From: Nitratireductor sp. ZSWI3
GTDB lineage: Bacteria > Pseudomonadota > Alphaproteobacteria > Rhizobiales > Rhizobiaceae
DNA: 64,000 nt
NCBI RefSeq assembly: GCF_024655565.1
Contig: NZ_JANKOF010000008.1
Coordinates: forward strand, 1 to 64,000
Direction of reading: 5' to 3'
A program made the translations under genes and the position numbers. Each line of letters begins with the position of its first letter. The first letter of the stretch is position 1. Positions 1 through 64,000 of the stretch are shown here, piece after piece. The notes under the pieces were generated by a model. It was not told the DNA's origin. It saw only the letters and a program-made list of their open reading frames with translations, and searched no databases.

Positions 1-46
1 CGATCCCAACAGATGGGTACCATCTGTTGGGATCGCACCACTAGCG
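1..46. repeat. Palindromic intergenic repeat (family A), left copy, possibly cut by window edge
   Basis: Positions 1-16 and 20-35 are perfect inverted arms around a 3-base loop (core AACAGATGG / CCATCTGTT). The tail GCACCACTAG ends in CTAG at 41-44, three bases from the dctM stop. Related copies lie at 24759-24803 and 25522-25573. The copy at 25522 also begins with CTAG, so the full element is probably a ~50-bp palindrome and this copy may start before the window. Confidence 0.75.
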
Positions 47-1390
47 TCACTTTGCCAGATAGGCCGGCAGCCACAGCGTGATCTGCGGCCACAGGATGAC
101 CATGGTCAGCGCGGCAAGCTGCAGGACGACGAAGGGGATGATGCCGCGATAGATGGTCGAGATCGACACGCCTTCCGGTGCGATGCCGCGCAGATAGAAC
201 AGCGCGTAGCCGAAGGGCGGCGTCAGGAACGACGTCTGCAGGTTGACCGACAGCGCGATGGCGAACCAGATCAGGGTCTGCTCCGAGGACAGGCCGAAAT
301 CCAGGCCGGCGACGATGGGGGCGACGATCGGCACCACCACGAGCGTGATCTCGACCCATTCGAGGAAGAAGCCGAGCACGAACACCAGGAGCATGATGGT
401 CAACAGCACGGCATGGGGATTGTCGCCATGCAGCGCGAAGGCGTCGACGATCATCTGGTCGCCGCCGAGCTTGCGGAAGATGACGCTGAAGATGGTCGCG
501 CCGATCATCACGAAGATGATCATGGCGGTCGTCTTGGTGGCGTCGCGCAGCGCGTCGGCCAGGACCGGGAGGTTGAGATTGCCGGACATCAGCGCCAGCA
601 GCGTGGCGCCGGCGGCGCCGATCGCCGCCGATTCCGTCGGCGTGGCGATGCCGGTGACGATGGTGCCGAGCACGGCCGCGATCAGCGCCACCGGCGCCAG
701 GAGATCGCGGGTCAGCTCCAGAACGACGTGCCATGAGGGGGCGCTGCCGTTCTCGAGCCTGGCCGCCGGCATCCGGTGCGGCTGGACCACGGCGATGACG
801 ATCAGATAGGCAAGGTACAGCCCGCCGAGCAGCAGGCCGGGGCCGACCGCGCCCATGAACAGGTCGCCGACCGAAACGCGCATCTGGTCGCCGAGCACGA
901 TCAGCATCACGCTCGGCGGAATGAGGATGCCGAGCGTGCCGCTGGAGGCGATCAGGCCGGTGGAGATCTTTGCGTCGTAGCCGTTCTTCAGCATGGTGGG
1001 CAGCGCCATCATGCCCATCAGCACCACCGAGGCGCCGATGATGCCGGTCGAGGCGGCCATCACCACGCCGATGATGGCGACGGCGAAGGCATAGCCGCCC
1101 GGCAGCCCGCGGAAGACGGAGGCGAGCGAGCGCAGCAGGCGCTGGGCGACGCCCGAGCGCTCCAGCATCAGGCCCATGAAGACGAAGAGCGGGATGGCGA
1201 TCAGGAGCCAGTTGGTGAGAATGCCCGAATAGATGCGCGAGACGCCGAGCGACAGGAACAGCATCGGCACATCGGCGAAAAAGGCGAAGATCAGGCCGAT
1301 GCCGGCCAGCACGAAGGCCACGGGATAGCCGGTGAAGATGCCGGCCATCAGGCCGACCAGCATCAGGATGGGCCAGAAATAGTCGGTCAT
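47..1390 (-). CDS. dctM: TRAP transporter large permease, DctM family
   Basis: This 447-residue, very hydrophobic protein matches the usual DctM length and 12-13 helix layout. It forms the ion-coupled transport channel of a tripartite ATP-independent periplasmic (TRAP) transporter in the inner membrane. The start is the ATG at 1390, which overlaps the stop of the upstream dctQ as ATGA. The binding protein dctP lies upstream on the same strand. The substrate cannot be read from the permease; neighbouring dehydrogenases suggest a hydroxylated organic acid or a similar carbon source (inference). The stop codon lies three bases from the CTAG end of a palindromic repeat. Confidence 0.93.
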   Translation of the reverse strand: MTDYFWPILMLVGLMAGIFTGYPVAFVLAGIGLIFAFFADVPMLFLSLGVSRIYSGILTNWLLIAIPLFVFMGLMLERSGVAQRLLRSLASVFRGLPGGYAFAVAIIGVVMAASTGIIGASVVLMGMMALPTMLKNGYDAKISTGLIASSGTLGILIPPSVMLIVLGDQMRVSVGDLFMGAVGPGLLLGGLYLAYLIVIAVVQPHRMPAARLENGSAPSWHVVLELTRDLLAPVALIAAVLGTIVTGIATPTESAAIGAAGATLLALMSGNLNLPVLADALRDATKTTAMIIFVMIGATIFSVIFRKLGGDQMIVDAFALHGDNPHAVLLTIMLLVFVLGFFLEWVEITLVVVPIVAPIVAGLDFGLSSEQTLIWFAIALSVNLQTSFLTPPFGYALFYLRGIAPEGVSISTIYRGIIPFVVLQLAALTMVILWPQITLWLPAYLAK

Positions 1391-1956
1391 CGAGATGTGC
1401 CGTCGGTCTTGGAAGTGGGGCTTGCGAGACGGAGCGCCGTCGCGACGGCGCGCAGGAGGGCGCAGAGCCCGAGAAGGGAGAAGGCCGCGGGGATCGCCGC
1501 CTTGATGACCCAGCGGTCGATCATGCCGCCATAGGTCGAGGCCTCGCCCGAGGTGAGGGCTTTTTGCGCAAACCCGTAGCCGTACCAGGCGATGATCGCG
1601 CAGAAGGGCAGGAGGAAGACGAGATCGCCGAAGATGCGGATGACGAGCCGCGCCCGCTCCGGCAGGCCGGAGGAAAAGACGTCGACGGCGACATGGCTGT
1701 TGTCGCGGAAGGCGTAGACGCCGCCGAACAGGACGATCAGGGCGAAGATGTGCCACTGCAGGTCGAGCAGGGTGTTGACGGTGAGCGCCTTGCCGAACAG
1801 CGGCACCGCGGTTTCCCATCCGGCGAGCCGGTTGATGCCCAGCTGCGCCGCCAGCACCGTCAGGCAGACGCTGAGGATGAGCGGCACGATCAGCCAGCCG
1901 ACGATCCGCCCGGGCCATGTGCACAAGGATTGCAGCCGATCGAGGAAACGGGTCAT
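1387..1956 (-). CDS. dctQ: TRAP transporter small permease, DctQ family
   Basis: This is a 189-residue membrane protein with four predicted helices, normal for DctQ, the small membrane subunit that pairs with DctM. I chose the ATG at 1956, giving MTRFLDRLQSL, over a GTG at 1986 because the former has a purine-rich GAAAG just upstream and a more typical N-terminus. It is translationally coupled to dctM through an ATGA overlap. It is separated from the upstream binding-protein gene by 114 bases carrying two stem-loops. Confidence 0.9.
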   Translation of the reverse strand: MTRFLDRLQSLCTWPGRIVGWLIVPLILSVCLTVLAAQLGINRLAGWETAVPLFGKALTVNTLLDLQWHIFALIVLFGGVYAFRDNSHVAVDVFSSGLPERARLVIRIFGDLVFLLPFCAIIAWYGYGFAQKALTSGEASTYGGMIDRWVIKAAIPAAFSLLGLCALLRAVATALRLASPTSKTDGTSR

Positions 1957-2005
1957 GAGCGCACTTTCATGGATGGTCTTCCGCACCGTTTGTCAAAGGG
2001 CGAAA

Positions 2006-2063
2006 GCGCGCCCCGGCCTTATCGGCCGGGACGCGCCGCGTAAACCCCCGAGCCCCTGGGGGT
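2006..2063 (-). terminator. Two intercistronic stem-loops between dctP and dctQ
   Basis: An imperfect stem GCGCGCCCCGGCC / CGGCCGGGACGCGC spans 2006-2036 with loop TTAT. A second stem ACCCCC / GGGGGT spans 2044-2063. No U-run follows, so this is better read as an attenuating or mRNA-stabilising structure that keeps the binding protein more abundant than the permeases (inference). Confidence 0.5.
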
Positions 2064-2070
2064 ATCGCTG

Positions 2071-3105
2071 CTACTCGTGCGGGATGGCCTGCAGGCGCTC
2101 CCATTCGCCGACGCGGTCCATGTAGGCGGTCAGTGATTCATAGGCTTCCTTGAAGATCGGGTCCTTCTCGGCCTCTTCCGTGAGCACGGCGTCGGCCTGC
2201 TCGCGGATCGCCATCAGCACCTCGTCGGGGAAGCGGCGCACGGTCACGCCCGCCTCGCGGATCGTCGCGATGGCCTCGGCCTGGGCGTTGAGCTGGTCGC
2301 CGAGATTGTAGGCGATGTTGGCCTTGCAGGCCTCGACCATGATGGTCTGTGTGGCCTCGTCGAAGCCGTTCCACACATCCATGTTGATGATGATGGAGTC
2401 CCAGCTCGAGGGCTGATGCCAGCCGGGGAAGTAGTAGTTCTTCACCACCTTCTGGAAGCCGAAACCGAGGTCGAGCTGCGGGGCGGAGAACTCGGTCGCG
2501 TCGATGCGGCCCGTCTCCAGCGAGACGAAGATCTCGCCGGCCGGCACGAGCTGCGTGTTGGCGCCGAGCTTGGCCAGCGCTTTGCCGCCGAGGCCGGCGA
2601 TGCGCATGTTGAGGCCCTTGAAATCCTCGACCGTGTTGATCTCCTTGTTGAACCAGCCGCCGGCCTCCGGCACCACCAGGTGGCAGGGAATCACCTTCAC
2701 GCCGTGCGGGTCGTAGGCCTTCTGGATGATCTCCAGGCCGCCGCCCTCGAACATCCAGGCGAGGGCCACGTCGGGGCTTGGGCCGAACGGCATGGAGCCG
2801 ATCAGATTGGCGACGGGAATGGTCTCGGCCCAATAGCCGATCCAGTCGAAGCCCATCGGGATGGCGCCCGAGGAGACGGCGCCGAACACCTCGAAGGGCG
2901 GCACGAAGTCGCCTGCGCCATGGACATTGATCTCGACCTTGCCACCGGTCATCAGCTTGACGCGCTCGGCCCATTTGGAGGGGCTCGGCCCGATCGACGG
3001 CACCTGCAGGCCGAAGACGCTCTGCAGGTCGAAGCTCTCGGCCAAAGCCGGAGCGCTGGAAAGCATGGTCGCCGCAAGGGCTGCGGCAACGAGCCGTTTC
3101 TTCAT
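2071..3105 (-). CDS. dctP: TRAP transporter substrate-binding protein, DctP family
   Basis: This 344-residue protein has a clear Sec signal peptide: MKKR, a hydrophobic stretch, then an ALA cleavage site near residue 23. The rest is a periplasmic DctP-type solute-binding fold with segments such as PAGEIFVSLETGRIDATEF and GWHQPSSW. This resembles the TRAP group that binds as dimers to larger acids (family recall). The start at 3105 is preceded by GGAGG at good spacing. It is the first gene of dctP-dctQ-dctM and diverges from the SDR gene at 3271 across a 165-base AT-rich control region, so the transporter and the dehydrogenases are probably co-regulated. Confidence 0.92.
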   Translation of the reverse strand: MKKRLVAAALAATMLSSAPALAESFDLQSVFGLQVPSIGPSPSKWAERVKLMTGGKVEINVHGAGDFVPPFEVFGAVSSGAIPMGFDWIGYWAETIPVANLIGSMPFGPSPDVALAWMFEGGGLEIIQKAYDPHGVKVIPCHLVVPEAGGWFNKEINTVEDFKGLNMRIAGLGGKALAKLGANTQLVPAGEIFVSLETGRIDATEFSAPQLDLGFGFQKVVKNYYFPGWHQPSSWDSIIINMDVWNGFDEATQTIMVEACKANIAYNLGDQLNAQAEAIATIREAGVTVRRFPDEVLMAIREQADAVLTEEAEKDPIFKEAYESLTAYMDRVGEWERLQAIPHE

Positions 3106-3270
3106 GAGATCCTCCCTGATGTGCCCGTCAACGGGCGCAATTCTTCCTCCCGACGCGCTGCCGCGCCAGCCCGTGCAAGCCTGGCAGAAATATCGATTGC
3201 CCGCTTGCTCATCGCGAACATTAATTATAATCAAACGAATTAGCAATAACCTAATTTTTTGGAGCGGAGG
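3106..3270. promoter_or_regulatory. Divergent control region of dctP and the SDR/flavoprotein pair
   Basis: This 165-base region separates two divergent transcripts. The stretch 3215-3258 is strikingly AT-rich against a GC-rich background (ATTAATTATAATC and ACCTAATTTTTT), as expected for promoters and a regulator site. The GGAGCGGAGG ribosome binding site of the SDR gene is at 3261-3270. I see no clean long palindrome. The IclR gene at 5780-6583 is the natural candidate regulator (inference). Confidence 0.5.
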
Positions 3271-4023
3271 ATGATCGACATCGAAGGATGTGTCGCCGTG
3301 GTGACCGGCGCCGGGCAGGGCAACGGCCGCGCCCTCGCGCTCGGTCTGGCACGGGCGGGCGCCCTCGTGGCGCTGTGCGACGTTAACGGCGAGAAGGCCG
3401 GGGAAACGGCGGCGACGATCCAGGCAGAAGGCGGCAGGGCGCTGGCTGCGATGGTCGACGTTGCCGATCCCGCGGCCTGCCGAAACTTCGCGGCCAGGGT
3501 TCGGCTGGAGCTGGGCGACGCCGCCATCCTCGTCAACAATGCCGGCATCATTCGCCGCCACGGCCTCGACGATCCGGATTTCGACAGCCATTGGGACGCC
3601 ACCTTCCAGGTCAACGTCCATGGCACGAAGAACATGGTGCGGGCCTTCGTACCGCAGCTCGAGAAGACGGGCGGGCGCATCGTCAACCTCGCCTCCATCA
3701 TGTCGCATGTCGCCGGCCCCGGCATTCCCGCCTATGTCGCCAGCAAGGGGGCGGTGGCCCAGTTCACCAAGGCGCTGGCGCATGAGCTTGCTCCACGCGG
3801 CATCCGCGTCAACGCGATCGCGCCAGGCGTCATCGACACACCGATGACCGAAGCGACGCGCGGCAACGAGGCGGCCATCAGCCGCTTCATGGCGCACACG
3901 CCGCTGGGCCGAACCGGCCGGCCGGAGGAGCTGGTCGGCCCGGTTCTTTTCCTCGTCTCGGGCATGTCGAGCTACGTCACCGGCGCCATCCTGCCGGTCG
4001 ACGGCGGCTATCTGGCCGCCTGA
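3271..4023 (+). CDS. SDR-family NAD(P)-dependent oxidoreductase
   Basis: This is a 250-residue classical short-chain dehydrogenase/reductase. The cofactor loop TGAGQGNG is at residues 12-19, NNAG at 89-92, catalytic Ser about 142, and YVASK with Tyr155 and Lys159. The C-terminal VDGGY is typical. The ATG at 3271 is preceded directly by GGAGCGGAGG, so it is preferred to an in-frame TTG at 3259. It is followed after 32 bases by a flavoprotein dehydrogenase and is divergent from a TRAP transporter, suggesting oxidation of an imported hydroxylated substrate. The exact substrate is unknown. Confidence 0.9.
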   Translation: MIDIEGCVAVVTGAGQGNGRALALGLARAGALVALCDVNGEKAGETAATIQAEGGRALAAMVDVADPAACRNFAARVRLELGDAAILVNNAGIIRRHGLDDPDFDSHWDATFQVNVHGTKNMVRAFVPQLEKTGGRIVNLASIMSHVAGPGIPAYVASKGAVAQFTKALAHELAPRGIRVNAIAPGVIDTPMTEATRGNEAAISRFMAHTPLGRTGRPEELVGPVLFLVSGMSSYVTGAILPVDGGYLAA

Positions 4024-4055
4024 TCTTTCATGACGATTTTTTAGGATTTTCCGAA

Positions 4056-5756
4056 ATGAAGAAGCATGTTTGCGACGTTTTGGTTGTCGGTTCGGGCGCC
4101 GGCGGCCTGTCGAGCGCCGTGGCGGCCGCGCACCGTGGCCTCGATGTTCTGGTGGTCGAGAAGGAGCCTGTCTTCGGTGGCACGTCGGCGCGTTCCGGCG
4201 GCTGGATGTGGATCCCCTGCAACGGTCCGGCGCGCCGCGCCGGCGTCGAGGACAGCCCGGAAAAGGCCCGCCTCTATCTGCAGCACGAGGCGGGCGCGCA
4301 TTTCGACGCCGCACGCGTCGATGCCTTTCTCGAGGCCGGGCCGAAGGCCGTCGAGTTCTTCGAGAAGAACACGGCGCTGCAGTTCGACCTCGGTCCGACC
4401 TTTGCCGATTATCATCCCGACGCGCCGGGCGGCATGCCGGGCGGCCGCTCCATCGTTGCCCGCCCCTTCGACGGGCGCGAGCTGAAGGACGAGATCCGCC
4501 GCCTGCGCCCGCCGCTGTCGGAGATCACCTTCCTCGGCATGATGATCGGCTCCGGCAAGGAGCTGCTGCACTTCTTCAACGTCACCCGTTCGCCGATCTC
4601 GGCCTTCTATGTCGGCAAGCTGTTCCTCAAGTTCCTGCGCGACATGGCCTTTCACGGCCGACCGATGCGGCTGATGAACGGCAACGCGCTGGTGGCCCGT
4701 CTCGCGCGATCCTGCTTCGACAAGAACGTGCCGATCTGGACCAGCGCCCCCGTCCGCGAGTTGCTGCGCGATGCGCGCGGCCGGGTCACCGGCGCCATCG
4801 TCGACACCGCGGAGGGCGCCGTCCAGATCACCGCCAACAAGGGCGTCGTGCTCGCCGCCGGCGGCTTCCCCCAGGATCCGGTGCGGCGCAAGGCGCTCTT
4901 CCCGCACGCGCCGGCCGGTTATGAGCATGTCTCGCCGGCGCCGCCCGGCAACACCGGTGACGGCCTGCGCCTCGGCGAGGCGGTGGGCGCCGGCGTCGAC
5001 GACACGCTGCCCAACAGCGCCGCCTGGGTGCCGGTATCGCGCCCGCCGCGCCGCGACGGCACGCTCGGCGTCTTCCCGCATTTCGTCGACCGGTCGAAGC
5101 CCGGCGTCATCGCCGTCACCCGCTCGGGCAAGCGCTTCGTCAACGAGGCGAACTCCTATCACGACTTCTGCCAGGCGATGGTCAAGGCTTGCCGCGAGAA
5201 AGGCGAGGAGATCTGTGCCTTCTTCATCGCCGACCACAGGACGCTGCGCAAATACGGGCTCGGCTACGTCAAGCCGGCGCCGGTGCCGTTCCGGCAGCAC
5301 ATCCGCTCCGGCTATCTGCTGGAGGGAGCGACGCTCGCCGAGCTCGCCGACCGGATCGGCGCCGATCCCGACGCGCTCGAACGCACCGTGACCCGCTTCA
5401 ACGAGCATGCGCGCCGGGGCGAGGATCCGGAGTTCCACAAGGGTTCGACTGCCTACAACCGCTCGCTCGGCGATCCCGAGCACAAGCCGAACCCCTGCGT
5501 CGCGCCGGTCGAACACGGCCCGTTCTATGCGGTCAAGCTGGTGGTCGGCGACCTCGGCACCTTCGCGGGTCTCAAATGCGACGAGAACGCCCGCGTTCTC
5601 GACGAGGCCGGCAAGCCCATTCAGGGGCTTTATGCCGCCGGCAACGATGCCGCTTCCATCATGGGCGGCAATTATCCCGGCGGCGGCATCACGCTCGGGC
5701 CGGCGATCACCTTCGGCTACATCGCCGCGCGCCACATGTCCGGCGCCAATTCGTGA
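4056..5756 (+). CDS. FAD-dependent oxidoreductase, KstD/fumarate-reductase flavoprotein superfamily
   Basis: This is a 566-residue flavoprotein. The N-terminal FAD-binding loop GSGAGG is at residues 12-17. It has VVEKEPVFGGTSARSGG, the typical SGG segment of 3-ketosteroid dehydrogenases and fumarate reductases, and a C-terminal GLYAAGNDAAS plus GGNYPGGGITLGPA that closes the flavin site. It lacks a signal peptide, so it is cytoplasmic. Family members insert or remove a C=C bond next to a carbonyl. The neighbouring SDR would supply a carbonyl, so the two may act in sequence (inference). A steroid substrate is not implied by context. Confidence 0.82.
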   Translation: MKKHVCDVLVVGSGAGGLSSAVAAAHRGLDVLVVEKEPVFGGTSARSGGWMWIPCNGPARRAGVEDSPEKARLYLQHEAGAHFDAARVDAFLEAGPKAVEFFEKNTALQFDLGPTFADYHPDAPGGMPGGRSIVARPFDGRELKDEIRRLRPPLSEITFLGMMIGSGKELLHFFNVTRSPISAFYVGKLFLKFLRDMAFHGRPMRLMNGNALVARLARSCFDKNVPIWTSAPVRELLRDARGRVTGAIVDTAEGAVQITANKGVVLAAGGFPQDPVRRKALFPHAPAGYEHVSPAPPGNTGDGLRLGEAVGAGVDDTLPNSAAWVPVSRPPRRDGTLGVFPHFVDRSKPGVIAVTRSGKRFVNEANSYHDFCQAMVKACREKGEEICAFFIADHRTLRKYGLGYVKPAPVPFRQHIRSGYLLEGATLAELADRIGADPDALERTVTRFNEHARRGEDPEFHKGSTAYNRSLGDPEHKPNPCVAPVEHGPFYAVKLVVGDLGTFAGLKCDENARVLDEAGKPIQGLYAAGNDAASIMGGNYPGGGITLGPAITFGYIAARHMSGANS

Positions 5757-5779
5757 GAGCGCCGCTGCCGGTGAAGCCG

Positions 5780-6583
5780 TCAGGCGCCTTCGATATGGCC
5801 GAGATCGCGTGACAGCGCCTCGGTGAAGCCCATCAGTCGCGTCAGGCACGGGCCCCGCTCGGACAGGTCGATGAAGTTGGTCGGGCCGATCACGGTGACG
5901 ACGAGCTGCACCGTTCCCGTATGGTCGAAGACCGGGGCGGCGATGGCGCTGACGCCGGGAATGGGGGCGTCCCGCGTGACGGAATAGCCCTGGCGCGCCA
6001 CCGCCGAGACCTCGCGGCGGAACGTCTCCTCGCTGACGCCGGGAATGGCATAGAGCGAGGGTTCCTTGCCTTCGAGCTCGGTGCGGATCAGCGGCTCCGT
6101 CATCTTGCCCGGCAGGAAGGCGGCGAAGGCCTTGCCGGTGGCCGTCATCGTCACCATGAAGGTGCCGCCGACCGCGACGTTGGAATGGATGCGGGCCTCC
6201 GATTCCTGCAGGTAGACGATGGTCGGCCCGTGCAGGCCCCAGACGCTGATGGTCACCATCAGGCCCAGATCCTCGGCGAGCTCGGGCACGCGGCGGATGG
6301 TTTCGCGATAGGCGTTCTGGTTGCGCAGGCGCGTCAGGCCAAGATGCAGCGCGAAGGGGCCGAGCTGGTACTGGCCGGTCTCCGTCTGCTCGACCATGTT
6401 GATGTTGCGGAAGCTGACCAGATAGGGGTGGAGCTGCGCCGCCGCCATGCCGAGCGTCTCGGCGAGGTCGCGCAGTTTCAGCGGCCCGCCGGCGCGTGCC
6501 AGCGCCATGAGAATGGCCCCGCCCGTCTCGATGGATTGGACGCCACGCGGTGTGCGCGGTTTTGCCGGCGCGCTGTCGGTCAC
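5780..6583 (-). CDS. IclR-family transcriptional regulator
   Basis: This 267-residue protein has an N-terminal winged helix-turn-helix (about residues 15-75, with LKLRDLAETLGM) and a C-terminal IclR effector domain (about 90-265). The GTG at 6583 is preferred because GGAGGG lies just upstream; the in-frame ATG at 6628 has no ribosome binding site. It is convergent with the flavoprotein gene and is the likely regulator of the adjacent TRAP/SDR/flavoprotein transcripts. IclR proteins in such clusters commonly sense the substrate or an intermediate. Confidence 0.88.
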   Translation of the reverse strand: MTDSAPAKPRTPRGVQSIETGGAILMALARAGGPLKLRDLAETLGMAAAQLHPYLVSFRNINMVEQTETGQYQLGPFALHLGLTRLRNQNAYRETIRRVPELAEDLGLMVTISVWGLHGPTIVYLQESEARIHSNVAVGGTFMVTMTATGKAFAAFLPGKMTEPLIRTELEGKEPSLYAIPGVSEETFRREVSAVARQGYSVTRDAPIPGVSAIAAPVFDHTGTVQLVVTVIGPTNFIDLSERGPCLTRLMGFTEALSRDLGHIEGA

Positions 6584-6673
6584 CTGCCCTCCTTCCCGAA
6601 TCGATCCTTCAGACAAGGGAGAATCCATATCGTCCGGGACGGCATGTGTCTTCCCCGGCGGGCCGTGCAGGCG

Positions 6674-7012
6674 TCAGGCCGAAGCGGCCTGCAGGCCGAC
6701 GGGCGGCAGCGAGGCCGTCCGCGCCGCCGCATCCGCGGCATCGGGCTCGGGCTGATGGCCGCGCAGATAGAGCGCACAGGTCGTGCGCAGCATGGAGGCG
6801 AAGTTGGGGATCACGCCGTTCGCCTCGAGCGCCTCGTCGTAAAGCGTCGAGATGAAGCGCGGCGTGGTCATGTTCTGCGAGGCGGCGATCTCGTCCAGAA
6901 GCTCCCAGAAGGCGGCCTCGAGCTGAATGCTGGTGGAGTGGCCGCCGATCCGCACCGAGCGGTTGATCTGCTTGTAGCCCTGTGGATCCTGTTCGGCGAA
7001 CACCTTGCACAT
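6674..7012 (-). CDS. Ribbon-helix-helix domain protein (PF13467-like)
   Basis: This is a small 112-residue protein. It contains NRSVRIGGHSTSIQLEAAFW and DEIAASQNMTTPRFI, which match the short ribbon-helix-helix family common in alphaproteobacteria: a basic beta strand followed by two helices. The start at 7012 has GGAGGTCGAAAG upstream. The tail after about residue 85 is Ala/Pro-rich and probably disordered. The partner genes and targets are unknown. It lies between the IclR gene and a glyoxalase and could be an independent single-gene transcript. Confidence 0.8.
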   Translation of the reverse strand: MCKVFAEQDPQGYKQINRSVRIGGHSTSIQLEAAFWELLDEIAASQNMTTPRFISTLYDEALEANGVIPNFASMLRTTCALYLRGHQPEPDAADAAARTASLPPVGLQAASA

Positions 7013-7210
7013 CTTTCGACCTCCTCTGCCGGACGGACACCGCAGGCGACACTGTGGCCCTGCGCAGCGTCAGGCCCGTTCGCTTCGATGCGTGGTAGCC
7101 CGTTGCCACCACAAGTCCGCATCAGCGGTCATAATCACCGACATCATCGAGAACGGCAAGCCGGCGCCGGGCCATAGGGCGGCACCGGTCGGAAACCATA
7201 CGGAGGCGTT

Positions 7211-7606
7211 TTGGCCAAGTGCATTCACACCATGATCCGCGTTCTGGACGAGGAGAGGTCGGTTTCCTTCTATGAGCGGGCGTTCGGCCTGAAGGTCGCG
7301 GATCGCTTCGACTTCGACAGCTTCACGCTCGTCTATCTGCGCAATGCCGAAGCCGATTTCGAGGTCGAGCTGACGATCAACAAGGGCCGCACGGAGCCCT
7401 ACGAGCTCGGCGACGGCTACGGCCATCTGGCGGTCGCCGTGGACGATCTCGAAGCCGAGCACGCCCGCTTCCGGGAGGCCGGGTTTCAGCCGCGCGACAT
7501 CGTCGCCTTCGAGCGCGAGGGTGTGTTGCTTGCCCGGTTCTTCTTCGTCGCCGATCCCGACGGCTACAAGATCGAGGTTCTGCAAAAACACGGCCGCTAC
7601 CGGTAG
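7211..7606 (+). CDS. gloA: Lactoylglutathione lyase (glyoxalase I, VOC superfamily)
   Basis: This is a 131-residue vicinal-oxygen-chelate protein. The metal ligands expected of bacterial glyoxalase I are all present: His6, Glu53, His72 and Glu122. It isomerises the hemithioacetal of methylglyoxal and glutathione to S-lactoylglutathione in the cytoplasm. The start is a TTG at 7211: MAKCIHTMIRVLD is the conserved family N-terminus and CGGAGG sits just upstream. The next ATG (7232) would delete His6. About 200 bases upstream contain no gene that I can support. Confidence 0.87.
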   Translation: MAKCIHTMIRVLDEERSVSFYERAFGLKVADRFDFDSFTLVYLRNAEADFEVELTINKGRTEPYELGDGYGHLAVAVDDLEAEHARFREAGFQPRDIVAFEREGVLLARFFFVADPDGYKIEVLQKHGRYR

Positions 7607-7703
7607 CGGGAGAGGGATCTGTCCGCGTCCTGCCCGGAGGAGGAGGACGCGGGCAGCCAGCAACGGGCGTCGCAAGACGCCTCAGCGAGCAAGGGAGGAA
7701 AGA

Positions 7704-8246
7704 ATGACCACAGTTTACGAAGGCAAGCGGCGCGGCCTGTCGCGCCGCGACGTCCTGAGGCGCGGCGGCAAGGTGGGCATCGGGGCCATGCTGGTGATCA
7801 GCGGCAGCGCCGTCATCAGCCCGCAATTCGCCTGGGGGCTCGAAACCAGCGGGCTCGCGCCGGAAGCCGTCGCGACGCTCATCCAGATGGCGCGCGACAT
7901 CTACCCACACGATCATATCGAAGACCGCTTCTATGCCATCGCCGTCAAGTCCTACGACGAGCGGGCCGGCAAGGAGGCTGCCTTCAAGGAGATGATCGAG
8001 GCGGGCGTGGCCGATCTCGACCGGCGCGCCGGCGCGGGCGGCTATCGCGGTCTTGGCTGGGAAGACGAGCGGGTCGACATCCTGCGGCAGGTGGAGACGA
8101 CATCCTTCTTCCAGACGGTGCGCGGCGGCCTCGTCACCGGCCTCTATAACCAGAAGGAGCTCTGGCCGCTGTTCGGCTACGAGGGCGAATCCTACTCGAA
8201 GGGCGGCTACATCAATCGCGGCTTCGACGACATCGAGTGGCTGTGA
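7704..8246 (+). CDS. Gluconate 2-dehydrogenase subunit 3-like protein with Tat signal
   Basis: This 180-residue protein opens with a twin-arginine signal (SRRDVLRRGG followed by a hydrophobic stretch to about residue 45). The remainder resembles the small gamma subunit of membrane-associated gluconate/sugar dehydrogenases. The start at 7704 has GGGAGGAAAG upstream. It is followed after 18 bases by a GMC oxidoreductase that has no signal peptide of its own. The small subunit therefore probably carries the folded catalytic subunit through the Tat pore (known behaviour of the family, inferred here). Confidence 0.82.
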   Translation: MTTVYEGKRRGLSRRDVLRRGGKVGIGAMLVISGSAVISPQFAWGLETSGLAPEAVATLIQMARDIYPHDHIEDRFYAIAVKSYDERAGKEAAFKEMIEAGVADLDRRAGAGGYRGLGWEDERVDILRQVETTSFFQTVRGGLVTGLYNQKELWPLFGYEGESYSKGGYINRGFDDIEWL

Positions 8247-8264
8247 GCGAACCGGGAGGATATT

Positions 8265-9836
8265 ATGGCTGCACCTTACGACCTTAACGACGACGGCGTC
8301 GTCGTCATCATCGGTTCCGGCGCGGGCGGCGGGACGCTGGGCAACGAGCTGGCGCAGAAGGGCGTCGACGTGGTGATCCTCGAGGCCGGCGCGCGCATCG
8401 AGTACGAGGATTTCATCAACGACGAATGGGAGAGTTTCGGCCAGCTCGCCTGGGGCGACAAGCGCACCACGTCGGGCGACTGGCGGGTGGCGCGGGATTT
8501 CCCGAACCTGCCGGCCTGGATCGTCAAGGCGGTGGGTGGCACGACCACCCATTGGGCGGGCGCCTCGCTGCGCTTCCAGGAGCACGAGTTCCGCACGCTC
8601 AGTCACTACGGCAAGGTGGACGGGGCCAATCTTCTCGATTGGCCGCTCACGCTGGCCGAGCTCGAGCCCTATTATGCGAAGGCCGAGGACAAGATGGGCG
8701 TCACCCGCACCAACGGCATTGCGGGCCTGCCGGGCAACAACAATTTCAAGGTGCTGAAGGCCGGTGCCGACAAGCTCGGCTACAAGGAGTGCCACACCGG
8801 CAACATGGCCATCAATTCGGATTTCCGCGACGATCGGATGGCTTGCCAGCAGACCGGCTTCTGCTTCCAGGGCTGCAAATGGGGCGCCAAATGGTCGACG
8901 CTCTACACGGAAATCCCCAAGGGCGAGGCAACCGGCAAGCTGGAGGTGCGGCCGCAATCCATGGCGCTGAAGATCGAGCATGACGCCAGCGGCAAGGTGA
9001 CGGGCGTGCTCTACGCCGACAAGGACGGCAACCGGCATTTGCAAAAGGCGCGGCTCGTCTGCGTGGCCTGCAACTCCATCGAAAGCCCGCGCCTGCTCCT
9101 CAACTCGGCATCGGCCATGTTCCCGGACGGGCTTGCCAATTCGTCGGGCCAGGTGGGGCGCAACTACATGCGCCACACGACCGGCTCGGTCTATGCGGTG
9201 TTCGACAAGCCGGTGCACATGTATCGCGGCACCACCATGGCCGGCATCATCCGCGACGAGGCGCGGCACGATCCCTCGCGCGGCTTCGTCGGCGGCTATG
9301 AGCTCGAGACCCTGTCGCTGGGCCTGCCCTTCATGGCGGCCTTCCTCGATCCGGGCGGCTGGGGGCGCTCCTTCACCTCGGCGCTCGACAATTATGCCAG
9401 CATGGCGGGACTGTGGATCGTCGGCGAAGACATGCCGCAGGAGCAGAACCGCATCACGCTTCATGCCGAGATGAAGGACGAGCACGGCCTGCCCATCCCG
9501 GACGTCCACTTCGACGACCATCCGAACGACGCCGCCATGCGCAACCACGCCTATGCGCAGGGCAGGGCCCTTTACGAGGCCGTCGGGGCGATCCGCACCT
9601 TCCCGACGCCGCCCTATCCGTCGACGCACAATCTGGGCACCAACCGGATGAGCGAGAAGGCGTCGGACGGCGTCGTCAACAAGCACGGCCAGACGCATGA
9701 CATCAAGAACCTGTTCGTGTCGGACGGCAGCCAGTTCACCACGGGCGGCGCGGAAAACCCGACCCTGACGATCGTCTCGCTGGCGATCCGCCAGGCCGAC
9801 TACATCGCGCAGGAGATGGCGACCGGAGCGATCTGA
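8265..9836 (+). CDS. GMC-family flavin oxidoreductase, catalytic subunit
   Basis: This 523-residue GMC oxidoreductase has an FAD loop GSGAGGGTLG at residues 17-26. GGTTTHWAG is typical of the gluconate 2-dehydrogenase alpha group. The C-terminal HNLGTNRM and ENPTLTIVSLA close the flavin site. It oxidises an alcohol, sugar or polyol and would pass electrons to a carrier. Classic three-subunit relatives also encode a multihaem cytochrome c, but no such gene is adjacent here. It is co-transcribed with the Tat-bearing small subunit and followed by an intrinsic terminator. The substrate is unknown. Confidence 0.87.
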   Translation: MAAPYDLNDDGVVVIIGSGAGGGTLGNELAQKGVDVVILEAGARIEYEDFINDEWESFGQLAWGDKRTTSGDWRVARDFPNLPAWIVKAVGGTTTHWAGASLRFQEHEFRTLSHYGKVDGANLLDWPLTLAELEPYYAKAEDKMGVTRTNGIAGLPGNNNFKVLKAGADKLGYKECHTGNMAINSDFRDDRMACQQTGFCFQGCKWGAKWSTLYTEIPKGEATGKLEVRPQSMALKIEHDASGKVTGVLYADKDGNRHLQKARLVCVACNSIESPRLLLNSASAMFPDGLANSSGQVGRNYMRHTTGSVYAVFDKPVHMYRGTTMAGIIRDEARHDPSRGFVGGYELETLSLGLPFMAAFLDPGGWGRSFTSALDNYASMAGLWIVGEDMPQEQNRITLHAEMKDEHGLPIPDVHFDDHPNDAAMRNHAYAQGRALYEAVGAIRTFPTPPYPSTHNLGTNRMSEKASDGVVNKHGQTHDIKNLFVSDGSQFTTGGAENPTLTIVSLAIRQADYIAQEMATGAI

Positions 9837-9845
9837 CAAAGAGCG

Positions 9846-9878
9846 CCGCCCCGCGTCCGGCCGGCGCGGGGCGGTTTT
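9846..9878 (+). terminator. Rho-independent terminator after the GMC operon
   Basis: A perfect 10-bp stem CCGCCCCGCG / CGCGGGGCGG (9846-9855 and 9865-9874) with a 9-base loop is followed by TTTT. It lies between convergent genes and may act on both strands. Confidence 0.75.
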
Positions 9879-9895
9879 CCGACGGGCCGGAGCGA

Positions 9896-10624
9896 TCAGC
9901 GCAGATTCACTGCGTAGTGGATGCTCTCCGTCAGGCAATGCGACACGCGCAGTTCCACGGCCTTGCCCTCCAGGTCGCGCGCGATCCGGTGGATGCGCAG
10001 CAGCGGTGTGCCGACGGGGCAGGACAAGAGCCGCGCGTCCTCTTCTCCGGCGGGGATCGCTTTCAGCCGTTCCTCGGCCTGGGCGATGGTGATGCCCCAG
10101 CGGGTCGAAAAGAGCTGGTAGATGTTGTTGGGGATCTGGTCGTGAGCGGGAAAATCGCAAAAACGTCCTGCCGGCAGGCATAGCGTTTCCGACAGCACGC
10201 ACCGCTCTGCCAGCCGGCGGATGCGCAGGATGCGCCTGACCGGGTCTCCCGCCGTCAGTTCCAGAGCGGAGGCTTCTTCGGCGCTCGCCGCTCCCGTCTC
10301 GCTGTCGATCACGGTCGATTGCGGGAACACCGACGGTCCGTCGTCCGGCACCAGCCGGAAGAACTGGAAGAGGATGCGCGAATCCTCCGGCTCGGCGACG
10401 AAGGTTCCCTTGCCCTGCTTGCGCACCAGAAGATTGTCCGCCGTCATGGTGTCGAGCGCCTTGCGCACGGTTCCCTGGCTGACCTTCATCCGCCGCGCAA
10501 GCTCCATCTCGCTGGGAATGAGCATGCCCGGCGCCCAGCTTCCATCGACCAGATGACGAACCAGTTCGTCGCGGATATGCGCGTAAAGTGGCTTGTATTC
10601 CATGACCTTGTTCTCGTCCGTCAC
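9896..10624 (-). CDS. GntR-family regulator, HutC/UTRA subfamily, of the sulfolactate locus
   Basis: The protein is 242 residues. The N-terminal winged helix (about 10-75) includes IPSEMELARRMKVSQGTVRKA. The C-terminal UTRA ligand-binding domain spans about 95-240. The GTG at 10624 is one start; an ATG at 10603, giving MEYKPLYAHIRDELV, is an equally reasonable alternative. It is divergent from suyAB across a region holding a TTGACA box and the palindrome TCTTATATAAGA, so it most likely represses the sulfolactate genes until the substrate or an intermediate binds (inference). Confidence 0.85.
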   Translation of the reverse strand: MTDENKVMEYKPLYAHIRDELVRHLVDGSWAPGMLIPSEMELARRMKVSQGTVRKALDTMTADNLLVRKQGKGTFVAEPEDSRILFQFFRLVPDDGPSVFPQSTVIDSETGAASAEEASALELTAGDPVRRILRIRRLAERCVLSETLCLPAGRFCDFPAHDQIPNNIYQLFSTRWGITIAQAEERLKAIPAGEEDARLLSCPVGTPLLRIHRIARDLEGKAVELRVSHCLTESIHYAVNLR

Positions 10625-10729
10625 CGTTCCGGCCGCCTTTCCGTTGCGCGCAACCGCAGAATCCTTCGATCGCGATGCGGGCGGAAAACCGCTTCACACT
10701 TTTCCTCATCCCGCTCTAGCGCACGCCTG

Positions 10730-10770
10730 TTGACAAATCCACTCTCTTGTATCTTATATCTTATATAAGA
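10730..10770 (+). promoter_or_regulatory. Candidate suyA promoter with overlapping operator palindrome
   Basis: TTGACA is at 10730-10735. An AT-rich -10 zone follows at about 10754-10759. It overlaps the perfect 12-bp palindrome TCTTATATAAGA (10759-10770), with a direct repeat TATCTTA/TATCTTA just before it. The placement over the -10/start region fits repression by the divergent GntR regulator. Confidence 0.65.
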
Positions 10771-10819
10771 CTTGGGGCGAGGAAATTCGCCGCGCCCACC
10801 GCTCAAGAGGAGGACATCC

Positions 10820-11107
10820 GTGACCATCCCCCAGCTGCTCGTCCATGAAAGAAAGGACAATGTCGGCGTCGTCGTCGTCGAGAACCTGAAGGCAGGGACC
10901 AACATGCTGTGCGTGGTGACGCACGACAATTCGAGCTTCGAAATGCAGGTGCACGACGATGTGCCCATCGGCCACAAGGTGGCGCTGACGGATCTGAAGG
11001 CCGGCGACACAGCCCTGAAATACGGCGAGGACATCGGCAAGTTCGTGGCCGACGTGAAGAAGGGCGGCCACGTTCACGTGCACAATCTCAAGACCAAGCG
11101 CTGGTAG
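10820..11107 (+). CDS. suyA: (2R)-3-sulfolactate sulfo-lyase, small (SAF-domain) subunit
   Basis: This 95-residue protein is the SAF-type N-terminal domain of the UxaA/altronate-dehydratase superfamily, with [19 protein letters not shown] and a C-terminal [12 protein letters not shown]. The GTG start at 10820 follows AGAGGAGGAC. In sulfolactate sulfo-lyase the enzyme is split into a small and a large chain; together they cleave the C-S bond of (R)-sulfolactate, giving pyruvate and sulfite. The assignment rests on pairing with suyB and the transporter/dehydrogenase context. A generic UxaA-type dehydratase is the alternative. Confidence 0.75.
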
Positions 11108-11123
11108 GCCGGGGAGAGCATCA

Positions 11124-12305
11124 ATGGCGTCGAAATACGCGAATCTGACATTCAAGGGCTACCGCCGCGACAATGGACGCGTCGGCGTCCGCAACCACGT
11201 GGTCATCCTGCCCGTGGACGACATCTCCAATGCCGCCTGCGAGGCGGTCGCCAACAACATCAAGGGCGCGCTCGCCCTGCCGCACGCCTATGGCCGCCTG
11301 CAGTTCGGCGAGGATCTCGACCTGCATTTCCGCACCATGATCGGCACGGGCGCCAATCCCAATGTCGCAGCCGTCGTGGTCATCGGCATCGAGCCGGGCT
11401 GGACCAAGCGCATCGTCGACGGCATCGCCGAGACCGGCAAGCCGGTCGCCGGCTTCTCGATCGAGCAGAACGGCGACCTGAAGACCATCATGGACGCATC
11501 CCGCAAGGCCAAGGAGTTCGTGCATTACGCCTCCGAGCTGCAGCGCGAGGAGTGCTCGATTTCCGAACTCTGGGTGTCCACCAAATGCGGCGAGAGCGAC
11601 ACCACCACCGGCCTGGGCTCCTGCCCGACGGTGGGCAACATGTACGACAAGCTGCTTCCCGAGGGGATTTACGGCTGCTTCGGCGAGACGTCGGAGATCA
11701 CAGGCGCGGAGCATATCTGCAAGGCGCGCGCCATCGATCCCGAGGTCGGCGAGCGCTGGTACAGGATGTGGAAGGCCTATCAGGACGACGTCATCTTCGC
11801 CCACCAGACGGACGACCTGTCGGAAAGCCAGCCGACCAAGGGCAACATCGAGGGCGGCCTGACCACCATCGAGGAGAAGGCGCTGGGCAATCTGGAGAAG
11901 ATCGGCCGCACGTCGCGCTACATCGACATTCTCGAGCCGGCCGAGGCGCCGAAGTCGGGCAGGGGCCTGTACTTCATGGACTCCTCGTCGGCGGCGGCGG
12001 AGTGCGTGACTCTGATGGCTGCCGGGGGCTATGTGGTACACACCTTCCCCACCGGTCAGGGCAACGTCATCGGCAACCCGATCGTGCCGGTCATCAAGAT
12101 CACGGCAAACCCGCGCACGGTGCGCACGATGGGAGAGCACGTCGACCTCGACGTGTCCGGCATCCTGCGCCGGGAGATGACCATCGACGAGGCGGGCGAT
12201 GCGCTGATCGACATGATCGTGCGCACGTCCAACGGCCGCAACACGGCCGCCGAGGCGCTCGGCCATCGCGAGTTCGTGATGACCAAGCTTTACCGAAGCG
12301 CCTGA
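11124..12305 (+). CDS. suyB: (2R)-3-sulfolactate sulfo-lyase, large subunit
   Basis: This 393-residue protein is the catalytic UxaA C-terminal domain, carried as a separate chain as in SuyB. Segments such as [37 protein letters not shown] and a late [20 protein letters not shown] carry the conserved Cys/Gly motifs of the family. With SuyA it would desulfonate (R)-sulfolactate to pyruvate and sulfite in the cytoplasm. It lies 16 bases downstream of suyA and upstream of a tripartite transporter and two 2-hydroxyacid dehydrogenases, the gene set described for racemic sulfolactate degraders. The wording of the function rests on family recall plus context. Confidence 0.78.
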
Positions 12306-12314
12306 TATTGATTT

Positions 12315-12342
12315 CCAGGCCCCGCCCTGGTGCGGGGCCTGG
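12315..12342 (+). terminator. Strong stem-loop between suyB and the transporter genes
   Basis: A perfect 11-bp stem CCAGGCCCCGC / GCGGGGCCTGG encloses a 6-base loop (12326-12331). No U-run follows. It may partially terminate transcription or protect the 3' end of suyAB mRNA, uncoupling enzyme from transporter levels (inference). Confidence 0.55.
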
Positions 12343-12429
12343 CGCATGAGATGGATCCGGTGAAGGCCGGGTCCATGCAGGTGTCGTTCTGAGGAGACAG
12401 GCATCACCCATTACCAGGGAGGAATGCAA

Positions 12430-13377
12430 ATGCTGAAGAAACTCGGCCTTTTCGCCGCCATGATCGCCTTTACCGCAGTCACCGGTGCGGCGATGGCCTT
12501 TCCCGACAAGCCCATCAACTACATCATCCCTTTCAATGCCGGCGGCGAAAGCGACATCTCCGCCCGTCTGCAGCAGCCCTATTTCAAGAAGCTCACCGGG
12601 CAGGATCTCATCATCCAGTATCAGGCGGGCGCCGGCGGCGCGCAGGCCTGGTCCGTGCTGAACGACCAGCCCGGCGACGGATACACGATGATGGGCACCA
12701 ACCTGCCGCACATCATCATGCAGCCGATGCTGCAGGATCCCGGCTACAAGACCGAGGACCTGGTCAACATCTACATGTTCCATTTCACGCCGGACGCGCT
12801 GATCGTGCGGGCGGACAGCGAATATGAGACGCTGCAGCAGGTGATCGACGCGGCCAAGGCGGCGCCGGGCGCCCTGACGGTCGGCGGCACGGCGACCAAC
12901 ACCGCCAATCACCTCGCCAACCAGCGCCTTGCCGATCTGACCGGCGCCGAGATGACCTACATCCCCTACACGGGCACGGGCGCCACCATTCCGGCGCTGC
13001 TCGGCGGGGAGGTCGAGCTGCTCTGGGGCTATACGACGGTCGCCGCCGGCCAGGGCGACAAGGTGCGCATGCTGGCCGTCGCACAGGACAAGCGGCATCC
13101 GCTCTTCCCCGACGTTCCCACGTTCAAGGAACTGGGCATCGACATGGTGGGCGGCGCCTATCGGGGCATCGCCGTTCCGAGCTCGACGCCGGAAGAGGTG
13201 CGCAAGGAATTGTCGGGCATCATTGGCAAGATCAACGCCGATCCCGATTTCATCGCGCAGATGGAGCAGGCGGGCTTCGCCATGCTCGACATTCCCTATG
13301 AGGAAATGGACGCGTTCATGGCGGAGCGCAAAAAGCTCTACGAAGAGATCGCGCGCCAGCTCGGCTCGCTGAAATAG
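12430..13377 (+). CDS. slcH: Tripartite tricarboxylate-type transporter, periplasmic binding protein (TctC/SlcH-like)
   Basis: This is a 315-residue extracytoplasmic binding protein with a Sec signal ending at GAAMA about residue 22, followed by FPDKPINYIIPF, the typical TctC opening. The motif SVLNDQPGDGYTM and the DVPTFKELG segment are family hallmarks. GGGAGGA abuts the ATG at 12424, so the second ATG at 12430 has the better spacing and is chosen. It delivers substrate, here probably 3-sulfolactate, to the TctA/TctB-type membrane proteins encoded next. The ligand is inferred from the operon. Confidence 0.87.
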   Translation: MLKKLGLFAAMIAFTAVTGAAMAFPDKPINYIIPFNAGGESDISARLQQPYFKKLTGQDLIIQYQAGAGGAQAWSVLNDQPGDGYTMMGTNLPHIIMQPMLQDPGYKTEDLVNIYMFHFTPDALIVRADSEYETLQQVIDAAKAAPGALTVGGTATNTANHLANQRLADLTGAEMTYIPYTGTGATIPALLGGEVELLWGYTTVAAGQGDKVRMLAVAQDKRHPLFPDVPTFKELGIDMVGGAYRGIAVPSSTPEEVRKELSGIIGKINADPDFIAQMEQAGFAMLDIPYEEMDAFMAERKKLYEEIARQLGSLK

Positions 13378-13449
13378 CCTCACCGGTCGGTGCCCACCCC
13401 TGGGGCGGGCGCCAACCGATCGATCCCTGACGCATTCGAGGAGCTTGCC

Positions 13450-14970
13450 ATGGCCGTCGACTTCGGGTTCGTCCTGGCCCAGGCCTTCAGCCCCTTCAAC
13501 CTGCTTCTGGCCGTCATCGGTGTCGTGCTCGGCACGGTCATCGGCGCGCTGCCCGGACTTTCGGCTACGATGGCGATCGCGGTGCTCGTCCCCTTCACCT
13601 TCGCCATGGATCCCGCCTCGGGCCTGATCATGCTCGGCGCCATCTACACGGGGGCGATCTACGGCGGCGCCTATGCGGCGATCCTCGTCAACACGCCGGG
13701 CACGCCCTCGGCGATCGCCACCACCTTCGACGGCTATCCGATGGCGAAGCGCGGCGATGGCGATCTGGCCATGACGCTGGCGACGCTCGCCAGCGTGGTC
13801 GGCGGTGTCGTCGGCGCTCTCTCTCTGATCACGCTGTCGCCGCTGCTCGCCAACATCGCGCTCGCCTTCCAGTCGAGCGAATATTTCTGGCTGGCGATCC
13901 TCGGGCTCACGCTGATCGCCAGCCTTTCTTCCGGCAACGTTCTGAAGGGGTTGATCGGCGGCGCCTTCGGCCTGATCCTGTCGATGATCGGCGTCGCCGT
14001 CATCGGCGGCGACACGCGCTTCACCTTCGGGTCCTCGGCCCTGCTCGGCGGCATCGACATCGTCTCGGCGCTGATAGGCCTCTACTGCATCCCCGTTCTG
14101 ATCGATCTCGTCGCCCGCCCCGACAGGCATCTGGAGCCGGCGCCGCTGGGGCGCGGCTTCCGTCTGTTCGAGGCCGTCGGCCTTTGCGTCGGCAACGGCG
14201 TCAATCTTCTGCGCTCCTCCGTCATCGGAACGCTGGTCGGCATTCTGCCGGGCGCCGGCGGCTCCATCGCATCGCTGGTATCCTATTCGGAGGCACGCCG
14301 GGCGAGCCGCAACCCGGAGCGCTTCGGCAGGGGTGAGCCGGGCGGCCTTCTTGCCACCGAGAGCGCCAACAATGCGACTGTCGGTGGCGGTTTCATCCCG
14401 ACGCTGGTGCTCGGCATCCCAGGAACGCCGCCCGATGCCGTCATCCTCGGCGCACTGCTCGTGCAGGGCATCCGCACGGGGCCCGAGCTCTTCACCCAGC
14501 AGAACGGCATTGCCTACATCTTCATGTTCGGCCTCCTGATCGCCACGCTGATGATGCTGCCGATCGGCCTGTTCATCGGGCGCTATGCCTATCGGTTCAT
14601 CGTCAACACGCCGAAGGCGCTGCTCGTGCCGCTGATCGCCTTCATGACCGTGGTCGGCAGCTTCGCCATCCACTCCAATCCGCATGACGTGGTGGTGATG
14701 GTGGCGATGGGCGTGCTCGGCTGGCTTCTCGGCCTGGCCGGCTTCGGCCCTTCGCCCATCGTGCTTGGCCTGGTCCTCGGCCAGATCGCCGAGCAGGGCT
14801 TCATGCGGGCCTATATGATCGGCGGTGCGCGCGGCAATTTCGGCGGACAGCTTCTGTTCGACCGGCCGATAAGCTGGGCCATCGTGGCGCTTATCCTCGT
14901 CACGCTCGCTTTCCCGGTCCTGCGCCGGTTGCGCAGGTCCCGCGAAGCCGGCAGCGAGGTCCGGTCATGA
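13450..14970 (+). CDS. Tripartite tricarboxylate-type transporter, large permease (TctA family)
   Basis: This 506-residue integral membrane protein has about 11-12 hydrophobic segments. It shows the TctA hallmarks GALPGLSATMAIAVLVPFTF near the N-terminus, GGAYAAILVNTPGTPSA, GILPGAGGSIASLVSYSEA and VLGIPGTPPDAVILGAL. GAGGAG precedes the ATG at 13450. It would be the transport channel of the sulfolactate importer (SlcF or SlcG equivalent; I do not assign the letter). It overlaps the downstream small permease by ATGA. Confidence 0.9.
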   Translation: MAVDFGFVLAQAFSPFNLLLAVIGVVLGTVIGALPGLSATMAIAVLVPFTFAMDPASGLIMLGAIYTGAIYGGAYAAILVNTPGTPSAIATTFDGYPMAKRGDGDLAMTLATLASVVGGVVGALSLITLSPLLANIALAFQSSEYFWLAILGLTLIASLSSGNVLKGLIGGAFGLILSMIGVAVIGGDTRFTFGSSALLGGIDIVSALIGLYCIPVLIDLVARPDRHLEPAPLGRGFRLFEAVGLCVGNGVNLLRSSVIGTLVGILPGAGGSIASLVSYSEARRASRNPERFGRGEPGGLLATESANNATVGGGFIPTLVLGIPGTPPDAVILGALLVQGIRTGPELFTQQNGIAYIFMFGLLIATLMMLPIGLFIGRYAYRFIVNTPKALLVPLIAFMTVVGSFAIHSNPHDVVVMVAMGVLGWLLGLAGFGPSPIVLGLVLGQIAEQGFMRAYMIGGARGNFGGQLLFDRPISWAIVALILVTLAFPVLRRLRRSREAGSEVRS

Positions 14971-15485
14971 ACGGCCGCACAGACATTGCCGGGATCCTCG
15001 GCTCGCTGTTCTTCGCCTCCGCCGGCGCCTATGTCTTCGTGGCGAGCCTCGGCATGTCGCCGATGGCGGCGATGTTTCCCCGCACGGTGGGAGCGGCCCT
15101 CGCGCTGCTCGCCCTGGTGCAGATCGTCACCGCGCTGGCGCCCCGGCTTCGCAATCGGGAACGCATGGTCCCTCGGCAGGACGCGGCGGGAGAAGGCAGC
15201 GGCGCCGCCGTGGAGGCCGATGCCGATGGGCAGGCCGAAAGCCGGGGCCGCCGCCTGGTCCTGCTCGCCACCATGGTCGCCTGGGCGCTTCTCTTCCCGG
15301 TCGTGGGGATTTTCGTCACCAGCCTTGCGGCATGCATCGTCCTGATGTTCACCGGGCTTTTCGGGCGCATCTCGCCCCGCCGGCTGGCGCTCTATCTGGC
15401 TGTGGTGCTGGCGATGGTGATCTTTTTCCATCTGCTCATGGGCACCGTGCTCAACATTCCGCTGCCGCGCGGCCTGCTCTTCTGA
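14967..15485 (+). CDS. Tripartite tricarboxylate-type transporter, small permease (TctB family)
   Basis: The protein has 172 residues and four predicted membrane helices in two pairs, separated by a charged, poorly conserved loop (about residues 60-95, rich in Glu, Arg and Gly). This is the normal TctB layout. It is translationally coupled to the large permease by an ATGA overlap and followed after 20 bases by the 2-hydroxyacid dehydrogenase gene. The likely role is a small membrane subunit of the sulfolactate importer. Confidence 0.85.
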   Translation: MNGRTDIAGILGSLFFASAGAYVFVASLGMSPMAAMFPRTVGAALALLALVQIVTALAPRLRNRERMVPRQDAAGEGSGAAVEADADGQAESRGRRLVLLATMVAWALLFPVVGIFVTSLAACIVLMFTGLFGRISPRRLALYLAVVLAMVIFFHLLMGTVLNIPLPRGLLF

Positions 15486-15505
15486 TCCAAAACCAACGGG
15501 GCATC

Positions 15506-16438
15506 ATGCACGACATCATCATCACCGAGTTCATGGACGAGGCGGCGGTCGCCCGGATCGAGCGGGAGTTCGCGACGTTCCACGATCCGGCGCTCGTCGA
15601 TCGGCCGGAGGAGTTACGCATGCGTGCCGCCTCGGCGCGGGCGTTGATCGTCCGCAACCGGACCCAGGTGCGCGCTGCGCTTCTGGAGGCGGCTGCGAAG
15701 CTGGAATGTGTCGGCCGGCTCGGCGTCGGCCTGGACAATATCGATCTGGAAGCCTGCAAGGCCCGCGGCATCACCGTCTACCCGGCGACCGGCGCCAACG
15801 ACCTCCCGGTTGCCGAATACGTCATCACCACCGCGATGATGCTGTTGCGCGGGGCGTATCTGGCTACGGGCACGGTGGCCGCCGGCGGCTGGCCGCGCGG
15901 CGCGCTGATCGGCCGCGAGATGTCGGGCAGGATGATGGGGCTCGTCGGCTTCGGGGCGATCGCCCGCGAGGTGGCGCGGCGTGCCGCGGCGCTCGGCATG
16001 CGCGTCGCGGCCTTCGATCCCTTCCTGCCGGCCGATCATCCGGCCTGGGCGGGCGTCGACAATCTGACGCTCGACGGGCTGCTCGCCAGCGCCGATGTCG
16101 TCAGCCTCCATACGCCGCTCACCGAAGAGACCCGTCACATGATCGACGGTGCGGCTCTGGCGCGGATGAAGCCGGATGCGGTCTTGATCAACGCCGCACG
16201 CGGCGGCGTGGTGAACGAGGCGGCCTTGTGCGACGCCCTGAAATCGGGAAAGCTCGGCGGAGCCGCCCTCGACGTGTTCGAGCAGGAGCCGCTCGACGCC
16301 GCGAGCGGCGCCCGGTTTGCCGGCATCGCCAACCTCGTTCTCACGCCGCATATTGCCGGCGTCACGGAAGAGTCCAATATTCGCGTCAGCGGTGTGACGG
16401 CGGAAGCGGTTCTGACGCATCTGAGAGGAATCCGATGA
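15506..16438 (+). CDS. slcC: 2-hydroxyacid dehydrogenase, probable (S)-sulfolactate dehydrogenase
   Basis: The protein has 310 residues and the D-isomer-specific 2-hydroxyacid dehydrogenase fold, like phosphoglycerate dehydrogenase. The N-terminal catalytic part contains GRLGVGLDNIDLEACKARGI. The Rossmann loop is GLVGFGAIAREVARRA. The catalytic Arg/Glu/His set appears as INAARGGVVNE, DVFEQEPL and TPHIAGVT. In sulfolactate degraders an enzyme of this family oxidises the (S)-enantiomer to sulfopyruvate with NAD+. It ends in an ATGA overlap with the next dehydrogenase gene, so the two are co-translated, as expected for a two-dehydrogenase racemase. Confidence 0.75.
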   Translation: MHDIIITEFMDEAAVARIEREFATFHDPALVDRPEELRMRAASARALIVRNRTQVRAALLEAAAKLECVGRLGVGLDNIDLEACKARGITVYPATGANDLPVAEYVITTAMMLLRGAYLATGTVAAGGWPRGALIGREMSGRMMGLVGFGAIAREVARRAAALGMRVAAFDPFLPADHPAWAGVDNLTLDGLLASADVVSLHTPLTEETRHMIDGAALARMKPDAVLINAARGGVVNEAALCDALKSGKLGGAALDVFEQEPLDAASGARFAGIANLVLTPHIAGVTEESNIRVSGVTAEAVLTHLRGIR

Positions 16439-17433
16439 GCAGGCGCCTGACCGTCGATGAAGCCCTGATCCTCGTCGGCGAGACGCTCAAGCGCTGCCGC
16501 ACCGAGGCGGAAAACGCAGCCTCCGTCGCCAGGGCGCTCGTCGGCGCCGAGCTCGCGGGGCAGGCGGGGCATGGACTGCGCAGGATGCCCTCCTATTGTG
16601 CGCAGGCTCTCTCGGGCAAGGTCGACGGCATGGCGCGGCCGCGCTCTCACGCCCACCGGCCCGGCGCGTTGACGGTCGACGCGGCCCATGGTTTCGCCTA
16701 TCCGGCCATCGATCTCGCGCTCGACTGGCTTCCCGACGCGGCGCGCAGCCAGGGCATCGCCATGGCCGGCATTCATCGCTCCCATCACTGCGGCGTGGCG
16801 GGGCTCGTCGTCGAGCGCCTTGCCGAAAGCGGCCTCGTCGCCGTCCTGATGGCCAACACACCTGCCGCCATGGCGCCATGGGGCGGCCGGCGGGCCGTGT
16901 TCGGCACCGATCCGATCGCCTTTGCCGCTCCGCTCGACGGGGCCGATCCGGTGGTCGTCGACATCTCTCTCTCGAAGGTCGCGCGGGGCAAGATCATGGC
17001 GGCGCAACAGCAGGGACAGCCTATCCCCGAAGGCTGGGCCCTCGATGCCGACGGAAACCCGACCACCGATCCCGATCGCGCGCTGGCCGGCACGATGGTT
17101 CCCATGGGGGATGCGAAGGGCACGGCGCTCGCCCTGATGGTCGAAATGCTCAGCGCCGGCCTCACCGGTGCCAGCTACGCCTATGACGCGACCTCGTTCT
17201 TCGACGCAGAGGGCGCCGCACCCGGCACGGGGCAGCTCATCGTCGCGATGGATCCGGAAGCCTTCGGGCCCGGCGCCCTGCAGCGCTTCGCGGTGCTCGC
17301 CGGCGAGATCGACACCATGCAGGGCGCGCGACTGCCCGGCCGCCGACGGCAGCAGCTGAAGGCCGAGCTGATGCGCGACGGGATCGCCGTCGACGATGCC
17401 CTTCTGGCGCAGATCGAAGCCCTCGGCCGTTGA
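16435..17433 (+). CDS. comC: Ldh2/malate-lactate-type dehydrogenase, probable (R)-sulfolactate dehydrogenase
   Basis: This 332-residue member of the Ldh2 NAD(P)H oxidoreductase family has IHRSHHCGVAGL (the conserved catalytic His region), GTDPIAFAAP and a VDISLSKVARGKI segment. In this context it matches ComC, which reduces sulfopyruvate to (R)-sulfolactate, the enantiomer cleaved by SuyAB. GAGAGGAA lies upstream of the ATG at 16435. It is the last gene of the suyAB-transporter-slcC-comC series. No sulfite exporter or sulfite dehydrogenase follows, so sulfite must be handled by genes elsewhere. Confidence 0.75.
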   Translation: MSRRLTVDEALILVGETLKRCRTEAENAASVARALVGAELAGQAGHGLRRMPSYCAQALSGKVDGMARPRSHAHRPGALTVDAAHGFAYPAIDLALDWLPDAARSQGIAMAGIHRSHHCGVAGLVVERLAESGLVAVLMANTPAAMAPWGGRRAVFGTDPIAFAAPLDGADPVVVDISLSKVARGKIMAAQQQGQPIPEGWALDADGNPTTDPDRALAGTMVPMGDAKGTALALMVEMLSAGLTGASYAYDATSFFDAEGAAPGTGQLIVAMDPEAFGPGALQRFAVLAGEIDTMQGARLPGRRRQQLKAELMRDGIAVDDALLAQIEALGR

Positions 17434-17469
17434 GCGATCACGTGGTTCGGCCCGGCAGCGTCGGCGCGC

Positions 17470-17537
17470 GGTCTTTTTGTCTTCCGCGTTTATACGGACG
17501 TCAGGTCGTTCCACCTGACTGCAAAATGCAATGCGGC
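17470..17537. repeat. Diverged partial copy of intergenic repeat family B
   Basis: TCTTTTTGTCTTCCGCGTTTAT, then an inverted arm pair CAGGTCGTTCCACCTG and CTGCAAAATGC, match the copies at 25420-25525 and 48497-48603. This copy is shorter and lacks the CTAG ends. It lies between comC and the convergent amine oxidase gene. Confidence 0.7.
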
Positions 17538-17564
17538 GCCGACGCTTCAAGGAGTTGAAAACCT

Positions 17565-19550
17565 CTATTTCGGCAACCTCACCGTTAGCGCCGGATTGTG
17601 CGGGAAGAAGTTATAGGGCTTCAGGGTGATGCCCTTCCACATGGTCGACATCACCGGCCAATCCTCCATCTGCGGCACGTGGTGAAAGCCCATCGTGTAC
17701 CAGGTCACGATGTCGGTGTTGTCGATGCTGCGGTCCTGCTTCACCCATTCGGCCAGCGTGTCCGAGCCGTCGCTCTGGAAGGCATATTCACCGCCGGCGT
17801 AGCGTTCGGCGGCCTTGTAGGGCGTGTTCCAGAACGTGTATTCGATGTAGGCGTTGCGCCTGGCCGGAGGGTCGTTCTCCGTGTCCAGCGGGCTGTAGGC
17901 GACGCTGTTCTGCGGCAGGATCATGTAACCCGGGGCGTGCCCCACGCCCACTTTCCGGCTCATGTTCATCACATGGTACATGGCGGGCGTGGCCGGGTTG
18001 ACGCGGTAGCGCGCCGCAAGTTCCGTCTTCGGCATCTCGGCCTTTGTCACCCACAGCGAGCGGCGCGGCAGGTCTTCGGCCACCTCGCCCTTCACCAGGC
18101 CGGTCCGCATGAAGACGTTGTCCTGGCCATCGATGTCGAAGTCGAGCCGGAAGTTGAAGAAATGGTCGTGGTTGGGGGCCACGAGATTGGGCACGATCAG
18201 CGTGCCGTAGCGCGTTTCCTGCGCCGCCGTCGCATCGTCCATCGAGGTCGAGGCGGCACCTTTCACCGCATCGAGCCCGGTGGCGCCGACCATCACCCGG
18301 ATGCGGCCGTTCTGTTCGAACACGTAGTCGATCAGATAGTCGTAATTGCCGACCTGGGAAGCGGAGCGCACGACGAGCTCGCTTGCCGGGCGTCCCTCGG
18401 CCGGCACCGACTGATCCTCGCTCTGGGCGAAGATCTCGTAGTGCCGCCAGACCGGATCGCCGATGTTGCGCTCGAAGATGCAAAGAGCGTTCGGAATGTC
18501 GACCGGCTCGCCGCGGTCGTCGTGCACGGTGGCCGGCAGGAAACGGGCGTAGGACGGGCAGTCGACGCCGGCGCGCAGCGGGCTCAGGAAGATGCCGAAC
18601 CCGTATTCGCCGCTGTCCATATAGGTGCGCCAGTACCAGCCCTCGTCCGGGTCCATATAGGGCACGAACACTTCCGAAAGATGGGCCTGGTAGAGAACCG
18701 AGCGCCAGTCGTTGCCGTCGTTCACCTCGATGTTGGAGAGCACGACGCCCGGCCGCTTGTCGACGCGCCAGCGGAAGCGCCACATGTCCCAGTTGACCAC
18801 GCTGCCGTCGATGGTGACGTTCGCTTCCCCCTCCTGGACAAGATGGGCGGGATCGCTCTGCGGGCGCAGCTCCCCGGTCCGCTCCCGGACCTCGTCCTCC
18901 ATGTAGCCCCAAGCATCCTGCGGCACCGGCAGGACGCCCGTGTCGATGACCTCGACAACCTTCCTGCCGGTGAGATCGACGACCGCATAGAGGCCTTCGA
19001 TGGGCTTGGCGTAGAAGTTGGAACCGGTCGGATTGACGTAGCAGGGCACCTTCATCAGCCGCTGGTCGGCCTCGGCCTGTGCATCGAAGGAGCCGGCCGT
19101 CAGGGGGAGGCAGAAGACGTCGTCGGGGCCGAGGTCGCGCTTCCTCAGCGCCGTCACGAAAGCCTCGTCGGAAAGGGCAAGGTCCATCGCGCCGATGAAC
19201 TCTTCCAGAAGCACCATCGACTGGCCGCCGATGTCGCCGATCTCGCTGATCTCACCCGAGACCAGGTCGACCTCGGCCTTGTATCCACGGTCACCGGAAA
19301 TCGCATGGACCGTGGCGACGCGCGGCCCTTCCTCGCCCTCCTTCCAGGCCAGCACGTCGGCCTTTTCGGGCTCCTTCAGCTCGATCAGCGGAAAGCGTGC
19401 GTCGTCGGTGATCCGATCGTCTGCTTTCATGATGGTGACGACCCGAGCGATTTCTTCCTGTGACAGGCCGTCCAGCGGGTGTGCGGTCGCGCCGTTGCAT
19501 AAGACTGTCAGGGCCATGGCGGCGCAGGTTGTGGTCAAGTGTCTTTTCAT
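17565..19550 (-). CDS. Copper-containing primary amine oxidase (TPQ enzyme), secreted
   Basis: This 661-residue protein has an N-terminal signal peptide ending near GATA at residue 23. Key residues are visible: NYDY at 402-405 with Tyr403 as precursor of the topaquinone cofactor, catalytic-base Asp312 in YMDSGEYG, and copper ligands His461/His463 (HDH) plus His623 or His624 (GFHH). It oxidises primary amines to aldehydes, releasing ammonia and hydrogen peroxide, probably in the periplasm. AGGAGAAGCG precedes the ATG at 19550. An AraC-type regulator lies immediately upstream on the same strand, resembling the tyramine/phenylethylamine oxidase arrangement. Confidence 0.92.
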   Translation of the reverse strand: MKRHLTTTCAAMALTVLCNGATAHPLDGLSQEEIARVVTIMKADDRITDDARFPLIELKEPEKADVLAWKEGEEGPRVATVHAISGDRGYKAEVDLVSGEISEIGDIGGQSMVLLEEFIGAMDLALSDEAFVTALRKRDLGPDDVFCLPLTAGSFDAQAEADQRLMKVPCYVNPTGSNFYAKPIEGLYAVVDLTGRKVVEVIDTGVLPVPQDAWGYMEDEVRERTGELRPQSDPAHLVQEGEANVTIDGSVVNWDMWRFRWRVDKRPGVVLSNIEVNDGNDWRSVLYQAHLSEVFVPYMDPDEGWYWRTYMDSGEYGFGIFLSPLRAGVDCPSYARFLPATVHDDRGEPVDIPNALCIFERNIGDPVWRHYEIFAQSEDQSVPAEGRPASELVVRSASQVGNYDYLIDYVFEQNGRIRVMVGATGLDAVKGAASTSMDDATAAQETRYGTLIVPNLVAPNHDHFFNFRLDFDIDGQDNVFMRTGLVKGEVAEDLPRRSLWVTKAEMPKTELAARYRVNPATPAMYHVMNMSRKVGVGHAPGYMILPQNSVAYSPLDTENDPPARRNAYIEYTFWNTPYKAAERYAGGEYAFQSDGSDTLAEWVKQDRSIDNTDIVTWYTMGFHHVPQMEDWPVMSTMWKGITLKPYNFFPHNPALTVRLPK

Positions 19551-19628
19551 CGCTTCTCCTCCGGTGGCGCCGCCTTGCGGGCAGCCTTGACGATCATAGT
19601 GGAGGGAAGGACGGCGCTGCGTCTTGGA

Positions 19629-20594
19629 CTATTGCGTCAGGCTCTTGGGCGAAGGCGACACCGTGCGCAGCCGGTATTCTCCGGGGGATGCCTGAAACCG
19701 GGCGCGGAACCGCCGGTTGAAATAAGACAGGTCGTTGAAGCCCGAATCGAACGCGATGGTGGAGATGCGCTCGCCGCCGGAAGCGTCCTGACACAGGAGC
19801 CTCTGGCGCGCATAGTCGAGCCGGGCACGGATCAGGCATTCCGAAAGCGAGGACCCCTCCGCCTGGAAGCGGCGCTGCAGCGCCCTGAGGCTCACGCCCA
19901 TGGCCTCGGCCACGGCGGCGGGCGTGCAGTCGGGATCGCGAAAGCGGTGTTTGATATAGGCCCGGGTGCGGGCGAGGAGCAGGTCGCCGCTGGTTGCCGC
20001 CGACGGTAGTTCGCCCTCTTCGAGGCTGCACAGATAGGAGCCCATCAGGTCGAAGAAGGCTTCGCTGACGACGCGCTGCCGCGGCGCGATACCCTCGGCC
20101 GCCAGGATGCGGTCGATCGTGGCGCGCATGGCTCTGCCGATGGCCGAGGCGCCGGGGATTGAGCAGCCGCCGAGCGCACAGGTGCCGAAGCGGTGGGCGA
20201 AGTCGGCGCGGTTCAGATGCACCGAATATTGCCGGCTGCCGCCGTCGCCATAGACGAAATGCGACGGATAGGCCGAATCGATCATCATGAAGTCGCCGGG
20301 CTTAAGGCGCACCTCGGCATCGCCCTGACGCATCACCGCATGTCCCGTCTTCTGCAGCACGAGAAAGAGATGCTCCGCCGAATCCTGCCGGATGCAGCGC
20401 CAGTCACGATCGATCTCGGCGGCACTGTTGTCGACGACCGCGACCGACAGGGCGTGCCGTCGGTTCAGCGTGATGCGGCCGCGCATGTCCCTGCCGCCCG
20501 CCGGCGGCAGGACCAGAAAGTTTCCGCAAACATCGCGCACGCCGGCCTGAAACGCGTCCAGCGACACAAGACCGTGGGTCTCGTGAAACGGCAT
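19629..20594 (-). CDS. AraC-family regulator, FeaR-like
   Basis: The protein has 321 residues. The N-terminal AraC-binding-like domain (about 1-190) is followed by a double helix-turn-helix AraC domain at the C-terminus, with TPAAVAEAMGVSLRALQRRF and FDSGFNDLSYFNRRFRARF. GGGGAGGA abuts the ATG at 20600, so the ATG six bases on (20594) has the better spacing. It lies 78 bases upstream of the copper amine oxidase gene on the same strand. The likely job is amine-responsive activation of that gene (inference from layout and the FeaR precedent). Confidence 0.87.
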   Translation of the reverse strand: MPFHETHGLVSLDAFQAGVRDVCGNFLVLPPAGGRDMRGRITLNRRHALSVAVVDNSAAEIDRDWRCIRQDSAEHLFLVLQKTGHAVMRQGDAEVRLKPGDFMMIDSAYPSHFVYGDGGSRQYSVHLNRADFAHRFGTCALGGCSIPGASAIGRAMRATIDRILAAEGIAPRQRVVSEAFFDLMGSYLCSLEEGELPSAATSGDLLLARTRAYIKHRFRDPDCTPAAVAEAMGVSLRALQRRFQAEGSSLSECLIRARLDYARQRLLCQDASGGERISTIAFDSGFNDLSYFNRRFRARFQASPGEYRLRTVSPSPKSLTQ

Positions 20595-20750
20595 CGCCAT
20601 TCCTCCCCTGCCGTGTCGCCCCTTACGACACCTTGCGAATGGGTAGACGGGCAAGCGTATTCAGCTTTTGGGGTTCGGGCAAGAAGCGGTGCTGAAGGGG
20701 GCGCGATCCCGAAGGCGTTGCGGATCGTGCCGGCACGGCTCCCCGCGGGA

Positions 20751-20963
20751 TCAATCCTTTGCCCGGTACTCTTCCGGCATGACGAAGACCTCGTCCGCGC
20801 GTCCGTATCCGCCGTCGGGCACCTCCTCGATCAAAACCATCGTGGTCGGACGCACGACCTCGCCGAAGCAGCTCACCATGAGCTCCGTCGTCTTGTGGAT
20901 CAGGTCTTCCTTCTGTGCCCTCGAGAGCGATGCCTGGGGCAGTTTGTAATTTGCGAAAGGCAT
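20751..20963 (-). CDS. 4-oxalocrotonate tautomerase-family protein
   Basis: This short 70-residue protein starts MPFANYKLPQ, leaving Pro1 as the catalytic base after Met removal, the hallmark of the tautomerase superfamily. VVRPTTMVLIEEVPDGGYG is typical of small 4-OT-like subunits, which work as hexamers or trimers. GAGGAAAAAACC precedes the ATG at 20963. It follows an SDR gene by 29 bases on the same strand and probably shares its transcript. The physiological substrate is unknown. Confidence 0.85.
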   Translation of the reverse strand: MPFANYKLPQASLSRAQKEDLIHKTTELMVSCFGEVVRPTTMVLIEEVPDGGYGRADEVFVMPEEYRAKD

Positions 20964-20992
20964 GGTTTTTTCCTCAGGTTCCGGGGTTTCGG

Positions 20993-21730
20993 TTACACCG
21001 CGCCGCCGTTGGCGCGGATGGTCTGCCCGTTTATCCAGCCGCTCTGCGGCCCGGCCAGGAAAGCCACCGCATCGGCGATGTCGTCGGGAGTGCCGAGGCG
21101 GCCGAGCGGGATCATCCGCGTGATGCCGGCGACCAGTTCCTCGGACTTGCCGCGCATGAAGAATTCGGTCTCGACCGGGCCGGGCGCGATCGCGTTCACC
21201 GTGATCCGGCGCGGCCCCAGCTCCTTGGCGAGCACATGTGTGAGCGCTTCGATGGCGGCTTTCGTGGCGGCATACAGTCCGTATCCGGGCTGGTAGAAGC
21301 CGACGACGCTCGAGGACAGGCTGATGATCCGTCCGCCGTCGCGCAGCCGCCTGGCACCTTCGCGCATGCCGCGGAAGGTGCCGCCAAGATTGACGGCACA
21401 GTGGTCGTCGAAATCCGCGTCGGCTGCTTCCGCCACCGGCGACAGCCGCATCATGCCGGCATTGTTGACCAGAATGTCGACCGCACCGAAGGCGGCGGCC
21501 GCCGCATCGAACAATGCAGGCATGGCGGCGGGGTCTGCGACATCGGCCTGCACCGCAACCGCCCGGCCACCCGACCGCTCGATCTCTTGCACGACCCGAT
21601 CGGCGGCCGTCTTGTCGCGCGCGTAGTTCACGACAACGGCACAGCCCTCGCGAGCCAGCTTGCGCGCAATCGCGGCTCCGATGCCTTTGCCGGCGCCGGT
21701 CACGATCGCGGTTTTGTTTTCCAGTGTCAT
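20993..21730 (-). CDS. SDR-family oxidoreductase
   Basis: This is a 245-residue classical short-chain dehydrogenase with TGAGKGIG near residues 11-18, NNAG, a YAATK active-site segment and the closing NGQTIRANGG. The start at 21730 is the ATG after TGGAGGTCAAA; an ATG 12 bases further upstream lies before that ribosome binding site. The gene diverges from a LysR regulator and is followed by a tautomerase. This arrangement usually means the LysR protein controls the SDR/tautomerase pair. It resembles FabG-like 3-oxoacyl reductases, but the substrate is not evident. Confidence 0.88.
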   Translation of the reverse strand: MTLENKTAIVTGAGKGIGAAIARKLAREGCAVVVNYARDKTAADRVVQEIERSGGRAVAVQADVADPAAMPALFDAAAAAFGAVDILVNNAGMMRLSPVAEAADADFDDHCAVNLGGTFRGMREGARRLRDGGRIISLSSSVVGFYQPGYGLYAATKAAIEALTHVLAKELGPRRITVNAIAPGPVETEFFMRGKSEELVAGITRMIPLGRLGTPDDIADAVAFLAGPQSGWINGQTIRANGGAV

Positions 21731-21804
21731 TTTGACCTCCATTGCACGGCAAGGAGATAGAGGATTGTGCCGTCCGGATAATCATCCTTTATGAGGCAAT
21801 AATA

Positions 21805-21819
21805 TTCGGGTATACCGAA
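21805..21819. promoter_or_regulatory. Candidate LysR-type box in the SDR/LysR intergenic region
   Basis: TTCGG-GTATA-CCGAA is an interrupted palindrome of the T-N11-A type bound by LysR regulators. It sits five bases before the LysR start codon in a 94-base divergent region, so it could serve both autoregulation and control of the SDR gene. Confidence 0.55.
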
Positions 21820-21824
21820 CAATC

Positions 21825-22718
21825 ATGGATCGTCTCGACGCAATGCGCCTTCTTGTCCGGGTCATCGAGCGTCGCAGCTTCACGGCTGCTGCGGCCGATC
21901 TGGGCATGCCACGTTCGACGGCGACCGAGGCGATCAGGCGGCTCGAGCGTGATCTTGGCTGCCGGCTGCTGGAGCGCACCACGCGGCACGTGGCGCCGAC
22001 CCTCGATGGAGAGGCCTATTACCGGCGGTGCCTGTCGATCCTTGCCGATATCGACGAGGCGGAAGGTGCCGTGCGTGGCGGAGAACCGGCCGGCGTCTTG
22101 CGGTTTGACGCCCATGGGGCCCTGACGCGGGCCTTCCTGCTGCCGCGCCTGCCGGAGTTCCTGGAGGCCTATCCGCAGATCAGGTTGCAGATCGGCCAGG
22201 GAGACAGGCTGGTCGACCTGGTGCGCGAAGGGGTGGATTGCGTGATCCGGGCGGGCGAGCCGGATGACAGCGGCATGATCATGCGCAGGCTTCCCGACAT
22301 TCCTGAGCAAACCTGCGCCAGCCCCGATTATCTGAGCTGCCACGGGATGCCGACGTCACCCGACGGCCTCGACGGACACCGGATGATCGGCTTTGTCTCG
22401 TCGCGCACCGGCCGGATGATGCCGCTGGAATTCCAGACCGCCGAAGGGACGAGAGAGATAACGCTTCCGTGCCTTGTGACCGCCAACGAGGCGGAGACGG
22501 CGCATCATCTCGCGCGGATGGGTTACGGGCTGATTCAGGCGCCTCGCTACCGGTTCCGGGAAGACCTGGCGCGCGGTGCCCTTGTCGAGGTTTTGCCGGA
22601 TCATCCGCCGCCGCCCTTGCCGCTCGCGGCCTACTATCCGCAGAACCGCCAATTGTCGCCGCGCGTGCGGGTTTTCCTCGATTGGGTCGCCACGGTCTTC
22701 GACGGGGCGGACCTGTAG
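21825..22718 (+). CDS. LysR-family transcriptional regulator
   Basis: The protein has 297 residues. An N-terminal winged helix-turn-helix (about 1-60: FTAAAADLGMPRSTATEAIRR) is followed by a substrate-binding domain of the LTTR type. The sequence style (MDRLDAMRLLVRVIERRSF) is that of the large LTTR group that regulates adjacent SDR or NAD-dependent oxidoreductase genes. No good ribosome binding site is visible before the ATG at 21825, and the operator-like box is very close, so translation may be weak or leaderless (inference). Confidence 0.9.
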   Translation: MDRLDAMRLLVRVIERRSFTAAAADLGMPRSTATEAIRRLERDLGCRLLERTTRHVAPTLDGEAYYRRCLSILADIDEAEGAVRGGEPAGVLRFDAHGALTRAFLLPRLPEFLEAYPQIRLQIGQGDRLVDLVREGVDCVIRAGEPDDSGMIMRRLPDIPEQTCASPDYLSCHGMPTSPDGLDGHRMIGFVSSRTGRMMPLEFQTAEGTREITLPCLVTANEAETAHHLARMGYGLIQAPRYRFREDLARGALVEVLPDHPPPPLPLAAYYPQNRQLSPRVRVFLDWVATVFDGADL

Positions 22719-22794
22719 CGCGACGCGTTTCTTGCAGCCGGGGCAGTGTCGAACCGCAAGCCGGCCCGGTGGTATCTCGACGGCATCCTGCGGC

Positions 22795-22824
22795 AAAAAC
22801 AAAGGCGGCGACCCGAAGGTCGCC
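22795..22824 (-). terminator. Rho-independent terminator of tRNA-Gly
   Basis: On the minus strand a 7-bp stem GGCGACC / GGTCGCC closed by the very stable UUCG tetraloop is followed by GCCTTTGTTTTT. It starts about 30 bases after the tRNA 3' end. Confidence 0.85.
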
Positions 22825-22854
22825 GTATCAAGCCTTTGATAATCCGAAGAAAAC

Positions 22855-22929
22855 TGGAGCGGGCGATGAGATTCGAACTCACGACCCCAACCTTGGCAAG
22901 GTTGTGCTCTACCCCTGAGCTACGCCCGC
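22855..22929 (-). tRNA. tRNA-Gly (anticodon GCC)
   Basis: This 75-nt cloverleaf includes an encoded CCA. The acceptor stem is GCGGGCG / CGCCCGC. The anticodon stem is CAACC / GGTTG around loop TTGCCAA, giving anticodon GCC. The T arm contains GTTCGAAT-type loop bases. A TATAAG-like box lies about 20 bases upstream on the minus strand, and an intrinsic terminator follows. Confidence 0.97.
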
Positions 22930-23151
22930 TCGCTGTGTCGCTTCCGACGGCGCGCTTATAGTCTGATCTCGCCGGCAATTGCAACAGGAAATCGACTGCG
23001 ACAAATACGCTTTTTTCAAAAGCATCGAGGTCTGTGGGAAACCCAAGGCGGCGGCCCGGTTTGCGGCGTTTGCGCCGGGGGGCTTGCATCTTGTGGCGCC
23101 GGTTCGCTACAGCCTTCCGGGACAAGCCGCAAACGGAACCGGACCGAGTTC

Positions 23152-23649
23152 ATGCCGAAAACACCCGAAGAGCTTCTGGACCATCTCAACGCCCTCGGCA
23201 TCGAGACGGTGACGCATCGTCACGCGCCGCTCTTCACCGTTTCCGATTCGCAGTCCCTGCGCGGGACGATCGAGGGCGGGCACACCAAGAACCTGTTCCT
23301 CAAGGACAAGAAGGGCGCGTTCTTCCTCGTCACGGTGGAAGAGGACGCGGTGGTGGACCTGAAATCGATCCACAGCAAGATCGGCGCCTCGGGACGCGTC
23401 TCGTTCGGCAAGCCGGGCGCCCTGCTGGAGCTGCTCGGCGTGGCGCCCGGATCGGTCACGGTGTTCGGCGTGCTCAATGACGCCGAGGGGCGGGTGAAGG
23501 TCGTGCTCGATGCGGGGTTGATGGAGCACGAGACCATCAACGCGCATCCGCTGACCAACGAGGCGACCACATCCATCGGGCGCGACGATCTCCTGCGCTT
23601 TCTCGAGGCGACCAAGCACGAGCCCCTCGTCTTGAAAGTGGCCGAGTGA
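23152..23649 (+). CDS. Prolyl-tRNA deacylase (YbaK/ProX family)
   Basis: This 165-residue stand-alone YbaK/aminoacyl-tRNA-associated domain protein has segments LFTVSDSQSLRGTIEGGHTKNLFLKD and FGVLNDAEGRVKVVLDAGLM typical of the ProX/PrdX group, which hydrolyses Ala mischarged on tRNA-Pro in trans. It is cytoplasmic. It precedes the CnoX-type thioredoxin, an order I associate with Hyphomicrobiales chromosomes. The start at 23152 has only a weak purine-rich stretch upstream. Confidence 0.87.
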   Translation: MPKTPEELLDHLNALGIETVTHRHAPLFTVSDSQSLRGTIEGGHTKNLFLKDKKGAFFLVTVEEDAVVDLKSIHSKIGASGRVSFGKPGALLELLGVAPGSVTVFGVLNDAEGRVKVVLDAGLMEHETINAHPLTNEATTSIGRDDLLRFLEATKHEPLVLKVAE

Positions 23650-23735
23650 TCGCCACATTGTGAGCGAAATATGCGATGAACGCGCCGGGCGGTCAGCCGC
23701 AGCACGGCGCAGCCGAGAGCGAGGAAGGGGCAACC

Positions 23736-24752
23736 ATGTCGAGCAATGACAATCCATACGAGAAGGGTGCCTACGGCGCTGCCGGCTCGTACACCACCAG
23801 TGTCGGCTCGGGCGAGGCGCGCGAAGGCGCGTCCTCGGCGGCCCCGGTCTTCACCCTCGGCGATGCGCCGCCCGCGGCAGGCGAATTGATCAAGGACACC
23901 ACGACCGCCGGATTTGCCGCCGACGTCATCGAGGAATCGCGCCGCCAGCCGGTCCTGGTCGACTTCTGGGCCCCCTGGTGCGGCCCGTGCCGCCAGCTGA
24001 CGCCGGTTCTCGAGAAGGTCGTGCGCGCGGCACGCGGCAAGGTGAAGCTCGTCAAGATGAACATCGACGAGCACCCGGCGATCGCCGGCCAGCTCGGCGT
24101 CCAGTCGATCCCGGCGGTCTTCGCCTTCAAGGACGGCCGTCCCTTCGACGGGTTCATGGGCGCGTTGCCGGAAAGCCAGGTCAAGGCCTTCATCGACAAG
24201 CTCGCCGCCGGGACCGGTCCCGGTGCCGAGATCGAGGAGGCGCTGGCTGCGGCCGGCGAGGCCCGCGCGGCGGGCGATCAGCAGATGGCCGCGCAGATCT
24301 ACTCGGCCGTGCTGCAGCGCGAGCCGGACAATGTGGAGGCGGTCGCCGGCCTTGCCGACCTTCTGTTCGAGGCGGGCCAGAGCGCGCAGGCCGAGGAGCT
24401 GCTCGGCCAGCTTCCCGACGACAAGGCGGGCGCTGCGCCCATCGCCGCCGTGAAGGCGAAGATGGCGCTTGCCGAGCAGGTGGCCGGCCTCGGCGATGCG
24501 GCCGCGCTGGAGAGGCGGCTCCAGGCGGATCCGGCCGATCACGAGGCGCGCTTCGATCTGGCGCTCCTGCAAAACGCGATGGGCGACCGGGCGGCGGCGG
24601 CCGACAGTCTGCTCGCCATCGTGCGTGCCGACCGCGACTGGCGCGAGGACGGGGCGCGTGCGCAGCTCCTCAAGTTCTTCGAGGCCTGGGGGCCGACGGA
24701 TCCGGCGACGCTGGCGGCTCGGCGCAAGCTCTCCTCGCTGCTGTTTTCCTAG
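23736..24752 (+). CDS. Thioredoxin-like chaperedoxin with TPR region (CnoX/YbbN type)
   Basis: This is a 338-residue protein: a low-complexity N-terminus (about 1-50), a thioredoxin domain (about 55-165) with active site WCGPC at residues 81-85, then a C-terminal helical TPR-like region that includes QREPDNVEAVAGLADLLFEAG. This is the CnoX/YbbN architecture, a holdase that also protects client cysteines. Some relatives lack one active-site cysteine; here both are present. The ATG at 23736 follows GGAAGGGGC; an in-frame ATG at 23676 is possible but has no clear ribosome binding site. Confidence 0.88.
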   Translation: MSSNDNPYEKGAYGAAGSYTTSVGSGEAREGASSAAPVFTLGDAPPAAGELIKDTTTAGFAADVIEESRRQPVLVDFWAPWCGPCRQLTPVLEKVVRAARGKVKLVKMNIDEHPAIAGQLGVQSIPAVFAFKDGRPFDGFMGALPESQVKAFIDKLAAGTGPGAEIEEALAAAGEARAAGDQQMAAQIYSAVLQREPDNVEAVAGLADLLFEAGQSAQAEELLGQLPDDKAGAAPIAAVKAKMALAEQVAGLGDAAALERRLQADPADHEARFDLALLQNAMGDRAAAADSLLAIVRADRDWREDGARAQLLKFFEAWGPTDPATLAARRKLSSLLFS

Positions 24753-24758
24753 GAGTGC

Positions 24759-24803
24759 GATCCTGGCAGATGAACACCATCTGTTTCGGTCAGACCACCA
24801 GCT
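24759..24803. repeat. Diverged copy of palindromic repeat family A
   Basis: GCAGATGAACACCATCTGTT followed by CGGTCAGACCACCAGC corresponds to the elements at 1-46 and 25522-25573. It lies directly downstream of the thioredoxin gene. Confidence 0.7.
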
Positions 24804-24838
24804 TTAACGAAACTGAACCAGCACTTGGATGACTGCAG

Positions 24839-25423
24839 ATGGAGAAGAACCACTTCGCCGGAAATGCGGGAGAACACGTCGCCTGGGCGATGTGGCGGCG
24901 ACTGGACACGCCGGGACACGACGCGGCGCTCCTTGTGCGATCCGGTACAGGACATCTCCTGACAGGAACCGCAATATTCCTGCATGCCGATGGGCCGGCG
25001 CGTATCGACTACCGGGTCCGCGTCGACTGCGACTGGAACACGACCGACGGGCATATCGCAGGTTTCGTGGCCGGGCGCACAGTCCGGCACGAAATCGTGC
25101 GCGACAGTGACGGTTGGCGGCTGGACGGCCTGAAGATGCCCGATGTGGCATCGCTGCGAGATCTCGATCTCGGCTTCACGCCCGCCACCAACCTGCTTCA
25201 ACTGCGGCGCGCCGGGCCGGAACCTGGGCGCAGCGCGGAATTGACCGTGGCCTGGTTCGACATCGGCGAAACCCGGATCACGGCACTGCCGCAGTTCTAT
25301 GACCGCAAAAGCGAGACGACCTACGAATATTCGGCGCCGTCCGTTCCCTATGAGGCGGTGCTGGAAATGGCGCCGAACGGATTCGTCCAAAGCTATCCCG
25401 GCCTATGGATGATGGAAGTCTAG
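24839..25423 (+). CDS. Putative glycolipid-binding protein (PF06475-like)
   Basis: This 194-residue protein shows the pattern of the putative glycolipid-binding family: VDCDWNTTDGHIAGF, then DGWRLDG, DLDLGFTPATNLLQLRR and a C-terminal FVQSYPGLWMMEV. No signal peptide is seen, and the biochemical role of the family is not established. It sits between repeats in what is otherwise a conserved housekeeping order, so it may be a later insertion (inference). Its TAG stop (25421-25423) lies in the CTAG that opens a family B repeat. Confidence 0.75.
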   Translation: MEKNHFAGNAGEHVAWAMWRRLDTPGHDAALLVRSGTGHLLTGTAIFLHADGPARIDYRVRVDCDWNTTDGHIAGFVAGRTVRHEIVRDSDGWRLDGLKMPDVASLRDLDLGFTPATNLLQLRRAGPEPGRSAELTVAWFDIGETRITALPQFYDRKSETTYEYSAPSVPYEAVLEMAPNGFVQSYPGLWMMEV

Positions 25424-25525
25424 ACCGGTTCATCGTTTCATGGAAACGTTGTCCCGTTCTATCTCTTTGTTTTTCCGCATTTATGCGGTCGGCAGGTGAT
25501 TCCACCTGACTGCAAAATGCTCTAG
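25420..25525. repeat. Full-length intergenic repeat family B, CTAG-bounded
   Basis: The element begins CTAGACCGGTTCATCG and ends CTGCAAAATGCTCTAG. It contains two inverted pairs: CGCATTTATGCG and CAGGTGATTCCACCTG. It is nearly identical, in reverse orientation, to 48497-48603. Its first CTAG supplies the stop codon of the preceding gene, and its last CTAG begins the adjoining family A copy. Confidence 0.85.
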
Positions 25526-25573
25526 TGGTGCGCTCCCAACAGATGGGTACCATCTGTTTCGGTCAGACCACTG
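25522..25573. repeat. Palindromic repeat family A, most complete copy
   Basis: It starts CTAGTGGTGCGCTCCC; the centre AACAGATGG-GTA-CCATCTGTT is a perfect 9-bp arm pair; it ends GGTCAGACCACTGG. The outer arms also pair imperfectly, so the whole element is a long palindrome of ~52 bp. Confidence 0.8.
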
Positions 25574-25608
25574 GCGCATCGGCCGTCCCGCTCCGACTGA
25601 TTGCAAGC

Positions 25609-25656
25609 GATCGCGTTTATGATTTTGGCTTGATTCAATCCAAAATCGTCGCGATC
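25609..25656. repeat. Palindromic repeat family C copy
   Basis: GATCGCG...ATGATTTTGG and the matching right arm CCAAAATCGTCGCGATC form a long imperfect palindrome around GATTCAAT. The second copy is at 57124-57171. Beyond these repeats I see nothing else in the 304 bases between 25424 and 25727. Confidence 0.75.
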
Positions 25657-25727
25657 TGGCGGTGCGATCGTTATTTGCCTATTGGTGAAAGCGCTCCAGA
25701 TAAGGGGGAAACACCGGGAGAAATCGA

Positions 25728-26399
25728 GTGAAGGCAGGAAACCTCTCCTACCGCCATGCGCGTGACATCGATAGTGTGATTCCCGTGTTCCCGCTGTCCG
25801 CGGCCCTTCTTCTGCCCGGCGGGCACCTGCCTCTCAACATTTTCGAGCCCCGCTATCTGGCGATGACGGATCATGCCCTGTCGGGACCGCGGCTGATCGG
25901 CATGATCCAGCCGCGCCTGGACGGCGCCATGCGTGCCGACGGCGAGCCGGAACTGTGCCGGGTGGGCTGCGTCGGGCGCCTCGCCTCCGTCGCCGAAACG
26001 GGCGACGGCCGCTACCTGATCACGCTGAACGGCATCTGCCGGTTCCGCGTCGCCGAGGAGCTGCGGGTGAGGACGCCGTTCCGGCAGTGCCGCATCGTGC
26101 CCTTCGAGAGCGACCTGCACGAGGATGTGGACGAGGAGCAGGTCGACCGTCAGGGGCTGCTGCGCGCCTTCCGCGCCTATCTCGACGCCAACAATCTGGA
26201 AGCCGACTGGGACAGCGTCAACCAGGCAGAGAATGCCAGCCTGGTCAATGCGCTGTCGATGATGGTGCCCTATGGAGCGGCCGAGAAGCAGGCGCTGCTG
26301 GAGGCGCCGGACCTCAAGACGCGGGCCGAAACACTGATCGCCATCACCGAGATCGTCCTGGCGCAGGAACGCCAGGAGTCCGGCCGGCATCTGCAGTGA
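25728..26399 (+). CDS. LON peptidase substrate-binding (N-terminal) domain protein
   Basis: This is a 223-residue stand-alone LON_substr_bdg domain protein ([29 protein letters not shown] is split across the start of the domain). The ATPase and protease parts of Lon are absent. The role is unknown but the gene is widely kept in alphaproteobacteria between a thioredoxin gene and UPF0434, the order seen here apart from the inserted glycolipid-binding gene and repeats. The GTG at 25728 has GGGAG eight bases upstream. Confidence 0.88.
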
Positions 26400-26419
26400 C
26401 GAAAGGGAGCGGGCAGGGC

Positions 26420-26620
26420 ATGGCTGGAGACGACGAACCGCGGATCGACCGCAAGCTGCTCGAGCTTCTGGTCTGCCCGCTGACCAAGGGGCCGCTCATC
26501 TGGCACGCCGAGACGAGGGAGCTGATCTCCAAGAAGGCGCGCCTTGCCTATCCGGTGCGGGACGGCGTGCCGATCATGCTGCCGTCCGAGGCCAGGCCGC
26601 TCGATCCCGATCATATCTAG
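26420..26620 (+). CDS. UPF0434/Trm112-like small protein
   Basis: The 66-residue protein contains [27 protein letters not shown] and PLD, the pattern of the YcaR/Trm112-like UPF0434 family. Of the zinc-ligand cysteines seen in Trm112, only one is evident here, as is common in this family. Its role is unknown. It follows the LON-domain gene by 20 bases. The TAG stop is part of CTAGACCGG, which resembles the end of repeat family B. Confidence 0.85.
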
Positions 26621-26678
26621 ACCGGCTCCTGTTTTGACGGTTGTGTCTTGGCTCGGTGGCGCCGCTGCGCCGGCAGCC

Positions 26679-27602
26679 CTATTCGCGAAAGCTTTCCTTG
26701 GCCGCCGCCGCCTGCCGTCCGCCGCGCAGGCTGGGCAGTGCCAGCATGAGCAGCACGAAAGCGCCGGTGGCGAGCTTCAGGTCGGGGGGTGGCATGCCGG
26801 CCGCCAGGCACAGCGAGACGAGTTGGTAATAGACGATCGCGCCGGCGAAGGGTGCCAGGAGCTGGCGCCAGACCTTGTCCTTGCCGACGATCGCCTCGCC
26901 GATCATCAGCGCCGCCAGGCCGTTGATCAGGATGCCGAGACCCATGTTGACGTCGGCAAAGCCCTGCGACTGCACCATCAGGGCACCGCTCAAGGCGGAG
27001 AAGGAGCCGGCGAGCCCGATGCCGCCGATGGTCGCCGCCCAGACGTTGATGCCCTGCGCCTCGGCCATCACCGGATTGGCGCCCACGGCGCGCACCGCGG
27101 TGCCCTTCTCGGTCGTGAAGAAGAAGTTCAGGAGGGCGAAGATGGCGATGGAGATGATGCCGACGGCGATGATCTTGGCGATCGGGAAGCCGGGCTGGGC
27201 GAAGGGCACCCAGTCGAAGATCGTCTCGGAACCGAACACGGAGAGGTTGGAACGGCCCATGATGCGCAGGTTGACGCTGTAGAGCATGGTCATCACCAGG
27301 ATGCCGGCAAGCAGCGTGTGGATGCGGAATCGCAGGTGAATGAAGGCCGTCGAGCAGCCGGCGATGAAGCCCGTCACCAGTGCCATGCCGATCGCCGCCA
27401 GCGGCGAGAAGCCGGCCGCCAGCGCCACGCCGCACACGCAGCCGCCGAGCGGGAAGGCGCCCTCGCTGGTCAGGTCGGGAAAGCTCAGCATGCGGAAGGG
27501 GATCATGATGCCGGCGACGACGAAGCCGAGGATCAGGCTTTGCGCCAGCGTCACGGGGATCAGCGAGACGAAGCTCGAAAGAGTGATCTGCAGGAAATCC
27601 AT
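26679..27602 (-). CDS. ABC transporter permease (COG4120/BPL_2 type)
   Basis: This 307-residue membrane protein has about eight to nine predicted helices and resembles the permeases of the branched-chain superfamily that pair with ABC_sub_bind proteins. The motif NPVMAEAQGINVWAATIGGIGLAGSFSALSG is split across the coupling region with EAxxxG character. It is the last gene of a binding protein-ATPase-permease operon on the minus strand. The substrate is not evident; relatives have been linked to tryptophan or other aromatic solutes, but that cannot be decided here. Confidence 0.83.
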   Translation of the reverse strand: MDFLQITLSSFVSLIPVTLAQSLILGFVVAGIMIPFRMLSFPDLTSEGAFPLGGCVCGVALAAGFSPLAAIGMALVTGFIAGCSTAFIHLRFRIHTLLAGILVMTMLYSVNLRIMGRSNLSVFGSETIFDWVPFAQPGFPIAKIIAVGIISIAIFALLNFFFTTEKGTAVRAVGANPVMAEAQGINVWAATIGGIGLAGSFSALSGALMVQSQGFADVNMGLGILINGLAALMIGEAIVGKDKVWRQLLAPFAGAIVYYQLVSLCLAAGMPPPDLKLATGAFVLLMLALPSLRGGRQAAAAKESFRE

Positions 27603-27607
27603 GGTCG

Positions 27608-28387
27608 TCAGCTCGCCAGCATCATGCGGTCGGTCTTGGTGGCGAAATGTCCGATCAGGTCGGCCACCGTCACATTGGCTTTGTCCTCGCCGCCGATTTC
27701 GAGGCGGATGCGGCCCGCGTCCAGCATGATGACGCGGTTTCCGAAATCGACCGCGTGCTGCATGTTGTGCGTCACCATCAGCGTGGTGAGCTTCAGGGCC
27801 TCCACGGCGCGCACCGTGGCGTTCATCACGATGTCGGCCGTGCGCGGGTCGAGCGCCGCGGTGTGCTCGTCGAGCAGGAGCAGGTCGGGCGAGCCGCCGA
27901 CGGCCATGATCAGCGACAGCGACTGGCGCTGGCCGCCGGACAAGAGCTCGACGCGCGTGTCGAGCCGGTCCTCGAGCCCGAGGCCGAGGATCGACAGCCG
28001 CTCGCGATAATCGGCGAGGCGCTTCGCGTTGAGGCCGTGGCGCAGCGAGCGCCTCCTGCCGCGCAGCTCGGCCAGAAGCATGTTCTCCGCCACTGTCATG
28101 CTGGCGGCGGTGCCGAGCATCGGGTCCTGGAAGACGCGGGCGATGTGTGCGGCGCGCTTGTGCACGGGCCGGGCCGTGATGTCGTCGCCGTTGATGACGA
28201 TGCTGCCGGAATCGAGCCTCAGCGCGCCCGAGATAGCATTGAGCATGCTGCTCTTGCCGGCGCCGTTGGAGCCGATCACCACGGCGAAGTCGCCATTGGC
28301 GAGCGTCAGGTCCAGTCCGTTCAGGGCAACCTTCTCGTCGGGTTGTCCCTTATAGAAAACTTTACGCGCGGCACGGATTTGCAGCAC
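27608..28387 (-). CDS. ABC transporter ATP-binding protein
   Basis: This is a 259-residue ABC ATPase. Walker A is GSNGAGKS, the signature is LSGGQRQ, Walker B is LLLLDE followed by HTAALD, and the switch His is in MVTHN. The GTG at 28387 has GGGAGG five bases upstream, so it is preferred to an upstream TTG. It lies five bases upstream of the permease gene. It energises uptake of the unknown solute bound by the protein encoded at 28454-29440. Confidence 0.9.
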   Translation of the reverse strand: MLQIRAARKVFYKGQPDEKVALNGLDLTLANGDFAVVIGSNGAGKSSMLNAISGALRLDSGSIVINGDDITARPVHKRAAHIARVFQDPMLGTAASMTVAENMLLAELRGRRRSLRHGLNAKRLADYRERLSILGLGLEDRLDTRVELLSGGQRQSLSLIMAVGGSPDLLLLDEHTAALDPRTADIVMNATVRAVEALKLTTLMVTHNMQHAVDFGNRVIMLDAGRIRLEIGGEDKANVTVADLIGHFATKTDRMMLAS

Positions 28388-28408
28388 CGGCACCTCCCTC
28401 AAATGCTT

Positions 28409-28437
28409 GCGGCGCCCCGCCCTTGGGCAGGCGCCGC
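28409..28437 (-). terminator. Intercistronic stem-loop after the ABC binding-protein gene
   Basis: The stem GCGGCGCC / GGCGCCGC (28409-28416, 28430-28437) contains an inner stem GCCC/GGGC. No U-run follows. Such structures after binding-protein genes commonly raise their relative expression. Confidence 0.55.
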
Positions 28438-28453
28438 ACAGTATTGCGCCGGA

Positions 28454-29440
28454 CTATTCGACGATGCAGCCGCAATCGGCGAACTCTTCCGGAATCTCCA
28501 GGCCGAATGCCGCCATACCCTTTTTCGAGATGCGCGGCGCGTGATCCTCGTATGCCGGCCTGAAAGGCGGAATGCTCTTCGGGTCCGCGCCCTTCAGGAT
28601 CTCGACGGCGATCTTACCGGCATTGATGCCGACCTGCTGGTAGTTCACCGCGAAGCTGGCGGGCACGACGCCGTCGGACACCGCGCCGTCATCGGAATTG
28701 ATGATCGGGATGCCGGCCTGGCGGGCGGCGGCGGAGACCGCGGCGATCGCCGGCTGCAGCAGGTTGGAGGCGGGCGTGTAGATCACGTCGGCCTTGCCGG
28801 CGAGCGAAGCGATGCGCTGCTGGATGTCGTTGACGTTGTCGACGCCCACCTCGACGACCTCGAACCCGGCGCCGGGAGCGGCTTCCTTGACCTTGTCGAG
28901 AAGCGCCACATCGTTGGCTTCGCCCGGGTTGTAGGGCTGGCCCCAGCGCTTGGCGCCGGGCACCAGCTTTCCGGCGAACTCCATGACGGCGGCGACGTCC
29001 TGCAGATCTGTGGCGCCGGTCATGCCCTCATCGCCCGCTTCCCAGGAGGGAACGAGCTTGGCGGCCACCGGGTCGGTGACGGCGGAGAAGACGATCGGGA
29101 TGCCGGAGCCGGCGAGTGCCTTCTTGGCGATCTGCGAGACCGGCGTCGTCACCGTGTAGACCAGCGCGGGTCGCTCGGCCTGCAGCTTGGCGATCATCTG
29201 CGGGACCAGCGAGGCGTCGAAATTGGTGTGGCTTTCCGAATAGACGACGTCCTTGCCTTCCACGTAGCCGCCCTCGGCCAGCGCCTGCTTGAAACCGGCA
29301 ATGGCCGTGTTGAGCTGCGGGTGCTCGCCGAAATTGGCGATGCCGATGCGGATCGGGTCGGCCGCAGCCGCGCCGAGGCCAATCGCCAGCGCGCCGGCGG
29401 CAGCCACGCCACGCAGCCATAAGCTGATTTTTCCTGTCAT
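28454..29440 (-). CDS. ABC transporter substrate-binding protein (ABC_sub_bind, COG2984)
   Basis: This 328-residue secreted protein has a signal peptide ending near AAAA at residue 26, then DPIRIGIANFGEHPQLN, the typical opening of the ABC_sub_bind family. Segments YTVTTPVSQIAKKALAGSGIPIVFSAVTDP (split over the hinge) and NSDDGAVSDG are also family-like. The C-terminus has two cysteines (ADCGCIVE). The ATG at 29440 follows GGGAGGAATGTC. It is first in its operon and diverges from an FCD-type GntR gene that may regulate it. Confidence 0.87.
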   Translation of the reverse strand: MTGKISLWLRGVAAAGALAIGLGAAAADPIRIGIANFGEHPQLNTAIAGFKQALAEGGYVEGKDVVYSESHTNFDASLVPQMIAKLQAERPALVYTVTTPVSQIAKKALAGSGIPIVFSAVTDPVAAKLVPSWEAGDEGMTGATDLQDVAAVMEFAGKLVPGAKRWGQPYNPGEANDVALLDKVKEAAPGAGFEVVEVGVDNVNDIQQRIASLAGKADVIYTPASNLLQPAIAAVSAAARQAGIPIINSDDGAVSDGVVPASFAVNYQQVGINAGKIAVEILKGADPKSIPPFRPAYEDHAPRISKKGMAAFGLEIPEEFADCGCIVE

Positions 29441-29635
29441 GACATTCCTCCCGTCGGGTCGAGGACATGATGAGCGGCCGGAACACTTGGCAACGCGCGT
29501 CACGTCTGGCAACAGATCGAAGGATTTCGGGGCCCGCCCTTTCCTCCGCCGGGCGGATATGGCAAGCGCCATCGCATTCGCCCTCTCCGTCCCAAGCGGA
29601 GGCCATCATATCGTCAGGGGAGGGGCTGTCAAATA

Positions 29636-29674
29636 CTATATATAATTGTTGTCTGACGCCTGGATTATATATAC
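29636..29674. promoter_or_regulatory. Large AT-rich inverted repeat between ABC operon and GntR gene
   Basis: The near-perfect inverted arms CTATATATAAT (29636-29646) and ATTATATATAC (29664-29674) are separated by 17 bases in a 259-base divergent region. They would suit a dimeric GntR regulator or overlapping promoters. The rest of the region (29441-29630) shows no gene or repeat that I can support. Confidence 0.6.
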
Positions 29675-29699
29675 TTTTGTTTCGAGGAGGAGCGTTGTT

Positions 29700-30473
29700 G
29701 TGCAGCATGGCGTCATCGACGAGCAGGAGCCGCTGACCAAGACGGAGGCGGCCTATCACGCGTTGCGGCGGGACATTCTGGCAACGCGCCTGATGCCCGG
29801 CGCACCGTTGCGCATCGGCGCGCTGCGCGAGGCCTATGGGCTGGGCTGGACCCCGCTGCGCGAGGCGCTGTCGCGGCTCGAGGCCGAGCGTCTGGTCACC
29901 GCCGTCAGCAACCGCGGCTTCGCGGTCGCGCCGGTTTCGCGCAGCGAGCTCGAGGACCTGTCGAAGGCGCGGCTGGCGGTCGAGACCACGCTGCTCGAGG
30001 AATCGATCCGCAAGGGCGGCAGCGACTGGGAAGCGGGGGTCGTGACCGCCCATTACCGCCTGGCCCGCTGCGGCGTTCCGGCAGCCGATCTGTCCGAGGC
30101 GGCGCTGCAGGACTGGGTGCAGAAGCACCAGGAATTCCATGAGGCGCTTCTTGCCGCCGCCGATGCGGACTGGCTCAAGCATTTCTACAAGCAGATCTGG
30201 GGCCAGCTTTGCCGGCATCACATCTTCCTGACCGTCACGCCCGCCTTGCGGGCCGCCGCCGGTGCCGAGGCCGGGCATGAGGCGGCGGTTGCCGCGCTTC
30301 GCGACGCGATGTCCCTTGACCAGCACACGAGCCTCATGGAACGTGCGCTCGATCGCGATATCGAGGGAGCCCTGGCGCTGATGAGGAAACATGTCGGACT
30401 GACCGTCGACGTTTTCACCCTGGCCGATGCGGGCAGCGGCATGCCCGTGACTGGCGGCGGATCATCGGTGTGA
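29700..30473 (+). CDS. GntR-family regulator, FCD subfamily
   Basis: The protein has 257 residues. An N-terminal winged helix (about 12-75, including GALREAYGLGWTPLREALSRL) is followed by an all-helical FCD effector domain (about 90-235) with conserved His in HEAAVAALRD and a late ERAL. The GTG at 29700 has GAGGAGG nine bases upstream. It overlaps the start of a membrane-protein gene by GTGA, so the two are co-translated. It diverges from an ABC importer; either neighbour could be its target. Confidence 0.85.
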   Translation: MQHGVIDEQEPLTKTEAAYHALRRDILATRLMPGAPLRIGALREAYGLGWTPLREALSRLEAERLVTAVSNRGFAVAPVSRSELEDLSKARLAVETTLLEESIRKGGSDWEAGVVTAHYRLARCGVPAADLSEAALQDWVQKHQEFHEALLAAADADWLKHFYKQIWGQLCRHHIFLTVTPALRAAAGAEAGHEAAVAALRDAMSLDQHTSLMERALDRDIEGALALMRKHVGLTVDVFTLADAGSGMPVTGGGSSV

Positions 30474-31897
30474 CCGCCGGCCGGCGCCGCGCGGCCGTCA
30501 TCTGCGCCGCGGCGGCATCGATGGTTCCGATCTCCTGCGGTGCAGCCTTCGCCCATGCCGCCGACCGTGCGCATGTGCTCCTTCTGCCCACGCATTACTA
30601 CCTGTTCGGCGGCGTGCTCGCCGTTGCCCTGAGCTTCCTGGTGCTCGCCTTCCTGCCGGCGAGCGGCATCGATCGTCTGGCAGCGCGGCGCCTGCGCCTC
30701 TTGACGCTGCCCTTCGAGGGGCGCGCGGCCGTCAGCCTCGTGTCGTTTGTGTTCCTGGCCGGACTGGTCGTCGCCGGCGCCCTCGGCAGCCGCGATCCCC
30801 TGTCCAATCCGCTGCCGCTTACCGTCTGGACGCTGCTATGGGTGGGGCTCACCCTCGTCCAGGGGGTGCTCGGCAATCTTTGGGCATGGCTCAACCCGTG
30901 GTACGGCCCCTGGCGGCTGGCGGTGCGCGCCGGCGTTCCGCCGGCTGGCTACCTGCGCCTGCCGGCTGCGCTGGGGCTGATGCCGGCCTTTCTCCTCCTG
31001 TTTGCCTTCGCCTGGTTCGAGCTCGTCTATCCGGCGCCCGACGATCCGGCGCGCCTGGCGCTCGCCGTCTCGGCCTATTGGTGCTTCGCGATGGCGGGTG
31101 CGGTGCTGTTCGGCTACCGTCACTGGGTCCGGCGGGCCGAGTTCCTGTCGGTGTTCTTCGCCATGATCGCGCGCCTGTCGCTGTTCTCGCTCCGGCGCGG
31201 CTCGCGGGGCAGGCCGGCGCTCTTTCTCGGCGTGCCGGGGCACAGGCTGCGCGAAGCCGCTCCGCTGCCGCCGTCCGGCCTCGCCTTCCTGCTCCTGGCG
31301 CTCAGCTCCGTGTCGTTCGACGGTTTCATGCGCACCTTCTTCTGGTTCGGTCTGATCGGCGTGAACCCGCTCGAATATCCGGGCCGTTCGGCCCTTCTGG
31401 TGCCGAACACGCTGGGCCTGGCGGCGATGTTCCTTCTCCTGTGCGCGGCGTTTCTGCTGGCGGTCCGTTTCGGATCGAGGCTTGCCGGCGACGCGCCGCC
31501 GGCCCATGCGGGCGGCTTCCTCGTCTGGTCGATCATTCCCATCGCGCTCGCCTATCATTTCTCGCACTACCTCGTCGCCTTCGCCATCAACGGGCAGTAT
31601 GCGCTGTCGGCCCTGTCCGATCCGCTGGTCCGCGGCTGGGACCTTTTCGGAACGGCGGGTCTTTACGTGCAGGCGGGGGTGACGCTCGGCGCGCAATCGG
31701 CATGGATCATCTGGAACGCGCAGGCGCTGGCAATCATCGGCGGCCACGTGCTCGCCGTGGTGATCGCCCACCTGATGGCCCACCGGCTCTTCGGGACCAC
31801 GCGGCGGGCGAGCCTCAGCCAGCTTCCGCTGGTGGTGCTGATGATCGGCTACACCGTCTTCGGCCTGTGGCTTCTCTCGGCGCCGACGGCGGGCTAA
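30470..31897 (+). CDS. Polytopic membrane protein of unknown function
   Basis: This is a 475-residue protein with a possible signal or first helix (residues 8-28, ending AFAHA) and about ten further hydrophobic segments. WAWLNPWYGPWRL, FWFGLIGVNPLEYPGRS and AYHFSHYLVAF are notable Trp- and His-bearing segments near membrane boundaries. It resembles a family sometimes labelled 'fenitrothion hydrolase' in databases, but I cannot verify that and the label may not reflect its biology. Its start overlaps the GntR stop codon, suggesting a functional link. No known catalytic motif is recognised. Confidence 0.6.
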   Translation: MTAGRRRAAVICAAAASMVPISCGAAFAHAADRAHVLLLPTHYYLFGGVLAVALSFLVLAFLPASGIDRLAARRLRLLTLPFEGRAAVSLVSFVFLAGLVVAGALGSRDPLSNPLPLTVWTLLWVGLTLVQGVLGNLWAWLNPWYGPWRLAVRAGVPPAGYLRLPAALGLMPAFLLLFAFAWFELVYPAPDDPARLALAVSAYWCFAMAGAVLFGYRHWVRRAEFLSVFFAMIARLSLFSLRRGSRGRPALFLGVPGHRLREAAPLPPSGLAFLLLALSSVSFDGFMRTFFWFGLIGVNPLEYPGRSALLVPNTLGLAAMFLLLCAAFLLAVRFGSRLAGDAPPAHAGGFLVWSIIPIALAYHFSHYLVAFAINGQYALSALSDPLVRGWDLFGTAGLYVQAGVTLGAQSAWIIWNAQALAIIGGHVLAVVIAHLMAHRLFGTTRRASLSQLPLVVLMIGYTVFGLWLLSAPTAG

Positions 31898-31931
31898 AAA
31901 AATCTCTGCGTTTCCCTCGGGGCAGTTCCTG

Positions 31932-31978
31932 TTGCCAAGGGGGTGGATTGGTGATTTAGTTTGTACACAAGTGATTTT
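31932..31978 (+). promoter_or_regulatory. Promoter and operator-like motif upstream of the ABC binding-protein gene
   Basis: TTGCCA (31932-31937) and TTTAGT (31955-31960) are spaced by 17 bases. The motif TTTGTACACAAGTGATTTT (31960-31978) follows the -10 box directly. Almost the same motif occupies the same relative place at 38241-38259, upstream of the molybdenum hydroxylase operon. Confidence 0.6.
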
Positions 31979-32047
31979 TCCAATGCTGGAAAAAGCTCCA
32001 GACGTTGGAAACGCTCGGTCAAACGATCACAACAATGGGGAACCGGC

Positions 32048-33352
32048 ATGAGTGAAAATCGCAAATCTCTGATCAGTTCAACGAGCGGCCTGAGCCGCCG
32101 AACGGCGCTGAAAGGTCTTGGCGCGGCCGCCAGCCTCGTCGCCGCGCCGGGTTTCGTGCGCTATGGCCAGGCGCAATCTTCGGCACCCATCCGGATCGGC
32201 TTCCAGTGTCACCGAACAGGCATCGGCGCTGCCTATGGCCGCTGGTACGAGCGCGTGACGACGGCTGCCGTAAAGCGCATCAACGATGCGGGCGGCATCA
32301 ACGGACGGCCGCTCGAGATCGTCATCGAGGACGACGGCACCGACCCGAAGCGCGGCGCCGAAGTGGTCGAGAAGTTCGCCAACCAGCACAAGGTGGACCT
32401 CGTCTACGGCACGCTGTTCAGCCATGTGGTGGTCGGGTCCGCACCGGCCGCCGGCGAGCTGAAGATTCCCTATTACGTCGTCAGCGAGGGCTATCACGTC
32501 GCTTCCGGCAAATTAAACCGCTACTGCGTGCAGCCCGGCATCACCGACGTGAAGGCGCAGGTGCGCTCGGTGGCGCCGTGGATCGCCAGCAACCTTGGCA
32601 AGAAGGTCACGCTGGTCTATCCGGACTATGCCTTCGGCCACGACCACCGCGATTTCTTCGAGCCGGCCATCAAGGCGCAGGGCGGCGAGGTGGTCGCGAA
32701 GGTGCCGATCCCGCCGACGGAATCCTCCTTCACCCGCTATTTCCCGCAGATCCCCTCCGATACCGACGTGATCTACCACGTGATGGTCGGGCCGGCGGTG
32801 CTCACCTTCGTCAAGGAGATGGGCGAGTTTTTCGGCTCCGGCGGGCCACAGCTTTTCGGCTTCATCGATTCGCTGGAGGCGGTCGACATCGCGAGCCCGG
32901 GACTCGGGTTCCTCGAGGGCAGCCATTTCTGGGAAGGCATGCCGCGCTACGCACAGCCCGATCAACCCGATTACGTCACCGCCTATCGCGAGGCCGTCGG
33001 CATCGATGACAATGGCGCCAGCGCAAAGGACGCGAAGGACATCTCGACGGCGGCCCACATGTTCGGCTGCTGGGAAACCCTCAACGTCATCAAGGCCGCC
33101 ATGGAAGCCTGCGACTACAAGGGCGTGGACGACCGCGCCGCGATGATCGAGGCGACCGAGGCGATGACCGACATGGAGGCCGGCCCCGACCACCCGCAGG
33201 GCAAGAAGCTGTTCAACGGCAAGATCCACCAGGTCTTCGGCGAGCAGAACATCAGCCAGGTGGCCGAAGGCAAGCTCAAGGTGGTGCACCGCACCTCCAT
33301 CGAGGACGGCGCCTACGAGCCGGAGGCCGACTACACCACGATGTCGTTCTGA
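32048..33352 (+). CDS. Branched-chain/amide-type ABC transporter substrate-binding protein, Tat-exported
   Basis: This 434-residue periplasmic binding protein of the Peripla_BP_6 class opens with a twin-arginine signal (SRRTALKGLG plus a hydrophobic stretch, then AQSSAPIRIG). NAAGG-like NDAGGINGRPLEIVIEDDGTDP is split over the first lobe. GGGGAA lies before the ATG at 32048. It heads the five-gene importer (binding protein, two permeases, two ATPases) that precedes a nicotinamidase and an N-heterocycle degradation operon. I infer the ligand is that heterocycle or a related amide, not an amino acid. Confidence 0.85.
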   Translation: MSENRKSLISSTSGLSRRTALKGLGAAASLVAAPGFVRYGQAQSSAPIRIGFQCHRTGIGAAYGRWYERVTTAAVKRINDAGGINGRPLEIVIEDDGTDPKRGAEVVEKFANQHKVDLVYGTLFSHVVVGSAPAAGELKIPYYVVSEGYHVASGKLNRYCVQPGITDVKAQVRSVAPWIASNLGKKVTLVYPDYAFGHDHRDFFEPAIKAQGGEVVAKVPIPPTESSFTRYFPQIPSDTDVIYHVMVGPAVLTFVKEMGEFFGSGGPQLFGFIDSLEAVDIASPGLGFLEGSHFWEGMPRYAQPDQPDYVTAYREAVGIDDNGASAKDAKDISTAAHMFGCWETLNVIKAAMEACDYKGVDDRAAMIEATEAMTDMEAGPDHPQGKKLFNGKIHQVFGEQNISQVAEGKLKVVHRTSIEDGAYEPEADYTTMSF

Positions 33353-33368
33353 GGCCGTCGGGTTTGCC

Positions 33369-33479
33369 GCCCCTCACCTTTATCCTCTCCCCGCAAGTGG
33401 GGAGAGGGGCCATCAACGTCGCGGCCATCCTCGTCCTCCCCGTTGAGAGAGAAAATGCCGGGCGGATGAGGGGCGGACG
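33369..33479. repeat. Intergenic palindromic element with strong hairpin
   Basis: CCTCTCCCC / GGGGAGAGG (33384-33392, 33399-33407) forms a strong hairpin. Outer sequences GCCCCTCACC and GGATGAGGGGC are inverted matches, so the whole region folds as one long palindrome. It lies between the binding-protein gene and livH and may act as an mRNA-stabilising or attenuating structure. Confidence 0.6.
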
Positions 33480-33543
33480 CCGGCAGATGATCAGGACAAT
33501 CCACCGCATCTCCTCCGCCTCGTTCATGAAAGTACATTCCTGA

Positions 33544-34425
33544 ATGGCCTTCGGACCCTATTTCCTCCTCGCCACGCTCGAAGGGCTGGTGACGGCGGCC
33601 GTCCTGTCGCTGATGGCGCTCGGCCTGTCGCTCGTCTTCGGCGTCATGCGGGTCGTCAATGTCGCCCATGGCGAGTTCTACATGCTGGGCGCGGTGCTGG
33701 CCTGGTGGTTTTCCTCGCTCGTCGGCGGGCATCCGGCCGTCGGCTTTCTCCTGGCGCTGGTGCTCAGCCCGCTGGTGGTGGCGGCGATCGCCTTCGTCGC
33801 CGAGCGGCTGGTGCTGAGCCGGCTCAATTACGAGCCGGAGGCGACCATCGTCGCCACCATCGGCCTGCTCTACATCATCCAGCAGCTCGCGCTCACCTTC
33901 TACGGCCCCGAGGCGCGGCCGGTCGAGGCGCCCTTCAACCACCGCATCAGCCTGCCCTGGTTCGGCTACTCCGCCTACAAGCTGTCCGTCATCGGCTTCT
34001 CCATCCTGATGATGCTCGCCACGTGGGTTCTCCTGACGCGCACGAAGATCGGCCTTGTCATGCGCGCCACCCAGTTCGACCGCGAGACGGCGCAGGCCTT
34101 CGGCATTCCCGTCGGCCGCGTCTATGCCGGCGTGTTCGCGCTGGGAGCGGGGCTGGCGGCGGTCGCCGCCGTGCTCATCGTGCCGATCCAGCAGGCGCAC
34201 TACCTGATGGGTCTCGACCCGCTTCTGCTGTCCTTCATCGTCGTCATCATCGGCGGCCTCGGCTCGCTGCGCGGCACCGTCGTCGCAGCGGTGCTGATCG
34301 GGCTATCCGATGGCATCATCTCGATGTTCTTCTCGCCGACGCTCGCCAAGATGCTGGCGACGCTGATCGTCGCCATGGTGCTGGTGTTCCGCCCGCAGGG
34401 CCTGTTCGGAGCGCCGGCGCGATGA
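33544..34425 (+). CDS. livH: Branched-chain-type ABC transporter permease, LivH family
   Basis: This is a 293-residue permease with about eight hydrophobic segments. VMRVVNVAHGEFYMLGA is the conserved LivH N-terminal segment, and IVVIIGGLGSLRGTVVAAVLIG is the late coupling region. It forms half of the transmembrane channel with LivM. It overlaps livM by ATGA. The ribosome binding site before 33544 is weak; a 191-base gap with a palindromic element separates it from the binding-protein gene. The symbol denotes family only, not leucine transport. Confidence 0.92.
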   Translation: MAFGPYFLLATLEGLVTAAVLSLMALGLSLVFGVMRVVNVAHGEFYMLGAVLAWWFSSLVGGHPAVGFLLALVLSPLVVAAIAFVAERLVLSRLNYEPEATIVATIGLLYIIQQLALTFYGPEARPVEAPFNHRISLPWFGYSAYKLSVIGFSILMMLATWVLLTRTKIGLVMRATQFDRETAQAFGIPVGRVYAGVFALGAGLAAVAAVLIVPIQQAHYLMGLDPLLLSFIVVIIGGLGSLRGTVVAAVLIGLSDGIISMFFSPTLAKMLATLIVAMVLVFRPQGLFGAPAR

Positions 34426-35387
34426 CGAGGCTGTCTCCTTCCGCAAAGAGCATCGCGCTGCATGTCGGCGTCGTCCTCCTGCTCCTGGCGCTCAACGTCC
34501 TGCTGCCGGAGTATCATCGCGGCGTCCTCGCCCGCGTGCTGGTGCTCGCCGTCTTCGCCATGGGCTACAACCTGGCCTTCGGCTATACGGGGCTGCTCAG
34601 CCTCGGCCACGCCATGTTCTTCGCCGCCGGCCTCTATGGCGCGGGCCTCACCGTCTATCACCTGGAATGGAGCGTCTGGCCGGCCTTCGCGACGGGGCTC
34701 GTCGCCGGCACGGCGCTGGCGCTCGTCGTCGGCTTCCTGGCGCTCAGGACCACCGGCGTCGCCTTCATGATCGTCACGCTGATGTTCGCGCAGGTCTTCT
34801 ATCTGACGACGCTCTATTTCACGACCTACACGCGCGGCGAGGAAGGGCTGGTGCTGCCGCAGGCCGCGCGCGTGCTCGCCTTTCCGGGCGGCGTGCTCAA
34901 CCTGTCCGATCCGTCGACCCGCTACCTCGTCGCGCTGGCGCTGTTCGCGCTGGTGCTGGCGGTGACCCTGTTCCTGGCGCGGGCGCCCTTCGGCCGTTCC
35001 CTCGTCGCCATCCGCGAGAACGAGGAGCGCATGCGCATGCTGGGCTACGACGTGTTTGCCAACAAGCTGGCCTCGGTGGTCCTGTCGGGGCTCGTCTGCG
35101 CCGCGGCCGGCGCTGCCTATGCGGTGCTCTTCGGCTATGTCGGATCGGGCTTCGCGGCGATTCAGTATTCGATCCTGCCGCTCCTGTGGGTGCTGGTCGG
35201 CGGCGCGGCAACCACGCTCGGACCTCTCATCGGCACGCTGTTCATGTTCTATGTCATCGACACCGCGTCGAGCTATACCACGGCGCACCTCCTGGTGGTC
35301 GGCCTGGTGCTGATCGGCGTCATCCTGTTCTTCCCGAAAGGCATCGCCGGCACGGTGCGCGAAAGGTGGTTGCCATGGCTGCCGTGA
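34422..35387 (+). CDS. livM: Branched-chain-type ABC transporter permease, LivM family
   Basis: This 321-residue membrane protein has nine or so helices. GYTGLLSLGHAMFFAAGLYGA and REnEeRmrmLGYd (here IRENEERMRMLGYDV) are LivM hallmarks; the latter is the ATPase-coupling loop. It closes with FFPKGIAGTVRERW. It starts inside the livH stop (ATGA) and overlaps livG by 13 bases, so the importer genes are tightly co-translated. Confidence 0.92.
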   Translation: MTRLSPSAKSIALHVGVVLLLLALNVLLPEYHRGVLARVLVLAVFAMGYNLAFGYTGLLSLGHAMFFAAGLYGAGLTVYHLEWSVWPAFATGLVAGTALALVVGFLALRTTGVAFMIVTLMFAQVFYLTTLYFTTYTRGEEGLVLPQAARVLAFPGGVLNLSDPSTRYLVALALFALVLAVTLFLARAPFGRSLVAIRENEERMRMLGYDVFANKLASVVLSGLVCAAAGAAYAVLFGYVGSGFAAIQYSILPLLWVLVGGAATTLGPLIGTLFMFYVIDTASSYTTAHLLVVGLVLIGVILFFPKGIAGTVRERWLPWLP

Positions 35388-36115
35388 GCCCGCTCCTCGT
35401 TACCCGCGACCTCTGCCGCGCCTTCGGCGGCCTGCGCGCCGTCGACGGCGTCGATTTTTCCCTGCCGGAGGGGGAGACGCATGCCATCATCGGGCCCAAC
35501 GGGGCCGGCAAGACCACCTTCGTCAGCCTCATTTGCGGCCGCATCACCCCCACCTCCGGCAGCGTCGTCTTCGACGGGCGCGAGGTGTCGCGGATGCCGG
35601 CCCACAGGCGGGTGCGCGCCGGCATCGCCTACACGTTCCAGATCACAAGCGTCTTCGCCAATCTGACGGCCTTCGACAATGTCGCACTGGCCGTCCAGCG
35701 GCAGCTGATCGACGCGCGGGCGGGCGGCCGCACCGCCCATGCTCTCGCCGAGCATGGCATGGAGGCGCTCGACAAGGTCGGCCTCGCCGGCCATGCCGAC
35801 AAGATCGCCGGCAACCTCTCCTATGGCCACCAGCGCCTTCTGGAAGTGGCGATGGGCCTTGCCCTCAAGCCGCGCCTGCTGATCCTCGACGAGCCGACAC
35901 AGGGGCTCTCCGACGGCGAGATCGACAATTTCATCGGGCTTGTCCGGCAGATCGGCGAGGAGGCGACGGTGCTGCTGATCGAGCACAACATGGATGTGGT
36001 CATGGCGCTCGCCGAGCGCATCACGGTGATGGAGCAGGGCCGCATCCTGGCGCAGGGGGCGCCGGCCGAGATCCGCGCCAACGAGGCCGTCCAGCAAGCC
36101 TATCTCGGAGGGTGA
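35375..36115 (+). CDS. livG: Branched-chain-type ABC transporter ATPase, LivG family
   Basis: This is a 246-residue ABC ATPase. Walker A is GPNGAGKTT, the signature is LSYGHQ, Walker B is LLILDEPTQGL, and the switch His is in IEHNMD. The LSYG form is normal for LivG. AAAGGTGG lies before the ATG at 35375, within the end of livM. It couples ATP hydrolysis to the LivH/LivM channel on the cytoplasmic side. Confidence 0.93.
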   Translation: MAAVSPLLVTRDLCRAFGGLRAVDGVDFSLPEGETHAIIGPNGAGKTTFVSLICGRITPTSGSVVFDGREVSRMPAHRRVRAGIAYTFQITSVFANLTAFDNVALAVQRQLIDARAGGRTAHALAEHGMEALDKVGLAGHADKIAGNLSYGHQRLLEVAMGLALKPRLLILDEPTQGLSDGEIDNFIGLVRQIGEEATVLLIEHNMDVVMALAERITVMEQGRILAQGAPAEIRANEAVQQAYLGG

Positions 36116-36116
36116 G

Positions 36117-36839
36117 ATGACAGCCGCATCGGGAATGGCCGCATTGAGAATGGAAGGCGTCGACAGCTTCTACGGGCATGTGCAGGTGCTGCGCGGCTTC
36201 GATCTGGAGCTGAAGTCAGGCGAGGTGCTGTGCCTGCTCGGCCGCAACGGTGCCGGCAAGACGACGGCGCTGAAAACCATCATGGGCCTGGTGCCGGCGA
36301 CGGCCGGCCGCATCCTGCTCGGCGATGCGGACCTGACGAAGCTGCCGCCGCACGAGGTGCCGAAGGCCGGCGTCGCCTACGTGCCGCAGGGCCGCCGGCT
36401 GTTCTCGGAGCTGACGGTCGCCGAGAACATAGAGGTCGGCCTGATGACGCGCGGCAAGGGGGCGGCGACCCGCGAGGCCGTGCTCGATCTCTTCCCGGTC
36501 CTGCGCGAGCGGCTGAAGCAGCGCTCGGGCACGCTGTCGGGCGGCGAGCAGCAGATGCTCGCCATGGCCCGCGCGCTGTGTCTGGAGCCGCAGGTTCTGC
36601 TGCTCGACGAGCCGACCGAGGGGCTGATGCCATCGATGATCGCCCGCATCCGCGAGACGGTGGCCGGTTTGCGCGAGCGCGGCGTCTCGACCATCCTGGT
36701 CGAACAGCGCGTCGATGCGGTGCTGCCGGTGGCCGACCGCGTCGCCTTCATCGAGAACGGCCGCAACCGCGAAACCGTCCCCGTCGAGCGCCTGCGCGCC
36801 GACCCGGACATGGTGCACCGCTATGTGGGCGTGGGGTGA
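36117..36839 (+). CDS. livF: Branched-chain-type ABC transporter ATPase, LivF family
   Basis: This is a 240-residue ABC ATPase. Walker A is GRNGAGKTT, AYVPQGRRLFSELTVAENI is characteristic of LivF, the signature is LSGGEQQM, and Walker B is LLLDEPTEGLMP. It starts one base after the livG stop. It is the last gene of the importer and is followed by a pair of inverted 31-bp palindromic repeats that could help end the transcript. Confidence 0.93.
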   Translation: MTAASGMAALRMEGVDSFYGHVQVLRGFDLELKSGEVLCLLGRNGAGKTTALKTIMGLVPATAGRILLGDADLTKLPPHEVPKAGVAYVPQGRRLFSELTVAENIEVGLMTRGKGAATREAVLDLFPVLRERLKQRSGTLSGGEQQMLAMARALCLEPQVLLLDEPTEGLMPSMIARIRETVAGLRERGVSTILVEQRVDAVLPVADRVAFIENGRNRETVPVERLRADPDMVHRYVGVG

Positions 36840-36876
36840 GCAGGTTCGGCCTGTCGCTGGAGATTGGCGCCGGGCG

Positions 36877-36988
36877 CCCTCGTGGTTCGACAAGCTCACC
36901 ATGAGGGCTGTTGAGAAGCCTGCGCCGAATAGCAGTCAAGCGCTCTCTAAGCAGTAGCCCTCATGGTGAGCTTGTCGAACCACGAGGG
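36877..36988. repeat. Inverted pair of identical 31-bp palindromic repeats (REP/REPIN-like), pair 1
   Basis: The copies at 36877-36907 and 36958-36988 are exact reverse complements of each other (CCCTCGTGGTTCGACAAG..., ending CATGAGGG) with a 50-base spacer. Each copy is itself an imperfect palindrome. The second copy encodes the C-terminus and stop codon of the GIY-YIG gene. Flanks outside the 31 bp are also similar (GCNYGGCRCCA). Confidence 0.9.
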
Positions 36989-37290
36989 CGCTTGGCATCG
37001 GCCTTTTCTTGCCTGTTGCGTGCCAATCCGGGCAGTGCCTCGTAATCGAGTGCGATCAGAGCCTCCTTCTTCGCACGCGACCAGCCCTTGATCTGCCTTT
37101 CGCGGGCGATCGCATCGAGAATGCGGTCATAGGTTTCCGTGAACACAAGTTCGACCGGCCGGCGGCGCTTGGTGAAGCCGTCACAGATGCCTTCATTGTG
37201 TTCCCAGAGGCGGCTCTCCACGGTCTGTTTCGTCAGGCCGGTGTAATAGGAGCCGTCCGAGCAGCGCAGGATGTAGACGGTGACCTCCAT
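36961..37290 (-). CDS. Small GIY-YIG nuclease-domain protein flanked by REP-like repeats
   Basis: This 109-residue single-domain GIY-YIG protein has VYILRCSDGSYYTG at residues 4-17 (the GIY and YIG elements), an Arg after KQTVES, FTKRRRPVELVFTE and ERQIKGWSRAKKEALI with the catalytic Glu. This is the YhbQ-like branch. The ATG at 37290 follows TTGGAG. The last residues RGSTSSP and the stop are encoded by a 31-bp palindromic repeat. Two identical inverted repeat pairs bracket the gene, as REPINs bracket RAYT transposase genes. A role in repeat processing or mobility is an inference; a DNA-repair role is the conservative alternative. Confidence 0.85.
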   Translation of the reverse strand: MEVTVYILRCSDGSYYTGLTKQTVESRLWEHNEGICDGFTKRRRPVELVFTETYDRILDAIARERQIKGWSRAKKEALIALDYEALPGLARNRQEKADAKRPRGSTSSP

Positions 37291-37367
37291 GCTCTTCTCC
37301 AATACTGGTAGAAACCATGCAGAATAGAACACGCTTCGGTTGTTTTGAAGTCTTGTGGTGCCAAGCA

Positions 37368-37521
37368 CCCTCGTGGTTCGACAAGCTCACCATGAGGGTT
37401 ACTGAGAGGCCCTCGCCACGATACCGGCCTCAGCGCGGAGCAGTTCGAATTGCTGATGTTTCCCGGCATGCATCGTCGACGATTCAATAACCCTCATGGT
37501 GAGCTTGTCGAACCACGAGGG
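37368..37521. repeat. Inverted pair of identical 31-bp palindromic repeats (REP/REPIN-like), pair 2
   Basis: The copies at 37368-37398 and 37491-37521 are exact reverse complements, identical to pair 1, with a 92-base spacer. They lie upstream of the GIY-YIG gene and downstream of the nicotinamidase gene. The 268 bases between those two genes hold nothing else that I recognise. Confidence 0.9.
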
Positions 37522-37558
37522 TGCTCGGCGCCAACTGTCCCAACCTCGCCCCGCCACC

Positions 37559-38158
37559 TCACAGCAGCTCCACCCCGGCGTCCTTCATCCTGGCCGTCAT
37601 CGCGGCCAGTGAGCCGCCGAGGTCGATCGCCCGGCAGCCTTCCAGCACCACGCTTGCCGCAAAGCCCTGACGGCGGGCGTCGAGGGCCGAGTAGGCGACG
37701 CAGAAATCCGTCGCCAGCCCGGCCAGGGTGACCCTCGAAATGCCCCGCTCGCGCAGGTAGCCGGCAAGCCCGGTCGGCGTTTCGCGGTCGTTCTCGAAAA
37801 AGGCCGAATAGCTGTCGATGGTCGACCGGAAGCCCTTGCGGATCACCAGCTCCGCCCGGGTCCAGTCGAGCCCGGGGTGAAAATCCGCTCCCCTGGTCCC
37901 CTGCACGCAATGGTCGGGCCACAGCGTCTGCTCGCCATAGGGCATGTCGACCGTCTCGAACGGCGCCTTGCCGGGATGCGAGGAGGCGAAGCTCGAATGG
38001 CCGGCCGGATGCCAGTCCTGCGTCAGCACCACATGCTCGAAGCGCCGGATCAGGCCGTTCACCACCGGCACCACCTCGTCGCCCTCCGCAACGGCCAGCG
38101 CGCCGCCGGGGCAAAAGTCGTTCTGCACATCGATGACGATCAGCGCTTCGTCCGCCAT
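37559..38158 (-). CDS. pncA: Nicotinamidase (isochorismatase-like hydrolase)
   Basis: This is a 199-residue cysteine hydrolase. The catalytic triad is Asp10 (IDVQNDF), Lys108 (VIRKG) and Cys153 (TDFCVAY). Metal ligands expected of PncA are present: Asp48 and His50 in TQDWH, and His83 in PDHCVQGT. It hydrolyses nicotinamide to nicotinate and ammonia. The start at 38158 gives MADEALIVID. It diverges from the molybdenum hydroxylase operon across a 170-base control region, so it may feed nicotinate into that pathway as well as NAD salvage (inference). Confidence 0.88.
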   Translation of the reverse strand: MADEALIVIDVQNDFCPGGALAVAEGDEVVPVVNGLIRRFEHVVLTQDWHPAGHSSFASSHPGKAPFETVDMPYGEQTLWPDHCVQGTRGADFHPGLDWTRAELVIRKGFRSTIDSYSAFFENDRETPTGLAGYLRERGISRVTLAGLATDFCVAYSALDARRQGFAASVVLEGCRAIDLGGSLAAMTARMKDAGVELL

Positions 38159-38213
38159 GCCTGCTCCTCGCCTTGCTGAAAGCTCGCGGCGAAGGTGGAC
38201 CGAATGTTCCCCT

Positions 38214-38259
38214 TTGACAAGCGGCGCAAGCGGCGTATCATTTGTACACGAATGAATTT
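38214..38259 (+). promoter_or_regulatory. Sigma-70 promoter with downstream operator-like motif for the Mo-hydroxylase operon
   Basis: TTGACA (38214-38219) and TATCAT (38236-38241) are spaced by 16 bases. TTTGTACACGAATGAATTT (38241-38259) follows, matching the motif at 31960-31978 in both sequence and position. It covers the expected start of transcription, so a repressor site is likely. Confidence 0.7.
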
Positions 38260-38328
38260 GGGCCTCGACGAACAAGCACAAGAAGGGCCCAGGGAACGAT
38301 ACGGCTATCAAGGGCAGGCAGGCGCAGC

Positions 38329-39183
38329 ATGGACTATGCCAGACCGACCGAACTGGAGGAGGCGTTAGGGCTCTTATGCTCGAAACGCTGGACGATACTT
38401 GCCGGCGGCACGGATTTTTATCCGGCGCTCGGCGCGGGACCGCTGAAGGACGACGTGCTGGACATCAACGGGCTTTCGATGCTGGAGGGAATCGCCGAGA
38501 CCGACGCGCATATCCTCATTGGTGCGCGAACGAGCTGGAGCACCGTCATCCGCACGCCGCTGCCACCCGCCTTCGACATGCTGAAGGAGGCTGCGCGTGA
38601 GGTCGGCTCCGTGCAGATCCAGAACACCGGCACCGTGGCCGGCAATCTGTGCAACGCTTCGCCTGCCGCCGACGGCGTGCCGCCGCTCCTGGCGCTCGAT
38701 GCCGAGGTCGAGCTCGCTTCGTCCGACGGCCGCCGCCACCTGCCGCTGGCATCCTTCGTTCTCGGCAACCGCAAGACGGCGCGCGAGCCCCATGAGATGG
38801 TCACCGCGATCCGTGTGCCGAAGACCTCTGCCGCGGGCCGCTCGGGCTTCGTCAAGCTCGGTGCCCGGCGCTATCTGGTGATCTCCATCGCCATGGCGGC
38901 AGCGCGTCTGGTGCTCGAGGGCGGGCGGGTCGCCGAGGCCGCCATCGCCGTCGGTTCCTGCTCCGCCGTGGCACAGCGCCTCTCGGCGCTCGAAGACCGG
39001 CTGCGGGGCGGCGATGCGGCTGCGCTCATGCCGCTGATCGATGCCTACGGGTTTCCCGAACTCACCCCCATCGACGACGTGCGCGGCAGCGCTGCCTATC
39101 GGCGCGAGGCGGCGCGCGAGATCGTCAAACGGGCCGTCGCCGGTCTGCTCGGCGAAGCGGAACGGGGAGGGCTTGCGGCATGA
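38329..39183 (+). CDS. Molybdenum hydroxylase, FAD-binding subunit
   Basis: The 284-residue protein has the FAD-binding fold of the xanthine dehydrogenase family. ILAGGTDFYP (residues about 23-32) and the later GSVQIQNTGTVAGNLCNASPAADG are the two flavin-contact segments. The C-terminal CO dehydrogenase flavoprotein-like domain includes FVKLGARRYLVISIAMAA. It passes electrons from the Fe-S/Mo chain to NAD+ or another acceptor. It is the first gene of a six-gene overlapping operon and shares ATGA with the next gene. The ATG at 38329 gives MDYARPTELEEAL. Confidence 0.88.
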   Translation: MDYARPTELEEALGLLCSKRWTILAGGTDFYPALGAGPLKDDVLDINGLSMLEGIAETDAHILIGARTSWSTVIRTPLPPAFDMLKEAAREVGSVQIQNTGTVAGNLCNASPAADGVPPLLALDAEVELASSDGRRHLPLASFVLGNRKTAREPHEMVTAIRVPKTSAAGRSGFVKLGARRYLVISIAMAAARLVLEGGRVAEAAIAVGSCSAVAQRLSALEDRLRGGDAAALMPLIDAYGFPELTPIDDVRGSAAYRREAAREIVKRAVAGLLGEAERGGLAA

Positions 39184-41930
39184 GCGGCGCGCGCCTCAAA
39201 CTGTCCTTCGAGGTCAACGGCAATCCGGTCGAGGCGGAGGTCGCGCCCCTGCAGCGGCTTTCTTCCGTGCTGCGCGACGAGCTGGGCTTCAAGGGCACCA
39301 AGGTCGGGTGCGATGCGGGCGATTGCGGTGCCTGTTCCGTGCTCGTCGACGGTGAGGTGGTCTGCGCCTGCCTGGTGCCGGCGGCAAACCTTTCGGGCCG
39401 CCGGGTGCGCACGGTGGAGGGGCTTTCGAAGGGCAGCCTGTCCGCCCTGCAGGAATCGTTCCTGCGTCACGGCGCGGCCCAGTGCGGCATCTGCACGCCG
39501 GGTCTCCTGATCAGCGCGACGGCCCTTCTTGAACGCAATCCCGCTCCGTCCGAGCAGGAGGTGCGCGATGCGCTGGGCGGCGTGCTCTGCCGCTGCACCG
39601 GCTACCGCAAGATCATCGACGCGGTGATGAACGCCAACCGCTCGGTCGCCGTCGATGCGGCGCTGGTCGGGCAGGGGGCGGCGGTCGGTGCATCGCCGAT
39701 CCGGCTCGACGGGCGTCGCAAGGTGACGGGCAGCGAGGTCTTCGGTGCCGACGAGCGACCGGCCGAGGCCCTTTCTGTGGCCGTGGTCCGCTCGCCGCAC
39801 TGGCACGCGACGTTCGAGATCGGCGATACGCAGACCTTTGTCGCCGCTCATCCCGGCATCGTCGCCGTCTTCACGGCGGCCGATATTCCGGGCGAAAACC
39901 GCTTCGGCGTCATTCCACCCTTCGCCGACCAGCCGGCGCTGGCCGAGGAAAGGGTGCGCTTCCGCGGCGAGGCGGTGGCGCTCGTCGCCGGAGAACGCAC
40001 GGCGATCGAGGCGCTGGACCTTGCCGAATTCCCCATCGCCTGGCACGAGCTGCCCCATGCCCTTACACCGGCGGAGGCGCGGCGGGACGGTTTCCCCGAC
40101 CTGCATGAAGGGCGGGCGAACAATCAGCTCACCCGGGGCTTCGTCGAGTGCGGCGACCCGGAGGCGGCCATCCGGGACGCCCATGTCACAGTCGCGGGCG
40201 ACATCGAGACCTCCTATGTGGAGCACGCCTATATCGAGCCCGAGGCGGGTTTTGCCGCCATGGAGGGCGATACGCTGGTCATCAAGGCATGCACCCAGGC
40301 ACCCTATATGGACCGCGACGACACGGCCAAGGTTCTCGGCCTGCCGCCCGACAAGGTGCGCATCGTTCCGCTGGCGACAGGCGGCGGCTTCGGCTCCAAG
40401 CTCGACGTCTCGCTGCAGCCGCTGGTCGGCCTCGTGGCGCTCAAGACCGGGCGTCCGGCGGCGATCGTCTACACGCGCGGCGACTCCATGCGCTCCACCA
40501 CCAAGCGCCATCCGGCCGCCATGCGGGCGACGATCGGCGCGGACGCAGACGGCCGTGTCACCGGCATGGTGTTCGAGGGCGATTTCAACACCGGCGCTTA
40601 CGCCAGCTGGGGCCCCACGGTGGCGAACCGCGTGCCGGTGCACGCCTCCGGGCCGTATCGCACGCCGCATTACCGCGCCACGGGCCGGGCGATCCACACC
40701 AACGGGCCGGTTTCGGGCGCCTTCCGCGGCTTCGGCGTGCCGCAGGCGACCATCATGCAGGAGGTGCTCTACGACCGGCTGGCCGAAAAGCTCGGCCGCG
40801 ACCGGCTCGCGTTCCGCATCGACAACGCGCTCGTCGACGGCGACCGCACCACGTGCGGCCAGGTGCTCTCCGGTGTCGGCATCCGTCAGTGCCTCGAGGC
40901 CCTCAGGCCCCACTGGGCGCGCGCCGGGGCCGAAGCCGAGGCGTTCAACGCGCGTGACGGCAAGATCCGGCGCGGCATCGGCATCGCCTCCTGCTGGTAT
41001 GGCTGCGGCAACACCGCGCTGCCCAATCCCTCCACCATCCGTGTCGGCATCAGGGCATCGGGCAAGGTGATGCTGCATCAGGGGGCGGTGGATATCGGCC
41101 AGGGCTCCAACACGGTGATCGCGCAGATTTGCGCCGATGCGGCGGGCCTGCCGCTGTCCGTCTTCACCCTCATCGGCGGCGACACGACCCTGACGCCGGA
41201 CGCGGGAAAGACCTCGGCCTCGCGCCAGACCTTCATTTCCGGCAAGGCGGCGCAAAAGGCGGGCAGGAGCTTGCGCGAGAGCATCCTGCGCTTCGCCAAT
41301 GTCTCGGCCACGGCCGACATCAGTGTCGAAAGCGGCGCTCTCATCGTTCGTGAGGGCGAGGTGCGGCGTCGCATCGTCCTTGCCGAGCTCGAGCCCGATG
41401 CGCGCGGCTATGTCTTCTCGGCCGAGGAGACCTATGATCCGCCGACCACGGCGCTGGACGAAAAGGGGCAGGGCACGCCCTATGCCGTCTATGGCTACGG
41501 TGCGCAGCTTGTCGAACTGGAGGTCGACACGACACTCGGCACCGTGCGCCTCCTCCGGATCACCGCCGCGCACGATGTGGGCCGCGCCATCAACCCGCTT
41601 CTGGTCGAAGGGCAGATCGAGGGCGGCATCGCCCAGGGCATCGGCCTGGCGCTGATGGAGGAATATGTGCCGGGGCGGACCGAGAACCTGCACGACTATC
41701 TGATCCCGACGATCGGCGACGTGCCGCCCATCGAGACCATCCTGATCGAGGTGCCGGATGCCGAAGGGCCGTTCGGCGCCAAGGGGCTCGGCGAGCATGT
41801 CCTGATCCCCACGGCGCCGGCGATCCTCAATGCCATACGCCATGCCTCCGGCGCCGAGATCACGCGCGTGCCGGCAACCCCGAGCCGCATTCTCGAGGCA
41901 ATCCGGGCGAGGGAGGAGCGACGGGCATGA
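39180..41930 (+). CDS. Molybdenum hydroxylase, fused 2Fe-2S and molybdopterin subunit
   Basis: This is a 916-residue fusion. Residues about 5-85 hold a plant-type 2Fe-2S ferredoxin domain (Cys44, 49, 52, 64). Residues about 90-155 hold the second cluster with QCGICTPG and CRCTGY. The remainder is the molybdopterin domain with GGGFGSK, FRGFGVPQ and the catalytic Glu in FGAKGLGEH. It hydroxylates a carbon next to a ring nitrogen or oxidises an aldehyde, using water as oxygen source. The downstream 6-hydroxynicotinate-reductase-like gene makes an N-heterocycle such as nicotinate the likely substrate (inference). Confidence 0.88.
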   Translation: MSGARLKLSFEVNGNPVEAEVAPLQRLSSVLRDELGFKGTKVGCDAGDCGACSVLVDGEVVCACLVPAANLSGRRVRTVEGLSKGSLSALQESFLRHGAAQCGICTPGLLISATALLERNPAPSEQEVRDALGGVLCRCTGYRKIIDAVMNANRSVAVDAALVGQGAAVGASPIRLDGRRKVTGSEVFGADERPAEALSVAVVRSPHWHATFEIGDTQTFVAAHPGIVAVFTAADIPGENRFGVIPPFADQPALAEERVRFRGEAVALVAGERTAIEALDLAEFPIAWHELPHALTPAEARRDGFPDLHEGRANNQLTRGFVECGDPEAAIRDAHVTVAGDIETSYVEHAYIEPEAGFAAMEGDTLVIKACTQAPYMDRDDTAKVLGLPPDKVRIVPLATGGGFGSKLDVSLQPLVGLVALKTGRPAAIVYTRGDSMRSTTKRHPAAMRATIGADADGRVTGMVFEGDFNTGAYASWGPTVANRVPVHASGPYRTPHYRATGRAIHTNGPVSGAFRGFGVPQATIMQEVLYDRLAEKLGRDRLAFRIDNALVDGDRTTCGQVLSGVGIRQCLEALRPHWARAGAEAEAFNARDGKIRRGIGIASCWYGCGNTALPNPSTIRVGIRASGKVMLHQGAVDIGQGSNTVIAQICADAAGLPLSVFTLIGGDTTLTPDAGKTSASRQTFISGKAAQKAGRSLRESILRFANVSATADISVESGALIVREGEVRRRIVLAELEPDARGYVFSAEETYDPPTTALDEKGQGTPYAVYGYGAQLVELEVDTTLGTVRLLRITAAHDVGRAINPLLVEGQIEGGIAQGIGLALMEEYVPGRTENLHDYLIPTIGDVPPIETILIEVPDAEGPFGAKGLGEHVLIPTAPAILNAIRHASGAEITRVPATPSRILEAIRAREERRA

Positions 41931-43468
41931 ACGAACTGACCGAACGTTTCGAGGTGGCGCCGCCCGAAAAGCCGGCCGGCAAGGGGGAAACGGGCGAAAA
42001 GCTGCGCTGCGACGCCTGCCCGGTGATGTGCTACATCGCCGAGGGCCGCACCGGCGCCTGCGACCGCTACGGCAATTTCGGCGGCAGGATCACGCGCTGC
42101 GACCCGGTGACGGTGCTCGAGCACGCGGCGGATGAGGGCGGGACCCTGGTGCCGTTCGAGGGCGAGGAGCCGTGGGACGGCGAACTCGTCAACACGAAGC
42201 GCCGCTTCGTCAGCGCCGTCGGCGCCGGCACCACCTATCCGGACTACAAGCCCGCCCCCTTCATCGTCTCGCAGGAGGTGGAGGGCGTCGATCTCGTCAC
42301 CGTGGTCACCGAGGGCATCTTCTCCTATTGCGGCGTCAAGGTGAAGATCGACACCGACCGCTTCCTCGGGCCGGAGGCGGCGGCGGTTCGTGCCGGCGGC
42401 GAGGCGATCGGCCATGTCACGACTGCCGAATACGGCAGCCAGATGCTGTCGCTCGGCGGCGTGCACCACCTCACCGGCGGCTCCAAGGCCGAGGGGCGGC
42501 TCACCTGCCAGGCGCTGATGGACCTGTGCAACAAGAAGCCGGTGGAACTCACGATCGACGGCGGCGCGACCGTCATCGTGGAGGCCGGCCGGCCGCCGGT
42601 CATCGACGGCAAGCGCGAGGAGCGCATGCGGGTCGGCTGCGGCTCGGCGACCATCGGCATGTTCGCCACCCAATGGAAGGGGCTGGTGGACGAGGTGGTG
42701 GTGGTCGACGACCACATCACCGGCGTCGTCTCCGAGCATCAGGCCGGCAAGGTCATCGGCTGGGCCGATACCGGCATCAAGATCGTCGGCCGGCGCTCCA
42801 CGCCGGGGCGCTACTTCAAGGTTTCCGAGCCGGGCCTCGGCTGGGGCGGCACGACGATCGACGATCCGCTGCAGATCCTCGGCGAGTTCAACGAGAAGAA
42901 GGGTGCGCGGCCCGGCCTGTCGCTGCTGATGGTCTCCACCACCGGCGAGCAGTTCGCCTATTACGAGCTCGACGCGGCGCTGAAGCCGGTCAAGAAGCCC
43001 TTCCCCGAGCGCCTGCGCAAATCGGTCGAGCTGATCGAGGAGAATTGCGAGCCGGCGCTGTGCACCGTCCTGTTCATGGGCGGGGCAGGCGGCTCCCTGC
43101 GGGCCGGCGTGACGGAGAACCCGGTCAATCTGACGCGCTCGGTGCAAGGCCTCAGGACCTATGTCACCGTCGGTGGCGCTCCGGTCTATGTGTGGCCCGG
43201 CGGCGGCATCACCATCATGGTCGATGTCACGCGGACGCCCGACAACGCCTTCGGCTACGTGCCGACGCCGGCGCTGGTCGCGCCGATCGAATTCACCCTG
43301 CGCCGCGACGACTACATCCGCCTCGGCGGCTATGCCGACGAGATCCGCAGCGTTGCGGACGTGCTGGAAAAGGGCGGAGACTATTTCAACGCGCGTCAGA
43401 TGCGAAAGGCGGCTCCCGCCAATCCTTGGCCGCCGTTGCAGCAATTGCGCCGCGAGCCCGGCCGATGA
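41927..43468 (+). CDS. 6-hydroxynicotinate reductase-like iron-sulfur protein
   Basis: This 513-residue protein has an N-terminal cysteine cluster Cys28-x2-Cys31-x3-Cys35-x9-Cys45 (CDACPVMC...GAC) for an Fe-S centre, plus Cys58. The rest is Gly-rich without a recognisable Rossmann loop. It resembles Hnr of anaerobic nicotinate fermentation, which reduces 6-hydroxynicotinate to 1,4,5,6-tetrahydro-6-oxonicotinate. The sequences DGGAT (211-215) and GSAT (239-242) could be sites of covalent flavin attachment, which is speculation. It overlaps both neighbours by ATGA, so it is co-translated with the hydroxylase and UPF0280. Confidence 0.7.
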   Translation: MNELTERFEVAPPEKPAGKGETGEKLRCDACPVMCYIAEGRTGACDRYGNFGGRITRCDPVTVLEHAADEGGTLVPFEGEEPWDGELVNTKRRFVSAVGAGTTYPDYKPAPFIVSQEVEGVDLVTVVTEGIFSYCGVKVKIDTDRFLGPEAAAVRAGGEAIGHVTTAEYGSQMLSLGGVHHLTGGSKAEGRLTCQALMDLCNKKPVELTIDGGATVIVEAGRPPVIDGKREERMRVGCGSATIGMFATQWKGLVDEVVVVDDHITGVVSEHQAGKVIGWADTGIKIVGRRSTPGRYFKVSEPGLGWGGTTIDDPLQILGEFNEKKGARPGLSLLMVSTTGEQFAYYELDAALKPVKKPFPERLRKSVELIEENCEPALCTVLFMGGAGGSLRAGVTENPVNLTRSVQGLRTYVTVGGAPVYVWPGGGITIMVDVTRTPDNAFGYVPTPALVAPIEFTLRRDDYIRLGGYADEIRSVADVLEKGGDYFNARQMRKAAPANPWPPLQQLRREPGR

Positions 43469-44400
43469 CAGGCCCTGTCGCCTCCTGGCTCCCCGATGGG
43501 CGCCGCCTGCATCTCAATCACGGGCCGATCGACCTGATCGTCGAGGCCTATGGTCCGGACGACGAGCGCCGCGCCGCCTATCGGCAGGCCGTCGCGCGCT
43601 TCCGGACGATCCTCGAGGAGCTGGTGGCGGAGCTTCCCGCCTTGCGCAGTCCCGTCGACACACGGCCGCACGCGTTCCGTGGTTCCACCGCCCGGCGCAT
43701 GGAGCGGGCGGTGCGGCCGCATTTTCCCCTGTTTGTCACGCCCATGGCGGCGGTGGCCGGCAGCGTCGCCGACGAAGTGCTCGCCGCCATGGTCGAGGGG
43801 CGGGCGCTCGACCGGGCCTATGTCAACAATGGCGGCGACATCGCGCTTCACCTGGCTCCCGGCCAGACGATTGCGGCTGCCGTCGCCGGTACGGGCAACG
43901 GTTTTGCCGACCGGCTGACCTTCGGCGCCGCCCATCCCGTGCGCGGCATCGCCACCAGCGGCTGGCGCGGGCGCAGCCACTCGCTCGGCATCGCCGATGC
44001 GGTGACCGTGCTTGCCGCGAGCGCCGCCGCCGCGGATGCCGCCGCGACGCTGATCGCCAACGCCGTCGATCTGCCCGGCCATGCGGCCATCGACCGGGTT
44101 CCGGCGCGCCAGCTCGCGCCCGACAGCGATCTCGGCGACCGCCTCGTCACGCGCGGCGTCGGCGCGCTTTCGGCGGTGGAGGTCGCAGCGGCTCTCGACA
44201 ACGGCCTCTGCGCCGCCGAAGCCATGCGGCAACGCGGCCTCATCGAGGCCGCCGCGCTCTTCCTGCAGGGCGAAAGCCGCCTGTGCGGCGGCGCCGGGTT
44301 CGTCACCGAGAGGGATTGCGGGATGGATGCGAACACCGCCATAACCGGCCGGCCGCGATCACCACAGAGCTTCATCGATAGGATTGGACATCATGCCTGA
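43465..44400 (+). CDS. UPF0280 family protein (ApbE-like)
   Basis: This 311-residue protein has the UPF0280 pattern: FVTPMAAVAGSVADEVLAAM, AYVNNGGDIALHL, GIATSGWRGRSHSLGIADAV. These correspond to the MAAVAGxxAD and NxGGD segments shared with ApbE-type flavin transferases (family recall). Its reaction is not established. It starts in the stop codon of the Hnr-like gene and overlaps the next gene by 8 bases. The position suggests it matures or assists the Hnr-like protein, for example by flavin transfer (inference). Confidence 0.8.
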   Translation: MTGPVASWLPDGRRLHLNHGPIDLIVEAYGPDDERRAAYRQAVARFRTILEELVAELPALRSPVDTRPHAFRGSTARRMERAVRPHFPLFVTPMAAVAGSVADEVLAAMVEGRALDRAYVNNGGDIALHLAPGQTIAAAVAGTGNGFADRLTFGAAHPVRGIATSGWRGRSHSLGIADAVTVLAASAAAADAAATLIANAVDLPGHAAIDRVPARQLAPDSDLGDRLVTRGVGALSAVEVAAALDNGLCAAEAMRQRGLIEAAALFLQGESRLCGGAGFVTERDCGMDANTAITGRPRSPQSFIDRIGHHA

Positions 44401-44977
44401 CTTCGCCTTGCGCAAGATCGCTCTTCTCACCGAGGAAATCCGCCACGAGGGCGGACCGGCGCCGGCCGTGCCGCGCCGCCGGGCGGCCGTCATGGCATTG
44501 GTGAGGAATCCTTTCGCCGGTCGCTATGTCGATGCGCTCGAAAGCGCCATGGACGATCTCAAGCCGCTCGGCCTCGAGATGACCGACCGCCTCATCGCAG
44601 CGCTCGGCGGCGATGCGTCCGTCATAGACGGTTTCGGCAAGGGCGCCATCGTCGGCACGGCGGGCGAGCTGGAGCACGGCGCGCTGTGGCACGTGCCGGG
44701 CGGCTATGCCATGCGCGAGCGGCTCGGCGATTCCAAGGCCATTGTGCCCTCGGCGAAGAAGGTCGGTGCCTTCGGCGCGCGCATCGACGTTCCGCTCGGC
44801 CACATCAACGCGGCCTATGTGCGCAGCCATTTCGACGCCATGGAGGTGGGCCTGTCGGACGGCCCGCGGCCCGACGAGATCCTGTTCGTCCTCGCCATGG
44901 CCTGCGGCCCCAGGGTGCATGCCCGCATGGGCGGCCTCAAGGCCGAAGACGTGAAGGGCGAGGACGGCCTCAGATGA
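44393..44977 (+). CDS. 'Amino acid synthesis' family protein (PF06684-like)
   Basis: The 194-residue protein starts MPDFALRKIALLTEEIRHEGG and contains NPFAGRYVDALESAMDDL, a GKGAIVGTAGELEHGALWH segment, KKVGAFGARIDVPLGH and ILFVLAMACGPRVHAR. This fits the AA_synth family, whose function is unknown despite its name. Conserved His and charged residues suggest an enzyme. In this operon a ring-opening or lactam-handling step after reduction of the heterocycle is missing, and this is one candidate for it (speculative). It overlaps MarR by ATGA. Confidence 0.75.
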   Translation: MPDFALRKIALLTEEIRHEGGPAPAVPRRRAAVMALVRNPFAGRYVDALESAMDDLKPLGLEMTDRLIAALGGDASVIDGFGKGAIVGTAGELEHGALWHVPGGYAMRERLGDSKAIVPSAKKVGAFGARIDVPLGHINAAYVRSHFDAMEVGLSDGPRPDEILFVLAMACGPRVHARMGGLKAEDVKGEDGLR

Positions 44978-45438
44978 GGGCGCCCGGCAAGACTTTTCAG
45001 GTGTTGCCGGGAGGGCGGGCCGCTGATGCCTACGACCTGCAGGAGCAGGTGGGCTTCATCCTGCGCAAGGCCAACCAGCGGCACCTGTCGATCTTCGCCG
45101 CCCGCATCAGCGATCTCACCCCGCCGCAATTCGCCGCGCTGGCCAAGCTGCACGAGGTGGGAGCCACCTCGCAGAACCAGCTCGGCCAGATGGTGGCAAT
45201 GGACGCGGCCACCATCAAGGGCGTCATCGACCGGCTGAAGGCACGCGGGCTGGTCGAGCTCGAGCCGCACGGCAAGGACCGCCGGCGTCTGGTCGTCAGC
45301 CTGAGCGAGAAGGGCCGTGAACTGGTCGAGGCGCTGCTGCCGGAGGCGCTGGAGGTGACCGAAGAAACGCTGGCGCCGCTCACGCCGCGCGAGACGGCGA
45401 CTTTCCTGCGGCTTTTGACGAAGCTTGCCGAGGGTTGA
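44974..45438 (+). CDS. MarR-family transcriptional regulator
   Basis: The 154-residue protein has a winged-helix MarR fold. LTPPQFAALAKLHEVGATSQNQL leads into the recognition helix (AATIKGVIDRLKARGL), and the wing contains PHGKDRRRLVVSLSEKG. It is the last gene of the Mo-hydroxylase operon, so the operon probably regulates itself through this protein; the operator-like motif at 38241-38259 is a candidate site. Its last 59 bases overlap the end of a convergent transporter gene. Confidence 0.87.
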   Translation: MRAPGKTFQVLPGGRAADAYDLQEQVGFILRKANQRHLSIFAARISDLTPPQFAALAKLHEVGATSQNQLGQMVAMDAATIKGVIDRLKARGLVELEPHGKDRRRLVVSLSEKGRELVEALLPEALEVTEETLAPLTPRETATFLRLLTKLAEG

Positions 45439-46039
45439 GCACGGAAAGCAGGGCGCCGTAGGGCGCTAGCATGAGGAGGCCAATCAGCACCTTCACGGCG
45501 AAATCGCCGAGCGCCAGCGATAGCCATAGCGGCGCCTCGATGCCGGTGCCGAACAGCGACACCGGGAAGGCGAGCGAGCCGTCCTCGCGCCCCAGCGCCG
45601 TATCGAGGAAGGCGAAGCGCGCCGCAAAGGCGATGGAGAAGAACAGCACCGTGTCGAGCACGGAGCCGATCAGGGTGGAGATCAGCGGAGCGCGCCACCA
45701 GGCGCTGCCGCGCAGCCGATCGAAGACCGCCACGTCGAGCAGCTGCGCGAAGAGGAAGGCGCTGCCGGAGGCGAGCGCGATGCGCGGGCTCGCCAGCCAG
45801 ATCGACAGGATCACGGCCAGCACGAAGCCCGCCAGCACGACGCGCCGCGCCGCGGCCGGACCGAAGCGGCGGTTGCTGAGATCGTTGACCAGGAAGGCGA
45901 CCGGATAGGTGAAGGCGCCCCAGGTGAGGAGCTCGCCGAGGCCGAGATACCGGAAGGGATACTGGACGAGGATGTTCGAAGCGACGACGATCGCCGCCAT
46001 GGCGGCCATGAAAGGCCAGATCGCAGAGAAGCGCTTCAT
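45380..46039 (-). CDS. Queuosine precursor transporter, VUT/YhhQ family
   Basis: This 219-residue membrane protein has six or so helices. NILVQYPFRYLGLGELLTWGAFTYPVAFLVND and ALASGSAFLFAQLLDV are hallmarks of the YhhQ family, which imports preQ0/preQ1 or related precursors for tRNA queuosine. Each stretch is hydrophobic with conserved polar residues (Asn, Asp, Gln). AGGAT precedes the ATG at 46039. It converges on and overlaps the MarR gene by 59 bases, an unusual tail-to-tail arrangement. Confidence 0.87.
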   Translation of the reverse strand: MKRFSAIWPFMAAMAAIVVASNILVQYPFRYLGLGELLTWGAFTYPVAFLVNDLSNRRFGPAAARRVVLAGFVLAVILSIWLASPRIALASGSAFLFAQLLDVAVFDRLRGSAWWRAPLISTLIGSVLDTVLFFSIAFAARFAFLDTALGREDGSLAFPVSLFGTGIEAPLWLSLALGDFAVKVLIGLLMLAPYGALLSVLNPRQASSKAAGKSPSRAA

Positions 46040-46066
46040 TTTTTTATCCTGGGTGATGGAACCAGA

Positions 46067-46086
46067 AGCCCGCCGGAAGGCGGGCT
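46067..46086 (-). terminator. Stem-loop after rpmB
   Basis: A perfect 8-bp stem AGCCCGCC / GGCGGGCT with a 4-base loop lies 55 bases downstream of the rpmB stop on the minus strand. The following bases are only moderately U-rich, so termination efficiency is uncertain. Confidence 0.55.
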
Positions 46087-46141
46087 GATGTCGTACCGTG
46101 AAGTCGTTCCGGGCGGCCGCGCGGCCGCTGCCGAACCTTAT

Positions 46142-46438
46142 TTATGCGGCAGGCTGCTCGGCCAGCTTCTTCTCGACCTGCTTCTTCAAAAGCCGGGCGC
46201 GCTGGGACAATTCGTTGGTCTTGGCCTTCACGAGGAAAGCGTCGAGGCCGCCGCGATGTTCCACCGAGCGCAGGGCGTTGGCGGAGACGCGCAGGCGCAC
46301 GCTCTGGCCGAGGGCCTCGGACTGCAACGTCACGTGGCACAGATTCGGCAGGAAGCGACGCCGCGTCTTGTTGTTCGCGTGGCTGACATTGTTGCCGGTC
46401 AGAACGGCTTTGCCGGTCAATTCGCAAGCGCGGGACAT
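46142..46438 (-). CDS. rpmB: 50S ribosomal protein L28
   Basis: This 98-residue protein starts [10 protein letters not shown] and contains [19 protein letters not shown], the conserved L28 segment, with a lysine-rich helical C-terminus ([11 protein letters not shown]). It is an alphaproteobacterial L28 without the zinc-ribbon cysteines of some other forms. It is expressed on its own from the 244-base divergent region shared with the DUF3108 gene, followed by a stem-loop. Confidence 0.97.
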
Positions 46439-46682
46439 GTCTTCAAACCTTCATCGTCTTGGCCCGTCCATAACCCGTTGCCGCACCTGAAACTGGCGGC
46501 GCGCGGTCGATCATTGGCGGCCTTATGGAAAAAGTTGCCGTTCCATAGAGATATTTGACACGATGGTCAAGCACCCGGGGGGAATCATCCCGCAGGATAT
46601 TCCAAAGATTCGCCGCATTGCTGCAGCTAGACAGGGGCGAGGGACGGGGCCGGATTTGCGGCCATTGCTGGAGGTGCGATCG

Positions 46683-47441
46683 ATGCGGCACGCGGGCCAT
46701 CGCCTTTGTCTCGGTTTTCTTCTCTTGGTCTCGGCGGTGCCGGCCCACGCCGAAACCTATCGGCTGCGCTACCACGCTTCGCTGTTCGGCCTGCCGATCG
46801 GGCGGGCGGATTTCACGAGCATCCTCGACAAGAACCGTTTCGAGGTCACCGGGCGTTTTGCCAGCGCCGGCATCGCGCGCCTGTTCGAGCGCACCGACGG
46901 CACGGTCACCTCCAAGGGGCGGCTTGCCGGGAGCAAGGTCGTGCCGGCCGCCTATGCGCTCGATTACAGGAGCGGCGGCAAGCGAGAGACCACGGCGATC
47001 CGCTTCAGCGGCGGGCGCATCGCCGAGACCGTCGTCACGCCGAGGCCGAAGAAGCGCGGCGACGACTGGGTGGCCGTCACCAAGGCGGATCTGGCCGATG
47101 CGATGGACCCTCTGTCGGCGCTGCTGTCGCCGGTGGAGAGCGCCGCGGAGGTGTGCAACCGCCGCTTCAAGGTGTTCGACGGCGAGATGCGCGCCGACAT
47201 CGTTTTCAGCCCCGCCGGGCAAAATGAGCAGATCCGCGGCGCCGCCGTCACCTGCAAGGTGCGCGTGCTGCCGGTCTCCGGTTATCGCGAGGGGCGCTCG
47301 ACCATCACTTTCCTGCGCGAGAAGGCTCGTATATTGGTTGCCTTCACGCCGTTGGGCGCCAAGGGGCATCATACGCCGGTCGAGGCGCTGATCGGCACCA
47401 AGATCGGCACGGTGCATGTGAGCGGCCAGCCGGTGAACTAG
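46683..47441 (+). CDS. DUF3108 domain-containing exported protein
   Basis: The 252-residue protein has a signal peptide ending AHA near residue 23, followed by ETYRLRYHASLFGLPIGRADF, the opening of DUF3108. It is a predicted periplasmic beta-rich protein of unknown function, conserved in Hyphomicrobiales beside rpmB. The ATG at 46683 follows GGAGG; in-frame codons upstream lack a plausible signal. The TAG stop lies inside a CTAG that opens a tandem of family B-like repeats. Confidence 0.85.
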   Translation: MRHAGHRLCLGFLLLVSAVPAHAETYRLRYHASLFGLPIGRADFTSILDKNRFEVTGRFASAGIARLFERTDGTVTSKGRLAGSKVVPAAYALDYRSGGKRETTAIRFSGGRIAETVVTPRPKKRGDDWVAVTKADLADAMDPLSALLSPVESAAEVCNRRFKVFDGEMRADIVFSPAGQNEQIRGAAVTCKVRVLPVSGYREGRSTITFLREKARILVAFTPLGAKGHHTPVEALIGTKIGTVHVSGQPVN

Positions 47442-47535
47442 CATTTTGCAGCCGGGTGGCTCACCCGGCCTCGCACAAATGCGGCAAAAACAGCATTTGC
47501 AGCCGGGTGGTTCACTCCGGCGTCGCACAAATGTT
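47438..47535. repeat. Tandem pair of diverged family B repeat halves
   Basis: CTAGCATTTTGCAGCCGGGTGG...CACAAATGCGG is followed by a second AGCATTTGCAGCCGGGTGG...CACAAATGTTCGG. Each has an inverted arm around the CCGGGTG core (GCCGGGTGG / TCACCCGGC). These are variants of the GCATTTTGCAGTCAGGTGG end of family B seen at 48497-48603. Confidence 0.75.
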
Positions 47536-47579
47536 CGGAAGCAAACGGGTCGAGGCGCCATAGCGCCGGGAGGGGAAGC

Positions 47580-48470
47580 TTGGCGCGCGCCACCTTGATC
47601 GGATTTTCAGCCGTCGTGATGTGGGCGCTCTTGGCGCTCTTCACCTCCGCTTCCGGCGCCGTGCCGCCGTTCCAGCTTTCCGCGCTGGCCTTTTCCGTGG
47701 CGACGCTGATCGGGCTTGCCATGCGGCTGGTCGCCCCGCCGCGCGAGAAGGCCGGCCCGATCCCGCCGGTGGTCTGGCTCATCGGCATTGCCGGCCTGTT
47801 CGGCTATCACTTCTTCTATTTCACGGCGCTGCGCAACGCGCCGGCGGTGGAGGCGAGCCTGATCGCCTATCTGTGGCCGCTGCTGATCGTGCTGGGCTCC
47901 GCGTTGATGCCGGGCGAGCGGCTTGGCTGGCATCACATCGCCGGCGCGCTTCTGGGGCTCGCCGGCACGGCGCTGATCATCACCAAGGGCGGCGGCTTCA
48001 CCTTCGAGAGCCGCTATGCGCTGGGTTACGCGATGGCCGGCGTCTGCGCGCTGTTCTGGTCGGGCTATTCGCTCCTGTCGCGCCGCTTCCAGGCGGTGCC
48101 CACCTCGACGGTGACCTGGTTCTGCCTGGCGACGGCGGTCCTGTCGGCGCTTTGCCATCTGGCGCTTGAGCAGACGGTCTGGCCGGCCGCGCCGGGCGAG
48201 TGGCTGGCCGTTCTCGGTCTCGGGCTGATGCCGGTGGGAGCGGCGTTCTATGCATGGGACTACGGCGTCAAGCGCGGCAACATCCAGGTGCTGGGCGCCT
48301 CGAGCTATGCCGCGCCGCTCCTGTCGACGCTGATCCTGATCGCCGCCGGTGCCGCGCAGCCCACCGCCACCATCATCGCCGCTTGCCTGCTCATCACCTT
48401 CGGTGCCGCGCTGGCCGCCAAGAACATGATCCTGAAGCCGAACCGCAAGCGGGCCGGCGAGGCCGCCTAG
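47580..48470 (+). CDS. DMT-superfamily (EamA) transporter, YddG-like
   Basis: This is a 296-residue membrane protein of ten helices made of two EamA repeats. HFFYFTALRNAPAVEASLIAYLWPL is split over helices 3-4, and the second repeat has AFYAWDYGVKRGNIQVLGASSY. This pattern resembles YddG-type aromatic amino acid exporters. The start is a TTG at 47580 with GGGAGGGGAAGC in front. Substrate is uncertain. It stands alone between repeat elements. Confidence 0.85.
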   Translation: MARATLIGFSAVVMWALLALFTSASGAVPPFQLSALAFSVATLIGLAMRLVAPPREKAGPIPPVVWLIGIAGLFGYHFFYFTALRNAPAVEASLIAYLWPLLIVLGSALMPGERLGWHHIAGALLGLAGTALIITKGGGFTFESRYALGYAMAGVCALFWSGYSLLSRRFQAVPTSTVTWFCLATAVLSALCHLALEQTVWPAAPGEWLAVLGLGLMPVGAAFYAWDYGVKRGNIQVLGASSYAAPLLSTLILIAAGAAQPTATIIAACLLITFGAALAAKNMILKPNRKRAGEAA

Positions 48471-48496
48471 GACGTTTTCCGGTTCCGGCCCGCGCT

Positions 48497-48603
48497 CTAG
48501 AGCATTTTGCAGTCAGGTGGAATCACCTGACGACCGCATAAATGCGGAAAAACAAAGAAGATAGATCGGGACAGCGTTTCCATGAAACGATGAACCGATC
48601 TAG
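48497..48603. repeat. Full-length intergenic repeat family B, CTAG-bounded
   Basis: It runs from CTAGAGCATTTTGCAGTC through inverted pairs CAGGTGGAATCACCTG and CGCATAAATGCG to GAACCGATCTAG. It is about 90 percent identical by eye to the reverse complement of 25420-25525. Its terminal CTAG (48600-48603) supplies the gloB stop codon. Confidence 0.85.
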
Positions 48604-49367
48604 AAAATGTCCTTCCGCTTGCGGATTTCGGTGAAGACGGCCTCATCCGAGGCGTTCTCCATGCCGAGGTTGCGGCGGATGACGGGATCGTGCCAGCGCA
48701 GGAAGGGATTGGTCGCCATTTCGGCGGCCAGTGTGGTGGGCAGGGTCGGCTTGCCCTCGGCGCGCAGGCGGGAGACCTTGGCGGCCCGCTCCTTCAGCGC
48801 CGAGTTGGTCGGATCGATCGACAGGGCGAAGCGCGCATTGGCCTCGGTGTACTCATGGCCGCAATGGATCACGGTATCGAGCGGCAGGGCGGCGAGCTTC
48901 CGGAGCGAGGCGAGCATCACCGGCGGCTTGCATTCGAACAGCCGCCCGCAGCCGAGCGAGAACAGCGTGTCGGCGGTAAACGCCACGCCGGCATCGGCGA
49001 AATGGTAGCTGACATGGCCGGCCGTGTGGCCCGGCGTCTCGATCACCCGCGCCTCCTGCCGTCCGACGCGCACCGTGTCACCTTCCCGAACCTTTCTGTC
49101 GATGCCGGGGATGCGCGGCGCCTCGGCCGCCGGACCGACGATCGCCAGGCCGAAGCGTTCCTTCAGCGCCAGATTGGCCTCCACGTGATCGGGGTGGTGA
49201 TGGGTGGTCAGGATCATGGTCGGCCGCCAGCCCGTCCGCTCGACGGCTTCGAGGATCGCCCGCTCCTCCGGAGCGTCGATGAGGGCGGTCTCGCCGGTCT
49301 CCGCATCGTGGATCAGGATGCCGAAATTGTCGCTTCGGCACATGAACTGCTCGATCTCAAGGGCCAT
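48600..49367 (-). CDS. gloB: Hydroxyacylglutathione hydrolase (glyoxalase II)
   Basis: This 255-residue metallo-beta-lactamase-fold protein has the metal motif THHHPDH, then ETPGHTAGH, FTADTLFSLGCGR and HCGHEYT. The C-terminal glyoxalase II domain ends RKRKDIF. It hydrolyses S-lactoylglutathione to lactate and glutathione, completing methylglyoxal detoxification begun by the glyoxalase I at 7211. GGAGATG precedes the ATG at 49367. The stop codon lies in the CTAG end of a repeat. Confidence 0.93.
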   Translation of the reverse strand: MALEIEQFMCRSDNFGILIHDAETGETALIDAPEERAILEAVERTGWRPTMILTTHHHPDHVEANLALKERFGLAIVGPAAEAPRIPGIDRKVREGDTVRVGRQEARVIETPGHTAGHVSYHFADAGVAFTADTLFSLGCGRLFECKPPVMLASLRKLAALPLDTVIHCGHEYTEANARFALSIDPTNSALKERAAKVSRLRAEGKPTLPTTLAAEMATNPFLRWHDPVIRRNLGMENASDEAVFTEIRKRKDIF

Positions 49368-49478
49368 TGGCACATCTCCATTGTCGGGCGCGACGATAGG
49401 GCGGCAGCGGCGGCTTGTCACGCATCGGCGGCGCGACAATTGTTGCGAGGCCGCCCGGCGGCGGGTACCGTCTGACGC

Positions 49479-50246
49479 ATGATTTCGGACATCGTCGCGC
49501 TCAGGGCCTTCTATTCATCGCTGCTCGGACGGCTCGCCGAGCGGTCGATCGCGATGGCGCTGTCCTCCATCTGGTCGACGGGCACCAGCGAGCGGCTCGT
49601 CGGGCTTGGCTACACGCTGCCGTGGCTCGACCGTTTCGGCGCCGATGCCGAGCGCAGCTTCGCCTTCATGCCGGCGGCACAGGGGGCGGTCAGCTGGCCG
49701 GCGGCGGGGGCCTGCGCCACGGCGCTGGTGTTCGAGGAGGAACTGCCGCTGCCCGATTCTTCGGTCGACCGGGTTCTGATGGTCCATTCGCTCGAGCACG
49801 CGGAAAACCCGCAGCAGACGCTGCTCGAAGTGTGGCGCGTGCTGGCGCCCGGCGGGCGGCTGGTGATCGCCGTGCCCAACCGGCGCGGCATGTGGGCGCG
49901 CTTCGAGCACACGCCCTTCGGCACCGGTCGGCCCTTTTCGCGGGTACAGCTCGCCGAGGCGCTGCGCGAGGCCAACTTCACGGCGACCGCCTGGAGCGAG
50001 GCGCTTCACTTTCCACCCTCGGAGCGCCGTTTCATCCTGCGCCTGCATCAGCTCCTGGAGCAGGCGGGGCGGCGCTTCTGGCCGATTTTCGCCGGCGTCC
50101 TCGTGGTGGAAGCTGAGAAACGGCTCTACCAGGGCCTGCCGGTGGCCGCCCGTGCCTCGCGCCGCGTCTTCGTGCCGGTGCTGACGCCGCAGGGCGTCAC
50201 GCGCGCCCGCGCCAGGCGGCACATCGATGGAGGACAACGAGCATGA
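49479..50246 (+). CDS. Class I SAM-dependent methyltransferase
   Basis: The 255-residue protein has a Methyltransf_11-like core: ELPLPDSSVDRVLMVHSLEHAENPQQTL and WRVLAPGGRLVIAVPN. The glycine-rich SAM motif is weak, as in the Hyphomicrobiales group found next to gloB. Substrate unknown. It diverges from gloB and overlaps the next gene by ATGA. The ribosome binding site before 49479 is poor. Confidence 0.85.
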   Translation: MISDIVALRAFYSSLLGRLAERSIAMALSSIWSTGTSERLVGLGYTLPWLDRFGADAERSFAFMPAAQGAVSWPAAGACATALVFEEELPLPDSSVDRVLMVHSLEHAENPQQTLLEVWRVLAPGGRLVIAVPNRRGMWARFEHTPFGTGRPFSRVQLAEALREANFTATAWSEALHFPPSERRFILRLHQLLEQAGRRFWPIFAGVLVVEAEKRLYQGLPVAARASRRVFVPVLTPQGVTRARARRHIDGGQRA

Positions 50247-51310
50247 TCCCCGACAAGCGCATCACGACCCTCTTCGGCATCGACCTGCCCGTCCTGCTTG
50301 CGCCGATGGCGGGCTCGGGAGGCTCCGAGCTCGCCATCGCCGTCGGCGAGGCAGGCGGCCTCGGTTCGCTGCCATGCGCGATGCTTTCGCCGCAGGACAT
50401 TCGCGCCGAGATGAACCTTATCCGCCAGCGCAGCGGCAGGCCCATCAACCTCAACTTCTTCTGCCATCTGCCTCCGATACCGGACGCCGAGCGCGAGGCG
50501 GCCTGGCGCACGCGACTGAGGCCCTACTATTCCGAGTTCGGACTGGATCCGGATGCGGCACCTCCCGGCGCCGGTCGCACGCCCTTCGGCGCGGAAAGCT
50601 GTGCGCTCGTGGAGGAGCTTCGCCCGGAGGTGGTCAGCTTCCATTTCGGCTTGCCGGAAGAGGCGCTGATGCAGCGCGTGCACGCTGCCGGCGCCAGGAT
50701 CATCGCGTCGGCCACCACCGTCGCCGAAGCGCGCTATCTGGAGGAGCGCGGTTGCGATGCGATCATCGCACAGGGCGCCGAGGCCGGCGGACATCGCGGC
50801 GTGTTCCTGGAAGAGGGCATCGCCACGCAGCCCGGCACGCTGGCGCTGGTTCCGCAGGTGGCCGATGCGGTATCGGTGCCGGTGATCGCCGCCGGCGGCA
50901 TCGCCGACGGGCGCGGCGTTGCCGCCTGCTTCATGCTCGGGGCCTCGGCGGTGCAGGTGGGCACGGCCTATCTGCAGACGCCGGAGGCGCTGACGAGCGC
51001 CGTCCACCGCGCGGCGCTGGCGAAGGCGCGCGACGATCGCACCGTGCTCACCAACGTCTTTACCGGCCGTCCGGCACGCGGGCTTCTCAACCGCCTTGTC
51101 GCGGAGGTCGGGCCGATGAGCGCTGCGGCGCCGGAATTTCCGCTCGCCACGGCGGCTGTCGGGCCTCTGCGCACGGCGGCCGAGACCGCCGGCCTCGGCG
51201 ATTTCTCGCCGCTCTGGGCAGGCCAGGCCGCACCGCTCGCCGCACCGATGCCGGCGGCGGAACTGACGGCGAAGCTGATGCGCGACGCCGAGGCTCTGCT
51301 GCGCGGCTGA
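50243..51310 (+). CDS. Nitronate monooxygenase-like flavin oxidoreductase
   Basis: This is a 355-residue TIM-barrel FMN protein of the NMO/2-nitropropane dioxygenase family. LLAPMAGSGGSELA is at the N-terminus, QGAEAGGHRG carries the catalytic His, and VPVIAAGGIADGRG and GASAVQVGTAYL form the phosphate site. It would oxidise alkyl nitronates such as propionate-3-nitronate or act as a related NAD(P)H-dependent reductase. It is co-translated with the methyltransferase. Confidence 0.85.
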   Translation: MIPDKRITTLFGIDLPVLLAPMAGSGGSELAIAVGEAGGLGSLPCAMLSPQDIRAEMNLIRQRSGRPINLNFFCHLPPIPDAEREAAWRTRLRPYYSEFGLDPDAAPPGAGRTPFGAESCALVEELRPEVVSFHFGLPEEALMQRVHAAGARIIASATTVAEARYLEERGCDAIIAQGAEAGGHRGVFLEEGIATQPGTLALVPQVADAVSVPVIAAGGIADGRGVAACFMLGASAVQVGTAYLQTPEALTSAVHRAALAKARDDRTVLTNVFTGRPARGLLNRLVAEVGPMSAAAPEFPLATAAVGPLRTAAETAGLGDFSPLWAGQAAPLAAPMPAAELTAKLMRDAEALLRG

Positions 51311-51315
51311 GGTCA

Positions 51316-51419
51316 GCGCATCGGCCCGAAAATCGCAATCGATTTTCGGAAAGCACGATGCGCAGATTCAAGGTCTTACAGCGTCTTTTGTGCGTCCAAA
51401 TGGACGCACAGCGCTGTAG
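51316..51419. repeat. Intergenic repeat family D overlapping the metA 3' end
   Basis: The element runs from GCGCATCGGCCCGAAAATCG, with inverted arms CGAAAATCG / CGATTTTCG, through ACGATGCGCAGATTCAAGG to TGCGTCCAAATGGACGCA, a perfect hairpin, ending CAGCGCTGTAG. Similar elements are, to my recollection, widespread in rhizobial genomes. The right half lies inside the metA reading frame. Confidence 0.75.
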
Positions 51420-52339
51420 GCGTCCTCGCCGATCCGCTCCAGCTCGTAGGGCGTGGTCTGGTAGACCTGGTTGATCCAGTTGCCGAAGAGCAGATGGGCA
51501 TGCGAACGCCAGCGGTTGAGCGGCGGGCGGCTCGGGTCATCCTTCGGATAATATTCGTGAGGCAGATCCATCGGCACGCCGGCGGCGATGTCGCGGTCGT
51601 ACTCTTCCTTGAGCGAGGTGGAATCGTACTCGATGTGGTTGAACATGTAGAGCCGGTTGCCGGTCGCCTCGGTCAGCAGGCACAGCCCGACCTGATCGGA
51701 CTCCATCAGCACGTCGAGACCGCTTTGGGGAGAAACATCGGCGGCCCGCACCTCGGTCCAGCGCGACACGGGAATGGCGAAATCGTCCGAGAAGCCGGCA
51801 AGATAGGGCGAAGCGGGATTGTTGTTGTGGTGCCGGTAGACGCCGAAGGCCTTCTTCTCCAACGTGTGCTTCGGAATCCGGTGAAAATGCCAGGCAGCCG
51901 CCATCGCTCCCCAGCAGATGAAGTGGGAGGAATGGACGTTGGTGGTGGTCCAGTCGAAGATCTGCTCGAGCTCCTTCCAGTAGGTGACGTCCTCGAACGA
52001 CAGGAGCTCCACCGGCGCGCCGGTGATGATGAAGCCGTCGAACTTGCGCGACCTGACTTCATCCCAGGTCTGGTAGAAGGTGATCAGGTGCTCTTCAGGC
52101 GTGTTCTTGGGCTTGTGGTTGCCGATGCGCACCAGCGTCAGTTCCACCTGGAGGGGCGTGGCGCCGATCAGGCGGGCGAACTGCGTTTCCGTGCGGATCT
52201 TGTTCGGCATGAGGTTCAGAAGCCCGATCTGCAGGGGGCGGACGTCCTGGCGCAGCGCCGTGCGCTCGTCCATGACGGATACGCCCTCACGCGCGAGTAT
52301 GTCGCGGGCGGGAAGCTGATCGGGAATCTTGATCGGCAT
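51368..52339 (-). CDS. metA: Homoserine O-acyltransferase MetA
   Basis: This is a 323-residue MetA. Cys142 lies in [16 protein letters not shown], Lys47 in NLMPNK, and residue 111 in GAPVEL is Glu; Glu at this place is reported to favour acetyl-CoA over succinyl-CoA, so it is probably an acetyltransferase. It starts methionine synthesis. A SAM-II riboswitch and terminator precede the ATG at 52339. The last ~14 residues ([15 protein letters not shown]) are encoded by a repeat element, not by conserved MetA sequence. Confidence 0.93.
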
Positions 52340-52355
52340 CTGCGTGAACTCCAAA

Positions 52356-52390
52356 ACAAAAAAGACCGGCGGCGAAATCGCGACCGGTCT
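52356..52390 (-). terminator. Intrinsic terminator in the metA leader
   Basis: On the minus strand AGACCGGTC...GCCGGTC forms a long stem followed by TTTTTT (52358-52363). It lies between the SAM-II aptamer and the metA ribosome binding site, so it is the expression platform or its partner. Confidence 0.85.
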
Positions 52391-52406
52391 CCGCAAACTT
52401 TGCTTC

Positions 52407-52470
52407 GCTCGGCCTTTTAGCGAGTTGTTTTACGTGGCTGCAAGCCGACCGGCCAAATCACCACGGATCA
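52407..52470 (-). ncRNA. SAM-II riboswitch upstream of metA
   Basis: The minus strand carries the SAM-II consensus in order: CGTGGTGATTTGG, CCGGTCGGC, GCTTGCAGCCACG, a short A-rich loop, then CTCGCTAAAAGGCCGAG. The CGTGG/CCACG stem and the pseudoknot between GATTTGG-side bases and the downstream GCTAAAAGG segment can be drawn. SAM binding would favour termination or block translation of metA, closing the methionine feedback loop. Confidence 0.93.
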
Positions 52471-52609
52471 AGCTGCGTTTTTAGGACGGGGTTCTCTTTG
52501 CGTCAATCGCCGTCTTGGTCTAAAGCAACCGGCGGCCTTGCGAGTTGACTTTGGACTCCCGGCCAGATTTGAAATCCGTTCAGCGTTCTTCCCAACACAG
52601 GACATTTCG

Positions 52610-53710
52610 ATGAGCACGTCCGTCCGTCCAGAACCGAAGCCCGGCGTCATGGATATCGCCGCCTATGTGCCCGGCCGCGAAAGCGCGCCCGGCGCGGTGA
52701 AAGTGTGGAAGCTCTCCTCCAACGAATCGCCCCTCGGCCCGTCGCCGAAGGCGCTCGAGGCGATCTCCCACGCAACGGACCATCTGGCGCTCTATCCGGA
52801 CGGCTCGGCGACCAAGCTGCGCGGCGCCATCGCCGAGGCGCATGGCCTGAACCCGGCGAATATTCTCTGTTCCAACGGCTCCGACGAACTCCTCGGCCTT
52901 CTGGCGCAGACCTATGTCAGGCCGGGCGACGAGGGCATCTTCACCGAGCACGGCTTCCTGGTCTATCGCATCCAGATCCTTGCCGCCGGCGGCAAGCCTG
53001 TCGTGGTGAAGGAGACCGACGAGCGTGCCGATGTCGATGCCATCCTCGCCGCGGTCACCCCGAGGACGCGCATCGTCTTCCTCGCCAACCCCAACAATCC
53101 GACCGGCACCTATCTGCCGGTCGACGAGGTGCGGCGCCTGCAGGCCGGTTTGCCGAAGGACGTGCTCCTGGTGCTCGATGCGGCCTATGCCGAATATGTG
53201 CGGCGCAACGACTATGAGGCCGGCATCGAGCTGGTGTCCTCGAGCGACAACGTCGTGATGACGCGCACCTTCTCGAAGATCCATGGCCTTGCGGCGATGC
53301 GCATCGGCTGGATGTACGCCCCGGCCCATGTGATCGACGCGGTCAACCGCGTGCGCGGTCCGTTCAACGTCAACGCGCTCGCCATCGAGGCGGGTGCCGC
53401 GGCCATCCGCGACAAGGCGCATGTCCAGAAGGCCGTCGAGCACAATGAAAAATGGCTTTCGTGGCTGACCCATGAATTGTCGAAGCTGGGCCTCAGGGTG
53501 ACGCCGAGCGTCGGCAATTTCCTGCTGATCCATTTCCCCGAGAACGGCGGCAAGTCGGCTGAGGATGCGGACGTGTTCCTGGGCGCGCGGGGCTATGTGC
53601 TGCGCCGCGTCGTGCCCTATGGCTATCCGAATGCCCTGCGCCTCAGTGTCGGCACCGAGGAGGCCAATCGCGGCGTCATCGCCGCTCTTGCGGAATTCAT
53701 GGAAAGCTGA
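52610..53710 (+). CDS. hisC: Histidinol-phosphate aminotransferase
   Basis: This is a 366-residue class I/II PLP aminotransferase. [11 protein letters not shown] is the conserved N-terminal substrate segment, [10 protein letters not shown] the central motif, and the PLP lysine is Lys223 in [25 protein letters not shown] carries the carboxylate-binding Arg. It transfers an amino group from glutamate to imidazole-acetol phosphate and, in this gene order beside tyrC, probably also serves aromatic amino acid synthesis. AGGACATTTCG precedes the ATG at 52610. Confidence 0.93.
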
Positions 53711-53713
53711 ACC

Positions 53714-54649
53714 GTGTCCGAACCTCTTTTTGACAAGGTCGCGCTGGTCGGCATCGGCCTGATCGGCTCGTCGCTCGCACGGGTCATCCGCCGCGAGGGG
53801 CTGGCCGGCGAATTGGCGATCTCATCGCGCAGCAAGAAGACCCTCGATCGCGTGCGCGTGCTGGAACTGGGCGACCGCTATGCGGCGGACGCGGCGGAGG
53901 CCGTGCGCGATGCCGATCTGGTGATCGTCTCGGTGCCGGTCGGCGCCTCGGGCGCGGTGGCGGAAGCGATCGCGCCGGCACTGAAGCCGGGGGCCATCGT
54001 CACCGATGTCGGCTCGACCAAGGCGTCGGTGATCGCGCAGATGCAGCCGCACCTGCCGGACACCGTCCACTTCATTCCCGGCCACCCCATCGCCGGAACG
54101 GAAGATTCCGGCCCCGACGCAGGTTTCGCCGAACTCTTCGAGGGGCGCTGGTGCATCCTGACGCCGCCCGAAGGAACGGACGCCGAGGCGCTTGCGCGCC
54201 TCACGACGTTCTGGGAACGCTGCGGCGCGATGGTGGACAGGATGGATCCCGGCCATCACGACATGGTGCTCGCCATCGTCTCGCATCTGCCGCACATCAT
54301 CGCCTACAACATCGTCGGCACGGCGGACGACCTGGAAGCCGTGACGAAGTCCGAGGTCATCAAATACTCGGCTTCCGGCTTCCGCGACTTCACGCGCCTG
54401 GCGGCGTCCGATCCGACCATGTGGCGCGACGTCTGCCTGCACAACAGCGAGGCGATCCTGGAAATGCTGGCGCGGTTCTCCGAAGACCTGTCGGCGTTGC
54501 AAAGGGCGATCCGCTGGGGCGACGGCGAGAAGCTGTTCGAGATGTTCACGCGAACGCGCGCCATCCGCCGCTCGATCATCGAGGCCGGCCAGGACATCGA
54601 CGTGCCGGATTTCGGCCGTCACGCGCTGGCTCACCCGGAGAAGCCGTAG
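53714..54649 (+). CDS. tyrC: Prephenate/arogenate dehydrogenase
   Basis: This is a 311-residue protein. The Rossmann loop GIGLIGSSLAR is near residues 13-23, DVGSTKASV and GHPIAGTEDSG are the prephenate-binding segments, with the catalytic His in GHP. It oxidatively decarboxylates prephenate (or arogenate) on the way to tyrosine. The GTG start at 53714 is three bases after the hisC stop, so they form one operon. It converges on the DUF2125 gene with two bases between stops. Confidence 0.92.
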   Translation: MSEPLFDKVALVGIGLIGSSLARVIRREGLAGELAISSRSKKTLDRVRVLELGDRYAADAAEAVRDADLVIVSVPVGASGAVAEAIAPALKPGAIVTDVGSTKASVIAQMQPHLPDTVHFIPGHPIAGTEDSGPDAGFAELFEGRWCILTPPEGTDAEALARLTTFWERCGAMVDRMDPGHHDMVLAIVSHLPHIIAYNIVGTADDLEAVTKSEVIKYSASGFRDFTRLAASDPTMWRDVCLHNSEAILEMLARFSEDLSALQRAIRWGDGEKLFEMFTRTRAIRRSIIEAGQDIDVPDFGRHALAHPEKP

Positions 54650-54651
54650 AC

Positions 54652-55650
54652 CTACTTGACGGGCGGTATTTTCCCGAGCGGCAGGAAGCCGACGAAGATC
54701 CGGCCCTGGCGGATGTTCACCGGCAGGGTTGGCGCCGAGCCGAGGCTGGAGAGGCCCGACATCACGGCGTTGATCTGGTCGCGCTGTTCCGGAAAAGCTT
54801 CCCCCGCCAGGCGGGCAATAGACTGCGGCTCGGTCAGGGTGACGTTGAGCCGTGCGTTGACGAGACCGTCATGGCCGATCTCGACCGGGCCCTTGACGGT
54901 CATCGCGGCGTTGCCGTCGGTGGCTCTCAGCGTCAGATTCTGGATCGTGCCCGAGCGGCCACGCAATTGAGGCGACGACCCTTCGGTGAGAAGCATGACG
55001 CCGTCCTCGATGCTGATGAGCAACTCGCCGTCGAGCGGCGGGACCGAAACGTCGCCGGTGACGGTTCTGTCGAGCGAGAGCCGGTTCATGATCACCGCCA
55101 GGTCCAGATCCTGACCGTTGCGGCGGGTGTGCGCCTGCATGACATCGGCGGCGGCAACGGGTTTGTCCGTGGCCTCTTCGAGCGTGACGACCACCTTGTC
55201 CGCCTCGCTCGATATCCGCTGCGGCAGATCGCTTGTGAGGCGCGCGCTCATGCGCATGTTTTCCCAGGTCGCCTGGAGGGCGGGCAGAAACGGCAGGGCG
55301 ATGCGGGCGGGGCCGTCGAGCTCGCCCACGGTGTGCAGCGGCTGATAGATCTGCGCTGCGGACCGGAAGGCGCCGGCGCTGAGCGAGATGCCGTGCTCGC
55401 CATCCTCGTAGAAGAGGCTGCGGCAGAACAGGCCGATGCGGAAGGGATAGCCGCGCGCGGCCGGTTCTTCGCAATTGGCGCGCCGCTGGCTGCCGTTGAG
55501 CCTGTCGACCAGGGCGGTGGTTCGCGTTTCAAGCAGGTTTGCGGCGTAGAGCCAGCCGCCGGTATAGGCCGCCACGGCCAGGACGATCAGCGCCGCAAGC
55601 CAAAAGAAGCGCCGGCTATAGCTGCGTTTGGTGCGTTTTCTTGACGGCAT
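54652..55650 (-). CDS. DUF2125 domain-containing membrane-anchored protein
   Basis: The 332-residue protein has a single N-terminal membrane segment (about residues 15-37) after a basic stretch, then a periplasmic domain of the DUF2125 type with CEEPAARGYPFRIGLFC, in which two cysteines could form a disulfide. Function is unknown; the gene is conserved beside tyrC in this order. CCGGAGGA precedes the ATG at 55650. AsmA-like long beta structure is possible but not proven. Confidence 0.87.
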   Translation of the reverse strand: MPSRKRTKRSYSRRFFWLAALIVLAVAAYTGGWLYAANLLETRTTALVDRLNGSQRRANCEEPAARGYPFRIGLFCRSLFYEDGEHGISLSAGAFRSAAQIYQPLHTVGELDGPARIALPFLPALQATWENMRMSARLTSDLPQRISSEADKVVVTLEEATDKPVAAADVMQAHTRRNGQDLDLAVIMNRLSLDRTVTGDVSVPPLDGELLISIEDGVMLLTEGSSPQLRGRSGTIQNLTLRATDGNAAMTVKGPVEIGHDGLVNARLNVTLTEPQSIARLAGEAFPEQRDQINAVMSGLSSLGSAPTLPVNIRQGRIFVGFLPLGKIPPVK

Positions 55651-55708
55651 CGGGTCCTCCGGTTAACCCGGTCGCCTGGGGTCAGGCAGCTTGATACAGG
55701 CAGGCGAT

Positions 55709-56236
55709 ATGGACGATTTTTGGGTCTTTGGCTACGGGTCACTGATGTGGCGGCCAGGTTTCGCCCATGTGGAAACCTGCAAGGCGCGGCTGCATGGATA
55801 CCGGCGCGCGCTCTGTGTCTATTCACACGTGCATCGCGGCACACCGGATCGGCCGGGCCTCGTGCTGGGGCTCGACCGCGGCGGCTCGTGCCTCGGCCTG
55901 GCGTTCCGGGTGCCGGCGGAACTGAGAGACGAAGTGGTGGACTATCTGCGCGAGCGGGAGCTGGTCACCAACGTTTATCTCGAACGCCAGGTCGGCATCC
56001 GTCTCGAAGGCGGTCGGCAGGTCGGAGCGCTGGCCTATGTCGTGGACCGGGCGCATGGGCAATATGCCGGCGGCATCGATGTCGAGCACGCGGCGGAACG
56101 GGTGAACGGCTCGGTCGGCCAGTCGGGACGGAACGAAGACTACGTGCTCAACACGATCGAGCACCTGAAGGCGCTCGGCATCCGCGATCACTGGCTGGAA
56201 GCGGTGGCGGCACGGATCGGCGTTGCTGGCGTTTAA
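55709..56236 (+). CDS. Glutathione-specific gamma-glutamylcyclotransferase, ChaC-like
   Basis: The 175-residue protein has the YGSL motif (FGYGSLMWRPGF, residues about 6-17), the defining substrate-binding loop of the family. LRERELVTNVYLER contains the expected acidic catalytic residue. ChaC proteins release 5-oxoproline from glutathione. The ATG at 55709 gives MDDFWVFGYGSLMW; an in-frame ATG at 55691 is less likely. Its stop overlaps that of the convergent plsC gene. Confidence 0.88.
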   Translation: MDDFWVFGYGSLMWRPGFAHVETCKARLHGYRRALCVYSHVHRGTPDRPGLVLGLDRGGSCLGLAFRVPAELRDEVVDYLRERELVTNVYLERQVGIRLEGGRQVGALAYVVDRAHGQYAGGIDVEHAAERVNGSVGQSGRNEDYVLNTIEHLKALGIRDHWLEAVAARIGVAGV

Positions 56237-57027
56237 ACTCCCGGGCCGATGGCTCCGAGCTCAATGAGCCGCTTGCGCGCCGTTTCGGGCAGCGGCGGCG
56301 CGTTCTCGGCCGTGGCCGCCTCCACCAGCATCGCGTCGCACGCCTCTTCCGTCTCGCGGACGAGGCGTTCCTGAAAGACGTCGCGCGGCAGGCCGGGCTC
56401 GATGGGTGGCAGGAAACGGGCACGGATCACGCCCGGATGGCGCAGGAACTTGCGCCGCGGCCAGAAAAGGCCCGCCGCATGCGCCACCGGCACCACCGGG
56501 ACGCCGAGTTGGGAATAAAGCTCGACGATACCGTATTTGTAGGACGGTTCGGCGCCGGGCGGCCGGCGCGTGCCCTCCGGATAGATGATGAGCTGACGCC
56601 CCTCCTTCATCAGCACCCGTGCCGTCTTGACGGCCTGCTTCAGCGCCTTGGCGCGGCTGCCGCGGTCGATCGGGATCATGCGCATCTTGGCCACATACCA
56701 GCCGAAGAAGGGGATCCACATCAGCTCGCGCTTGAGGATGTAGAGGGCGTCGGGGATGTAGGGCAGGAAGGCGATCGTGTCCCAGAAGGACTGGTGCTTG
56801 GGGGCGATGATGCAGGGCCCGTCGGGCAGGTTCTCGATACCCGAGATCTCGCTCCGGCCGCCGGTGACGACGCGCTGCAGCCAGAGGCTGGAAGCCGCCC
56901 AGAATTTCGGCACGAACCAGGCCTTCTTGCGCGGCAGCAGAAAGAAGAGCGGTGTCCAAAACAGCATCTGAACGATCAGGTTCAGATAGAACAGGATGTT
57001 GAAAATGGCGGAGCGGAGAATGAGCAT
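56233..57027 (-). CDS. plsC: 1-acyl-sn-glycerol-3-phosphate acyltransferase
   Basis: This 264-residue protein has an N-terminal membrane region (about 1-32), then the PlsC motifs KHQSFWD (HX4D), an Arg-bearing PIDRGSRAKALKQ and YPEGTRRPPG, and PVVPVAHAAG. It acylates lysophosphatidic acid to phosphatidic acid at the inner membrane. The ribosome binding site before 57027 is weak. The stop codon overlaps that of chaC in the palindromic GTTTAAAC. Confidence 0.9.
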   Translation of the reverse strand: MLILRSAIFNILFYLNLIVQMLFWTPLFFLLPRKKAWFVPKFWAASSLWLQRVVTGGRSEISGIENLPDGPCIIAPKHQSFWDTIAFLPYIPDALYILKRELMWIPFFGWYVAKMRMIPIDRGSRAKALKQAVKTARVLMKEGRQLIIYPEGTRRPPGAEPSYKYGIVELYSQLGVPVVPVAHAAGLFWPRRKFLRHPGVIRARFLPPIEPGLPRDVFQERLVRETEEACDAMLVEAATAENAPPLPETARKRLIELGAIGPGV

Positions 57028-57123
57028 GAAAGAAGCCCGTTGCTGTCAGGTGAGGCTCTTATACCAAGGGAGATGGAAGACAAAGCGGCTTTCCGCCCAC
57101 ATCCCGCTCCAGCTTTTGGAATC

Positions 57124-57171
57124 GATCGCGATGATATTGGATGGATTCAATCCAATATCATCGCGATCTAG
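57124..57171. repeat. Palindromic repeat family C copy, CTAG-ended
   Basis: The arms GATCGCGATGATATTGGAT and AATCCAATATCATCGCGATC form a nearly perfect 18-19-bp stem around GGATTC, ending in CTAG (57168-57171), which supplies the ydcF stop codon. The related copy is at 25609-25656. Confidence 0.85.
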
Positions 57172-57875
57172 GGTTTGGGGCCCGCCGCGGCGCCGGCATT
57201 GGCGATGTTGGCGTGGGTTCCCTGCCGGGGCAGGGGTATGATGCCGCGCATCAGCGCGCCGACATATTTCGTGTACTCGGTGACGAGGACGCGCAGCGCG
57301 TCGGGCTTGGCGAGCCAGGCGCCATCCTCGAGCGGCGTGTTGACCACGGGATAAGGCTGCAGCCTGGCCGTCGGCAGGATGCGCCGCATTTCCAGGAGGC
57401 TGCGCGGCATGTGATAGTTGTTGGTCACTAGGATGACGCTGCTATAGGCGTTGGCACTGACCCATTTCGCGCTTTCCTCGGCATTGCCGATCGTGTCCAT
57501 GGCCGCATGGTCGATGTCCACGCAGCATTCGAAAAGCGTGGCGTCGCCACCCGTCGCGACCCGCAGGTCGTCGGCCCGCGCGATGGGATTGACGCCGCTG
57601 ATGAGGAGCCGCTTTCCCTTGCCGGCCTTCAACAGACCGACCGCCGCGTCGATGCGCGACTGGCCGCCGGTGAGCACGATGATGCCGTCGGCGTCCTCGA
57701 GATCGGTCGAGACGGCCAGGTGGCCCACATGATCGGCGAACAGGCCGAACCCGGCGATGAAGGCGACGATCGCCAGCATGGGCAGCAGCAGGACCAGACG
57801 TAAGGCCGTGCCGGGGCGGGATCGCCTGCGGCGAGAGCCCCGGCTTTTACGACCTGGCTGGGTTTGGTGCTTCAT
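57168..57875 (-). CDS. YdcF/SanA-like DUF218 domain protein
   Basis: The 235-residue protein has a very basic N-terminus, one membrane helix (about residues 26-48), then a DUF218 domain: DGIIVLTGGQSRIDAAVGLL, LLISGVNP and VILVTNNYHMPRSLLEM. It is an envelope protein of uncertain role. The ATG at 57875 is chosen although its ribosome binding site is weak. Its first 145 bases are duplicated at 58077-58221, and its stop codon lies in a repeat. Confidence 0.85.
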   Translation of the reverse strand: MKHQTQPGRKSRGSRRRRSRPGTALRLVLLLPMLAIVAFIAGFGLFADHVGHLAVSTDLEDADGIIVLTGGQSRIDAAVGLLKAGKGKRLLISGVNPIARADDLRVATGGDATLFECCVDIDHAAMDTIGNAEESAKWVSANAYSSVILVTNNYHMPRSLLEMRRILPTARLQPYPVVNTPLEDGAWLAKPDALRVLVTEYTKYVGALMRGIIPLPRQGTHANIANAGAAAGPKP

Positions 57876-57955
57876 GGGCGGATGGTTAGCGACAAAATGC
57901 GGCAATGGATAGTCTGTCGTGGGAGCGGCGGTGGAGAAAAATCCGCCGACCCGCC

Positions 57956-58076
57956 CTACATGCCGTCGGGGTGGGTTGCGTCGACGGTCTTGAGATAGGA
58001 CAGCACGGTCACATGGGACGTGGTGGCGGTCAGCGCGGCGATCAGGACCACCACGACCGCCACGCCCAGATAGCCG
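57956..58076 (-). pseudogene. Duplicated 3' fragment of ftsX
   Basis: These 121 bases repeat exactly the last ~39 codons and stop of ftsX (58302-58422) and end abruptly at the duplication junction. The fragment has no start and is fused in opposite-unit order to a ydcF fragment. It is a by-product of the tandem duplication. Confidence 0.9.
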
Positions 58077-58221
58077 GATCGGCGAACAGGCCGAACCCGG
58101 CGATGAAGGCGACGATCGCCAGCATGGGCAGCAGCAGGACCAGACGTAAGGCCGTGCCGGGGCGGGATCGCCTGCGGCGAGAGCCCCGGCTTTTACGACC
58201 TGGCTGGGTTTGGTGCTTCAT
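58077..58221 (-). pseudogene. Duplicated 5' fragment of ydcF
   Basis: These 145 bases repeat the start of ydcF (57731-57875), including its ATG at 58221, and then run into the ftsX fragment in a different context. If translated it would give about 48 YdcF residues, including the membrane helix, followed by unrelated residues. Confidence 0.88.
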
Positions 58222-58301
58222 GGGCGGATGGTTAGCGACAAAATGCGGCAATGGATAGTCTGTCGTGGGAGCGGCGGTGGAGAAAAATCCGCCGACCCGC
58301 C

Positions 58302-59303
58302 CTACATGCCGTCGGGGTGGGTTGCGTCGACGGTCTTGAGATAGGACAGCACGGTCACATGGGACGTGGTGGCGGTCAGCGCGGCGATCAGGACCACCAC
58401 GACCGCCACGCCCAGATAGCCGGAAGGGCCGATCGCAAAATTGCCGAACAGCGCCGTGGCCTGGTCGGCCTCCGGCGTCGCCATGTTGCGGGAGGACCAC
58501 CAGTAGAAGCCGATGAAGACGATGATCGCGCCCAGCCCGCCGGCGGCGGCCCCCTTCATGCCGGCGAGCAGGAAATGGCGGCGAAACTGCGAGGCGATGA
58601 AGGATGCCTCGGCACCGACGAAATGGAGCACCTCGATGATGTGGCCGTTGCCGGCCATGGCGCCGCGCGTGGCAAAGATGACCGTCAGCGCCGTTGCCGA
58701 CAGCATCAGCGCCAGCACTGCCATGCCGATGGTGACCGTGGTGCGCGCCATGGCGACCAGTCGGTCGACCCAGGTCCGGTGATCGTCCAGCGTCGCATTG
58801 GGTACGGCCTCCTGGATCTCGTTGCGCATGGCGGCGAAGTCCGGACGCGAGGCCGGGTCGAGCGTGACGATGACGAGGCGCGGCACGGGAAGCGATTCGA
58901 TATCGAGACCGGTGCCCAGCCAGGGTTCCAGAAGGCGGGCCGTGGCCGCCGCATCGACGATGCTTGCGCCGGTCACGCCGTTGTAGCCGATGGCGATATC
59001 GCGCGCCCTGGCCAGGGCATCGGGCATGTCCAGCCCTTCCTCGGGCTTGATCTGGATGGTCGCCTCGCGGGCGATCTGCGTCTGCCATGTGGCGGCCGTG
59101 TCGCGCACCAGGGTCACCGCGCCGAGCGTGAGGCAGGACAGGAAGGTCATGATGGCGATGACGAGGACCATGGTCCGCCCGGCGACGTTGTCGGACGGGA
59201 CGATCGGCATCGGCTTCTTGGCGATCGAGCCGCGCATCCCGGGGCCGATATGGGCGCTGAGGTTCCTGCCGAGATTCTTAAGGATGCTGCTTGCGTCAGT
59301 CAT
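58302..59303 (-). CDS. ftsX: Cell division ABC transporter-like permease FtsX
   Basis: This 333-residue protein has four membrane helices: one near residues 45-70, then a periplasmic loop, then three in the C-terminal half. It is FtsX-like and longer at the N-terminus than E. coli-type loops. With FtsE it links the divisome to peptidoglycan hydrolase control. The start at 59303 overlaps the ftsE end by 8 bases. Its 3' 121 bases are present twice owing to the tandem duplication, but the gene itself is intact. Confidence 0.88.
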   Translation of the reverse strand: MTDASSILKNLGRNLSAHIGPGMRGSIAKKPMPIVPSDNVAGRTMVLVIAIMTFLSCLTLGAVTLVRDTAATWQTQIAREATIQIKPEEGLDMPDALARARDIAIGYNGVTGASIVDAAATARLLEPWLGTGLDIESLPVPRLVIVTLDPASRPDFAAMRNEIQEAVPNATLDDHRTWVDRLVAMARTTVTIGMAVLALMLSATALTVIFATRGAMAGNGHIIEVLHFVGAEASFIASQFRRHFLLAGMKGAAAGGLGAIIVFIGFYWWSSRNMATPEADQATALFGNFAIGPSGYLGVAVVVVLIAALTATTSHVTVLSYLKTVDATHPDGM

Positions 59304-59955
59304 AGATTTCCAGCCTCCCGGCCGAAAGCACCATGCGGCGCGCATCCACCTGATCCATCAAGCCGAGGTCATGGGTGGCGATGACGACGGCGGTGCCCAG
59401 TCGATTGAGCTCGATCAGCAGCCGCAGCAGGCGGCGGGCGAGCTGCGGGTCAACGTTGCCGGTCGGCTCGTCGGCAAGCAGGATGCGCGGCTGCTCGATG
59501 AGGGCGCGGGCGATCGCCGCGCGCTGCTTCTCGCCGCCCGACAGGATCGGCGGCAAGACATGCATGCGTTCGCCGAGGCCGACCCATTTCAGGAGTTCGA
59601 TCACGTCGGCGCGATAGCTCGCCTCCTCGCGCCCGCGCACGCGCAGCGGCAGCGCGACATTCTCGTAGGTGGTGAGGTGGTCGAGGAGGCGGAAATCCTG
59701 GAACACCACGCCGATGTTGCGGCGCAGGAGCGGCAGTTCGGTGCGGGTGATCTTCGAGCGGTCTTTTCCGAAGATGGTGATCAGCCCGCGTGTCGGCTTC
59801 AGGGACATGAAGAGGAGACGCAGGAGCGTCGTCTTGCCGGCGCCCGACGGACCGCTCAGAAACTGGAAGGAGCGTTCGGGCAGTTGGAACGAGACGTCGC
59901 GGAGGATCTCCGGTCCCATTCCATATCTATGGCCGACATTTTCGAAGCGAATCAC
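59296..59955 (-). CDS. ftsE: Cell division ATP-binding protein FtsE
   Basis: This is a 219-residue ABC ATPase. Walker A is GPSGAGKTT, Q-loop VVFQDFRLLDHLT, the signature is LSGGEKQRAAIARA, and Walker B is LLADEPTGNVD. I chose the GTG at 59955 because it gives the conserved FtsE start (M)IRFENVGHRYG; upstream in-frame residues are not FtsE-like. It is the ATPase of the FtsEX complex and precedes ftsX. Confidence 0.92.
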   Translation of the reverse strand: MIRFENVGHRYGMGPEILRDVSFQLPERSFQFLSGPSGAGKTTLLRLLFMSLKPTRGLITIFGKDRSKITRTELPLLRRNIGVVFQDFRLLDHLTTYENVALPLRVRGREEASYRADVIELLKWVGLGERMHVLPPILSGGEKQRAAIARALIEQPRILLADEPTGNVDPQLARRLLRLLIELNRLGTAVVIATHDLGLMDQVDARRMVLSAGRLEIYD

Positions 59956-60128
59956 GAAAAGACCTGGGTTCTCTGAGTGGCTGGTGCTGCCTGTACGCAC
60001 CCCGGCCAGACCATCAGCGCGCATGGTTAATTGCAAGTTAACGTTCGCCCCGATCGGTCCGATGGCGAAGCATTAACCATTTCCGTTTACCCCGGAAGGG
60101 CTGATGGCGGAAGCACGGTTCGGACACA

Positions 60129-60764
60129 ATGCGACATACCGACAGCGCACGCCCCGTCTCGGGCGAAATCATGACGCCCCGCGCCGCGCGGGAGCGCGTC
60201 CGCCCGCATGCGGGGGTGGAAGAAATCGTCGATGCCGACTTTGAGACCGTTGCCGAAGGGGGCGGGAATCCCGTCTGGAGAAACACGGGCCGGCACGGCC
60301 GCCCGGCGGGGCTGTCGGGCATGAACATGCTGCAAGCGGGCGGGCTGCTTTCCCGCCGCGCTCCGCGGCGCGGCGGACCGTTCTTCTGGTCGTTCGGCGC
60401 CTTGCTGGTGCTGGCGGCCTTCTGGGTTGCCGGCGGGCACAGCCTCGTTCACGACCTGCCCCTTCTCGACGCTTCGCGCCCGATGCCTGCCATGAAGCTC
60501 GTCGACCTGCAGAGCCGTGTGGAGCGGCATGGCGACCGGCTGCTGCTGATCGTCGACGGGGCTGCCTTGAACGACGGCAGCGCGCCGGCCATCGTTCCGG
60601 GTCTGGCGATCGACGTGCTGGCCGACAACGGCTCGACAACGCGCTATTTTCTGGGGACAAATGAACTGCAGCTCGAACCGGGCACGCGCTTTCCCTTCTC
60701 CAGCCGTCTGGTCGCGCCTAGTGAAGGGGTCAAGTCAGTCTCGGTGACGTTCCGATCGTTGTAG
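60129..60764 (+). CDS. DUF3426-like single-span membrane protein lacking a zinc ribbon
   Basis: The 211-residue protein has a charged N-terminal region, one membrane helix near residues 84-105 (FFWSFGALLVLAAFWVAGG), then a beta-rich domain (LVDLQSRVERHGDRLLLIVDG, NDGSAPAIVPGLAIDVL). This resembles the C-terminal half of the zinc-ribbon proteins often found beside ftsE. The usual CPxC ribbon is absent, and I find none in the 173 bases upstream. Function unknown. Confidence 0.75.
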   Translation: MRHTDSARPVSGEIMTPRAARERVRPHAGVEEIVDADFETVAEGGGNPVWRNTGRHGRPAGLSGMNMLQAGGLLSRRAPRRGGPFFWSFGALLVLAAFWVAGGHSLVHDLPLLDASRPMPAMKLVDLQSRVERHGDRLLLIVDGAALNDGSAPAIVPGLAIDVLADNGSTTRYFLGTNELQLEPGTRFPFSSRLVAPSEGVKSVSVTFRSL

Positions 60765-60784
60765 TAGCAGGGGAGTTTCGCCCG

Positions 60785-61327
60785 ATGCCTGTTGTGCGCG
60801 GCAAGGAGATCGAGGTGCTTTTTGCAGCCTCGACCATCGCCCGACGTAACCTCGAGCTCGCCAAGGAGATCGCGGCGCGTCGCTATGACGACCTCCTGGT
60901 CATTTCGGTGCTCAAGGGTTCGTTCATCTTCGCCGCCGATCTGATCCGCGCGATGCACGACGTCGGGATTTCACCCGAGGTCGAGTTCATCATGATCTCG
61001 AGCTACGGCGCGGGCACGGAAAGCGGAACGATCAAGGTTCTGCGCGACATCGACAACGATGTCACCGGCCGCGACATCCTTTTGATCGATGACATTCTGG
61101 AGTCGGGAAAGACGCTCAAATACACGCGCGAGCTGATGCTGTCGCGGGGGGCGAAGTCGGTCTCCATAGCCGTTCTGCTCGACAAGCATTCGCGCCGGCA
61201 GACGACCGTCGATGCCGATTTCGTCGGGTTCGAATGCCCGGACTATTTCGTCGTCGGCTACGGCATGGACGTGGCGCACGCCTTCCGCGAACTTCCCTTC
61301 GTGGGCGTGGTCAAGGGCGACGCCTGA
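60785..61327 (+). CDS. hpt: Hypoxanthine phosphoribosyltransferase
   Basis: This is a 180-residue type I phosphoribosyltransferase with the PRPP motif DILLIDDILESGKT, an early VLKGSFIFAADLIR and SSYGAGTESG. It salvages hypoxanthine (and guanine) with PRPP to IMP/GMP. It precedes the cpdR gene by 61 bases, an order I associate with Hyphomicrobiales. Confidence 0.93.
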   Translation: MPVVRGKEIEVLFAASTIARRNLELAKEIAARRYDDLLVISVLKGSFIFAADLIRAMHDVGISPEVEFIMISSYGAGTESGTIKVLRDIDNDVTGRDILLIDDILESGKTLKYTRELMLSRGAKSVSIAVLLDKHSRRQTTVDADFVGFECPDYFVVGYGMDVAHAFRELPFVGVVKGDA

Positions 61328-61388
61328 AAATGACGCCGACGCGCACCGGCGTTTACCGAAGCGTAATCCGATCGGGCGAAAAGAAGCC

Positions 61389-61754
61389 ATGGCAAAGCTT
61401 CTGATCGTTGAAGACGACGACTCCGTGAGAACCTTCACCGCGCGCGCCCTCAGCGCCGACGGTCATGCCGTGGAAACGGCGGGTGATGGCCTGGAAGGGC
61501 TCGAGAAGATCAACGCGACATCCGGCGGCTACGATCTCGTTCTGTCCGACATCCGGATGCCGGCGATGGACGGGATCGAGATGGCGCGGGCGGCGGCCGG
61601 CTCGTTTCCGAGCCTGCGGCTCCTGCTGATGACCGGCTTTGCCGATCAGCGCGAGCGGGCGGCGGAACTGGAAGGAACCGTGTCCGGTGTCGTCAACAAG
61701 CCCTTTACACTGAGCGAGTTGCGCAAACGGGTCGGCGAGGCGCTGGCCGCCTGA
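61389..61754 (+). CDS. cpdR: Single-domain response regulator CpdR
   Basis: This 121-residue receiver domain has no output domain. The acidic pocket is in VEDDDS, the phosphoacceptor is Asp54 in LSDIRMP, Thr in LLLMTGFADQRERA and Lys in VNKPF. The TGFADQRERA segment is characteristic of CpdR, which in alphaproteobacteria controls polar recruitment of ClpXP and hence cell-cycle proteolysis when unphosphorylated. It is downstream of hpt. Confidence 0.9.
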   Translation: MAKLLIVEDDDSVRTFTARALSADGHAVETAGDGLEGLEKINATSGGYDLVLSDIRMPAMDGIEMARAAAGSFPSLRLLLMTGFADQRERAAELEGTVSGVVNKPFTLSELRKRVGEALAA

Positions 61755-61789
61755 GGCTTGCCAGATCGCAATGATTTAGCCGTCAGTGC

Positions 61790-64000
61790 CTATTCGGTAT
61801 CGAGCAGCCGCTCGAGATATTCCTTTTCAAGCGCCGGGCTCAACGCATCGCCGAGGCGCTTGCGGATGGCTTCGAGGATGCGGCGGGCGCGCTGCGTGTC
61901 GATCTCGTCCGGCACCTGGACCGAATCGCCGAAATCCGGCCCGGTCGTGGCCTGCGGGCGCCCGAGCGGATCTCGGCCGTTGTTGCCCCGCCGATAGCCT
62001 TGCTCGCCGCCGCCCTGCTCGCCGCGCATGGCCTGCTGCATCTGGTTCATCATGTCCTGCGCGCCGCGGCGCAGCGCTTCGAGCGCGCGGCCCTGTTCAC
62101 CGACGGCCTGCTCTCCTTGTCCCTCGCCCAGCGCGCCTTCCGCCTGGCCCATCGCCTCGCCGGCCTCTCCGAACCCTTCGCCCGGCTTGATGCCGAGCCC
62201 TTCGAGGCCTTGCATGAGGCGGTCAAGATCGCCGCGCAGCGCGCCCTGGCCCTGCTGCAGGCCGCGCATGGCGTCGGCGAATTCCTGCGGGCTCATGCCT
62301 TGTCCTGGGCCTTGGCCCTGGCCCGGCTGCTGTCCCTCGCCGGGCTGGTTTTGCCCCTGCTGTCCGCCCTGATTGCCTTCTCCGCGCTGCATCCGGTCGG
62401 TCCGGAAGGTCTCGTTCATCAGTTCCTGCTGGCGGCGCATCAGATTGCCGAGCTCGTCCATCTGGCGGCGCATCTCCGACTGCTCACCGCCGCCCTGGCC
62501 GCGTTGCGAGCGGCCGGCCTGGAGGTTGTTCATCATGTTCTCGAGCTGCGACAGAAGCTCGCGCGCCTGATCGTGCGCACCCGATTTCGCCAGGTCCTCG
62601 ATCTGATCCAGCATCCGCTCCAGATCGCTCTGGCTCAGCATCTGGCCGTCCTGCGGCATCTGCTCGGCAAGATCGGGGTTCTGCTGGGCGCGTTCGGCGA
62701 ATTCGCGCAGGAATTCCTGCATGGCGCTGCGCAACTCGTCCATCAGCCGGGCGATTTCCTCTTCGCTGGCGCCTTCCTCCAGCGCCTTCTTCAAGGCCTC
62801 CTGGGCCTGGCGCAGCCGCTTCTCCGCCGCCGTCAGGTCGCCGTCCTCGATGATCAGGGCGATCTCCCAAAGGTAATCCACGACGCCGCGAAGCTGGTCG
62901 TCGCTCTCGGCCATCGAGAGGCGGCTCCGGGCGGCGAAGACGCCGAGGAAATGCGACATGTTCTGCAACGTCTCCTCGGGCCAGGTGAGCACCGCATCCA
63001 TCAGCGCCAGGACGCGGGGCTTCTTGTTGCCGTCCATCGCCAGGATGCGCCGCTGCTCGATCAGGGCCTTGGCCAGGGGATTGGTGAAAAGCCGCTCCGG
63101 CAGAACGAGCTTGCGGGGCTCGCTGACGGCTCGCTGGTCGGCGGCGTCGACGGCCGTCAGCTTCAGCTCGACGGGCGTGCCTGCCCATGGATGCTCGGTC
63201 AGGTCGCGCGAGGTTTTTGCGCTGATGGTCTTGCCATCCCGGCGGGGCAGGGCGAGCGGCATCTCCGGCGCTTCGTAGAGCGGCCGGGCGCTTCTGTCGG
63301 CGTCCGCCGGCTCGAAAAGCGCCTCGGCACGTGCGGCACCGTAATCGTCTTCGATCTCGTAGGTGAGTTCCAGCGTCCCGTTGACCGCCCGCTTCGGATC
63401 TCCGGTCAAGCGGATCTGCGGCGGCAGGTCCGGCGTCACCGCAAACCGCCAGCCGTCGATCTCGGTGTCGTTGCGTTTCAGAAGCACCTCGCCATCGTCT
63501 TCCAGAACACGCGAGAAGCGCTGGGCGGTGGTCGTCGAAAGGGTCTCGGCCTCGGAAGCGCCTTCGGGGTCGATCACCGTTTCGCGGCCATCGGCATCGC
63601 GGTGAGCCAGCGTTTCCGCGCCGGATCCGCCGGTGACGCGCAGTGCCAGAATGCTGCCTTGCGGTACGGTGAAGACGTCGGTGCCGCGATTGGCCTCGGC
63701 GGTCAGGTAGATCGGCGCGCGGCCCGTATAGGTCGGCGGGGTGACCCAGGCATCGATGCGCGGCGGCACGATCTCCGCACCGCCATGGGCGCGAAAAGCA
63801 TCGGTGACGCTGCCGCCGAGCGGGCCGGTGGAAAAAGCCGCGGCGATGACCAGAAACAGCGCGGCAGCCGCGCGCAACCCCCATGGATCGCGTTCCGGAA
63901 CCCGGGTTTTCGGCAGGTCGCCGTGCAGACCGCCCAGCTTGTCCGCCATTCTCTTTTGATGTTCGCGCCAGAGGGCGGCGGCGAAGCCGTCATGCCGCCC
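61790..64000 (-). CDS. DUF4175/TIGR02302 family protein, 5' end beyond the window
   Basis: 736 codons are visible, and the frame stays open to the window edge: 17 codons before the ATG at 63949 read GRHDGFAAALWREHQKR, which looks like family sequence, so the true start lies outside. One membrane helix is near the first ATG (AAAALFLVIAAAFS). A long periplasmic part contains a Gln/Gly-rich low-complexity tract (EGNQGGQQGQNQPGEGQQ-type) and predicted helices. The role is unknown. Confidence 0.88.
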   Translation of the reverse strand, partial: GRHDGFAAALWREHQKRMADKLGGLHGDLPKTRVPERDPWGLRAAAALFLVIAAAFSTGPLGGSVTDAFRAHGGAEIVPPRIDAWVTPPTYTGRAPIYLTAEANRGTDVFTVPQGSILALRVTGGSGAETLAHRDADGRETVIDPEGASEAETLSTTTAQRFSRVLEDDGEVLLKRNDTEIDGWRFAVTPDLPPQIRLTGDPKRAVNGTLELTYEIEDDYGAARAEALFEPADADRSARPLYEAPEMPLALPRRDGKTISAKTSRDLTEHPWAGTPVELKLTAVDAADQRAVSEPRKLVLPERLFTNPLAKALIEQRRILAMDGNKKPRVLALMDAVLTWPEETLQNMSHFLGVFAARSRLSMAESDDQLRGVVDYLWEIALIIEDGDLTAAEKRLRQAQEALKKALEEGASEEEIARLMDELRSAMQEFLREFAERAQQNPDLAEQMPQDGQMLSQSDLERMLDQIEDLAKSGAHDQARELLSQLENMMNNLQAGRSQRGQGGGEQSEMRRQMDELGNLMRRQQELMNETFRTDRMQRGEGNQGGQQGQNQPGEGQQPGQGQGPGQGMSPQEFADAMRGLQQGQGALRGDLDRLMQGLEGLGIKPGEGFGEAGEAMGQAEGALGEGQGEQAVGEQGRALEALRRGAQDMMNQMQQAMRGEQGGGEQGYRRGNNGRDPLGRPQATTGPDFGDSVQVPDEIDTQRARRILEAIRKRLGDALSPALEKEYLERLLDTE

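Follow-up and report, generated by a model that had tools for sequence, protein, structure and literature searches.

A probable vitamin-B3 breakdown operon in Nitratireductor sp. ZSWI3 and the linkage of UPF0280 proteins to its Hnr-like reductase

Introduction

Enzymes of the Mo-hydroxylase family hydroxylate their substrates with oxygen derived from water. The 6-hydroxynicotinate reductase (Hnr) of the anaerobe Eubacterium barkeri carries a covalent flavin, for which we know of no installer. As reportedly described by Alhapel in 2006, this anaerobe ferments nicotinate with split Mo subunits and makes use of an enamidase. Nicotinate dehydrogenase and Hnr are the steps that it has in common with the locus described here.

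Also related is the cluster of the aerobes Azorhizobium caulinodans and Bradyrhizobiaceae SG-6C, in which a transporter and two conserved proteins of unknown function accompany the pathway genes (PMC3511419). According to the same source, a strain with such a cluster grows on 6-hydroxynicotinate and nicotinate, and aerobic reduction to 1,4,5,6-tetrahydro-6-oxonicotinate (THON) with an onward way to glutarate is cited there. The operon of Nitratireductor sp. ZSWI3 is of this already known kind, and the published cluster precedes it (PMC3511419). Both share the first three steps including Hnr, the ABC transporter and the two conserved unknown proteins; in the present genome, however, no enamidase ortholog was found, and a module of ferredoxin-NADP reductase (FNR), HydA and HydB lies on another contig.

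Organization of the locus

The window (the whole 64 kb stretch that was analyzed) harbors a Liv-type ABC importer (32048-36839), a divergent nicotinamidase gene and a six-gene operon (Table 1); importer, nicotinamidase and operon had been named in the original prediction. A family-profile and open reading frame check recovered every named gene intact. All five operon junctions overlap, four by a 4-nt ATGA and one by 8 nt. The importer had been placed from 31932 onward, which lies upstream of the likely ATG of its binding protein. The host is a soil bacterium and kin of the rhizobia.

Table 1. Features of the probable nicotinate locus in the window.
Feature	Position	Strand	Evidence
Candidate operator TTTGTACACAAG, one mismatch to TTTGYRYRCNAA	31960..31971	+	88 bp 5′ of the likely ATG of the binding protein
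Substrate-binding protein of ABC importer, Tat-like signal	32048..33352	+	PF13458 E 6e-53; orthologs 72% (L034), 70% (L039)
LivH, LivM, LivG, LivF-type permease and ATPase genes	33544..36839	+	ORFs; LivG by eye
Nicotinamidase PncA, divergent from operon	37559..38158	-	NF008623 (nicotinamidase/pyrazinamidase) 215 bits, cut-off 174
Predicted palindromic operator TTTGTACACGAA, pncA/operon gap	38241..38252	+	exact match to TTTGYRYRCNAA
Mo-hydroxylase FAD subunit	38329..39183	+	PF00941 E 7e-40; PF03450
Mo-hydroxylase fused [2Fe-2S]/Mo subunit	39180..41930	+	Fer2, Fer2_2, Ald_Xan_dh_C, MoCoBD_1/2
Hnr-like 6-hydroxynicotinate reductase	41927..43468	+	homologs in 44/289 class genomes; annotated relatives
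UPF0280/COG2122 protein, ApbE-like predicted fold, putative Hnr maturation factor	43465..44400	+	NCBIfam NF003322 391 bits, cut-off 290
PF06684 protein, clade A, proposed to act at ring opening	44393..44977	+	223.7 bits, cut-off 27; 3byq E 2e-55; tree and contexts
MarR-family regulator, BpsR-like, putative 6-hydroxynicotinate sensor	44974..45438	+	6pcp E 5e-26

The N terminus of the binding protein (MSENRK..SRRTALKG) resembles a Tat signal by eye, and LivH, LivM and LivF also have orthologs in relatives. The two loci with binding-protein orthologs listed in Table 1 additionally carry an enamidase homolog, and importer orthologs are also seen at loci where no enamidase is visible (L068, for example). 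PncA is present at 36 of 126 Hnr loci, chiefly in close relatives; many of these 126 loci are closely related to one another.

Taken as a whole, the genes probably form an aerobic catabolic regulon of the Azorhizobium type for nicotinate and, via PncA, nicotinamide. From gene content, linkage, co-occurrence, a predicted fold and a recurring palindrome, all of which are seen in the sequences, we infer its substrates, the individual reactions, an electron donor, a maturation role and a regulatory ligand. Nicotinate would be brought in by the importer, and nicotinamide would join through PncA. The Mo-hydroxylase would convert nicotinate to 6-hydroxynicotinate, which Hnr would reduce to THON with electrons that probably come from NADPH via the FNR encoded on contig C30.

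Mo-hydroxylase and Hnr-like reductase

The hydroxylate-then-reduce route that had been read from the window is supported, and the same kind of cluster has been published (PMC3511419). The Mo-hydroxylase adjoins Hnr, as a THON pathway calls for. A homolog of the fused Mo subunit is found at 119/126 Hnr loci and lies on the same strand directly upstream of Hnr in 109. The protein falls below every substrate-specific NCBIfam cut-off, and its best matches are to an aldehyde oxidoreductase and to xanthine dehydrogenases, each below cut-off too. These matches would suit an ordinary aldehyde or purine dehydrogenase with unrelated neighbors; the constant position 5′ of Hnr, the overlapping reading frames and the one palindrome common to the units make this highly improbable.

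At E 0.001, neither Pfam nor NCBIfam offers a model that matches the Hnr-like protein. We name it after annotated relatives (17 of 26 plasmid records) and by the 42% identity of one relative to the E. barkeri enzyme, as published in PMC3511419. All 35 members of the family (the window's own and 34 of the 41 extracted proteins, alignment A1) show a weak GCV_T_C match (PF08669, best E 4e-5). Structure searches gave a best E of 0.01 with meaningless TM-scores in Foldseek and a best Z of 3.5, to the glycine-cleavage T-protein, in VIA; neither proves a new fold. Eight cysteines (C28, C31, C35, C45, C135, C194, C238 and C374) are invariant in the 35 sequences, which suggests Fe-S clusters. A relationship to DUF39 was considered; a search of the 35 members gave no PF01837 match even at E 10. 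No Hnr relatives appeared in a scan of viral contigs. At least 588 matches came up for the named-locus scan, which covers the 80 best; Firmicute Hnr loci lie outside that sample.

A different substrate, such as a methylated or otherwise substituted pyridine carboxylate or another lactam-forming N-heterocycle, has some points in its favor: ten of the 126 Hnr clusters contain a Rieske VanA-type oxygenase, some have other transporters, and the Mo-hydroxylase cut-offs single out no substrate. PncA, however, shares the divergent gap that bears the palindrome, the regulator has BpsR-type residues, transporter orthologs occur at loci with an enamidase (as well as at loci such as L068, where none is in view), and growth on nicotinate and 6-hydroxynicotinate is published for a cluster-bearing strain (PMC3511419). 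Another heterocycle is therefore distinctly unlikely. A literature search for homarine as a substrate gave no useful result.

The UPF0280 protein

UPF0280 and PF06684 proteins had been predicted as conserved pathway members. This membership holds, and the linkage proposed for checking is found across genomes: among 289 genomes of the class, UPF0280 occurs in 44/44 with Hnr versus 1/245 without, the latter a marginal match (Fisher p 2e-51, uncorrected for relatedness). In a second sample, which shares four genomes with the first, it is present in 18/18 Hnr genomes and in 0/231 others. The gene immediately follows Hnr at 124/126 loci. Neither UPF0280/COG2122 nor PF06684, both of them widespread, has been assigned a reaction, and the one-to-one tie of UPF0280 to Hnr makes a vague family directly testable.

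The predicted model of UPF0280 takes on an ApbE-like fold (Z 19.6 against 2o34 and 13.8-15.9 against ApbE-type entries), and hhalign pairs the protein with ApbE as well. It shares the Gly-Gly, TSG and AD..AT motifs with ApbE flavin transferases, along with the Ser and Asp of the triad. S165, D191, A194 and T195, which are invariant in 34 sequences (the window's own and 33 of 40 extracted proteins, alignment A2), align to ApbE S207, D251, A254 and T255; the ApbE spacing S207-H223-D251 equals that of Ser241-His257-Asp285, so that Ser241 and Asp285 have counterparts. In contrast to ApbE, the profile alignment of UPF0280 lacks the catalytic His257 and the SHxxDP loop. The protein does not match Pfam ApbE (PF02424) or any other Pfam family even at E 10, and the usual flavinylation motif D-x-x-[ST]-G-A-[ST] is found in none of the 35 Hnr proteins.

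From its co-occurrence with Hnr and its predicted fold, we read UPF0280 as a putative dedicated Hnr maturation factor; its target would most likely be the covalent flavin of Hnr or another cofactor. Canonical ApbE was rejected as a general Hnr flavinylator: 21 of the 44 Hnr genomes have none (three of these are 68-82% complete), while the present genome has two. Literature searches found no paper that uses the name UPF0280 and, for nicotinate with ApbE or covalent flavin, none on Hnr by title among the papers listed; an ApbE review mentions neither nicotinate nor COG2122.

The same broad family (NCBIfam PRK04334 models) includes COG2122, MA1715 and DvMF_0044, which act in sulfur assimilation with DUF39, and 2o34 from Desulfovibrio. 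COG2122 is required for homocysteine formation in Desulfovibrio together with DUF39 and NIL/ferredoxin (PMC5764234), and the archaeal relative MA1715 has been named a sulfur-trafficking protein (PMC12068725). By analogy with what is proposed for MA1715, UPF0280 could handle sulfur or persulfide for Fe-S assembly in Hnr and have no role with flavin. The invariant Hnr cysteines fit this idea, as do the missing ApbE flavin-binding signatures, a point also made in PMC5764234. On the other side, no cysteine is invariant or even 90%-conserved among the 34 UPF0280 proteins, as would suit a persulfide carrier. Furthermore, PF01837 (DUF39) has no match in 249 genomes of the phylum or in the present genome; UPF0280 therefore serves another partner here, namely Hnr. 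A sulfur role is possible but rather doubtful.

Proposed ring opening and the PF06684 protein

The original prediction treated UPF0280 and PF06684 alike. UPF0280 tracks Hnr, whereas PF06684 also occurs without it, so the two should be considered separately. As an Hnr-only partner PF06684 was rejected: it is found in 18/245 Hnr-less genomes (17 were used; G056, below the cut-off, was left out), and 387 plasmid records match it versus 26 with Hnr.

The protein scores well above the gathering score of PF06684 (AA_synth). Clades in the tree (105 of 141 sequences after removal of near-identical ones) largely follow context, that is Hnr operons, enamidase clusters or LLM-monooxygenase clusters, which points to ring opening. 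At or just after this step, the PF06684 protein may act, for instance, on an enamine or formyl intermediate. PF06684 shares a chorismate-mutase-like fold with RidA, the basis of a RidA-like idea. YjgF is not mentioned in PMC2954203. H95, H100 and H146 are invariant in 30 sequences (the window's own and 29 of 36 extracted proteins, alignment A3) and correspond by offset to His93, His98 and His144 of BB2672; the fourth histidine of that cluster, His174, is not invariant in the same set (PMC2954203).

The later enzymes are indeed missing from the window, but contig C30 in this genome encodes a strong candidate for the step that follows. Its FNR, HydA and HydB are 78, 74 and 81% identical to a module beside the operon in L084, and the module flanks the operon in relatives. 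HydA is encoded near 37 and HydB near 28 of the 126 Hnr loci; both are large families. The oxoprolinases OplA/OplB, which hydrolyze δ-valerolactam (PMC11033972), and the caprolactamase CapA/CapB (PMC8453981) belong to the HydA/HydB family of ATP-dependent lactam-opening enzymes. By this likeness, the C30 pair would open THON, a six-membered lactam, at the expense of ATP and replace the enamidase used elsewhere.

With the protein of L041 as the single query, the genome yielded no enamidase ortholog (best E 1e-7, 29% over residues 15-224). At 16/126 Hnr loci the cluster includes an amidohydrolase; the match of its representative to E. barkeri enamidase 2vun (E 2.7e-114) links the Hnr/Mo-hydroxylase family to THON chemistry. 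The missing ortholog, together with the position of UPF0280 and PF06684 directly 3′ of Hnr, could mean that both are catalytic and hydrolyze or deaminate THON in place of enamidase. This is unlikely, given that all 16 enamidase loci retain both genes, that UPF0280 has an ApbE-like predicted fold and that the genome holds the palindrome-bearing HydA/HydB module.

A broader reading of both families is speculative. UPF0280/COG2122 might form a second, cytosolic class of ApbE-fold transferases for flavin or a flavin derivative, without the classical His, that recognizes a noncanonical site and flavinylates Hnr in proteobacteria and DUF39-type enzymes in archaea and Desulfovibrio. PF06684 proteins might be enamine/imine hydrolases in the ring opening of N-heterocycles, alongside enamidase, HydA/HydB or LLM-type cleavage.

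Regulation

One palindrome, TTTGTAyACrAA, stands 5′ of both the operon and the C30 module, and a copy with a single mismatch lies 5′ of the importer. In the 64 kb, TTTGTACACGAA is the only exact match to TTTGYRYRCNAA, with 0.17 expected. Because we derived the pattern from the window and then widened it on the same relatives, its counts are partly circular: it is found 5′ of the FAD gene in 44/59 named or window loci (0.17% in base shuffles), before FAD in 60/97 loci and before FNR in 18/20, the present genome included. The C30 site was found afterwards. An exact match precedes the orthologous binding protein in two of ten loci (L034 and L039), with the window among the other eight, and 14/77 upstream regions of MarR genes, many of which lie inside the operon, contain the pattern. 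Taken together, the palindrome and the C30 genes add a likely electron supply and a likely ring-opening step to an aerobic nicotinate pathway that was half known, and they would help to account for pyridine-ring reduction in aerobes.

Through this palindrome, the MarR protein would control the units as a sensor of 6-hydroxynicotinate. BpsR of Bordetella serves another nicotinate pathway. It is a 6-hydroxynicotinate-responsive MarR protein (PMC6837509) and is homologous to the regulator over 135 residues. Three of its four ligand contacts (Tyr15, His23, Arg26 and His32) are kept as Y20, R31 and H37, while His23 is replaced by F28. Over 82 loci, Tyr and Arg are present in all and H37 in 71, and position 28 is Phe in 63, Tyr in 12 and His in 7.

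The operon and its pathway

Every gene named in the original prediction is present in the window, as established by ORF, overlap and family-profile checks. Successive operon genes overlap, four times by ATGA and once by 8 nt (see table). The protein resembling 6-hydroxynicotinate reductase (Hnr) matches no Pfam or NCBIfam model. Relatives with 60-80% identity are found in 26 plasmid records, of which 17 are annotated "6-hydroxynicotinate reductase" and nine are hypothetical or lack annotation. The nearest named relatives, among the best 80 of at least 588 matches, belong to Chelativorans, Mesorhizobium, and Aminobacter.

Passages of PMC3511419 describe a strain of the Bradyrhizobiaceae able to grow on 6-hydroxynicotinate and to break down nicotinate; its Hnr homolog is 42% identical to the Eubacterium barkeri enzyme. 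They also cite formation of 1,4,5,6-tetrahydro-6-oxonicotinate (THON) by reduction in an aerobe and a path to glutarate, and part of PMC9304392 presents the THON route as alike in Azorhizobium and E. barkeri. Because both sources already describe it, the reductive nicotinate route in an aerobic rhizobium is known and not new. Membership of the operon in this published pathway type is well supported, and the two unknown proteins of the PMC3511419 cluster are probably UPF0280 and PF06684 proteins.

Hnr residues 136-171 are weakly matched to the GCV_T_C barrel in 35 of 35 members (best E 4e-5), and the same region weakly resembles T-protein in structure (Z 3.5). In one relative (L074) the Hnr match falls into two overlapping pieces within an otherwise normal cluster, which is a frameshift or a split gene.

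Table. Coordinates of features in the window, on contig C30 of the same genome, and in one relative
Feature	Location	Strand or orientation	Remark
Six-gene operon	window 38329-45438		
Hnr-like gene (P0001)	window 41927-43468		
TTTGYRYRCNAA	window 38241-38252		pncA/operon gap
TTTGYRYRCNAA, one mismatch	window 31960-31971		ahead of importer
CCCTCGTGGTTCGACAAGCTCACCATGAGGG repeats	window 36864-37534	both	LivF-PncA gap
SAM_alpha riboswitch	window 52397-52474	minus	78.8 bits
Ferredoxin-NADP reductase (FNR)	C30:23034-23807	minus	match ends
TTTGYRYRCNAA	C30:23969-23980		FNR/HydA gap
HydA	C30:24104-26140	divergent from FNR	match ends
HydB	C30:26167-27837	beside HydA	match ends
Hnr match of L074	G028:C1:2969796-2971255		two pieces

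Co-occurrence of UPF0280 and Hnr

UPF0280 and Hnr show an unusually clean functional tie, which makes the open family UPF0280 testable. Among 289 genomes of the class, Hnr occurs in 44 and UPF0280 in 45, namely the same 44 and one genome (G143) with a marginal match (E 4e-4), the counts being uncorrected for relatedness; among the 44, the matches in G064, G087, G194, and G210 are fragmented or stop-containing. Among 249 genomes of the phylum, both are found in an identical 18, likewise uncorrected and with four shared with the class sample. PF06684 is less strict: in the class sample it occurs in 39 of the 44 genomes with Hnr and in 18 of the 245 without, again uncorrected.

UPF0280 immediately follows Hnr in 124 of 126 loci, a set drawn from 43 genomes, 80 named contigs (the best 80 of at least 588), and three plasmids. 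In L073, the contig breaks off within Hnr and UPF0280 lies on a separate contig, and in L152 UPF0280 is elsewhere in the genome with one TAG within the match. Among plasmids, the 26 Hnr records all carry UPF0280, as does one more, from Hydrogenophaga sp. BPS33 (L213). This record holds UPF0280 at four places; both copies read are directly preceded by a short Hnr-like remnant, a C-terminal match of 42 residues (36%, E 6e-4), and IS1071 lies upstream of at least one copy, that at 13938.

Fold and predicted role of UPF0280

The predicted UPF0280 model (pLDDT 90) is closest to DVU1097 (2o34, Z 19.6), followed at ranks 2-20 by the flavin transferases ApbE/Ftp/FmnB (Z 13.8-15.9); the first different fold scores Z 8.1. 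Its profile aligns with 24 ApbE proteins over 90 columns (probability 92, E 5e-7), pairing GGD with GGE, TSG with TSG, and AD..AT with AD..AT. Of the ApbE triad Ser241-His257-Asp285, as given in part of the review PMC12052999, Ser and Asp have invariant counterparts in S165 and D191, and for His none was found in this alignment. The canonical flavinylation motif is found in none of 35 Hnr proteins. The E. barkeri Hnr reportedly bears covalent flavin. No ordinary ApbE was seen in 21 of the 44 Hnr genomes; the window's genome has two. According to passages of PMC5764234, COG2122 acts jointly with DUF39 in homocysteine synthesis and is related to ApbE, with the flavin-binding region missing.

From the co-occurrence with Hnr, the ApbE-like predicted fold without the ApbE His or the motif, and the COG2122-DUF39 link, UPF0280 is therefore rather likely to be a dedicated Hnr maturation factor. 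That the maturation consists of flavin work seems somewhat doubtful; Fe-S or sulfur work would be the alternative.

Probable ring-opening and electron-supply genes

The amidohydrolase of the relatives' clusters (representative L041) matches the enamidase 2vun with E 2.7e-114, and a search of the window's genome turned up no ortholog. This genome has four HydB genes, one of which sits on C30 next to HydA, with FNR in divergent orientation. The C30 HydB, HydA, and FNR are 81, 74, and 78% identical to a Chelativorans module (L084) just beyond the MarR gene. Among the 126 Hnr loci, HydA was matched in 37 and HydB in 28, although these are large families and paralogs may be counted. Ring opening in the window's genome is probably a variant form. 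Four other loci (L052, L053, L058, L066) have two-subunit 2-oxoacid:ferredoxin oxidoreductase-like genes close to Hnr, a possible alternative low-potential electron source.

Gene contexts of PF06684

The PF06684 protein is close to 3byq (E 2e-55) and 2qtp (E 1e-43), which according to part of PMC2954203 fold like chorismate mutase, form hexamers, and share a cluster of conserved histidines. In a tree of 105 non-redundant sequences, clade A (largely Hnr operons) splits from B (largely enamidase contexts) and C (largely LLM-monooxygenase contexts) with support 0.995. UPF0280 adjoins 60 of 65 clade A sequences versus 1 of 40 in B and C (L125). In clade C (n=14, support 1.0), an alpha/beta hydrolase adjoins ten and an LLM flavin monooxygenase is near nine. 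Of the 126 loci, the 16 with an enamidase all carry type B, as do 13 without an enamidase in view.

Seventeen Hnr-less genomes were read. PF06684 is nearest type C in ten and nearest type B in seven. An LLM gene shares the stretch in seven of the ten, once with no more than 26% identity, and in two of the type B genomes PF06684 lies beside an enamidase homolog (40-42% identity). The clade-context rule is not strict: six Bradyrhizobium loci (L125, L130, L131, L144, L147, L157) have type B directly after UPF0280, with no type A found there, and A and B are both missing in nine loci of at least 15 kb with a HydA or HydB match. Because of its gene contexts, for which opening of an N-heterocyclic ring would be the common thread, PF06684 may act in ring opening.

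In eight loci (L198, L199, L200, L204, L205, L206, L216, L219), PF06684 is grouped with genes for an alpha/beta hydrolase, an LLM monooxygenase, and an aldehyde dehydrogenase, and a flavin reductase was also found in five of them; this cluster type looks O2-dependent.

A shared palindrome and the MarR regulator

The palindrome TTTGYRYRCNAA occurs once in the window (0.17 expected). The 19.5 kb surrounding the C30 module also hold one copy (0.04 expected), found only after the pattern had been set. With a slightly wider pattern and the window, C30 locus, and relatives pooled, it precedes the FAD gene in 60 of 97 cases, PncA in 32/37, FNR in 18/20, HydA in 15/37, MarR in 14/77, and the orthologous binding protein in 2/10 (base shuffles, at most 0.15%), and upstream of none of 13 enamidase, 10 Rieske, and 26 other-type binding protein genes, these counts being partly circular because the window supplied the pattern and many of the same loci served to refine it. 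The operon, C30, and importer sites are predicted to form a regulon.

The top match of the MarR protein is the uncharacterised regulator 2nnn. The alignment of the MarR protein to 6pcp and 6pco, which are probably BpsR because the residue numbering agrees, places Y20, F28, R31, and H37 at Tyr15, His23, Arg26, and His32, the 6-hydroxynicotinate contacts of BpsR according to part of PMC6837509. The contact Tyr and Arg are invariant in the best matches from 82 loci, window included.

The LivF-PncA gap also holds four palindrome-like repeat copies of roughly 45-62 nt, and the SAM_alpha riboswitch lies outside the operon.
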